DNA of 33,977 nucleotides from Micromonospora fulviviridis (GTDB lineage Bacteria; Actinomycetota; Actinomycetes; Mycobacteriales; Micromonosporaceae): the NCBI RefSeq assembly GCF_014648395.1, contig NZ_BMRA01000003.1, forward strand, positions 69,060-103,036. The letters are read 5' to 3'. How positions within the stretch are numbered: position 1 is the first letter of the stretch; each line of letters begins with the position of its first letter. Both the position numbers and the translations under genes were made by a program. Below the pieces are notes generated by a model, which saw nothing but the letters and a program-made list of their open reading frames with translations, did not search any database and was not told the DNA's origin. Shown here piece after piece: positions 1 to 33,977 of this stretch.

Positions 1-1154
1 TGGCCGCCGCCGTCGGCCGGGTCGCGGCCGAGGCGGGCCGCCGCCTCGGGCTGCGTCCCGCCGGGGCCGCGCTCGCCGAGCCGCCGCGCGACCCGGCCGG
101 CCGGGCGGTGCTGCGCGCCGCCGAGGAGGCCGGCCTCCGCCCGGAGGTGAGCCACGACGACGGCGGGACGGTACGGGTGCGCGCCGAGGTGCCCAGCGCC
201 GAGGTGACGCCCGCGCACCTGACCGCCATGGTCGGCGTCGTGCTCCAGACCGTCCGGGAACTGGCCGGCGACACCCCCGAGCCGACGCTGCTGCGCGGCC
301 GGTCGTACCCCGTGGGACAGCGCATGGCCGCCGCGGCGGTGCCGCGCAGCGCGACCGTGACCCTCGACCAGGTCGGCGGCCTGGCCGAGGTGGTCGCGCG
401 GTTCCGCGAGGTCGCCGTGTCGTTCCGGCACCCGCAGGCGATGGCCCGCTGGGGCGCGCGCCGGCCGCAGGGCATCCTGCTGTACGGCCCGCCGGGCACC
501 GGCAAGACCATGCTGGCCCGGGCCCTGGCCAACGAGATCGGCGCGGACTTCGTGGAGATCCGCACCCCGGAGATCCTCGACAAGTTCCTCGGCGGCTCCG
601 AGCGCAACATCAAGCGGATCTTCCGGGAGGCGCGCCGCTACCGGCGGCCCACCGTCATGCTCTTCGACGAGTTCGACAGCATCATCAGCTACGCGGGCGC
701 CGGTGGCGACGCGGCCAGCCAGGCGGTCAACGCGGTGGCCGGCATCTTCAAGCAGGAGATGAACACCCTGTTCGAGGAGAACCCCGACGTCATCGTGGTC
801 GCCACCACCAACTTCCCGCAGCGGGTGGACGCCTCGCTGACCCGGTCCGGCCGATTCGACCTCAAGATCGCCATCCCGGCGCCGGACGAGTCCGGGCGCG
901 CCGAGATCCTCGCCAAGATGATCCGGGAGCTGATCGACCGGCACGAGCGGCCCGGCTTCCGCATGTTCGCCGCCGACGTCGACCCGGCCGCGCTGGCCGC
1001 CGCCACCCCCGGGCTCACCGGCGCCGACCTGCGGGAGGTGCTGCGGCGGGTGCAACTCGCCAAGGCGCTGCGGGAGGCGACGGAGGGTGCGCCGCCCGCC
1101 CCGATCAGTCAGGATGACCTCCGAGAGGCCGTCGCCGGGCTGCGCCGCGGCTGA
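1..1154 (+). CDS. AAA+ ATPase, C-terminal part (5' end outside window)
   Basis: The frame is open from the left edge (first full codon at nt 3) to TGA at 1152-1154, so the start lies upstream. A single AAA module is visible: Walker A GPPGTGKT at nt 486-509, Walker B with LFDEFDS at about 657-680, sensor-1 region VVATTNFP, and the second region of homology ending in RSGRFD, which carries the arginine-finger residues of classical AAA proteins (Vps4/spastin/Cdc48 clade). The C-terminal helical lid follows. Such proteins form hexameric rings that remodel or unfold protein substrates. The N-terminal substrate-recognition part is missing, so the target cannot be named. The acyl-CoA dehydrogenase follows 23 nt downstream on the same strand, so the two may be co-transcribed. 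Confidence 0.9.
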   Translation, partial: AAAVGRVAAEAGRRLGLRPAGAALAEPPRDPAGRAVLRAAEEAGLRPEVSHDDGGTVRVRAEVPSAEVTPAHLTAMVGVVLQTVRELAGDTPEPTLLRGRSYPVGQRMAAAAVPRSATVTLDQVGGLAEVVARFREVAVSFRHPQAMARWGARRPQGILLYGPPGTGKTMLARALANEIGADFVEIRTPEILDKFLGGSERNIKRIFREARRYRRPTVMLFDEFDSIISYAGAGGDAASQAVNAVAGIFKQEMNTLFEENPDVIVVATTNFPQRVDASLTRSGRFDLKIAIPAPDESGRAEILAKMIRELIDRHERPGFRMFAADVDPAALAAATPGLTGADLREVLRRVQLAKALREATEGAPPAPISQDDLREAVAGLRRG

Positions 1155-1177
1155 CGACGGTCCACGGAAGGAGCCCC

Positions 1178-2995
1178 GTGTCGTCCTCCACCCTGCTGTC
1201 CCGTCGCGATCTGGCGTTCCTGCTGCACGACTGGCTGGACGTCGGCCGGCTGACCGAGCGACCCCGCTACGCCGAGCACTCGCGGGAGACCTTCGACGCG
1301 GTGCTGGACCTCGCCGCGCAGGTCGCCGCCGAGCGGTTCGCGCCGCACAACCGGGCCGCCGACGCCAGCGAACCGACCTTCGACGGTCAGCGGGTCCGCA
1401 CCCTCCCGCAGGTCAAGGCCGCCCTGGACGCCTACGCCCGCACCGGCCTGCTGGCCGCCACCATGGACGAGTCGGTCGGCGGCATGCAGCTGCCGCACGC
1501 CGTGGCCGCCGCCTGTTCCGCCTGGTTCCAGGCCGCCAACGTGGCCACCGCCGCCTACCCGTTCCTCACCCTCGGCAACGCCAACCTGCTGCTCGCCCAC
1601 GGCAGCGCCGAGCAGATCGACACCTGGGTCCGGCCCATGGTGGAGGGGCGGTTCTTCGGCACCATGTGCCTGTCCGAACCGCAGGCCGGCAGCTCACTGG
1701 CGGACATCACCACCCGGGCCGAGCCGCAGGACGACGGGACGTACCGGCTGGTCGGCACCAAGATGTGGATCTCCGGCGGGGAGCACGACCTGGCCGAGAA
1801 CATCGTCCACCTGGTCCTCGCCCGGATCCCCGGCGGGCCGCCCGGGGTCAAGGGCATCTCGCTGTTCATCGTCCCGAAGGTGCTCCTCGACGCCGACGGC
1901 GCGCTCGGCCCGCGCAACGACGTGGTGTTGGTCGGCCTCAACCACAAGCTGGGCTACCGGGGCACCACCAACACGCTGCTCAACTTCGGCGAGGGCGTGC
2001 ACCGCCCGTACGGGCGGCCCGGGGCGGTCGGCTTCCTGGTGGGGGAGCCGCACCAGGGCTTGGCGCAGATGTTCCACATGATGAACGAGGCGCGCATCGG
2101 CGTGGGCGCCGGCGCCACCGCGCTCGGCTACACCGCCTACCTGAAGTCCGTGGCGTACGCCCGGCAGCGCCCGCAGGGCCGGCCGGCCGGCGACAAGGAC
2201 CCCACAGCGCCGCAGGTGCCGATCGTGGCGCACGCCGACGTACGCCGGATGCTGCTCGCGCAGAAGAGCTACGTGGAGGGCGCGCTCGCCCTGATCCTCT
2301 ACTGCGGGCGGCTGCTCGACGAGGAGAAGACCGCCCCGGCCGAGGCCGACCGCAGCCGGGCCCACCTGCTGCTGGACCTGCTCACCCCGATCGCCAAGAG
2401 CTGGCCGTCGCAGTGGTGCCTGGCCGCCAACGACCTGGCCATCCAGGTGCACGGCGGGTACGGCTACACCCGCGACTACGACGTCGAGCAGCACTGGCGC
2501 GACAACCGGCTCAACCCGATCCACGAGGGCACCCACGGCATCCAGGCGCTGGACCTGCTCGGCCGTAAGGTCACCATGCGCGGCGGCGCCGGGCTGGAGC
2601 TGCTGCTGGAGACCATCCGCGCCACCGTGACCCGGGCCTGGAAGGCCGAGGGCGAGGCGGCCGAGCTGGCCGGCCGGCTCGGCGCGGCGGTCGACCGGAT
2701 CGCCGTGGTCACCCGGCGGCTGCACGGCGCCGGCGATCCCGAGGTGACGTTGGCCAACGCGTCGCTCTATCTGGAGGCGGTCGGGCACGTGGTGATCGCC
2801 TGGATGTGGCTGGAGCAGCTGCTCGCCGTCGAGGCGCTGGGCAGCCCCGACGGCCCGGACGCCGACTTCCTCGCCGGGAAGCGGCAGGCGGCGCGGTACT
2901 TCTTCCGCTACGAGCTGCCCCGCACCGGCCCGCAGTTCGACCTCCTGGAGAACCTCGACCGCACCACCCTGGACACCCGGGAGAGCTGGTTCTGA
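1178..2995 (+). CDS. Acyl-CoA dehydrogenase, long FadE5-type
   Basis: Predicted 605-aa FAD flavoenzyme that introduces an alpha-beta double bond into acyl-CoA thioesters in beta-oxidation. The order is N-terminal helical domain, beta domain with MCLSEPQAGSS and the MWISGGEH flavin-binding stretch, C-terminal helical domain, then an extra C-terminal region of about 130 aa. That length (about 600 aa rather than 380) marks the FadE5/AcdA-like group. Glu450 in the IHEGTHGIQALDL motif is the probable catalytic base. The GTG start at 1178 was chosen because GGAAGGAG precedes it at normal spacing. It lies 23 nt after the AAA+ gene and ends in front of a strong palindrome separating it from a convergent methyltransferase. 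Chain-length specificity cannot be read from the sequence. Confidence 0.93.
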   Translation: MSSSTLLSRRDLAFLLHDWLDVGRLTERPRYAEHSRETFDAVLDLAAQVAAERFAPHNRAADASEPTFDGQRVRTLPQVKAALDAYARTGLLAATMDESVGGMQLPHAVAAACSAWFQAANVATAAYPFLTLGNANLLLAHGSAEQIDTWVRPMVEGRFFGTMCLSEPQAGSSLADITTRAEPQDDGTYRLVGTKMWISGGEHDLAENIVHLVLARIPGGPPGVKGISLFIVPKVLLDADGALGPRNDVVLVGLNHKLGYRGTTNTLLNFGEGVHRPYGRPGAVGFLVGEPHQGLAQMFHMMNEARIGVGAGATALGYTAYLKSVAYARQRPQGRPAGDKDPTAPQVPIVAHADVRRMLLAQKSYVEGALALILYCGRLLDEEKTAPAEADRSRAHLLLDLLTPIAKSWPSQWCLAANDLAIQVHGGYGYTRDYDVEQHWRDNRLNPIHEGTHGIQALDLLGRKVTMRGGAGLELLLETIRATVTRAWKAEGEAAELAGRLGAAVDRIAVVTRRLHGAGDPEVTLANASLYLEAVGHVVIAWMWLEQLLAVEALGSPDGPDADFLAGKRQAARYFFRYELPRTGPQFDLLENLDRTTLDTRESWF

Positions 2996-3034
2996 CCGGC
3001 GGCGCCGGCCGCTGCGCGCAGCGGCCAGCGCCGG
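2996..3034. terminator. Bidirectional terminator-like hairpin between convergent genes
   Basis: GGCCGCTG (3007-3014) and CAGCGGCC (3019-3026) form a perfect 8-bp stem around CGCG, flanked by outer arms CCGGCG (2996-3001) and CGCCGG (3029-3034). It sits directly after the acyl-CoA dehydrogenase stop and before the stop of the convergent methyltransferase. There is no T-tract, as is usual for actinomycete terminators. Confidence 0.6.
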
Positions 3035-3050
3035 TGACCGGTGGGCTGGT

Positions 3051-3704
3051 CTAGGACCTGCGGCGGGCGAGCAGCGTGGAGTCGTGGATGTCGACCGTCA
3101 CGCCGTCGCGGGTGACGGTCCGCGGCCGCTGCTCGACCACGAGGGCCTCGAAGTCGTCCGGCAGCCCGGGCAGCAGCTCCTCGGCGACGAACATCGCCCT
3201 GCGGTGGCTCGCGGTCAGGTGGGTGAACGCCTCGTGCGGCGCGTGGCCGACGACGAGCAGGTGCCCGCCGGGCGCGACGGCCTCGGCCAGCCGGCGGGTC
3301 ACCTCCACCATCCCGCCTTCCGGCGGGTGCAGGAAGTGGCTGGTGACCAGGTCGTAGGACCGGCCGTCCGCCGCGAAGGTCCGGGCGTCGACCTGCCACC
3401 AGTCGGTGCGGTCGGCGACCCCGGCCTGCTCGGCGTGCCGGGCGGCGCGGGCCAGGCCGTTGGCGGAGAAGTCGGCGCCGGTGACCCGCCAGCCCTGCCG
3501 GGCCAGCCAGATCACGTCGCCGCCCTCGCCGCAGCCGACATCGAGCGCGGTGCCCGGCGTCAGCCCGGTCACCTCGGCGACGAGCTGCGGATTGGGGTTC
3601 CCGCTCCAGACCTTCTCCGGGCCGGAGTACCGCTCGTCCCAGCTCGGCGGCTCGAACATGGCGGCCGCCTCCTCCTCGGTGAGGTGGTGTCCGTGTCCGC
3701 TCAC
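3051..3704 (-). CDS. Class I SAM-dependent methyltransferase
   Basis: Predicted 217-aa cytosolic methyltransferase. The N-terminal WDERYSG...VWSGNPN segment is typical of the small thiopurine/tellurite-type group. SAM motif I is LDVGCGEGGD, the acidic end of beta-2 is TGADFS, and the motif II/III region is YDLVTSHFLHPP. The GTG at 3704 was chosen because GGAAG lies about 8 nt upstream; a closer ATG is out of frame. It is divergent from the NTF2-fold gene across an intergenic region holding a TTGCCG/CGGCAA dyad, which suggests shared control. It closely resembles the 12197-12805 protein (same WSxxPN, LTPG and WLAxQGWRVT landmarks), so the two are paralogues. The substrate is unknown. Confidence 0.88.
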   Translation of the reverse strand: MSGHGHHLTEEEAAAMFEPPSWDERYSGPEKVWSGNPNPQLVAEVTGLTPGTALDVGCGEGGDVIWLARQGWRVTGADFSANGLARAARHAEQAGVADRTDWWQVDARTFAADGRSYDLVTSHFLHPPEGGMVEVTRRLAEAVAPGGHLLVVGHAPHEAFTHLTASHRRAMFVAEELLPGLPDDFEALVVEQRPRTVTRDGVTVDIHDSTLLARRRS

Positions 3705-3805
3705 GACATGGCTTCCTTTCGGTGCGCGGCGGCGATCAGGCCGCAGGACTCGGTGACGTCCCTGCCCACCAGCATCCGGAACCCTCCCGACGCCGACAAA
3801 CTTAA

Positions 3806-3820
3806 TTGCCGTTTCGGCAA
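3806..3820. promoter_or_regulatory. Operator-like inverted repeat TTGCCG-TTT-CGGCAA
   Basis: A perfect 6-bp inverted repeat with a 3-nt spacer, inside a short AT-rich patch between the divergent methyltransferase (start 3704) and NTF2-fold gene (start 3867). Its size and symmetry suit a dimeric HTH repressor. No regulator gene is adjacent, so the binding protein is unknown. Confidence 0.5.
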
Positions 3821-3866
3821 ATCCGGCGGAGGTCCGATGTCGGTGCCGGCCGGTAGGGTCCGCGCC

Positions 3867-4250
3867 GTGAGTGACACCGCCGTGACCCGGCAGACCGGTC
3901 AGGACTACGTCGATCGCCTCGAACGCCGCGACTGGCCCGGCTTGGCCGGCCTGCTCACCGACGACGTGGTCTACGAGATGCCGCAGACCCGGGAGCGCAT
4001 CCGCGGCAGGGAGGCGTTCCTGCGGTTCAACATCGAGTATCCCGGCGACTGGCACCTGCGGGTGCGCCGACTGGTCGCGGACGGCGGGTCGGCCGCCCTG
4101 TGGCTCGACGTCCGGGTGGGCGACGAGCAGCAGGACGCGTGTGTCTGGCTGGAGGTGTCCGAGCGTGGCCTGATCAGCCGGATCGTCGACTACTGGCCCG
4201 AACCGTACGAGCCGCCGCAGGGCCGCGAACACCTCGTGGAGCGGTGGTGA
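3867..4250 (+). CDS. SnoaL/NTF2-fold small protein
   Basis: Predicted 127-aa protein of the SnoaL-like (NTF2 fold) superfamily, shown by an N-terminal helix with QDYVDRLERRDW, a loop LLTDDVVYEMPQTRE, the GREAFLRF strand start and a C-terminal strand ending RIVDYWPEPYEPP. Members are polyketide cyclases, isomerases or ligand-binding proteins; the function here is not predictable. The GTG start was chosen because TAGGGT (3854-3859) lies 7 nt upstream, the usual geometry of a leaderless actinobacterial promoter. An alternative ATG at 3837 in the same frame has GGAGG 5 nt upstream and would add ten residues. It is divergent from the methyltransferase and probably co-regulated with it. Confidence 0.75.
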   Translation: MSDTAVTRQTGQDYVDRLERRDWPGLAGLLTDDVVYEMPQTRERIRGREAFLRFNIEYPGDWHLRVRRLVADGGSAALWLDVRVGDEQQDACVWLEVSERGLISRIVDYWPEPYEPPQGREHLVERW

Positions 4251-4258
4251 GCGGCGGA

Positions 4259-4278
4259 CGGTCCGACCGCCCGGACCG
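4259..4278 (+). terminator. Terminator-like hairpin after NTF2-fold gene
   Basis: CGGTCCG (4259-4265) and CGGACCG (4272-4278) form a perfect 7-bp stem with a 6-nt loop, starting 8 nt after the stop codon. No T-tract follows. Confidence 0.5.
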
Positions 4279-4351
4279 ACGAGGTCAATCCGGTGGGGGA
4301 CGGCGTGGTCTCGTGCGACCATGGCGGGCATGACGATGGTCAGAAAGGGTC

Positions 4352-4761
4352 ATGGCGCGTAGGTCACCGGCGGCGGTACGCGCCGCCTGCCCACGGCGGG
4401 CTGACCGCCACCACAAGGTGCCCGAGATGGACGGGCTTCCCGTCGCGGCCGCCCGACAGATTTCCCGGTACGAGCGTTCGGCCCTGCGGCCCGGCGCCGT
4501 GGCCCGTGCCCTGACCGGGTGGCGACGGGCGGTTCATCGACCGGTCGCAGCCCTCCAGGATGCCGCGCAGGCCGGATGCCCCTGTTGCGACCCGCTGGAA
4601 CACCGCGACGTGTTGGCTGCGGCGGTGGCGGCGCTGGGCCCCCGGGCGCGCCCCGCGAGCTCCTGGAGCTGCTCCGCCCGCTGGACGAGGTCTTCGAACG
4701 TCGCACGATCCACGACCCGCAGGCGTCACCCGAGCTGCCCTGGTGGCGCCGACGTGCCTGA
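4352..4761 (+). pseudogene. Frameshifted small conserved protein with CPCC motif
   Basis: Two frames read as one protein of about 136 aa. The first runs from ATG 4352 and includes VPEMDGLPVAAARQ, YERSALRPGAVARAL and CPCCDPLEHRDVLAAAVAAL. After the C/G-rich stretch at about 4637-4655 the protein-like sequence continues in the next frame as RELLELLRPLDEVFERRT and ends WWRRRA at a stop at 4759-4761. Moving between the frames needs one extra base, so a single-base deletion lies in or near CCCCC (4639-4643) or CCCC (4651-4654). Either the gene is broken or the assembly has a homopolymer error. The paired cysteines could bind metal, but I do not recognise a function. The ATG has AAAGG only 3 nt upstream, so the start is uncertain. 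Confidence 0.6.
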
Positions 4762-4842
4762 AGCCTGGACCGGGCCCACAGCTCGACCTGCGGGAGCCGG
4801 GACCCGACGGCCGGCCCCGACCGGCGGGGGAACGGCCGTTCT

Positions 4843-4864
4843 CGGCGACACGAGTGTGTCGCCG
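4843..4864. promoter_or_regulatory. Perfect 9-bp inverted repeat CGGCGACAC-GAGT-GTGTCGCCG
   Basis: Arms at 4843-4851 and 4856-4864 with a 4-nt GAGT loop, ending 21 nt before the ATG of the 97-aa gene. It could be an operator, a 5' hairpin, or the terminator of the preceding frameshifted gene. The sequence alone does not decide. Confidence 0.45.
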
Positions 4865-4885
4865 CCCGCGTGAGAACATGCGTCC

Positions 4886-5179
4886 ATGAGCAGCGACGTC
4901 CCCCTCGAGGTCAGCGCCCTGGCCATCAACGTCACGATCCCCGAAGGGCTCCGCTGGACCGACACCCGACGCGGTGAGGAGTTCACGCTGACCACGCTCA
5001 ACGTCCGGCTCCTGCCCGACGGGAGCCTCGCGGCGAAGGCATACGGCCGGCCGACCGCCGGTGGCCGCGGCACCTACGTCTCGTTCCCCGTGCCCGACCG
5101 GCCCGAGCTGGCGGCTCTGGTCGACGGGGCCGCCAGCCGCGCCGGCGCGCTGTGGGCCGCTCACCGCGGTCTCGGCTGA
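4886..5179 (+). CDS. Small hypothetical protein, 97 aa
   Basis: I do not recognise this family. The 97-aa product has no signal peptide, membrane segment or cysteine. It starts MSSDVPLEVSALAINVTIP and contains an alternating polar/hydrophobic central part (EEFTLTTLNVRLLPDGSLAA), which suggests a small beta-rich domain, then a C-terminal helix. The ATG at 4886 has no Shine-Dalgarno sequence; GAACAT lies 6 nt upstream, the position of a -10 box for leaderless transcription. Codon use matches the neighbours, which supports real coding. It ends 14 nt before the stop of the convergent methyltransferase. Confidence 0.6.
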   Translation: MSSDVPLEVSALAINVTIPEGLRWTDTRRGEEFTLTTLNVRLLPDGSLAAKAYGRPTAGGRGTYVSFPVPDRPELAALVDGAASRAGALWAAHRGLG

Positions 5180-5193
5180 CGGCCGGCGGCCGA

Positions 5194-6006
5194 TCAGATG
5201 CGGCGGAGCACCAGAGTCACGAAGCCCAGAACGTTCCGGTACCCGCGCAGCCACTGATCGCGGTGCTCCCGGGCCACGGTGAGTGCCTCGGCGGCGTCCG
5301 GATGGCCGGGGTTGTCCAGCGCCCACCGGGTGAGCGAGCCGATCCACGACCACTCGTAGTCGTCCCACTCGGCGGCGTCGCTGACATGGGCGTACACCGG
5401 CGTCCAGCCGGCCCGCTCGGCGGTGTCGACCAGGCCGGCGAGGTCGGTGAACTCCTCGGGCTTCGCGTCGAGCGCGGCGAGGGCCTCCGGAGTCGGGGGG
5501 ATCTGCCAGAATCCCTCACCGACCATCAGGATCCCGTCGGCATTCGCGTGCCGGCCGGCCAGCTCCAGCGTCGGGCCGAAGCCGCCGAACGCGTGGGTCG
5601 ATCCGACGCACAGCACGAGGTCGTAGTCGCCGTCGGGCACGTACGTCCGGGCGTCGCGCTCGTGCAGCGTGAGCCGGTCGGCGAGGCCGCGCGCGGCGGC
5701 GGCCCCGGCGGCGCGTTCGAGGGCGTACGGGCTGACGTCCACGCCGTCCGCGTGCCCGTCGGGGTAGTGGGCGAGGGCCTGCAGGACCCAGGACCCCTCT
5801 CCGCAGCCGAGGTCGAGGACACGAGCCGTCGGTTGGCGGTCCGCCCGGCGCAGGAGCCGGTTGACGTTGACACCGAAGATCGGGGCCGCGATCGGGTGGT
5901 GGGTGTGCGCGATGCTGCTGAGCCGTTGACGATCCACCGGCAGAGTCAACACGAGTCCGTCGACGCCCGCACCCGGGTTGTCCTGCCGGGTGGTCGGCCC
6001 CCGCAC
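5194..6006 (-). CDS. Class I SAM-dependent methyltransferase
   Basis: Predicted 270-aa methyltransferase. SAM motif I is VLDLGCGEGSWV, the following acidic strand is DGVDVSPYALERA, and YDLVLCVGSTHAFGG fits motif II. A C-terminal region of about 100 aa rich in Trp and acidic residues (AEWDDYEWSWIGSL) probably shapes the substrate pocket. The GTG at 6006 was chosen because GAGGT lies 8 nt upstream; an inner GTG at 5952 would remove 18 residues that carry no recognisable motif. It is divergent from the M50-like protease gene with only 45 nt between starts, so their promoters overlap. The substrate is unknown. Confidence 0.85.
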   Translation of the reverse strand: MRGPTTRQDNPGAGVDGLVLTLPVDRQRLSSIAHTHHPIAAPIFGVNVNRLLRRADRQPTARVLDLGCGEGSWVLQALAHYPDGHADGVDVSPYALERAAGAAAARGLADRLTLHERDARTYVPDGDYDLVLCVGSTHAFGGFGPTLELAGRHANADGILMVGEGFWQIPPTPEALAALDAKPEEFTDLAGLVDTAERAGWTPVYAHVSDAAEWDDYEWSWIGSLTRWALDNPGHPDAAEALTVAREHRDQWLRGYRNVLGFVTLVLRRI

Positions 6007-6051
6007 GGTCAGGTACCTCGCCCGCTACGTGTCCGGCCGTACCATCTCCCG

Positions 6052-7239
6052 GTGATCTCCCCTCGCCGGCGGCTGGTCGCCGCGTCCGTCCTCCTGGTGC
6101 TGGAGGCGGTGGTGTTCGCGCTGTTCGTCACCGAGTCCGTCGTGGGTGCGATCGCCGCCGTCGGCGTCACCTGCCTGTCGTTGTGGGTGCACGTCGTCCT
6201 GCACGAGTGTGGGCACCTCGTCGTGGCGAAGCTGCTGCGCCTGCCGGTCGTCGCGGTCCGTGTCGCACCCTTCACCGGGTGGCGGAGCGAAGTGTGGGTC
6301 CGGCCGGCGCCGCCGGCGACCGCGTTGCCACTGCGGATGGTGCTGTTCTACCTCGGCGGCCCGACGGTGAACCTGTGCACGGCGGCGGTGCTCGCTGCCG
6401 TGGCGGCGTCGACGGGCACGGCGTCGACCCGCGTCGCGCTGTTCGGGGCGGCGCTTGTCGGGGCGCTGCTCGCGGTGGTCAATCTCGTCCCCGGAACATC
6501 GCCCCGCAGTGACGGCCGCAACCTGCTTCGCTGGCTCCTGGCGCCGACGGCCACCCGCGCGGCGCTGCGCGCGGGCTACTACCAGGAGGAGGTGAGGAGG
6601 ACGTTGCGGGCGATCAGCCGAGGGGAGGTCGGCGACGACCGTCTCGCAGATCCGGTTCGCGACGCCGACGACCCGCGGCTCGCGCTCGCCGCCTTCCAAC
6701 GGCGCTGGAGCACGGGGCACGCGCAGTCGGCGGCCGATTTCATCGCCGACGCCGAGCGGCTCGCGGCGCTGGCTCGCGCCGACGGCACCGATCCCCTGGC
6801 CGCCGCCGCGATCGGGGAGGCGCTCACCGTCCAGTTCGGGTTGTGGTACCTGTACGCCGCGGTGGTGAACGGCTCACCCGTCGAACGGCGGGAGGTGGTG
6901 GAGCTTGCGGAACTGGCCCAGCTCGCCTTCCAGGCGCAGCCGCACCTGTTGTCCGCTCGGGTCGCCATGGGCCTGGCTCACCTGCTCGACCAGCGGCCGG
7001 AGCACGCGCGGTCGCTGCTTCTCGACATCCGGCCGGGTGTCGACCCGCCGGACCTGTGCGGCGTCGCGTTTCTCCTGCGGGCCGCCGCCGAGTGCCACCT
7101 CGGCAACCACGCCGACGCGGACACCCTCGTCAGGGCGGCCGGGGGCGACCACCAGCAACTGGCACAGGTCGTTGCCGCGATCCGGGCGGCCGATCCGGTG
7201 CCGCCCCTGTTCGCTCCGGCACCGATGGCCGACGCCTGA
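6052..7239 (+). CDS. M50-like membrane metalloprotease with C-terminal helical domain
   Basis: Predicted 395-aa integral membrane protein. Hydrophobic segments near residues 6-27 and 29-49 lead into HECGH, an HExxH zinc site. Another membrane segment pair follows, then NLVPG...SDGRNLLRW, which matches the NxxPG...DG motif carrying the third zinc ligand of site-2-type (M50) intramembrane proteases. About 220 C-terminal residues are soluble and helical, with TPR-like Ala/Leu patterns (AQLAFQAQPHLLSARVAMGLAHLL). The GTG start was chosen because TACCAT (6040-6045) lies 6 nt upstream, a leaderless promoter. It is divergent from the methyltransferase. No anti-sigma partner is adjacent, so the substrate is unknown. 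Confidence 0.78.
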   Translation: MISPRRRLVAASVLLVLEAVVFALFVTESVVGAIAAVGVTCLSLWVHVVLHECGHLVVAKLLRLPVVAVRVAPFTGWRSEVWVRPAPPATALPLRMVLFYLGGPTVNLCTAAVLAAVAASTGTASTRVALFGAALVGALLAVVNLVPGTSPRSDGRNLLRWLLAPTATRAALRAGYYQEEVRRTLRAISRGEVGDDRLADPVRDADDPRLALAAFQRRWSTGHAQSAADFIADAERLAALARADGTDPLAAAAIGEALTVQFGLWYLYAAVVNGSPVERREVVELAELAQLAFQAQPHLLSARVAMGLAHLLDQRPEHARSLLLDIRPGVDPPDLCGVAFLLRAAAECHLGNHADADTLVRAAGGDHQQLAQVVAAIRAADPVPPLFAPAPMADA

Positions 7240-7304
7240 CCGGCGTGAGCTCGGATCCAGGTGGCCACGGACGTTACCCGGTGGCGGACCGGCGGCCCGG
7301 GGCG

Positions 7305-7316
7305 CAGGATGACCCG
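7305..7316 (+). promoter_or_regulatory. Leaderless -10 box CAGGAT before nucleotidyltransferase
   Basis: CAGGAT (7305-7310), six bases GACCCG, then the GTG start codon. The same 15-base string CAGGATGACCCGGTG recurs at the start of the PAP2-like gene (minus strand, 17549-17535). No convincing -35 box is seen here. Confidence 0.5.
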
Positions 7317-8108
7317 GTGACACCGCCCGAGCTGGTTCTGTCCGACCTTCGTGACGCGTGGAGCACCGCCCTGGCCGGCAGGCTCCTGGGCCTCTACCTG
7401 CACGGCTCGCTGGTCGCCGGCGACTTCGCGGCGGACCGCAGCGATCTCGACCTGCTCGCGGTGCTGGCCACCGATCCGGACGAGAACCTGCTCGGCGTGC
7501 TCGCCGGACTACACGCGGATTTGGACCGGCGGCACCCGCGGTGGGCCGGCCGGATCGAGGTGGAATACGTGTCACTGGGCGCCACGCGCGACGCAGCGCA
7601 CGGGCGCGCCGGTCACCACCATGCCATTGCCCGGGTCAGTCCCGGTGAGTCGCTGCACCTGCTACCCGCGACCACCCACCGCGTCGTGACCTGGTCCGCC
7701 GTCCACGACCACGGCCGCAGCCTGCTGGGACCGCCCGCCGAGGCGCTGCTCCCCGCGGTCGACGCCGATCTCGTCCGCTCGGCTCTGCTGGACCACGTCC
7801 GCGACTGGCCGACCTGGGTGACCCGGATGAACACTCCCGGCGCGCAGTCCTACGCGGTGCTCACCCTGTGCCGGGCCTTCCAGCGCCTCCGGAACGGCCG
7901 GCAGCTGTCCAAGCGGCGGGCCGCCGACCGGACCATCGCCGACCGTCCCCGATGGGCGGACCTCATCATCTGGGCACGCGACTGGTGGTACCGGTCCGGT
8001 CAGGACACCGATCCGGGCCGGGCCGACGAGGTACGGGAATTCGTGAACGAGGTCAGCGCCGCCATCCTGGCCCCGGAACACGGCACGCGGGCCGGCCTCG
8101 CCGGATGA
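7317..8108 (+). CDS. Nucleotidyltransferase, aminoglycoside adenylyltransferase-like
   Basis: Predicted 263-aa protein with a nucleotidyltransferase fold near its N terminus: HGSLVAGDF followed by DRSDLDLL gives the GS...DxD metal-binding signature, and EVEY provides a candidate third acidic residue. The C-terminal domain (AVLTLCRAFQRLRNG, then SKRRAADR) matches the helical substrate domain of the ANT(3'')/AadA-like group, which transfers AMP to aminoglycoside hydroxyls. Many chromosomal members have no proven resistance role. The GTG start follows CAGGAT plus 6 nt, consistent with leaderless expression. It is convergent with the acyl-CoA ligase across a nested hairpin. Confidence 0.75.
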   Translation: MTPPELVLSDLRDAWSTALAGRLLGLYLHGSLVAGDFAADRSDLDLLAVLATDPDENLLGVLAGLHADLDRRHPRWAGRIEVEYVSLGATRDAAHGRAGHHHAIARVSPGESLHLLPATTHRVVTWSAVHDHGRSLLGPPAEALLPAVDADLVRSALLDHVRDWPTWVTRMNTPGAQSYAVLTLCRAFQRLRNGRQLSKRRAADRTIADRPRWADLIIWARDWWYRSGQDTDPGRADEVREFVNEVSAAILAPEHGTRAGLAG

Positions 8109-8116
8109 CGGGGGTT

Positions 8117-8154
8117 CCGGCTGGTCCGACGGGGCCCCGATCGGTCGGTGCCGG
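8117..8154. terminator. Nested hairpin between convergent genes
   Basis: CCGGC (8117-8121) pairs with GCCGG (8150-8154), and inside it CCGAC (8126-8130) pairs with GTCGG (8144-8148), around a GGGGCCCC core. It lies between the nucleotidyltransferase stop and the stop of the opposing acyl-CoA ligase, so it could serve both. Confidence 0.45.
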
Positions 8155-8157
8155 TGG

Positions 8158-9837
8158 TCAGCCCTCGGCGAGCAGGCGGTCGCGGACCTCGCGGCGGAGA
8201 ACCTTGCCGATCTGCGAGCGGGGCAGCTCCTCGACCACCACCACCCGGCGGGGCACCTTGTAGCCGGCGAGGTGCCGCCGGCAGGCCGAGCGGACCGAGT
8301 CCGGGTCGGCGCCCACTCCCGGGTCCAGCACCACGGCGGCCACCACCTCCTCGCCGTCGCCGCCGGGCAGGCCGACCGCGGCGGCCTCACGGACGCCGGG
8401 GATCCGGCGCAGCGCCTCCTCCACCTCGGACGGGTAGACGTTGAACCCGCCCGTGATGATCAGCTCCTTGATCCGGTCGACCACGGTGACGAAGCCGTCG
8501 GCGTCCATGGTGACCACGTCCCCGGTGCGCAGCCAGCCGCCGGGCAGCAGCACGCGGGCCGTCTCCTCGGGGCGGTTCCAGTAGCCGGAGAACACCTGCG
8601 GGCCGCGGACCAGCAGCTCGCCGGCCTCGCCGGGGGCGCGGTCCCGGGTCGGGTCCTCCGGGTCGACGAGGCGCACCTCGGTGGAGGGGAACGGCACCCC
8701 CACCGTGCCCGGCCGGCGGGTCGGGGCGACCGGGTTGCCCAGGGTGATGGGGGATGTCTCGGTCATCCCGTAGCCCTCGACGAGCAGGCCGCCGGTCACC
8801 GACTCCCACAGCTGCACGGTGGCCGGCGGGAGCGCCATCGCGCCGGAGATGGCGTACCGGACGGAGGTGAGGTCGACGCCGCGTTCCCGGGCGGCGGTGG
8901 CGAGCCGCGCGTAGACCGGCGGGACCGCGGGCAGGAAGGTCGGCGGGCGGCGGCGGGCCGCGTCGAGGACCTGGTCGAGGTCGAAGCGGGGGAAGAGCAC
9001 CAGGGTGGCCCCGATGCTCACCGAGAAGGTCAGGCAGAGGGTCAGCCCGTACGCGTGGAACAGCGGCAGCACGGCGTACACGGTCTCCGCGCCGTCGCGC
9101 AGGCCGGGCACCCAGGCGCGGCCCTGCGCGGCGTTGGCTCGCAGGTTGCGGTGGGTCAGCACCGCGCCCTTCGGGACGCCGGTGGTGCCGCCGGTGTACT
9201 GGAGCAGCGCGGTGTCGGTGGGCCGGGGCGCGGGATGGTCGGCGGCCAGCGGGGCGGCCCCGGCGACCAGCGCCGACCAGGAGAGCGCGCCGGGGGCCGG
9301 GGCGCTCATCGCGGCCCGGGCGGCGCGGACCTTGGGCAGCGGCAGCCGCAGCGCCCAGCGCTTGAGCCGCGGCAGCGCCCCGGTCAGGTCGACGGCCAGC
9401 ACCGTCTCCACCGCGCCCCGCCCGGCGACCAGCGGGGCGACCTTGTCCCAGACCACCGCGACCCGGGCGCCGTGGTCGCTGAGCTGGTGGGCCAGCTCGT
9501 CGGCGGTGTAGAGGGGGTTGTGCTCGACCACCACGGCGCCGAGGCGCAGCACCGCGTAGAAGGCGACCACGTGCTGCGGGCAGTTCGGCAGCACCAGCGC
9601 CACCCGGTCGCCGGGGCCGACGCCGAGCCGGCGCAGCGCCTCGGCCGCCCGGGCGACCTGGTCGGCGAGGTCGGCGTAGCTGGTGGTGGCGCCGTAGAAG
9701 TCGAGCGCGACCCGGGGGCCGAAGCGGCGGGCGGCGTCGGTGAGCAGGTCCACGAGCGAGCCGGTCGGCTCCGCGATCTCGGCCGGTACGCCGGGGGCGT
9801 AGCTGCGCGTCCAGGGCCGCTCCGCGGTCGCGTCCAT
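8158..9837 (-). CDS. Long-chain fatty acyl-CoA ligase (ANL superfamily)
   Basis: Predicted 559-aa AMP-forming enzyme that activates carboxylic (probably fatty) acids to acyl-adenylates and then CoA thioesters. All ANL core motifs are present: YTGGTTGVPKGAVLTH (phosphate-binding loop), YGMTETSP, the hinge region WLRTGDVVTMDADGF...VDRIKELI, and the catalytic lysine in RSQIGKVLRRE near the C terminus. ATG at 9837 was chosen over the adjacent GTG at 9840 because GAGGAG is 6 nt upstream. A near-perfect 20-bp palindrome about 50 nt upstream is a probable repressor site. It is separated from the acyl-CoA dehydrogenase by 5 kb, so the two are not one operon. Confidence 0.93.
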   Translation of the reverse strand: MDATAERPWTRSYAPGVPAEIAEPTGSLVDLLTDAARRFGPRVALDFYGATTSYADLADQVARAAEALRRLGVGPGDRVALVLPNCPQHVVAFYAVLRLGAVVVEHNPLYTADELAHQLSDHGARVAVVWDKVAPLVAGRGAVETVLAVDLTGALPRLKRWALRLPLPKVRAARAAMSAPAPGALSWSALVAGAAPLAADHPAPRPTDTALLQYTGGTTGVPKGAVLTHRNLRANAAQGRAWVPGLRDGAETVYAVLPLFHAYGLTLCLTFSVSIGATLVLFPRFDLDQVLDAARRRPPTFLPAVPPVYARLATAARERGVDLTSVRYAISGAMALPPATVQLWESVTGGLLVEGYGMTETSPITLGNPVAPTRRPGTVGVPFPSTEVRLVDPEDPTRDRAPGEAGELLVRGPQVFSGYWNRPEETARVLLPGGWLRTGDVVTMDADGFVTVVDRIKELIITGGFNVYPSEVEEALRRIPGVREAAAVGLPGGDGEEVVAAVVLDPGVGADPDSVRSACRRHLAGYKVPRRVVVVEELPRSQIGKVLRREVRDRLLAEG

Positions 9838-9890
9838 CACCGTCTCCTCGCTGCCGGATGACGGTCCTCAGCCTAACTTAACCACCCGGT

Positions 9891-9910
9891 AACCTACGCC
9901 GGCGTAAGTT
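9891..9910. promoter_or_regulatory. TetR-type operator candidate AACCTACGCCGGCGTAAGTT
   Basis: A 20-bp inverted repeat with one mismatch per half-site (AACCTACGCC / GGCGTAAGTT), centred 64 nt upstream of the acyl-CoA ligase start. TAGGCT on the minus strand (9875-9870) is a likely -10, which puts the dyad over the -35 region. Size and symmetry fit TetR-family regulators, which commonly control fatty acid genes in actinomycetes. No TetR gene lies in the window. Confidence 0.65.
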
Positions 9911-9935
9911 GCTGAGTTCGTCACACGGCAGCGGG

Positions 9936-10112
9936 TCAGCGGCGTGGGGCGCCCCGTTGCACCACCCGGCGGCCCCGCACGAAGGCCAGCACGAGAAGGA
10001 CGACCACGGCGATGGCGCCGATGATGATCAGCCAGCGGGCTGCCTCCAGGAGCAGCCCGAGCAGGATGAGCACGCCGGCCACGACGCCGACCGTCCAGAG
10101 CAACGCCCGCAT
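9936..10112 (-). CDS. Small membrane protein, 58 aa
   Basis: A 58-aa product made almost entirely of two hydrophobic helices (about residues 3-23 and 27-46), separated by the short polar EAAR turn and followed by a basic tail (RGRRVVQRGAPRR). This predicts a helical hairpin in the cytoplasmic membrane with a cytoplasmic C terminus. The ATG at 10112 follows GGGAGGG at 4-5 nt, a strong ribosome binding site. Similar tiny proteins are common in actinomycetes; no function is known to me. It lies between the acyl-CoA ligase promoter and the spermidine-synthase-like gene, all on the minus strand. Confidence 0.72.
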   Translation of the reverse strand: MRALLWTVGVVAGVLILLGLLLEAARWLIIIGAIAVVVLLVLAFVRGRRVVQRGAPRR

Positions 10113-10183
10113 GTCACCCTCCCGGGAGTACGTGGGCCGCCCGCATTCCCCCGTCGGCTCCCGCCATGCCTGCCCGGGGCGGT

Positions 10184-10897
10184 TCAGTGCCGGGCCACGT
10201 ACACCGTGTTCGCGGCCTCCCGGCCCTGCAACGGGTTGGGGAAGCGGACGACGTGCGCCACCGACGTCGGGAACACCTCGGTGAGCGTCCGCTGGAACGC
10301 CGGGTCGGGCGGGTCGTTCGACCAGAGCGCGAACACCCCGTCCGGGTGCAGCAGCGCGGCGAGCCGGCGCAGCCCCTCCACGGTGTAGAAGTCGGCGTGG
10401 CTGGGGTGCAGCACCTGGCGCGGGGAGTGGTCCACGTCGAGCAGCACCGCGTGGAACCGCCGCTCCGGCGCTTCCGGATCGAACCCGGCGCCGCTCGCGA
10501 CCGCCGCGAAGAAGTCCGCCCGGACGAACCGGGTACGCGGGTCGGCGGCCAGCCCGGCGGCGAACGGCAGCAGGTCCCGGCGGTGCCAGTCGATCACGTC
10601 CTCGATCGCCTCGACCACCAGCAGCGAGCGCACCCGGGGATCCTCCAGCGCGGTGCGGGCGGTGTAGCCGAGGCCGAGTCCACCCACCACCACGTCCAGA
10701 TCCCCGGCGGTCAGCGGGGCCAGCCCGAGCCGGGCGAGTTCGATCTCCGCGACCGGGAAGAGGCTGGACATGAGGAACTCGTCGTCGAGCTTCACCTCGT
10801 ACACGTCGACGTCGAGCGACGGGTCGCGGCGCCGGCGCAGGCTGATCGCGCCGATCGGCGTCTCCCGCCAGGCCAGTTCCTCGAAGCGTGTGCCCAC
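10184..10897 (-). CDS. Spermidine synthase-like methyltransferase-fold protein
   Basis: Predicted 237-aa protein of the spermidine/spermine synthase-like superfamily. The nucleotide-binding stretch is LDVVVGGLGLGYTARTAL, followed by an acidic strand end LLVVEAIEDVIDWHR and a DFFAAV segment. FHAVLLDVDHSP lies where polyamine synthases have their catalytic Asp region. The full N-terminal beta-barrel of true spermidine synthases is reduced, so this is more probably a spermidine-synthase-like transferase of unknown substrate than a proven polyamine enzyme. GTG at 10897 is preceded by GAGAGGA at 5 nt. It is divergent from the alcohol dehydrogenase across 210 nt, where TAGCAT (rc of 10927-10932) is a possible -10. 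Confidence 0.8.
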   Translation of the reverse strand: MGTRFEELAWRETPIGAISLRRRRDPSLDVDVYEVKLDDEFLMSSLFPVAEIELARLGLAPLTAGDLDVVVGGLGLGYTARTALEDPRVRSLLVVEAIEDVIDWHRRDLLPFAAGLAADPRTRFVRADFFAAVASGAGFDPEAPERRFHAVLLDVDHSPRQVLHPSHADFYTVEGLRRLAALLHPDGVFALWSNDPPDPAFQRTLTEVFPTSVAHVVRFPNPLQGREAANTVYVARH

Positions 10898-11107
10898 GGG
10901 TGTCCTCTCCGCCGGTCCGTGACCGGATGCTACCGGCCGGTCGCCGGGTGCCCGGAGCATATGCGGGGAGAGGCCGTTCTTCCCGGTTGGGTGGCATCGT
11001 CGCGGCGACGACGGGTACGCCCCCGACGACTCCAGCCCCGGCGCGCCTGGCGCCGCGCATCGACCTGGAGCCGTCGCCGGTCGAGGATGCCGGAGAGGGG
11101 AGCGAGC

Positions 11108-12121
11108 GTGGCGGAGATGCTGGCCGGACGGCTGCACGTGGCCGAGCGGGCGCTGCGGATGGAATCGGTGCCGGTGCCCGAGCCCGGGCGCGGGGAGGTG
11201 CGGATCCGGGTGGCCGCGGCCGGGGTGTGCCTGTCGGACGTGCACCTGATCGACGGGACGCTGACCCCGCTCTACCTGCCGGGGGACGTGGTGACCCTCG
11301 GCCACGAGGTGGCCGGGACGGTGGACGCGCTCGGTGACGGGGTGCGGGGCTGGGAACCGGGCCAGCGGGTGCTGCTCCAGGCGGGGGAGCGGGACCGGTT
11401 CGGCCTGGTGCTCACCCGCGGCGTCGACTACGACGGCGGCTGGGCCGAGTACGCCCTGGCCCGCGAGGACACCCTGGTCCCCGTCCCGGATCTGCTTCCG
11501 TTCGAGCAGGCCTGCATCATCCCCGACGCGGTCTCCACGCCGTGGGCGGCGGTGACCGAGACCGGCCGGGTCCGCCCGGCGGAGGCGGTCGCGGTGTGGG
11601 GCGTCGGTGGACTCGGCGCGCACGCGGTGCAGTTGCTGCTGCTGGTCGGCGCGGCCCCGGTGATCGCCGTGGACCCGCTGCCGGCGGCCCGGGACCGGGC
11701 GCTCGCCCTCGGCGCGGACCTGGCCATCGACCCGGCGGACGACGGCTTCAAGGACGCCGTGCTCGAACTGGTCGGCACTCGGGGGCTCGACGTGGCCTTC
11801 GACTTCGCCGGCGTCAACGCGGTCCGGGAGCAGGCCATGACCGTGCTCGGCCGGCACGGCCGGCTGGTGCTCGCCGGCATCGCCAACCAGCCGATCAGCA
11901 TCCCGTCGGACAGCCGGTTCACCTACAACCGGCAGGCGGTGCTCGGCCACTACGGCTCGGAGGCCGAGCACGTCGGGCAGTTGGTGACGCTCACCGGGCT
12001 GGGCCGGCTCGACCTGTCCGCGTCGGTCAGCGACGTGCTGCCGCTGGCGAACGCTGCCGAGGCGGTGCGACGGGTGCACGAGAAGGAGGGCAACCCGATC
12101 CGGCTGATCCTGCGTCCGTGA
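11108..12121 (+). CDS. Zinc-dependent alcohol dehydrogenase (MDR family)
   Basis: Predicted 337-aa medium-chain dehydrogenase/reductase that oxidises an alcohol with NAD(P)+. The catalytic zinc site is present: Cys in AGVCLSDVHL and His-Glu in TLGHEVAG. The Rossmann motif is VWGVGGLGAHAVQ, and VDP after the second strand suggests NAD+. The structural-zinc lobe lacks the usual four clustered cysteines; the equivalent stretch is LLQAGERDRFG...GVDYDGGWAEY, a known variant. GTG at 11108 follows GGGGAG at about 6 nt. It is convergent with the third methyltransferase. The substrate is unknown. Confidence 0.9.
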   Translation: MAEMLAGRLHVAERALRMESVPVPEPGRGEVRIRVAAAGVCLSDVHLIDGTLTPLYLPGDVVTLGHEVAGTVDALGDGVRGWEPGQRVLLQAGERDRFGLVLTRGVDYDGGWAEYALAREDTLVPVPDLLPFEQACIIPDAVSTPWAAVTETGRVRPAEAVAVWGVGGLGAHAVQLLLLVGAAPVIAVDPLPAARDRALALGADLAIDPADDGFKDAVLELVGTRGLDVAFDFAGVNAVREQAMTVLGRHGRLVLAGIANQPISIPSDSRFTYNRQAVLGHYGSEAEHVGQLVTLTGLGRLDLSASVSDVLPLANAAEAVRRVHEKEGNPIRLILRP

Positions 12122-12196
12122 GCCGGGCCCCGGCGGCCGCCGACCCGGTCGCTCGCCGTGCCTGCCCGCGCCGACCGGAGCGGCCGGTGGGGCGGG

Positions 12197-12805
12197 TCAG
12201 TCGGCGGGCCGGGTGGCCACGACGACGGTGTCGAGCGCGTCGACGGTGCCGCCGTCGGTGGTGGGCACCGGGCGGCGGGCCGTCTCGGCGCGCCGGATGT
12301 GCAGCCCGGCGAGCCCGTCGACCACCGCCTCCGGGGTGAGCAGGACGGCCGGGTCCTGCGGCCCGCCGGTGCCGCCGGTCAGGTTCGCAAGGTCGTGGCC
12401 GACCACGACGAGGCTGCCGCCGGGGCGCAGGGCCTGCCGGGCGGCGGCCAGCACCCCGGCGAGGTCGTCGGCGGGCAGGTGCAGGTAGCTGATCAGCACC
12501 AGGTCGTAGCTGCCCGGCACCGGCCGGTACGCGGTGACGTCGGCGACCCGCCACTCGACCGGGACGTCCCGGCCGGCGGCCAGCTCGCGCCCCCGGGCGA
12601 CGGCGACCGGCGAGAAGTCCACCGCGGTCACCCGCCAGCCCTGCTCGGCCAGCCAGACCGCGTTGCGCCCCTCACCGGCGGCGAGGTCCAGCGCGGCGCC
12701 GGGAGTGAGCCCGGTGACGGACTCGACCACGAACCGGTTCGGCTCGGCGCTCCAGACCAGACCCGGTGTGCTCGCGTACCGGGTGTCCCAGGCGCTGCTG
12801 TCCAC
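12197..12805 (-). CDS. Class I SAM-dependent methyltransferase
   Basis: Predicted 202-aa methyltransferase. It begins VDSSAWDTRYASTPGLVW and carries the motif I region ALDLAAGEGRNAVWLAEQG, where the usual Gly-Cys-Gly of motif I reads AAG, then VTAVDFSPVA and YDLVLISYLHLP. GTG at 12805 was chosen because GGAGGAGGG lies 5 nt upstream; an ATG at 12838 would place that site inside the gene. It is a paralogue of the 3051-3704 protein. About 185 nt separate it from the downstream-oriented MBL-rhodanese gene. The substrate is unknown. Confidence 0.87.
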   Translation of the reverse strand: MDSSAWDTRYASTPGLVWSAEPNRFVVESVTGLTPGAALDLAAGEGRNAVWLAEQGWRVTAVDFSPVAVARGRELAAGRDVPVEWRVADVTAYRPVPGSYDLVLISYLHLPADDLAGVLAAARQALRPGGSLVVVGHDLANLTGGTGGPQDPAVLLTPEAVVDGLAGLHIRRAETARRPVPTTDGGTVDALDTVVVATRPAD

Positions 12806-12991
12806 TGTGTCCCTCCTCCGGTGGCCCCACGCCGCCATGGTGACCGTACCGGCAGCGGCAAGCGCTCCCACGGCGAGTCCCGGGATCCGGGGGCAACGGC
12901 AGGTACGGGCAACGGGCCGGTCTCGGACTCGGCCAGGGCGCGCACGTCGAGCAGCCGTGGGAGGCGGCTGGAGTCGAACGGCTCGCGTGGG

Positions 12992-14375
12992 TCAGGCCGC
13001 GTCGGCCATGGCGACGCCGGCGGATTGGGCGTGGTCGAAGGTGTCGTTGATGACGACGACGTGGCGGCCGGCGTTGGCCAGTAGTGAGGCGCCGGCGGTG
13101 GCGCGGTAGCCGGAGCCGCAGTGGACCCAGATGGTGCCGGGCGGCACGTCGCCGAGCCGCTTGGGCAGGTCGGACAGGGGGATGTGCACGGCGCCGGCGA
13201 TGTGGGCGGTGTTCCATTCGTTGGTCATGCGCACGTCGAGGACCACGTCGGCGGCGGGCAGGTGGGCGGGAGGGTTTCCCGCGCGGGCGGCGGCGAGGGC
13301 CGGGAAGTCGGCCATGGGTAGTTGGCGCAGCTGTGCGGGTTCGGTGGCCCATCGTTCGGGCTCACCGGTGGCCCGGGCGGCGGGGCGGTCGATGCCGATG
13401 CGGGCCAGTTCGCGTTGGGCGTCGGCAACCTGTTGGGGGGTGTCGGCGAGCAGGGTGACGGGGGTGCCCCAGTCGATGAGCCAGCCGAGCCAGGTGGACA
13501 TGGGTCCGTCGAGGCCGAGGCTGACCGTGCCGGCCAGGTGTGTGGTGGCGTAGGCGGTGCGGTGGCGCAGGTCGACCACCCACTGCCCGGCGGTGATTCG
13601 CTGGCGTAGTTCGGTGGGGTCGGCGCGGGTGACGGGGGTGAGGTCGACCGGGGCCGGGCCGGCGGTGTTCGCCACGCCCATGTGGGCGTAGTAGGCGGGG
13701 TAGGCGTCCAGGCCGGTGAGGGTTTCGGTGACGAACTCGTCGGCGGCCAGCCGCAGGACCGGGTTGGTGCTCTTCTCCCGGCCGATGGTGGAGTCCGTGG
13801 CGTCGGCCTGGCTGGCCGAGCAGAAACTACCGAACCCGTGCGTGGGCCAGACCTGGGTTCCGGCGGGCAGCAGATCCGCCAGCCGCTTCGCGGAGGCGTG
13901 CTGGTGGTGGGCCAGCTCGTGGGCGTGCTCCTTGCCCAGCAGGTCGGTCCGGCCCGTGGTGCCGAACAGCAGCGACCCGCCGGTGAACACCCCGGCCGGC
14001 CGCCACCCGCCGTCGGCGGCCTCGTCGAGCACGTAGGACAGGTGGTGGAAGGTGTGACCCGGCGTGGCGATCACCCGCAACCGCAGCGTGTCCGACACGG
14101 CCACCACGTCACCGTCGGCGACCGGCACCCGGTCGAAACCCACCTCATCCGCCGCCGCCAGTCACCCGAGCCAGTTCCAGCCCACCGGAGACGTAGTCGT
14201 TGTGGACATGCGTCTCCACCACGTGACTGATCCGCACACCCTGGGCGCCGGCCAGATACATCACCCGGTCGATGTCCCGCTGCGGGTCGACCACGACCGC
14301 CACCCGCCCGTCCGAGGCGAGGTAGCTGCGATCGCCGAGGGACGAGGTCGCGATCACGGAAACCTCGACTGGCAT
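12992..14375 (-). pseudogene. MBL-fold persulfide dioxygenase-like/rhodanese fusion, frameshifted
   Basis: Two frames encode one ETHE1/CstB-type protein. The N-terminal frame (ATG 14375 to TGA 14145) carries ETHVHNDYVSGG, the first metal-binding motif. The second frame (to 12992) continues DEVGFDRVPV, TPGHTFHH, PTHGFGSFC, an inactive rhodanese domain (VVDLRHRTAY, no Cys), and an active-type rhodanese ending in VHCGSGYRA with the catalytic Cys. At the junction (about 14145-14165) the few residues normally linking the two parts are missing and the frame slips, consistent with loss of 3n-1 bases. Intact members oxidise glutathione- or CoA-persulfide and transfer sulfane sulfur. GGAGGGAG precedes the ATG. 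The upstream CstR-like repressor supports a persulfide-detoxification role. Confidence 0.8.
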
Positions 14376-14392
14376 GGTGGTGCTCCCTCCGT

Positions 14393-14412
14393 CCCCAGGT
14401 GCACAGGGGTAT
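14393..14412. promoter_or_regulatory. G-tract dyad upstream of MBL-rhodanese gene
   Basis: CCCC (14393-14396), a 9-nt spacer AGGTGCACA, then GGGGTAT (14406-14412), lying 18-37 nt upstream of the ATG at 14375. C-tract/G-tract dyads with a TAT edge are the known operator style of CsoR/CstR-family repressors, and such a repressor gene is immediately upstream. Confidence 0.5.
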
Positions 14413-14466
14413 GCGGGAGGTACCCGAACGCGCCGCGATCAGACGCGCGGGCGGCGGTTCGTCGGG

Positions 14467-14862
<396 letters not shown>

Positions 14863-14901
14863 TTATCCTGTGCGCCGACGATCGCTCTCGGAAGGGACCC
14901 G

Positions 14902-16284
14902 ATGCCGTCCCGGCAGGACCAGCTCCACTCCTACCAGTTCACCGTCCAGCGGGCGGTCGCCGCGCTGGTGATGCGGGAGACCGACCCCGCCCAGTCGCCG
15001 TTCCGCCGGCTGGCCGGCGCGGGCCTGGCCAGCGTGCTCGTCGCGGTGATCGCGCTCGGCGGGGTCGCCCTCTACGGCCTCTTCGCCGGTGGTGGCAGCG
15101 CCTGGCGTGACGCGGGCGCGGTGATCGTGGAGAAGGAGTCCGGGGCACGGTTCGTCTACCGGGAGGAGAGGCTGCACCCGGTGCTCAACTACGCCTCGGC
15201 GCTGCTGGTCATCGGGGCGGAGCGGCCGAAGACCGTGCTGGTCTCCCGCCGTTCCATCGAGGGGGTGCCGCGCGGCCTGCCGCTCGGCATCGCCGACGCT
15301 CCCGACTCGCTGCCCGCGCCGGCGCGGCTCGCCCGCGGGGCGTGGACGGTCTGCTCGGTCACCGCCGCCGAGGCGGGCCGCACGCTGGCCCGGTCGGCGC
15401 TGCTGATCGGGCGGGACGCCACCGGCGGCCGGCCCCTCGGGGACCAGGGCCTGCTGCTGCGCCACCCGGACGGCAGCCTGCACCTGCTCTGGCACGAGCG
15501 GCGCTACCTGCTCCGCGACACCGACCGGGTGCTCGCCGCGCTGGCCGCCACCCGGGAACGGGCGGTGCCGGTGGCTCCGGCGCTGCTCAACACCGTGCCG
15601 GCGGGCGCCGACCTGGCGCCGCCCCCGCTGCGCGACCTCGGCGCCCCGTCCGAGCGGGTCACCGGCGCCACCGTCGGTGACGTCTACCTGGTCCGCAACT
15701 CCGGTGGCGGCCGCCAGTACGCGGTTGCCGGGCGGGCCGGGCTCGCCGGCATCACCGAGTTGCAGGCCGCCCTGCTGCTCGCCCGCACCGGTCAGGGCGA
15801 CCCGGAGCCGATCACCCTCGGCCGGTTCGCCGCACTGCCGAAGCTCCCCGACCTGGTGCCCACCGGGCCGACCGCCCCGCCCGCCGTCCCGCCCCGGCTG
15901 GCCACGGTCGAGGGCGGCGCGCTCTGCGCCCGGGCCGGCGACGACACCGGCGTACGGGAGGTCCGGCTCGGAGCCACCCCGCCGGATCTCTCCGCCGCCG
16001 CCCGGACCCCGCCCGGCCGGGGCGGGCTGGCCGACCAGGTGCTGGTGGAGCCGGGGCGGGGCGCGCTGGTCGAGTCGGTCGCCGCCCCCGGCGCCGGCGG
16101 TGGCGCGGTCTGCCTGGTCACCGACCTCGGGCGGCGCTACGTGCTGGCCGGCGCCGAGGTGCCGGGCATGCTGGGCTACGCCGGGGTGCGTCCGGTCCGG
16201 CTGCCGGCGGGTCTGGTCAGCCTGGTGCCGGCCGGCAGCCCGCTCGATCCGGCCACCGCCCGCACGGTCGCCGCGCCGGCCTGA
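14902..16284 (+). CDS. eccB: Type VII secretion protein EccB, stand-alone
   Basis: Predicted 460-aa ESX membrane-complex subunit. The cytosolic N terminus has the family signature SRQDQLHSYQFTVQR, followed by a single transmembrane helix (about residues 42-62) and a large extracytoplasmic domain with the family's cysteines (in AWTVCSV, ALCARAG and AVCLVTD). EccB links EccC, EccD and EccE in the inner-membrane ring that exports WXG100 proteins. ATG at 14902 follows GGAAGGGA; TATCCT (about 14865) is a likely -10. None of the other ESX genes (eccC, eccD, eccE, mycP, esx pair) is within the window, so this copy is an orphan or serves a system encoded elsewhere. The neighbours are unrelated. Confidence 0.9.
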   Translation: MPSRQDQLHSYQFTVQRAVAALVMRETDPAQSPFRRLAGAGLASVLVAVIALGGVALYGLFAGGGSAWRDAGAVIVEKESGARFVYREERLHPVLNYASALLVIGAERPKTVLVSRRSIEGVPRGLPLGIADAPDSLPAPARLARGAWTVCSVTAAEAGRTLARSALLIGRDATGGRPLGDQGLLLRHPDGSLHLLWHERRYLLRDTDRVLAALAATRERAVPVAPALLNTVPAGADLAPPPLRDLGAPSERVTGATVGDVYLVRNSGGGRQYAVAGRAGLAGITELQAALLLARTGQGDPEPITLGRFAALPKLPDLVPTGPTAPPAVPPRLATVEGGALCARAGDDTGVREVRLGATPPDLSAAARTPPGRGGLADQVLVEPGRGALVESVAAPGAGGGAVCLVTDLGRRYVLAGAEVPGMLGYAGVRPVRLPAGLVSLVPAGSPLDPATARTVAAPA

Positions 16285-16285
16285 G

Positions 16286-16891
16286 TCAGGAGGCCGGCTT
16301 GCGGAACACGGTCACGGCGAACTCCGCGTCGTCGTGCCAGGGGCGCAGGTCCCAGGTGGCGAAGCGGTGGTCGAGGCGGAGCCCGGCGGCCACCGCGTCG
16401 GCGTCCAGCTCGGTGATCGGGTAGCCGCGGTCGGTGCCGAAACCGACCACCACGAGGCCGTCCGGGCGGACGTGCGCGGCGACGCGGGTCAGCACCGCCC
16501 GCTCGGTGCCGGGGGCGACGAACACCATCACGTTGCCGGCCACCACGGCCGCGTCGAACGGCTCCGGCTCGCCCTGCGCGGCCAGGTCCAGCTCGGCCAG
16601 GTCGGCGACCAGGAACCGCGGGCCGGGGTGGTCGGCGCGGGCGGCGTCGATCAGCGCCGGGTCGGCGTCGACGCCCACGACGGTGTGCCCTCGGGCGGCC
16701 AGCGCGGCGGCCACCCGGCCGGTGCCGCAGCCGGCGTCCAGGATCCGCGCGCCCGGCGGGAGGAGCGCGTCCAGCAGCCGCGCCTCGCCGGCCAGGTCCG
16801 CCCCTTCGGCGGCGAGCTGGCGGAACCGGTCGATGTACCACTGCGAGTGGCCCGGTTTGGTCTCGGTCACCCAGCGGGTCGGCTTGCCCAT
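16286..16891 (-). CDS. Class I SAM-dependent methyltransferase (UbiE-like)
   Basis: Predicted 201-aa methyltransferase. Motif I is ILDAGCGTGRVAAAL, followed by VVGVDADPALI, the loop FLVADLAELDL, and FDAAVVAGNVMVFV with the motif III helix TRVAAHVRPDGLVVVGFG. The N terminus (WYIDRFRQLAAEGADL) fits the class that methylates small molecules. ATG at 16891 has TACCGT 6 nt upstream, so leaderless expression is likely. It ends 1 nt from the eccB stop, tail to tail with no room for a terminator, so the two transcripts must overlap. The substrate is unknown. Confidence 0.87.
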   Translation of the reverse strand: MGKPTRWVTETKPGHSQWYIDRFRQLAAEGADLAGEARLLDALLPPGARILDAGCGTGRVAAALAARGHTVVGVDADPALIDAARADHPGPRFLVADLAELDLAAQGEPEPFDAAVVAGNVMVFVAPGTERAVLTRVAAHVRPDGLVVVGFGTDRGYPITELDADAVAAGLRLDHRFATWDLRPWHDDAEFAVTVFRKPAS

Positions 16892-16934
16892 GCCGCCACG
16901 GTAGCTGATCTTGTGGGGCCGGGCCCGGGGAACC

Positions 16935-17537
16935 TCAGCCGAGGGCGACGAACGCGCCGGCGGAGAGCGGGGCGCCGGTGAGGGCGCCGGCCACCACCTG
17001 CGGCCAGGTGTGGTCCCGCAGCACCACCCGGGACCAGCCGACCGCCGCCACGAGCAGCCAGCCGACGTGCAGCGCGGGCCCGAACAGGAGCACCAGGACG
17101 GCCGTCGTGGCGGCCGCGACCGCGGCGTGGATGCTCAGCTTCCACCAGTGGTTCACGAGCGTGCAGGCCGCGCCGACCACGAAGATCACCACGATCACGG
17201 CGAACAGTTCGGCGGGCGCGCGCAGCGCGGCCAGCAGGGCCGTGCCGACGGCCACCGAGGCCAGGCCGGTCAGCAGGGGGCGGGCCCGCTGGGTACGGTC
17301 GCCGACGTGCCGGTCGGTGAGCCGGCCGCGGCGTACGCCGTGGACGATCACGCCGACCGGGATCACCGCGCAGAACAGCAGCGCCGTGCCGCCCCAGAGC
17401 AGGAACTGCTGCGGGGAGCGGCTGACCCGGGCGGCCGCCACCAGCGGCAGGGCGGTCACCAGGACGCCCGGCGCGAGCACCTCGGTGATCAGCCGGGCCA
17501 GCCGCCCGCTGACCGTCGGTTCCCGGGTCGCCCGCAC
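16935..17537 (-). CDS. PAP2-superfamily membrane protein
   Basis: Predicted 200-aa polytopic membrane protein with about six hydrophobic segments. Three pieces resemble the PAP2 acid phosphatase signature: DRTQRARPL (C1-like, Arg/Arg-Pro), LSIHAAVA (C2-like, normally PSGH, here with the Ser-Gly changed) and SRVVLRDHTWPQVVAG (C3, with the nucleophile-type His). PAP2 proteins dephosphorylate lipid phosphates at the membrane. The altered C2 motif leaves catalytic activity uncertain. GTG at 17537 was chosen because a complete promoter (TTGACC, 17 nt, CAGGAT, 6 nt) ends on it, so the transcript is probably leaderless. A longer reading into the upstream permease gene is not credible. Confidence 0.78.
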   Translation of the reverse strand: MRATREPTVSGRLARLITEVLAPGVLVTALPLVAAARVSRSPQQFLLWGGTALLFCAVIPVGVIVHGVRRGRLTDRHVGDRTQRARPLLTGLASVAVGTALLAALRAPAELFAVIVVIFVVGAACTLVNHWWKLSIHAAVAAATTAVLVLLFGPALHVGWLLVAAVGWSRVVLRDHTWPQVVAGALTGAPLSAGAFVALG

Positions 17538-17572
17538 CGGGTCATCCTGCTGGAGCCGTCCGCCAAGGTCAA
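17538..17572 (-). promoter_or_regulatory. Complete leaderless promoter for PAP2-like gene
   Basis: On the minus strand, TTGACC (17572-17567), a 17-nt spacer, CAGGAT (17549-17544), 6 nt, then GTG. The -35 box abuts the stop codon of the preceding permease gene, so the PAP2-like gene is an independent unit and not part of the ABC operon. Confidence 0.65.
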
Positions 17573-18439
17573 CTAGCCCTTCTCCGCGCCGCTGGTGAGG
17601 CCCTCGGTGAGCAGCCGCTCGCTCGCGAAGAAGAGGATCACGATCGGCAGGGTGAGGATCACCGAGCCGGCCATCAGCACCGTCTTCGGCACCTCGACGC
17701 CGTCGGAGAGCAGCGACAGGCCCAGCGAGACGGTCCACCGGTTGGGCCGGTCGACCAGGAAGAGCAGCGCGAAGAGGAACTCGTTCCAGGCGATCATGAA
17801 GTCGTAGAGGGCGACCGCCATCACCGACGGCGCGGCGAGCGGCAGGCTGACGCGGCGGATGATGCCGAGCCGGCCGGCCCCGTCGATGGCCGCGGACTCC
17901 TCCAGGCTGACCGGGATCGTGTCGAAGTAGTTCTTCAGCATGTAGACCGAGACGGGCAGGGTCTGCGAGATGTAGACCAGCACCAGCCCGACCAGCGACC
18001 CGCGCAGCCCGGCCCGGGTGAAGACCACGAAGAGCGGGATCGCGATGACGATCGACGGGAACAGGTAGACCGCCAGGAACAGCGCGCTGACCTGCCGCCG
18101 GCCGAAGAACCGCAGCCGGGACACCGCGTACGCGCCGGGGATGGCGATCACCAGGGTGAGCGCGGTGGCGGCCAGCGCCACGACGCCGCTGTTGCGGATG
18201 AACGTGAGGAAGCCCTGGCCGCCGTCCTCCACGGACTTCAGCACCTCGGCGTAGGTGGCGACGGTCAGCTCGCCGAACGGCACGAGCAGCGACCCGGGGT
18301 CGAGCAGCAGCCGCTCGATGGGGCGTACCGAGAGCACCAGCATGTACCAGAACGGCAGCAGGGTGACCACCAGGAAGGCGGCGATCACCAGCCGGCGCAG
18401 CCAGCGCAGGCTCACCGTCTCGATCCGGTCCCGGTCCAT
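17573..18439 (-). CDS. Carbohydrate ABC transporter permease (MalG/LacG type)
   Basis: Predicted 288-aa inner-membrane permease with six transmembrane segments. The EAA loop that docks the ATPase is EESAAIDGAGRLGIIRRVSLPL. The C terminus resembles MalG-type CUT1 permeases (ITLPIVILFFASERLLTEGLTSGAEKG). It pairs with the upstream permease and the lipoprotein to import an oligosaccharide or glycoside. ATG at 18439 follows AGGAGG and overlaps the stop of the first permease in TGATG, so the two are translationally coupled. No ATPase gene is in the locus. A shared MsiK-type ATPase, the actinomycete norm for CUT1 systems, is the likely energiser. Confidence 0.92.
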   Translation of the reverse strand: MDRDRIETVSLRWLRRLVIAAFLVVTLLPFWYMLVLSVRPIERLLLDPGSLLVPFGELTVATYAEVLKSVEDGGQGFLTFIRNSGVVALAATALTLVIAIPGAYAVSRLRFFGRRQVSALFLAVYLFPSIVIAIPLFVVFTRAGLRGSLVGLVLVYISQTLPVSVYMLKNYFDTIPVSLEESAAIDGAGRLGIIRRVSLPLAAPSVMAVALYDFMIAWNEFLFALLFLVDRPNRWTVSLGLSLLSDGVEVPKTVLMAGSVILTLPIVILFFASERLLTEGLTSGAEKG

Positions 18440-19401
18440 CACGCCTCCTCCCGTCGGCCGCCGAAGAAGCGCAGGTAGATCGCGACGAAGACGATCAGCA
18501 CCACGGCCAGCACGACGGCCTGCGCCGCCGCCGCGCCGATGTCGGTCCGCGCGGTGAGGAACTGGTAGACCCGGACGCTGACCACCTCGGTGCCGGCCGA
18601 ACCCCCGGTGAGCAGGTAGACGTCGTCGAACTTGTTGAAGGTCATGATGAACCGGAGCACGCCGATCAGCGCGATCACCGGCATGAGCTGGGGCAGCAGG
18701 ATGTGCCGGAAGCGCTGGGTCGGGGTGGCCCCGTCGACCCGGGCGGCCTCCTCCAGCTCGCCCGGCACGGCCTGGAGCCGGGCCAGCAGGAACAGGAAGG
18801 CGAACGGGAAGTAGCGCCACGCCTCGAACGCGATGACCGTCCAGAGCGCGGTGGACTCCTGGGACAGGAACGGCACGGGCGCGTCCCAGCCGAGGAACCG
18901 CCGGCCCCAGTCGTTGACGAAGCCGAGCTGCGGGTCGAGCATCACCTGCCAGACGAACGTCATGGCGACCACGGGCGCCACGTACGGCAGCAGCATGGAC
19001 GCGCGGACGATGGTGCGGCCCCGGAACGGGCGGCGGACCACGAGCGCCGCCACGAGGCCGACCAGGATCGAGCCGACGGTCCCGCCGGCGCTGTAGACGA
19101 CGGTGGTCCACAGCGTGTCGGCGAAGCCCGGGGTGTGCAGTACCCGGTCGACGTTGTCCAGGGTCAGCTCGCCGAAGAGGCCGGTCCGGCGGAGGGTCGC
19201 CAGGCGTACCCGTTGGAAGGCCAGCACCACGGTCCAGACGATGGGGATGCCGATCACCGCGACCACGACGAGCAGGGTGGGGGTGACCAGCGCGAGCCCG
19301 GCGCGGGACTCGCGGCGGCGCAGGGTGAGCGGGCGTCGGCCGGGCCGGCGGGGCCGCTCCCCGGTGGGGGAGCGGCCGGCCTCCGGCGCGGTGGTGGTCA
19401 A
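18439..19401 (-). CDS. Carbohydrate ABC transporter permease (MalF/LacF type)
   Basis: Predicted 320-aa membrane protein with a charged cytosolic N-terminal tail (about 35 residues rich in Arg), six transmembrane helices and an EAA loop EEAARVDGATPTQRFRHILLPQL. It forms the heterodimeric channel with the second permease. The start is a TTG at 19401 overlapping the stop of the binding-protein gene in TTGA. No ATG or GTG is available in frame near the N terminus, and AAGGG lies about 7 nt upstream, so the rare start is the best choice. Coupling to both neighbours implies one transcript. Confidence 0.9.
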   Translation of the reverse strand: MTTTAPEAGRSPTGERPRRPGRRPLTLRRRESRAGLALVTPTLLVVVAVIGIPIVWTVVLAFQRVRLATLRRTGLFGELTLDNVDRVLHTPGFADTLWTTVVYSAGGTVGSILVGLVAALVVRRPFRGRTIVRASMLLPYVAPVVAMTFVWQVMLDPQLGFVNDWGRRFLGWDAPVPFLSQESTALWTVIAFEAWRYFPFAFLFLLARLQAVPGELEEAARVDGATPTQRFRHILLPQLMPVIALIGVLRFIMTFNKFDDVYLLTGGSAGTEVVSVRVYQFLTARTDIGAAAAQAVVLAVVLIVFVAIYLRFFGGRREEA

Positions 19402-20789
19402 TTCACGCCCTTGGCGATCGCGTCGACGTCCTTCTTCGCCCGCTCGGCGGCGGCCCGGGCGTCGGACTTCCCGCCGACCACGTCGGCGAGCGCCTTGGGC
19501 ACCGGCAGCTCACCGAGGATCGCCCCGACCAGCTTCCCCTGGCCCTGGGTCAACCCCCAGCGCTGGAACGTGTCCGGGCTCCTGCGCAGGGTGGCGAGCA
19601 CGTCCTCGCCGTAGACGGCCGACAGCGGCTGCTTGCGGTCCACGCCGGCCTGGCTGGTGTTCCAGGCGGTGAGGAACTTCTGCTTGTCCTCCGCGGTGCC
19701 GGTGCGCACCGGGAAGCGCCCCTCGGGGGACATGCCGAACCAGCGCGGGTAACCGTCGGAGAGCATGTACTCCACGAAGGACGACGCGGAGTCGCTCGCG
19801 CCGTCGAGCACCGCCCACGAGCTGATCTCGCCGTACTGGGCCGGCTCGGCGCCGTTCGGGCCCTTGATGGCGGTGACGAACCCGCTGTTCTTCGCCAGCC
19901 ACGCCGGGTCGGACTGGCACTGCGGGCAGGTCGGCTTGGCGTCGTTCCGCAGCCCGGCCAGCTCGTCGAGGATGAACGGGGACCAGATCAGCATGGCCGC
20001 CTTGCCGGCGAAGTAGGTGGCCCGGGTGGTGTCCACGTCCTGCGCGCCCTTGACCGAGTTGTTCCGCATCAGGTCGCCGTAGAAGCGGAACGCCTCGACG
20101 CACTCGGGGGAGTCCAGCGTGACCTTGCCGGCGTCGTCGGTGAGCTGGCAGTTGTTGGCCAGCGCGAGGTGTTCGAAGGTCTGCTGGGTGAAGACGTCGC
20201 CCGGGGCGGTCGCCGCGGTGATGCCGGCGACGCCGCCGGTGTTCAGCTTCGCCGCCGCGGCGGCGATCTTCTCGTACGTGTCGGGGGCGGGCAGGCCCGC
20301 CGCGGCGAACAGGTCCTTGCGGTAGACCAGCAGCTGGCCCCACCCGTCGCTGGGCACGGCGAGCTGCTTGCCGTCCTCGCTGGTCAGTTCGAGGGCGCGC
20401 GGGGAGAAGGTGTCCCGGCCGAGCTTCTCGACGACCCGCTTGTTGGCGTCCGGCTCGAGCAGGTCGTTGCCGGACAGCGTGCGCACGCCGGCCAGGGAGA
20501 CCGAGCCGACCACGTCGGGCAGGTCGCCGGCGGCGGCGCTGGAGGCGATGAGGGAGGGGAACTGGTCCTCGTTGACGGTGACCAGGTTGACCTTGACGCC
20601 GGTCTTGGCGGTGTAGTCCGCGATGATCGCCTTCGTGGCGTTCACCCGGTCCGCCACGTCTTCCAGGCTCCACACGGTTATCTGGGAACTGTCGGATTTC
20701 GGCTCGTCGTCACCGCAGGCCAGCAGGGTTGTCCCCGCAAGTGCCATGATCAGGGTGGGGGCGAGGATCCGCATCGAGGGTGATGGCAT
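19398..20789 (-). CDS. Sugar-binding lipoprotein of ABC transporter
   Basis: Predicted 463-aa solute-binding protein of the MalE-like (CUT1) class. The signal peptide is about 24 residues with lipobox LLAC, giving lipidated Cys25 on the outer face of the membrane. After it come the typical first strand QITVWSLED, the hinge landmarks SLIASSAAAGDLPDVV and GWGQLLVYRKDLF, and a C-terminal lobe with SSFVEYMLSDGYPRW. CPQCQ in the middle is unusual and may form a disulfide. ATG at 20789 follows GAGAGGAG at 8 nt. A good sigma-70-like promoter lies upstream. It captures the sugar and delivers it to the two permeases. Confidence 0.92.
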   Translation of the reverse strand: MPSPSMRILAPTLIMALAGTTLLACGDDEPKSDSSQITVWSLEDVADRVNATKAIIADYTAKTGVKVNLVTVNEDQFPSLIASSAAAGDLPDVVGSVSLAGVRTLSGNDLLEPDANKRVVEKLGRDTFSPRALELTSEDGKQLAVPSDGWGQLLVYRKDLFAAAGLPAPDTYEKIAAAAAKLNTGGVAGITAATAPGDVFTQQTFEHLALANNCQLTDDAGKVTLDSPECVEAFRFYGDLMRNNSVKGAQDVDTTRATYFAGKAAMLIWSPFILDELAGLRNDAKPTCPQCQSDPAWLAKNSGFVTAIKGPNGAEPAQYGEISSWAVLDGASDSASSFVEYMLSDGYPRWFGMSPEGRFPVRTGTAEDKQKFLTAWNTSQAGVDRKQPLSAVYGEDVLATLRRSPDTFQRWGLTQGQGKLVGAILGELPVPKALADVVGGKSDARAAAERAKKDVDAIAKGVN

Positions 20790-20907
20790 CGGTGGCACTC
20801 CTCTCGAAGGGTACATCAGGGATTTAACGCCTTCGATTGATCGTTTACAAGACATTTACCAATATTTCGTTTAGAATCGGGTCCGGCACTTTCCTCGGAG
20901 CGACGCC
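20790..20907. promoter_or_regulatory. AT-rich divergent promoter region of carbohydrate locus
   Basis: For the transporter (minus strand) the promoter is TTGTAA (20850-20845), a 17-nt spacer and TTAAAT (20827-20822). For the dehydrogenase operon (plus strand), TAGAAT (20872-20877) is a probable -10 with no clear -35. CGTTTACAA (20842-20850) equals one half of the CG-centred operators used by many LacI-family regulators, but the other half is degenerate. This is one of the few AT-rich patches in the window. No regulator gene is nearby. Confidence 0.55.
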
Positions 20908-21945
20908 ATGGCCAACTGGGTTGTCTCTCTGGCCGGGCCCCGGCGGGTGAGCCTGGAGCCCTGCCCCCCGGACCCGCTCGGCCCGGGCCAGGTCCGCGTC
21001 CGCACCTGCTACTCCGGGATCTCCGCCGGCACCGAGCTGACCCTCTACCGGGGCAGCAATCCCCGGCTCAGCAAGGACTGGGACGACGCTACCCGGATGT
21101 TCGTGCCCCGGCAGGCCGCGCCCGCGTACCCGGTTGTGGGCTTCGGCTACGAGGAGGTCGGCGAGATCGTCGAGGTCGCCGCCGACGTCGCCGACCGCCG
21201 GCCCGGCCAGGTCGTCTGGGGCATCTGGGGGCACCGCGCGGAGGCCGTGCTGGCATCCGGCGCGGTCACCCCGCTCGCCCCCGGCCTCGACCCCCTGACC
21301 GCCGTCTTCGCCCGCCCGGGCGCCATCGCCCTGACCGCCGTGCTCGCCGGCGACCTGCACCTCGGCGACTGGGTCGGTGTCTTCGGGCAGGGGGTGATCG
21401 GGCTGCTCGGCACCCGCCTCGCCGTGCTGTCCGGAGCCCGGGTGGTGGCCGTCGACCGGGTGCCGGACCGACTCGCGCACGCCACCCGGCTCGGCGCCCG
21501 CCGGGTCGTCGACGCCGCCGTCGACTCCGCCGCCGCCGCGCTGCACGCGGCCACCGGCGGCCGCGGCGCGGACGTCTGCCTGGAGCTGTCCGGGTCGTAC
21601 CCGGCGCTGCACGAGGCCATCCGCGCCACCGCCCACGCCGGCCGCGTCGTGGCCGCCGGCTTCTACCAGGGGTACGCCCACGGGCTGGGACTCGGCGAGG
21701 AGTTCCACCACAACCGGATCCAGCTGGTGGCGGCGCAGATCTCCGGGCCCGCCCCGGCACCCGGCACGGCCGGCCGGTGGACCGGGACCCGGATCGCCCA
21801 CACCTTCATGGAGCTGGTGGCCGAGGGCAGCGTCGACCCGCTGCCGCTGGTGAGCCACGTCGTCGACGCGGGCGCGGTGGCCGACGCGCTGGCGTTGCTC
21901 GACCGCGGTGACGGTGACGTCCTCCAAGTCGTACTGAGGTTCTGA
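20908..21945 (+). CDS. YcjQ-like glycoside/polyol dehydrogenase (MDR fold)
   Basis: Predicted 345-aa medium-chain dehydrogenase. Landmarks shared with YcjQ (a glycoside 3-dehydrogenase) are SAGTELTLYRG, TRMFVPRQAAP and LGEEFHHNRIQLV near the C terminus. The Rossmann motif is VFGQGVIGLLGTR with VVAVDRVPDR following, which suggests NAD+. The catalytic-zinc Cys is replaced (CYSGISAG) and the usual GHE reads GYE, so it is probably not a standard zinc enzyme. ATG at 20908 follows CGGAG at about 7 nt. Its stop overlaps the next start (TGATG). The likely role is oxidation of a sugar hydroxyl in the imported glycoside; the substrate is unproven. Confidence 0.82.
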   Translation: MANWVVSLAGPRRVSLEPCPPDPLGPGQVRVRTCYSGISAGTELTLYRGSNPRLSKDWDDATRMFVPRQAAPAYPVVGFGYEEVGEIVEVAADVADRRPGQVVWGIWGHRAEAVLASGAVTPLAPGLDPLTAVFARPGAIALTAVLAGDLHLGDWVGVFGQGVIGLLGTRLAVLSGARVVAVDRVPDRLAHATRLGARRVVDAAVDSAAAALHAATGGRGADVCLELSGSYPALHEAIRATAHAGRVVAAGFYQGYAHGLGLGEEFHHNRIQLVAAQISGPAPAPGTAGRWTGTRIAHTFMELVAEGSVDPLPLVSHVVDAGAVADALALLDRGDGDVLQVVLRF

Positions 21946-22763
21946 TGACCATCCCACTCGCCTGCCAGGAGCAGTTGCTCCCCGGCGCCGGCCTGTCCGA
22001 GAAGTACGCCCTCGCCGTCTCCCTCGGCTACCAGGGCATCGAGCTGCGCGGCCGGGGCGACCTGGCCCTCGCCCGGCGGCTGCCGGAGCTGCGCCGCGCC
22101 CGCGCCGAGGGCGTGGTCATGCCGACCGTCTGCGTCGAGATGGACCACTTCATCGGTGACTTCGACCCCGCGCGCTCCCGCGACGCGGTGCGCAACCTGC
22201 GCTCCCAGCTCTCGGTGATCGCCGAGCTCGGCGGGATCGGCGCCATGACCCCGGCCGCCTGGGGGATGTTCTCCCGCCGGCTGCCGCCGTTCGAGCCGCC
22301 CCGCCCGCCCGAGGGCGACCGGCAGGTGCTCGTCGACGCCCTGGGCGAGCTGGGCGAGCACGCCCGCGCCGAGGGGGTCACCCTCTTCCTGGAACCCCTC
22401 AACCGGTACGAGGACCACATGGTCAACCGGCTCGACGAGGCGGTCGCCCTGTGCCGCGCCGTCGGCCTGCCCTCGGTGCGGGTGGTGGCCGACACCTACC
22501 ACATGAACATCGAGGAGGACGACGCCTGCGCGGCGCTCCGCGCGGCCACGCCGTACCTGGGGCACGTGCAGGTCAGCGACTCCAACCGCTACCAGCCGGG
22601 GGCCGGGCACCTGGACTGGCCGGCGCTGCTGGCCACCCTGGACGGGATCGGCTACCCCGGCTGGCTGGCGCTGGAGTGCCGGCTGCGCGGCGAACCGGTC
22701 GCCGCCCTGCGCCAGGCCGCCACCGTCCTCAACCAGGCCGGGCCACGGCGGGCGGCGGCGTGA
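21945..22763 (+). CDS. Sugar isomerase/epimerase, xylose isomerase-like TIM barrel (YcjR-like)
   Basis: Predicted 272-aa AP-endonuclease-2/xylose-isomerase-like TIM barrel. Metal ligands are in place: Glu150 (LFLEPLNRYE), Asp183 (VVADTYHMN), His207 (HVQVSDSNR) and Glu244 (LALECR). This is the Glu-Asp-His-Glu set of the family that epimerises keto-sugars, including YcjR. Its position between a YcjQ-like dehydrogenase and a hydrolase fits epimerisation of a keto-glycoside formed by the dehydrogenase. The ATG is in TGATG with the previous gene, and the next gene overlaps in GTGA, so all three are translationally coupled. Confidence 0.85.
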   Translation: MTIPLACQEQLLPGAGLSEKYALAVSLGYQGIELRGRGDLALARRLPELRRARAEGVVMPTVCVEMDHFIGDFDPARSRDAVRNLRSQLSVIAELGGIGAMTPAAWGMFSRRLPPFEPPRPPEGDRQVLVDALGELGEHARAEGVTLFLEPLNRYEDHMVNRLDEAVALCRAVGLPSVRVVADTYHMNIEEDDACAALRAATPYLGHVQVSDSNRYQPGAGHLDWPALLATLDGIGYPGWLALECRLRGEPVAALRQAATVLNQAGPRRAAA

Positions 22764-24130
22764 CCACCGGTGTCCCCGGCGGCACGGCCGGGGTGCGGGC
22801 CGGCGGCCCCGGCCGCGCCGACGCCGAGCGGGCCGCCCGGCTGCGCCGGCTCGCGCTGGCCACGCTGGACGCCAACTGGGAGCACGACCACACCGTCCCG
22901 TCCCGCACCCTCTACCCGCACCAGTGGAGCTGGGACTCGGCGTTCATCGCGGTCGGGCTGGTGCACGCCCGCCCCGACCGGGCCTGGCGGGAGCTGCGCA
23001 CCCTGTTCGCCGCGCAGTGGGCCGACGGGCGGGTGCCGCACATCGTGTTCAACCCGGCGCTGCGGGCCGGCGCCTACTTCCCCGGGCCCGAGTTCTGGGA
23101 CTCGGCCCGGGCCGACGGCGCCCCGGCGGCGGCCACCTCGGGGATCGTCCAGCCGCCGGTGCACGCCCCGGCCGCCTGGCTCGTGCATCGCCGCGCGCCC
23201 TCCGAGGCGTCGGTGGCGGCGCTGCGCTGGCTCTACCCGCGGCTGGTCGCCCAGCAGCGCTACCTGACCGGCCGGCGGGACGTGGGCGGGGGCGGGCTGG
23301 CCGCCATCGTGCACCCGTGGGAGTCCGGCCTGGACAACAGCCCCGCCTGGGACGCCCCGATGGCCGCGGTGCCCGCCGACGAGGCGGTGATGCGGGCGTA
23401 CCGCCGGCACGACACCGCGCACGCCGACGCGGCGCACCGCCCCACCGACCTCGACTACGCGCGCTACGTCGCGCTCGTGGACACCTACCGGGCGGGCCGC
23501 TACCGGGACGACGGCCTGCTCGGCCGGCATCCGTTCCTTGTGGAGTGCCCGCTGCTCAACGCGGCGCTCGGGATCTCCGAGCAGGCCCTCGCGCGGATCG
23601 CCGCCGTGGTCGGCGCCGACCCGGGGCCGCACCGGGACCGCGCGGCGCGGATCACGCAGGCCCTGGTCGAGCGGCTCTTCGACCCGGTCACCGGGACCTT
23701 CCGCCCGCGCGACGTCCGGGCCGACCGGCTCGTCCCGGCCCGGACGGTGCTCGGGCTGATGCCGCTGATCCTGCCCGACCTGCCGGCCCGCCAGGTGCGG
23801 GCGGTGCTCGCCGAGGCGTGCTCGCCCCGGTTCGGTCTGGCCGCCCGGATGGACCGCCCGCTGCCCACCCACGACCGCACCGCGCCGGACTTCGAGCCGC
23901 TGCGCTACTGGCGCGGCCCGAGCTGGCTGAACACGAGCTGGGTCCTGTGGCAGGGGCTGCGCACCTACCGCCGCGCCGACCTGGCCGCCGGGCTCCGTGA
24001 GTCCATGCTGGACCTGGTCGACGCGGCCGGCTGTCACGAGTACTTCCACCCGGACACCGGGGCGGGGCTCGGGTCACCGGCGTTCAGCTGGACGGCCGCG
24101 CTGGTGCTGGACGTCCTCGCCGAGAGCTGA
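22760..24130 (+). CDS. GH63-like glycoside hydrolase
   Basis: Predicted 456-aa (alpha/alpha)6-barrel hydrolase with no signal peptide, so it acts in the cytosol. Landmarks are HQWSWDSAFIAVGL near the N terminus, HPWESGLDNSPAWD with Asp192, YWRGPSWLNTSWVLW, and HEYFHPDTGAGLG with Glu427 followed by FSWTAAL. The Asp/Glu pair and surrounding motifs match the GH63 group that includes mannosylglycerate and glucosylglycerate hydrolases, so a small glycoside is a plausible substrate. GTG at 22760 overlaps the epimerase stop (GTGA). The E. coli ycj cluster has a GH65 phosphorylase at the comparable step. A strong palindrome follows the stop. Confidence 0.82.
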   Translation: MTTGVPGGTAGVRAGGPGRADAERAARLRRLALATLDANWEHDHTVPSRTLYPHQWSWDSAFIAVGLVHARPDRAWRELRTLFAAQWADGRVPHIVFNPALRAGAYFPGPEFWDSARADGAPAAATSGIVQPPVHAPAAWLVHRRAPSEASVAALRWLYPRLVAQQRYLTGRRDVGGGGLAAIVHPWESGLDNSPAWDAPMAAVPADEAVMRAYRRHDTAHADAAHRPTDLDYARYVALVDTYRAGRYRDDGLLGRHPFLVECPLLNAALGISEQALARIAAVVGADPGPHRDRAARITQALVERLFDPVTGTFRPRDVRADRLVPARTVLGLMPLILPDLPARQVRAVLAEACSPRFGLAARMDRPLPTHDRTAPDFEPLRYWRGPSWLNTSWVLWQGLRTYRRADLAAGLRESMLDLVDAAGCHEYFHPDTGAGLGSPAFSWTAALVLDVLAES

Positions 24131-24131
24131 G

Positions 24132-24165
24132 CCGCCGGCGTCGCCCGGGACGGCGACGCCGGCGG
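24132..24165. terminator. Strong bidirectional terminator, 14-bp perfect stem
   Basis: CCGCCGGCGTCGCC (24132-24145) and GGCGACGCCGGCGG (24152-24165) are exact reverse complements around a 6-nt loop CGGGAC. It begins 2 nt after the hydrolase stop and ends 12 nt before the convergent CBS gene stop, so it probably terminates both transcripts. Confidence 0.75.
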
Positions 24166-24176
24166 GCCGGCCGGAC

Positions 24177-24881
24177 TCAGGCGATGCCGGCGGGGGTCGC
24201 GCCACCGGCCCGCAGCGCGGCCATCGGCGCGTCGTCGATCGCGTAGCCGAGCGCGTCGACCACCTCGACCACGCCGCTGACCTGCCGGGCCAGCCGCAGC
24301 GCCAGGCGCACCGTGGACCAGCGGTCGAGCTGCCCGGTGAGGGTGACGACGCCGCCGTGCACGGTCACGTCCACGACGCCGTCGGGCACACCGAGGGTGC
24401 GGCGCAGCACCTCGTCGCAGACGTCGCGCCGGATGTCGGCGTCCGGCCGCAGGTGCACCTTGAGCAGGTCGCCGCGCGTCACGATGCCGACGAGCCGGCC
24501 CAGGTCGTCGACCACCGGCAGCCGCTTCACACCCCGGGCGTCCATGGTCCGGGCCGCCTCCACCAGCGACGCGTCCGGCGTGACGGTGACCGGGGGAGCG
24601 GTCATCAGGTCGGCGGCCAGGGTCGCGCCGGCCTTCGCCCGCGCCTCCCGCCGGTGCCGGTCGGGCAGGATCCGCCGCTGCTGCGGCTGCCCCTGAAGCT
24701 CCACCTTGTACATGAGGTCCGCCTCGGAGACCACTCCGAGGACCCGCCCCGCCCCGTCCACCACCGGCACCGCCGTGACGTGCCGGCCGGTCAGCACGTC
24801 GACGATCTCCCGGTACGCCGTGCCCTCCCGTACCGTCGCGACGTCGGTGGTCATCACGTCCTGCACCTGCCACGTACGCAT
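24177..24881 (-). CDS. CBS-pair and BON domain protein
   Basis: Predicted 234-aa soluble protein. Two CBS motifs form one Bateman module: residues about 8-60 (VQDVMTTDVATV, GVVSEADL) and about 92-147 (ADLMTAPPVTVTPDAS, GIVTRGDLL). They are followed by a BON domain (about 150-215, VTVHGGVVTLTGQLDRWS). CBS pairs bind adenine nucleotides and BON domains bind lipids or membranes; this architecture is frequent in actinomycetes and often linked to dormancy or stress regulons, which is inference here. ATG at 24881 follows GGGAGGT at 4 nt. Confidence 0.92.
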   Translation of the reverse strand: MRTWQVQDVMTTDVATVREGTAYREIVDVLTGRHVTAVPVVDGAGRVLGVVSEADLMYKVELQGQPQQRRILPDRHRREARAKAGATLAADLMTAPPVTVTPDASLVEAARTMDARGVKRLPVVDDLGRLVGIVTRGDLLKVHLRPDADIRRDVCDEVLRRTLGVPDGVVDVTVHGGVVTLTGQLDRWSTVRLALRLARQVSGVVEVVDALGYAIDDAPMAALRAGGATPAGIA

Positions 24882-24973
24882 GGCGACCTCCCTCTTCCGC
24901 TCCTGACGCTACGGACGGGAGGCGGTCGCGCGCAGGGGCGCACGGACCCTGCCGGCGGGCCGGAAGTCCCGGC

Positions 24974-27115
24974 TCAGCCGGCCGGTACGGCCGCCGCGTC
25001 GGCGGGTGAGGCCGGCGCCGGCACGGTGGCCGTGTCCGCGGGCGGCTCGGGCGTCAGCAGCTCGGCCGGCACCGGCTCGACCTCGACCCGGCAGTCGTGG
25101 AACGTGGGCGCCTCGCCCAGGTCGGTGTCGCGGACCGCGGTGACCGCGTTGACGGTGGACCGCCCCGGGCTCAGCCGCGCCCAGTACGCCTTGTAGGTGA
25201 AGGCCAGCCCCGGCCGGGTCGCCTCGTCCACGGCGACCGCCGCGAGGAACGCGCCCCTGTCGTTGTGCACGCGCACCGCGTCGCCGTCGGCGAGACCGCG
25301 CGCCGCCGCGTCGTCCGGGTGCAGGTGCACCCGGGGCGGCCCGGTCCGCCGGGTGTGCCAGGGCAGCGAGGCGAAGGTGGAGTTCATGAGGAACCGGCCG
25401 GCCGGGGCGAGCAGCACGAGCGGGAACCGGCGGGCCAGCTCGGGATCGGCGGCCTCCACCGGCGGGGTGTGCCCGGGCAGCGGGTCCACCCCGAGCCGGG
25501 CCAGCGCCGGGTCGTGCAGCCGGGCCCGGCCGTCCGGGGTGCGGAAGCCGCCGTCGGCGAACGGGGCGGCGCCGACCGGCACGCCGGTGGTCCGGGCGTA
25601 CGTCCGCTCGCGCAGCTCCTCGAAGCTGACCGGCGTGCCGGCCAGCAACTGCCGGGCCAGGTCCTCGTCGGTGTCGGAGAACCGGGGATGGTCGAGGCAG
25701 AGCGCGGCGGCGATCCGCCGGAAGATCTCGGTGTTCGGCAGCGCCTCCCCGGGCGCGCGGGTGACCGGCAGGTTCAGCGTCGTGTAGTGGTGGCCGTAGG
25801 AGGAGTGCAGGTCGAGGTGCTCGGGCTGCATGGTGGCCGGCAGCACCACGTCGGCGTAGTCGCAGGTGTCGGTCCAGCGCTGCTCCAGCACGACCGTGAA
25901 CAGGTCGGCGCGGCGCAGGCCGGCGAGGAGCCGGTTCTGGTCCGGGGCGGTGGCGGCCGGGTTGGCGTTGAACACCACCAGCGACGTCACCGGCGGGTCG
26001 GCCTCCCCGGTGAGCACGGTCGCCAGCCGGCTCATGTTCACCGACCGGGCCGGCGGGGCCGGCATGCCGGGCGGCCGGACCACCGGGTCCTCGTCGATCG
26101 GGTGGTGCCCGCTGGTCGACACCAGGGCGCCGCCGCCCGGGTACCGGAAGTCGCCGGTGACCAGCGGCAGCGCGCAGATCGCCCGGATCGCCTGGCCGGC
26201 GCCGTGGTGCCGTTGCAGGCCCAGGCCGACCCGGACGGCGGTGGGGCGGGTGGTGGCGATCCGGTCGCCGAGCCGGCGGAGCGCCTCGACGGGCAGCCCG
26301 CACTCGGCGGCGGCCCGCTCCACCGGCCACTCGTCGAGCCGGGCGCTCAGCTCGGGCCAGCCGACGGTGTGCGCGGCCAGCCACGCCTCGTCGGCCGCCC
26401 CGGCGTCGCGCACGTGCCGCATCAGGCCGAGGGCGAGCGCCGCGTCGGTGCCGGGCAGCGGGGCGAGGTGCTCGTCGCTGCGGGCCGCGGTGTCGGTGCG
26501 CAGGGGGTCGATGGTGACCAGGTACGCGCCGCGCTCCCGGGCCTGCTGCACGAACGGCCACAGGTGCAGGTTGGTGGCGAGCGGGTTGGCGCCCCAGAGC
26601 ACGATGAGCTTCGCCGCCACGATCGACTCCGGCTCGAAGCCGATGGAGCTGCCGTAGATCGAGCGCAGCGCGGCCCGGGCCGCGCCCGTGCAGATGGTGG
26701 TGTCCAGCCGGGACGCGCCCAGGTGGGCGAAGAGCCGCTGGCCCATCGTCCAGCCCTGCACGTGCCCCATGGTGCCGGCGAAGTAGTAGGGCAGCACCGC
26801 CTCCGGGCCGTCCCGCTCGATGCTGGCGCGCAGCCCGGCGGCCACCCGCTCGACCGCCTCCGCCCAGCTCGCCGGCCGGTACGCGACTTGCCCGGCGCCC
26901 TTCGGGCCGGTGCGGACGTAGGGCGTGGTCAGCCGGTCGGGGCCGTTGACGGCGTCGAGGTAGCGGTTGACCTTGCCGCAGAGCGCGCCCCTGGTGAACG
27001 GGTGGTCGCGGTCGCCGCGCAGCGCGACGGCCCTGCCGTCGGAGACCGTGAGCTGCCAGACGCAGGTGTCCGGGCAGTCCAGCGGGCAGGCGCCGGGGTG
27101 GGTGGTGCTGGCCAT
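24974..27115 (-). CDS. Molybdopterin-dependent oxidoreductase
   Basis: Predicted 713-aa enzyme of the DMSO reductase superfamily binding bis-MGD and one [4Fe-4S] cluster. Cluster ligands are Cys10, Cys14, Cys18 and Cys46 (CPLDC, PDTC, GALCGK). Cofactor-binding landmarks are LIVLWGANPLATN, the TIDPLRTDTA stretch, and a C-terminal MGD-binding domain with NSTFASLPWH and HPDDAAARGLADGD. No twin-arginine signal is present, so it is cytosolic. The metal-ligand residue is not obvious and no redox partner subunit is adjacent, so its substrate cannot be named. ATG at 27115 has TAGGCT 6 nt upstream, fitting leaderless expression. The C terminus has an Ala/Pro-rich tail of about 40 residues. Confidence 0.9.
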   Translation of the reverse strand: MASTTHPGACPLDCPDTCVWQLTVSDGRAVALRGDRDHPFTRGALCGKVNRYLDAVNGPDRLTTPYVRTGPKGAGQVAYRPASWAEAVERVAAGLRASIERDGPEAVLPYYFAGTMGHVQGWTMGQRLFAHLGASRLDTTICTGAARAALRSIYGSSIGFEPESIVAAKLIVLWGANPLATNLHLWPFVQQARERGAYLVTIDPLRTDTAARSDEHLAPLPGTDAALALGLMRHVRDAGAADEAWLAAHTVGWPELSARLDEWPVERAAAECGLPVEALRRLGDRIATTRPTAVRVGLGLQRHHGAGQAIRAICALPLVTGDFRYPGGGALVSTSGHHPIDEDPVVRPPGMPAPPARSVNMSRLATVLTGEADPPVTSLVVFNANPAATAPDQNRLLAGLRRADLFTVVLEQRWTDTCDYADVVLPATMQPEHLDLHSSYGHHYTTLNLPVTRAPGEALPNTEIFRRIAAALCLDHPRFSDTDEDLARQLLAGTPVSFEELRERTYARTTGVPVGAAPFADGGFRTPDGRARLHDPALARLGVDPLPGHTPPVEAADPELARRFPLVLLAPAGRFLMNSTFASLPWHTRRTGPPRVHLHPDDAAARGLADGDAVRVHNDRGAFLAAVAVDEATRPGLAFTYKAYWARLSPGRSTVNAVTAVRDTDLGEAPTFHDCRVEVEPVPAELLTPEPPADTATVPAPASPADAAAVPAG

Positions 27116-27173
27116 GCGGCGAGCCTACCGAGCCGCAGCGCCGGCGCGGTTCCCGCCGCGGCGGCCGGGCGGA

Positions 27174-27566
27174 TCACCGGATCGGCCGCCAGTCCGGCCC
27201 GTCGGGCCGTCCGGTCGAGGTCAGCGCGGCGAGCATCACGTCCTCGACCTGCTCGGGCGTCAGGTGTTCCCGGCGATCGGCGCCCGGTACGTAGGCGCCC
27301 CAGGCCCGGCCGTCCGGCTCCTGCATGACGACACCGACCGGGTCGCGGTGGTCGCTCACCGCGGCGATCACCCCCCACGGCCGGCGGATGTGCACCTGTT
27401 GCCCGAGATCCGGGTCGAGGTCCCGCAACCACCGCCGGACGGTCTCGTGGTCGTCCAGCCCGACCGTCTCGGTCGTGGTCCGGAACAGGCTGTGCGTGGT
27501 CAACAGCTCGGCAACGTCCTGCCGCGCCGAATCCGGCCTGCCCAGCAGTTTCCCCAGCCACCCCAT
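27174..27566 (-). CDS. Hypothetical protein, 130 aa
   Basis: I do not recognise a family. The 130-aa product starts MGWLGKLLGRPDSARQD, a short amphipathic start common in small actinomycete proteins, then has acidic helices (ETVRRWLRDLDPDLG), a beta-rich middle (VIAAVSDHRDPVGVVM) and an ending PDWRPIR. There is no signal peptide or membrane segment. ATG at 27566 follows GGAG at about 7 nt, and upstream in-frame codons look non-coding. It is divergent from the Nudix gene, sharing a 140-nt intergenic region. Confidence 0.65.
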   Translation of the reverse strand: MGWLGKLLGRPDSARQDVAELLTTHSLFRTTTETVGLDDHETVRRWLRDLDPDLGQQVHIRRPWGVIAAVSDHRDPVGVVMQEPDGRAWGAYVPGADRREHLTPEQVEDVMLAALTSTGRPDGPDWRPIR

Positions 27567-27706
27567 CCGGCCACTCCGTCCCGCGTCGGCGCACGACGTC
27601 CCGAGCGTCACGGCGGTAGTGCCCGGCCGTGCTACGGCGGCAAACCCGGACGGCGGGTCGCGCGTAAGGTCAGTCCCGATCACACCCCCGAGGCCCGAGG
27701 AGCACG

Positions 27707-28105
27707 GTGTCCGAGATCGACAAGGTCGCCTGGATCCGGATCGAGGACGGCCGGGTGCTGAGCACCCGGTCCCGGGGCAAGGACGTCTGGTACCTGCCGG
27801 GCGGCAAGCGGGAGGCCGGTGAGAGCGACCTGGCGACCCTGGTCCGGGAGATCGCCGAGGAGCTGGCCGTGGCCGTCGTGCCGGAGTCCGCCGTCCCGGT
27901 CGGGGTCTTCACCGCGCAGGCCCACGGCCACGGCGCCGGCACGCTGGTCCGGATGACCTGTTACGCCGCCGACTACCGGGGCACGCTGCGGCCGGCGAGC
28001 GAGATCGCGGAGCTGGCCTGGCTCGGCTACGCCGACCGGGACCGGGTCTCGCCGGTGGACCAGCTCATCTTCGACCACTTCCGGGCCCTCGGCGCGCTGC
28101 GCTGA
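27707..28105 (+). CDS. Nudix hydrolase
   Basis: Predicted 132-aa Nudix-fold pyrophosphohydrolase, cleaving nucleoside diphosphates linked to another group. The Nudix box is GGKREAGESD...REIAEEL, giving the GX5E...REUXEE catalytic helix; the usual Gly after the second Glu pair is replaced by Ala-Val, a common tolerated change. The metal-binding glutamates are intact. GTG at 27707 follows GAGGAG at 4-5 nt; TAAGGT (27665-27670) is a possible -10. Such small members can act on oxidised nucleotides or NDP-sugars; specificity is not readable. Confidence 0.88.
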   Translation: MSEIDKVAWIRIEDGRVLSTRSRGKDVWYLPGGKREAGESDLATLVREIAEELAVAVVPESAVPVGVFTAQAHGHGAGTLVRMTCYAADYRGTLRPASEIAELAWLGYADRDRVSPVDQLIFDHFRALGALR

Positions 28106-28135
28106 CCTCCGCTCGGTCGGGCAGCAGCCGGGCCA

Positions 28136-28150
28136 GGGCGCGCAGCGCCC
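28136..28150 (+). terminator. Short terminator-like hairpin after Nudix gene
   Basis: GGGCGC (28136-28141) pairs with GCGCCC (28145-28150) around GCA, 30 nt after the Nudix stop. No T-tract. A modest candidate. Confidence 0.35.
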
Positions 28151-28294
28151 CGGCGGAGGACGGTGGGGCGTGCCGGTGGCCGATCGGCTGTTTGCCGCCG
28201 TCGGGTGCGGGTAACCGCGGGCGCGACGTCCCGGGCCGCGAGGCGCGGGCGGGTCGGACATCCGGCGGCGGCCGGCGACGACAGGAGTGCGGCT

Positions 28295-28690
28295 GTGCGG
28301 TTTCCCCGATTCGTCGAGGCGGTGTCCCGCCGCGCCGAACTGCCCACCGAGCAGGCCGCCACGATCTCGCGGGCGGTGTTGCAGACCCTCGCCGAGCGGA
28401 TCACCGCCACCGAGTCGGCGGACCTCGCCGCGCAGCTGCCGGACGAGGTGGGCAGCTACCTGGTGGGGCCCGGCGAGGGCGGCGCGACCGGCGGCGCGGT
28501 CGCCTTCCTGTACCGGGTCGCGGAGCGGGCCGGCGTGGACCCGGCGGTCGCCGAGGTCGGGGCCCGGGCGGTCCTCGCCACCCTGCGCGACGCGGTCACG
28601 GTCGGCGAGTTCCAGGATCTCGTGGCGCAGCTCCCCAAGGGATTCGACGCGATGGTCGACCCGATCCCGCGCCCACCGTACGATGTGTAG
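28295..28690 (+). CDS. DUF2267 domain protein
   Basis: Predicted 131-aa all-helical soluble protein matching DUF2267. It has the paired helical repeat typical of the family: VEAVSRRAELPTEQAATISR...VLQTLAERIT with DLAAQLPDEV, then VAERAGVDPAVAEVGARAV with FQDLVAQLPKGFDAMVDP. The two halves look like an internal duplication (DLAAQLP and DLVAQLP). Function is unknown; homologues often sit near stress genes. GTG at 28295 was chosen because AGGAG lies 7 nt upstream. A hairpin follows 38 nt after its stop, and the biosynthetic cluster promoter lies beyond. Confidence 0.82.
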   Translation: MRFPRFVEAVSRRAELPTEQAATISRAVLQTLAERITATESADLAAQLPDEVGSYLVGPGEGGATGGAVAFLYRVAERAGVDPAVAEVGARAVLATLRDAVTVGEFQDLVAQLPKGFDAMVDPIPRPPYDV

Positions 28691-28728
28691 GCAGGCTCCC
28701 CGCGACCCGGGTTGAGCTGCGGCAAAGG

Positions 28729-28754
28729 GGCCGTGCGGCGGAAATTCCACGGCC
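28729..28754 (+). terminator. Terminator-like hairpin after DUF2267 gene
   Basis: GGCCGTG (28729-28735) and CACGGCC (28748-28754) form a perfect 7-bp stem with a 12-nt loop. It would insulate the DUF2267 gene from the biosynthetic cluster starting at 29016. Confidence 0.45.
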
Positions 28755-28763
28755 GGGAAGTAT

Positions 28764-28813
28764 TTTCACCGTAAAATAACTCGCGAGTAGACGCTTACGC
28801 GGTAAATCGTCTA
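28764..28813. promoter_or_regulatory. Clustered dyads in biosynthetic cluster promoter region
   Basis: Two related imperfect palindromes, TTTCACCGTAAA (28764-28775) and TTACGCGGTAAA (28795-28806), share 9 of 12 positions and are spaced 31 bp (about three helical turns). Between them lies the palindrome ACTCGCGAGT (28779-28788). The second copy is enclosed by TAGACG (28788-28793) and CGTCTA (28808-28813). It is AT-rich against a very GC-rich background. This looks like a multi-site operator for a regulator encoded outside the window. Confidence 0.55.
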
Positions 28814-28817
28814 CGCG

Positions 28818-28957
28818 CTAGGGGGATGATCGGACGAATTCCTTCGCCCGAGGTTCCACGTGCCGTCATCCCTTCGGCTCGACCTGCGTCGATGCGCTCT
28901 CCATCGAGAGATTGAGCTTTATTCTGCCTCCAGTGTGAAGTCCTGGGGGGGATCATG
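28818..28957 (+). promoter_or_regulatory. Repeated CTRGGGGGAT motifs and possible -10 of cluster
   Basis: CTAGGGGGATGATC (28818-28831) and CTGGGGGGGATCATG (28943-28957) are variants of one motif, 125 bp apart. TATTCT (28920-28925) is a candidate -10 between them, without a recognisable -35, which suggests activator dependence. The downstream copy also serves as the ribosome binding site of the leader ORF. The rest of 28832-28919 shows nothing else I can name. Confidence 0.4.
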
Positions 28958-29014
28958 ATCACAATCACCGAACGCTGCGCGCCTGCCGTCCACGGGGAAA
29001 CATCAGCCCGCTGA
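28955..29014 (+). CDS. Candidate 19-aa leader ORF ahead of the megasynthase
   Basis: ATG at 28955, preceded by a run of seven G, encodes MITITERCAPAVHGETSAR and ends with TGA at 29012-29014, one nt before the ATG of the A-PCP-KS gene (TGACATG). The megasynthase start has no Shine-Dalgarno sequence of its own within 12 nt, so translation of this short frame could deliver ribosomes to it. The peptide has one Cys and two each of Ser/Thr-type residues near its ends but no recognisable precursor or core motif. It could be a leader peptide or chance; too short to judge by codon use. Confidence 0.4.
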   Translation: MITITERCAPAVHGETSAR

Positions 29015-29015
29015 C

Positions 29016-32000
29016 ATGGCACAGCCGATGATCATCAATCGTTTCGGCGAGGTCGCGGCGCATCACGGTGAACGTCCGGCTCTGCTCGGTGAGACCCACG
29101 AGGTCGGTTACGCCGAGTTGGCCGGGGCAGCCGGGGGGCACGCCGCCGCGCTCGTCGCCGCCGGCGTCCGACCCGGCGACCGGATCGCCCTGCTCACCGC
29201 GCACGGCGCCCCGACCGTCGCGGCGCTGCTCGGCGCCCTCGCCGCCGGGTGCGCGTACGTGCCGCTGGACCCGGGCTTCCCGGTCGACCGGCTGCGCCAC
29301 ATGCTCGCCGCCGCCGGGGTCACCGCCGTCGCCTGCGCCGCCGAGCACCGCGAGCTGGCCCGGGCACTCGCCGACGGGCGGACCGTGGTGCCGCTCGACC
29401 AGGTGCCGCCCGCCCCGCTGCGGCCCGTCCCGGTCGACCCCGACGCGCTGGCGTACGTGCTGTTCACCTCGGGCTCCACCGGGGTGCCCAAGGCCGTCGG
29501 GCAGACCCACCGCAACCTGGCGCACGTCGTCGACAACCAGATCGCCGCGCTGGCGATCGGCCCGACCGACCGGCTCAGCCTGCTCGCCTCGTTCAGCTTC
29601 GACGCCGCCATCCCCGACCTCTACCCGGCGCTGCTCACCGGCGCCGCCGTGGTCCCGGTCGACCTGCGCCGGCAGGGGCTCGCCCACGCCGTCGAGCAGC
29701 TCGACCGGCACCGGGCCACCGTGCTGCACTGCACGCCCACCGTCTACCGCTACCTGCTGGACACCCTCGGCGAACGCCGTCTCGACGCGGTCCGGGTGGT
29801 GCTGCTCGGCGGCGAGCAGGCCACGTACGCGGACGCGGTCCGGGGCCGGGATCGGTTCGCCCCCGACTGCCGGCTGGTCAACGGCTACGGCGCCACCGAG
29901 ATGACCTTCGTGGCCCGGCACGAACTGACCCTGTCCACCGTGGACCCGGCCGCCGCCGGTCCGCTGCCGATCGGCACCGCCTTCCCCGGCTACCAGGTGG
30001 ACCTCGCCCCGGACACCGGCGAGCTGGTGGTCCGCAGCCGGCACCTCGCCCCCGGCTACCTCAACCAGGACAGCGACCGGTTCACCCTGGACGCCGACGG
30101 GGTGCGGTCGTACCGCACCGGCGACCTCGGCCGGCGGCTGCCCGGCGGTGAGCTGGTCTGCCTCGGCCGGCTCGACCGGCAGGTCAAGGTGCGCGGGCAC
30201 CGCGTCGAGCTGACCGAGATCGAGGCCGTGCTCGCGGCCCAGCCCGGCGTGGCCGGGGTACGCGCCATCGCCCGCGACGGCGAGCTGCTGGCGTACGCCC
30301 GCCCGGCCCGTGAGCGTCCCGACCCCGCCGTGCTCGGCGCCGCGCTCGCCGCCGCGCTGCCCGGGTACGCGCTGCCCCGCGCGGTCGTGCTGCTCGACGA
30401 GTTCCCGCTCACCGTCACCGGCAAGATCGACGAGCGGGCGCTGCCCGACCCGGCGGCCCAGGCGCCGGCCGGGGACGTGCCCGCCACCGACACCGAGCGG
30501 GTCGTGCACGACATCTGGTGCGCCGTGCTCGGCCGCCCGGCGGTCGGCCGCACCGACAGCTTCTTCGACGTCGGCGGGCAGTCCCTGCTGCTGGGCCAGG
30601 TGCAGCAGCGGCTCGCCGAGCGGTTCGGCGTGCGCCTGCCCCTGCTGCGCCTCTTCGACCACCCCACGGTGGCTGCCCAGGCGGCGCTGCTCGACGCCCC
30701 GCCCGACGCGGTCCGTGCCGCGGTGCTGCCCGCGCCGGCCGTGCCCGCCGCCGCGGCCCGCGAGTACACCGGTGACGAGATCGCCGTGGTCGGCCTGGCC
30801 GGCCGCTTCCCCGGCGCGCCGGACGTGGCGACCTTCTGGTGGAACCTGTGCACCGGGGTCGACTCGATCCACGAGCACACCGACGAGGAGCTGGCCGCCC
30901 TCGGCGTCGGGCCGGGGCTGCGCGCGGACCCCCGGCACGTGCGGGCCGTCGGCCGGCTCGACGGGGTGGCCGACTTCGACGCCGGGTTCTTCTCGTTCGG
31001 CGCCGACGAGGCAGCCCGGACCGACCCGCAGCACCGGCTCTTCCTGGAGACCGCCTGGGAGGCCCTGGAGGACGCCGGGCACGACCCGGACCGCTTCCCC
31101 GGCCTGGTCGGGGTCTACTCGGCCACCTCCGCCAACCGGTACTTCCTGTTCCACCTCATGGACAACCCGGCCGTGGTGGGCGACGTCGACCCGGACGACT
31201 GGGAGGCCCGGCTGATCGGCCGGCAGTTCACCGATCACCTGCCCGGTCAGGTCGCCTACCGGCTCGGGCTCACCGGGCCCGCCCTGGCCGTGCAGAGCGC
31301 CTGCTCCAGCTCGCTGGTCGCGGTCTGCCTCGCCGCGCAGAGCCTCGCCGACTACCAGTGCGACCTCGCCCTGGCCGGCGGGGTGACCGTCACCTGGCCC
31401 CGGCACCGGCACACCCCGGGCGGCCTGGCGTCCCCGGACGGCCGGTGCCGCGCCTTCGACGAGGGCGCCAACGGCTCCGGCTTCGGCTCCGGTGTCGGGG
31501 TCGTCGCGCTGCGCCGGCTCGCCGACGCCCAGGCCGACGGCGACCGGATCTACGCCGTCCTGCCCGGCTGGGCGGTCACCAACGACGGCGCCGACCGGGC
31601 CGGCTTCGCCGTGCCGGGGCCGGGCGGCCAGGCCGCCGCGGTGGCCAACGCGCTGGCCACCGCCGAGGTCGCCCCCGGCGAGGTCGGCCTGGTCGAGGGG
31701 CACGGCAGCGGCACGCCGCTCGGCGACGCCATCGAGGTCGCCGCGCTGCACGAGGTGTACGCCGGCGCCGCACCCGCCGAGACCTGCGCGCTCGGCTCGG
31801 TGAAGACCAACATCGGCCACCTCGACGCCGCCGCCGGGATCGCCGGGCTCATCAAGGCGGTGCTTGCCGTGCGGCACGGGGTGATCCCGCCGAACCTGCA
31901 CTTCACCCGGCCGCACCCGGAGATCGACCTGGCCGCCGGCCCGTTCTACGTGCCCACCAAGGCACGGGACTGGCCCGAGGGGCCGCGCCGGGTGGCCGGG

Positions 32001-32483
32001 GTCAGCGCCTTCGGCCTGGGCGGCACCAACGCGCACGTCGTGGTGGAGCAGCCGCCGCCGGCCGACCCCGCCCGCCTGCCCGGCGACGGGCCGTGGCTGC
32101 TGCCGGTGTCGGCGCGTACTCCGGCGGCGCTGCGGGCCGCGCTGGCCCGGCTGCGGGCCCACCTCGCCGGCGACGCCCCGGCGTTGCCCGAGGTGGCCGC
32201 CACCCTGGCGCTCGGCCGGCGGGCCTTCGCCCACCGGGCCGCGGTTGTCGCCGCCGACCTGCCCGGCGCGCTGGGCGGACTGGACGCGCTGCTCGACACC
32301 GACGCCCGGGTCGCGGGCGAGGGTGGCCCGCTGCGCGAGCTGGCGGCCGACTGGGTCGCCGGGCGGGACGTCGACTGGGACGTCCTGCATCCCGAGGGCA
32401 CGGTCCGGCGCACCGGCCTGCCCACCTACCCGTTCCAGCGCCAGCGGTACTGGATCGACCCCGTGCAGAAAGGTCCGCGGTGA
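29016..32483 (+). CDS. Hybrid NRPS-PKS: adenylation, carrier, ketosynthase (A-PCP-KS, no AT)
   Basis: Predicted 1155-aa megasynthase. The A domain (about 1-475) has LFTSGSTGVPKA, NGYGATEM, YRTGDLG, DRQVKVRGHRVEL and Lys of TGKID; Asp of SFDAAIPD keeps the alpha-amino contact, so an amino acid is probably loaded. The PCP (about 485-560) has DVGGQSLL with phosphopantetheine Ser523. The KS (about 585-1015) has Cys763 (SACSSS), His896 (GHGSGTPLGD) and His935 (NIGHLDAAAG). The KS-flanking region then runs straight into LPTYPFQRQRYW with no AT core, and no ACP follows. There is no C domain, so it fits a loading/first-extension protein that uses an AT and ACP supplied in trans. The next gene overlaps in GTGA. 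Confidence 0.93.
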   Translation: MAQPMIINRFGEVAAHHGERPALLGETHEVGYAELAGAAGGHAAALVAAGVRPGDRIALLTAHGAPTVAALLGALAAGCAYVPLDPGFPVDRLRHMLAAAGVTAVACAAEHRELARALADGRTVVPLDQVPPAPLRPVPVDPDALAYVLFTSGSTGVPKAVGQTHRNLAHVVDNQIAALAIGPTDRLSLLASFSFDAAIPDLYPALLTGAAVVPVDLRRQGLAHAVEQLDRHRATVLHCTPTVYRYLLDTLGERRLDAVRVVLLGGEQATYADAVRGRDRFAPDCRLVNGYGATEMTFVARHELTLSTVDPAAAGPLPIGTAFPGYQVDLAPDTGELVVRSRHLAPGYLNQDSDRFTLDADGVRSYRTGDLGRRLPGGELVCLGRLDRQVKVRGHRVELTEIEAVLAAQPGVAGVRAIARDGELLAYARPARERPDPAVLGAALAAALPGYALPRAVVLLDEFPLTVTGKIDERALPDPAAQAPAGDVPATDTERVVHDIWCAVLGRPAVGRTDSFFDVGGQSLLLGQVQQRLAERFGVRLPLLRLFDHPTVAAQAALLDAPPDAVRAAVLPAPAVPAAAAREYTGDEIAVVGLAGRFPGAPDVATFWWNLCTGVDSIHEHTDEELAALGVGPGLRADPRHVRAVGRLDGVADFDAGFFSFGADEAARTDPQHRLFLETAWEALEDAGHDPDRFPGLVGVYSATSANRYFLFHLMDNPAVVGDVDPDDWEARLIGRQFTDHLPGQVAYRLGLTGPALAVQSACSSSLVAVCLAAQSLADYQCDLALAGGVTVTWPRHRHTPGGLASPDGRCRAFDEGANGSGFGSGVGVVALRRLADAQADGDRIYAVLPGWAVTNDGADRAGFAVPGPGGQAAAVANALATAEVAPGEVGLVEGHGSGTPLGDAIEVAALHEVYAGAAPAETCALGSVKTNIGHLDAAAGIAGLIKAVLAVRHGVIPPNLHFTRPHPEIDLAAGPFYVPTKARDWPEGPRRVAGVSAFGLGGTNAHVVVEQPPPADPARLPGDGPWLLPVSARTPAALRAALARLRAHLAGDAPALPEVAATLALGRRAFAHRAAVVAADLPGALGGLDALLDTDARVAGEGGPLRELAADWVAGRDVDWDVLHPEGTVRRTGLPTYPFQRQRYWIDPVQKGPR

Positions 32484-33977
32484 ACTGGTTCGTCTCCGCC
32501 GGAAGCCGACCCCAGGCGCCGGTGCGGTTGTTCTGCCTGCCCTACGCCGGCGCCGGCGCGAGCGCGTTCCGGCGCTGGCAGGAGGGAATCGGGCCGGACG
32601 TCGAGGTGCTCCCGGTGCAGCTGCCCGGCCGGGAGAACCGGATCAACGAGGATCCGCGCTTCGACGTCGCCGAGGTGGCCGAGGCGATCGCCGCCCGGGC
32701 CGACCGCCCGTACGCCCTCTACGGCCACTCGATGGGCGGCCGGCTCGGCTTCGAGGTGGTCCGGGAGCTGCGCCGGACCGGCCGCCCGCTGCCGGTGCGG
32801 CTCTACGTCGGCGGCGCCCGCGCCCCGCACGTCACCGCGCCCGGCCTCTTCGACGGGCTGTCCCGCGCCGACGACGAGGAGCTGCTGCGCCGCCTCGCCG
32901 ACGGCGGCGGCCTCCCCGCCGAGCTGTTCGACCACCCGGAGCTGGTGGAGCTGCTGCTGCCGCTGCTGCGGGCCGACTTCGGCCGGGTGGACGGCTACCG
33001 GTACGTGCCCGGCGAGCCGCTGCCGCTGCCGATCGTCGCGTTCAGCGGCCGGGACGACCGGGCGGTCACCCACGAGCAGAACGCCGCCTGGGCCGCGCAC
33101 ACCGCCGCCGGGTTCACCCTGCACGAGCTGGCCGGCGGCCACTTCTTCCTGCACGACCAGCTCCCCGAGCTGCTCGCGCTCGTCCGCGCCGACCTGACCG
33201 CGGCGCTCGACGCCGAGACCACCCGCGCCGACGGTCGCGGCACCGACCTCGTCGACGGGTCGGTCGCGCACGGTCTCCCGGGGCGCGCCGCCGGTCGCGG
33301 GACCGCCGGCGGCGCGCACCGGGTGCCGCTCGGCGACACCGCCTGGTCGGTGTGGCGCGACGCCATCCTGCGGACCACCGGTTTCCCGGCCGACGGCCTG
33401 GACCTGTTCTCCGCGCCCCGGGCCGCCGCGGCGGCCGACGAGCTGCTCGCCACCGGCGCCGGCCAGGACCGGTACGACAAGGAGTTCGACGAGGCGGTCC
33501 GCGCCGCCGCCGAGCGGCTCAGCGAGCTCGCCGCCGACCCGCTGCTGCGCGAGGCCGTCACCTGGCAGAACCGGGGCGCGCTGGTCGCGCTCGACGGGCT
33601 GGTCCGCGGCGGCGCCGACGCGGCCCGCAACGTGCGGCGGCGGGACCGGGAGCGGGCGCTGCTCAAGTACTGGCAGCGCTACTGCGGCAAGAACGAGACG
33701 GTCGGCTTCTTCGGCCCGAGCTGCTGGGTGACCGTCGACCCCGACCAGCCGGAGACCGTCCGGATCCGCCCCGGCGCGCGGCTCACCCGCCGGCGCTGGG
33801 TCTGGTTCGAGTCCTGGGCGCTCGCCGCGTACGCCCAGCGGATCGGCGCCGACCTGGCCGTCCGCCGGTGGTGGCCGCCGGTGCTGCGCCCGCACCTCGC
33901 GGTCCGGGACCGGACCGTGCTGCGCCCCGGTCGGCCCCCGCTGGCGCTGAACCCGGTGGAGGCGGCGCTGCTGGCGG
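32480..33977 (+). CDS. Type II thioesterase fused to LanB-type lantibiotic dehydratase (3' end outside window)
   Basis: One uninterrupted frame of 499 codons to the right edge. Residues 1 to about 245 are a type II thioesterase (alpha/beta hydrolase): FCLPYAGAGASAF, Ser84 in GHSMGG, Asp192 in SGRDD, His221 in GGHFF. A Gly/Arg/Ala-rich linker (about 246-281) follows. From residue 282 the sequence is the N-terminal part of a LanB dehydratase: VPLGDTAWSVWRDAILR, FPADGLDLF, REAVTWQNRGALVALD and KYWQRYCGKNETVGFFGP. Thioesterases clear blocked carrier domains; LanB N-terminal domains glutamylate Ser/Thr from glutamyl-tRNA. I know of no such fusion. GTG at 32480 overlaps the megasynthase stop (GTGA), so they are translationally coupled. 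Confidence 0.88.
   Translation, partial: MNWFVSAGSRPQAPVRLFCLPYAGAGASAFRRWQEGIGPDVEVLPVQLPGRENRINEDPRFDVAEVAEAIAARADRPYALYGHSMGGRLGFEVVRELRRTGRPLPVRLYVGGARAPHVTAPGLFDGLSRADDEELLRRLADGGGLPAELFDHPELVELLLPLLRADFGRVDGYRYVPGEPLPLPIVAFSGRDDRAVTHEQNAAWAAHTAAGFTLHELAGGHFFLHDQLPELLALVRADLTAALDAETTRADGRGTDLVDGSVAHGLPGRAAGRGTAGGAHRVPLGDTAWSVWRDAILRTTGFPADGLDLFSAPRAAAAADELLATGAGQDRYDKEFDEAVRAAAERLSELAADPLLREAVTWQNRGALVALDGLVRGGADAARNVRRRDRERALLKYWQRYCGKNETVGFFGPSCWVTVDPDQPETVRIRPGARLTRRRWVWFESWALAAYAQRIGADLAVRRWWPPVLRPHLAVRDRTVLRPGRPPLALNPVEAALLA

What the first reader, a model, noticed from the sequence alone, without database searches (positions are those of the whole stretch)
32480..33977. Type II thioesterase fused in frame to a LanB lantibiotic dehydratase
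The sequence reads without a stop from a complete TEII (Ser84/Asp192/His221) through a low-complexity linker into an unmistakable LanB N-terminal region (CGKNETVGFFGP and surrounding motifs). TEII normally serves carrier-protein assembly lines and LanB serves ribosomal peptides. Joining them in one polypeptide ties thioester chemistry to tRNA-dependent glutamylation. One reading is that TE releases or hands over an acyl/aminoacyl chain to a peptide that LanB modifies. Another is that the LanB-like domain acts on a carrier-bound or small-molecule substrate.
Basis: partly seen in the sequence, partly recalled or inferred. Interest (0 to 1): 0.93.

Follow-up and report, generated by a model that had tools for sequence, protein, structure and literature searches.

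The report
Thioesterase fused to tRNA-dependent peptide ligase
A relative of the bacterium Micromonospora encodes one protein that joins a thioesterase to a domain usually labelled a lantibiotic dehydratase, whose studied relative SnaE instead builds a peptide bond, so the fusion likely adds an amino acid taken from transfer RNA to a molecule made by a peptide-polyketide assembly line.

Summary
In detail: from the GTG at 32480 one frame runs through a complete type II thioesterase (TE) and a low-complexity linker into a PF04738 domain; the whole protein has 1048 aa. It is no artefact: 64 of 346 family genomes show the fusion without a stop. The label "LanB dehydratase" does not hold: no elimination domain or LanC was found in the genome, and the domain groups with SnaE, the NRPS-associated PEARL-like ligase, apart from lanthipeptide LanBs, keeping the residues reported for ATP and tRNA use in PEARLs. 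It sits in an NRPS-PKS cluster beside a second ligase copy. TE-fused "lantibiotic dehydratases" of such clusters are mentioned in one sentence of Yu & van der Donk 2024, so the architecture is in print but uncharacterised. What differs: no urea-type C domain, so the carboxylate source of the studied case is missing. I propose that the TE likely frees the carboxylate that the tethered ligase then extends. Against this, nine of ten PEARL genes picked for lacking a fused TE have no TE nearby. Substrate, tRNA and product are unknown.

The parts
29016..32483 (+). A-T-KS protein (1155 aa), first gene of the NRPS-PKS cluster; KS followed by a linker but no AT and no second carrier domain
   Evidence: Pfam AMP-binding, PP-binding, ketoacyl-synt; ten genes read to its left are sugar transport, dehydrogenase, isomerase-like, glycoside hydrolase, CBS/BON, molybdopterin, NUDIX, DUF2267, so the cluster likely starts here
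32480..33977 (+). TE-PEARL fusion gene, part inside the window (ends 1649 bases past the window; 1048 aa in all)
32480..33214 (+). type II thioesterase domain (residues 1-245)
32729..32731 (+). TE nucleophile Ser84
   Evidence: Ser in 121 of 121
33056..33058 (+). TE acid Asp193 (reader named Asp192, which varies)
   Evidence: Asp in 121 of 121
33140..33142 (+). TE base His221
   Evidence: His in 121 of 121
33215..33316 (+). low-complexity linker between the domains, predicted flexible
   Evidence: length of the region 15-80 aa in 121 sequences, 43% mean identity against 84% (TE) and 83% (ligase); residues 247-279 of the relative P0001 have pLDDT under 50
33317..33977 (+). N-terminal part of the PEARL-like (SnaE-type, PF04738) ligase domain; the rest lies beyond the window
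33371..33373 (+). conserved Arg (LRxxGFP), candidate counterpart of BhaB7 Arg34 / TglB Arg10
   Evidence: invariant; counterpart assigned by order and spacing only
33668..33691 (+). YWQRYCGK: Tyr and Arg candidate counterparts of BhaB7 Tyr205/Arg208 (tRNA CCA end); Lys in place of a LanB Arg
   Evidence: residue roles from passages of PMC11962472

Best explanation
The window encodes a type II thioesterase joined in one reading frame to a SnaE-type ligase domain, and the pair likely works as a release-and-extend unit in which the thioesterase would free a carboxylate from a carrier protein and the ligase would couple to it an amino acid from an aminoacyl-tRNA. Shown: the fusion, the intact TE triad, the clade with SnaE, the conserved residue set, the NRPS-PKS context, a second ligase gene with the same residues, and no match for an elimination domain or LanC in the genome. 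Inferred: (1) the domain makes an amide bond (from kinship to SnaE and residue conservation), using ATP to form an acyl phosphate and aminoacyl-tRNA as amine; (2) the TE supplies the carboxylate by hydrolysis, because the urea-forming C domain that exposes it in the studied sna pathway is missing here; (3) the linker is a tether that keeps the freed chain near the ligase; (4) the second copy would add a second residue. Which carrier, which chain and which tRNA are unknown.
For: Fusion without a stop in 64 of 346 genomes; of the 120 relatives listed (885 found) all 120 list PF00975 and 117 also list PF04738. TE triad 121/121; TEII fold and nearest structures RedJ, RifR, BorB. Ligase: tree 100/100 apart from three lanthipeptide LanBs, SnaE inside. 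Fifteen positions were read column by column in 73 sequences: 13 candidate counterparts of residues reported for BhaB7 plus the Lys and Glu/Asp of K-N-[DE]; all are kept (two as Tyr/Phe or Glu/Asp), except that one truncated row lacks the last two. The Arg of SE[LIF]R, counterpart of TglB Arg803 that matters for phosphorylation, is absent in the three lanthipeptide LanBs. SnaE was identified as L082 by its cluster: A-T-C-A-T with EHHLVHDG, KS-AT-T, TE, LanB-like gene. No PF14028 or LanC match in the window genome; the PF14028 search rings in 3 of 5 genomes. No EHHxxHDG in the three C domains of this cluster nor in the core C domain of 12 related loci; seven sampled core C domains form a clade without SnaA's C (100/99). 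TE and ligase also occur as separate neighbours: adjacent genes in L019, same cluster in G131, separate genes in sna.
Against: Of ten genomes picked because one search showed their PEARL without a TE part, nine have no TE match on the same contig within 500 kb and one (G093) has it in the same frame; contigs end, so this is an upper bound on absence. L020 and L021 show no TE in the 22 kb held. So a TE is not required for every such ligase. The fused state changed at least twice on the tree. The cluster has another TE in its last gene, so the fused TE may only do housekeeping; TEIIs are best known as editors (general knowledge). The second copy is not universal: G165 keeps only a C-terminal fragment beside the fusion, and in G146 or G172 the second match lies far from the fusion. 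In one search one of 121 rows has Ser at both positions of the E-x-R pair and one has a gap at the Tyr/Arg/Lys/Glu block. Residue counterparts were assigned by order and spacing, since no TglB or BhaB7 sequence was obtained. No activity, substrate or product data.
Confidence: 0.45

Rival explanations
1. The ligase domain is a working SnaE-type enzyme, but the fused TE is a plain editing TEII that clears stalled carrier domains; the fusion only keeps the two activities together. The ligase would act on the free C-terminus left by the terminal TE, or on a side-chain carboxylate.
For: TEII kinship to RifR, RedJ, BorB; a terminal TE exists in the last gene; nine PEARL genes without a TE nearby; TE and ligase unfused in L019, G131 and sna.
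Against: The TE is attached to the ligase rather than to an NRPS or PKS module in 64 genomes of seven genera as numbered by the tool and in an Actinophytocola locus (L018); the linker varies in length but the frame is kept.
Confidence: 0.35
2. The TE acts after the ligase: it cleaves the ester that still links the new amide product to tRNA, or passes that group to the carrier domain of the A-T-C-T protein that lacks its own A domain.
For: PEARL chemistry is described as leaving a peptidyl-tRNA ester to be hydrolysed (PMC12945691 passages; PMC11212132); the second T of the A-T-C-T protein has no A domain.
Against: tRNA hydrolysis is said to be demonstrated for PEARLs, with no TE mentioned (PMC11212132); the missing A domain tracks with a separate A-T plus KS in 17 of 18 clusters read.
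Confidence: 0.1
3. A true LanB: the domain glutamylates Ser/Thr on a ribosomal or carrier-bound peptide for dehydration.
For: PF04738 match and TbtB/MibB fold.
Against: No elimination domain or LanC match in the genome; LanB R-x-T-P replaced by K-N-[DE] or K-A-E; PEARL-type Arg kept; clade with SnaE, which is needed for an amide bond (PMC11212132).
Confidence: 0.05

Closest known systems
SnaE of the sna (threopeptin) cluster, Stackebrandtia nassauensis (Yu & van der Donk 2024, PMC11212132)
   Same: PF04738 domain without elimination domain, NRPS-PKS cluster with A-T-C-(A)-T and KS-AT core and a TE, same residue set; 34% identity to P0001
   Different: SnaE and its TE (SnaD) are separate proteins; the SnaA C domain has the urea signature EHHLVHDG while this cluster's C domains do not; one ligase there, two here
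TE-fused 'lantibiotic dehydratases' of NRPS/PKS clusters
   Different: one sentence only; no characterised fusion appeared in my eight paper searches
PEARLs acting on scaffold peptides (TglB, BhaB7, AmmB2)
   Same: candidate ATP- and tRNA-binding residues in the same order and near the same spacing
   Different: those extend ribosomal carrier peptides; sequences were not compared directly
TbtB / NisB / MibB glutamylation domains
   Different: glutamyl transfer for dehydration, no ATP use; 10-17% identity; not found by sequence profile
Type II thioesterases RifR, RedJ, BorB
   Same: fold, 35-42% identity
   Different: those are discrete proteins (general knowledge)

Membership tests
NRPS/PKS-associated PEARL-like ligases (SnaE type) | PF04738 domain without the PF14028 elimination domain | tested here: met
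NRPS/PKS-associated PEARL-like ligases (SnaE type) | groups with SnaE, apart from lanthipeptide LanBs | tested here: met
   100/100; only three lanthipeptide LanBs as outgroup
NRPS/PKS-associated PEARL-like ligases (SnaE type) | residues for ATP phosphorylation and tRNA CCA binding | tested here: met
   counterparts by order and spacing, not by direct alignment to TglB/BhaB7
NRPS/PKS-associated PEARL-like ligases (SnaE type) | encoded in an NRPS/PKS cluster | tested here: met
NRPS/PKS-associated PEARL-like ligases (SnaE type) | no precursor or carrier peptide gene in the cluster | not tested
   short ORFs were not searched for a precursor
NRPS/PKS-associated PEARL-like ligases (SnaE type) | amide bond formation from aminoacyl-tRNA | not testable with these tools
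   needs biochemistry
sna-like pathway with chain reversal | C domain with EHHxxHDG | tested here: not met
   VHHAVFDG, VHHAVFDS, QHHIVGDG in this cluster; core C clade excludes SnaA C
class I lantibiotic dehydratase (LanB) | glutamylation plus elimination domain, with LanC | tested here: not met
class I lantibiotic dehydratase (LanB) | R-x-T-P active-site motif | tested here: not met
   K-N-[DE] or K-A-E instead; the motif's role in NisB is recalled
type II thioesterase | TEII fold with Ser-Asp-His | tested here: met
type II thioesterase | thioester hydrolysis | not testable with these tools
   needs biochemistry

The most novel reading that the evidence does not exclude
A tethered cut-and-paste module of an assembly line: the TE cuts a carrier-bound chain to a free acid and the attached ligase re-extends that acid with a residue delivered by tRNA, with the second ligase copy adding another, so that ribosome-type substrates finish or branch a nonribosomal chain without any urea chain reversal.
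Probability: 0.35. Interest if true: 0.75.

Novelty: new variant of a known kind. Interest (0 to 1): 0.5.

Why it matters
Many Micromonospora proteins that are annotated as lantibiotic dehydratase or thioesterase (about 110 of the 120 relatives listed carry a Micromonospora name) probably are amide-forming enzymes of assembly lines. The only studied relative needs a urea step to expose a carboxylate; this family lacks the urea signature yet keeps the ligase and often ties it to a thioesterase, so it offers a direct test of how a nonribosomal chain can be offered to aminoacyl-tRNA. The cluster occurs in many sequenced Micromonospora, so its product can be sought.

Tried and rejected
Sequencing error or chance read-through: rejected. 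Nine genomes where the ligase matched without the TE at over 70% identity (G154, G223, G280, G238, G157, G162, G241, G165, G159): five were read (G223, G154, G280, G165, G159) and all five have the TE in the same frame, the alignment having broken at the linker; the other four were not read. Apparent loss of key residues in the second copy (motif search) was an artefact of my patterns; column by column they are present. Full class I lanthipeptide system: rejected. By sequence, neither the second ligase alone (chance matches only) nor the profile of alignment A1 (23 matches, all to the TE part or other hydrolases) found a LanB of known structure; the ligase fold rests on the rows of TbtB, MibB, MadB, GodF and NisB and of TbtB and MadB, whose list is mostly hydrolases for residues 1-245. 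NCBIfam gave no family for P0001 or the second copy. Reference PEARLs (TglB, BhaB7) were sought among plasmids with SnaE as query; none found at E up to 10. In one search one lanthipeptide row (L052) was the wrong reading frame and is not counted. A-domain specificities: read by eye against codes that I recall, the third looks Asn/Asp-like and the fourth Ser-like; not tested and not used. Paper searches for this Micromonospora cluster returned nothing on it.

Full report
What is there. The window is G000:C3:69060-103036. From the GTG at 32480 a frame runs open to the window end and on in the contig to a stop ending 1649 bases further: 1048 aa. Pfam finds Thioesterase (16-237) and Lant_dehydr_N PF04738 (352-987, nearly the whole profile) and no elimination domain. 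A short run of N directly follows the window's last base; its length fits the frame and relatives have no break there.

The fusion is real and old. A search of about 5.8 billion proteins scored 7992 candidates and returned 885 relatives; of the best 120 listed all 120 list PF00975 and 117 also list PF04738, at 70-94% identity, about 110 with a Micromonospora name. Of 346 family genomes searched, 64 (the window's own included) show one alignment across both domains with no stop (my count from a cut list); they fall in seven genera as numbered by the tool. One more, G005, has two TGA in the match. An Actinophytocola locus (L018) has the fusion too. In 121 aligned sequences (120 relatives and the window) the linker region runs from 15 to 80 residues at 43% mean identity to the window, while the TE and ligase parts are at 84% and 83%. 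The AlphaFold2 model of the relative P0001 (94% identity) has mean pLDDT 90 with two folded parts and a stretch 247-279 under 50. Ser84, Asp193 and His221 of the TE are each conserved in 121 of 121.

The neighbourhood. The cluster begins with the A-T-KS gene at 29016; ten genes read to the left look unrelated. To the right of the fusion come a second ligase gene of 767 aa, an A-T-C-T protein, KS-AT-KR-DH-T, a TauD-type oxygenase, C-A-T, and C-A-T-TE fused to an MFS transporter. The PF14028 search rang nowhere in its own controls, so it was repeated with five genomes: it rings in G340, G299 and G138 and not in G000 or G048. The LanC search rang in one of 14 controls.

What the LanB-like domain is. 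In print: Yu & van der Donk (PMC11212132; outline and parts 1-3 of 6, which hold the main text) showed that SnaE, annotated as a lantibiotic dehydratase in an NRPS-PKS cluster of Stackebrandtia nassauensis, is needed to add Thr through an amide bond, and call it PEARL-like. SnaE is 34% identical to P0001, and the window's second copy 54%. The window's ligases share with SnaE the motif K-N-[DE]-x-[IV]-G-F-F-G-P (the second copy has A for N), where three lanthipeptide LanBs have R-x-T-P. In a tree of 31 sequences the 28 NRPS-type ones, SnaE included, stand apart from three lanthipeptide LanBs with 100/100; four second copies form one group with 100/100; the TE-fused label needs at least two changes.

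Active-site residues. Passages of PMC11962472 and PMC12945691 name BhaB7 residues modelled, and in part tested, for ATP, Mg and tRNA: Arg34, Tyr205, Arg208, Tyr426, Arg429, Asp558, Glu575, His577, Arg715, Phe755, Lys763, Glu813, Arg815. Residues in the same order and with mostly close spacing are invariant in the 31-row alignment A1, save the Phe755 counterpart, which is Tyr or Phe. Column by column in 73 sequences (49 TE-fused, 8 unfused, 15 under the second-copy label, SnaE) all are kept, except in one row truncated before the last two. Five partial duplicate rows were dropped before that count; loci with two copies under one label gave one row; the second-copy label also takes in G299 and L060, which are not part of this cluster type; near-identical strains were not removed. 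In the 121 rows one has Ser at both positions of the E-x-R pair and one has a gap at the Tyr/Arg/Lys/Glu block. The assignment to BhaB7 is by order and spacing; no TglB or BhaB7 sequence was at hand.

Where does the carboxylate come from? In sna a urea-forming C domain leaves a free carboxylate that SnaE extends. This cluster's C motifs are VHHAVFDG, VHHAVFDS and QHHIVGDG. In the 12 related loci whose core C motif was read it is xHHxxxDG and never EHHxxHDG; only the sna locus has that signature, and in G131 no such motif was found (its C domain reads as degenerate). Seven sampled core C domains form one clade, 100/99, without SnaA's. So chain reversal is not supported here and another source is needed. 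The TE is the natural candidate: it is intact, it is tied to the ligase in many clusters, it sits as the adjacent gene in L019 and as a free gene of the same cluster in G131. Against it: of ten genomes picked because one search showed the ligase without a TE part, nine (G342, G092, G082, G084, G088, G089, G332, G083, G086) have no TE match on the ligase's contig within 500 kb, while G093 has it in the same frame; L020 and L021 show none in the stretch held; and this cluster has a terminal TE as well. The second ligase copy is not universal either: G165 keeps only a C-terminal fragment there.

Verdict. A TE-PEARL fusion, a poorly studied variant of a kind already in print. The identity of both domains is well supported; the release-and-extend mechanism is inferred (about 0.45). 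Literature searches; no characterised TE-PEARL appeared in their listings. PMC10769383 was seen in listings only.

Noticed in passing
29016-32483 and the A-T-C-T gene right of the window (L008:8983-12483): Where the core protein is A-T-C-T (no second A domain), a separate A-T plus a KS without AT is present; the two clusters with A-T-C-A-T (G138, G074) lack that pair. 17 of 18 clusters read fit (G342 is the exception; L018 was cut and G131 left out; eight of the 18 are close relatives). The pair may load the orphan carrier domain in trans.
   Followed up: partly
L009:5275-10821 (C-A-T-TE-MFS): The last gene fuses a terminal NRPS module and TE to an MFS transporter; also seen in G138, G048, G188 and G002. 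Release and export may be coupled.
   Followed up: no
L105 (G299) 2992-8724: C-A-T fused to a SnaE-type ligase domain, an example of the thiolation-domain fusion mentioned in PMC11212132.
   Followed up: no
L021 (Amycolatopsis taiwanensis) and L079 (G131): Two tandem PEARL-like genes without a fused TE; their extra copy and the window's second copy fall in different groups of the tree.
   Followed up: no
L087 (G165) 9093-11069: Beside an intact fusion only a C-terminal fragment of the second ligase copy (profile part 613-766 of 767) was found, a sign that the copy can decay.
   Followed up: no
L083 7556-10372: A PF04738 protein without the SELR Arg and the GFFGP motif; neither SnaE-type nor typical LanB.
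   Followed up: no
L009:1016-1969: TauD-type oxygenase next to a C-A-T module whose A domain looks Asn/Asp-like by a recalled code; possible beta-hydroxylation.
   Followed up: no
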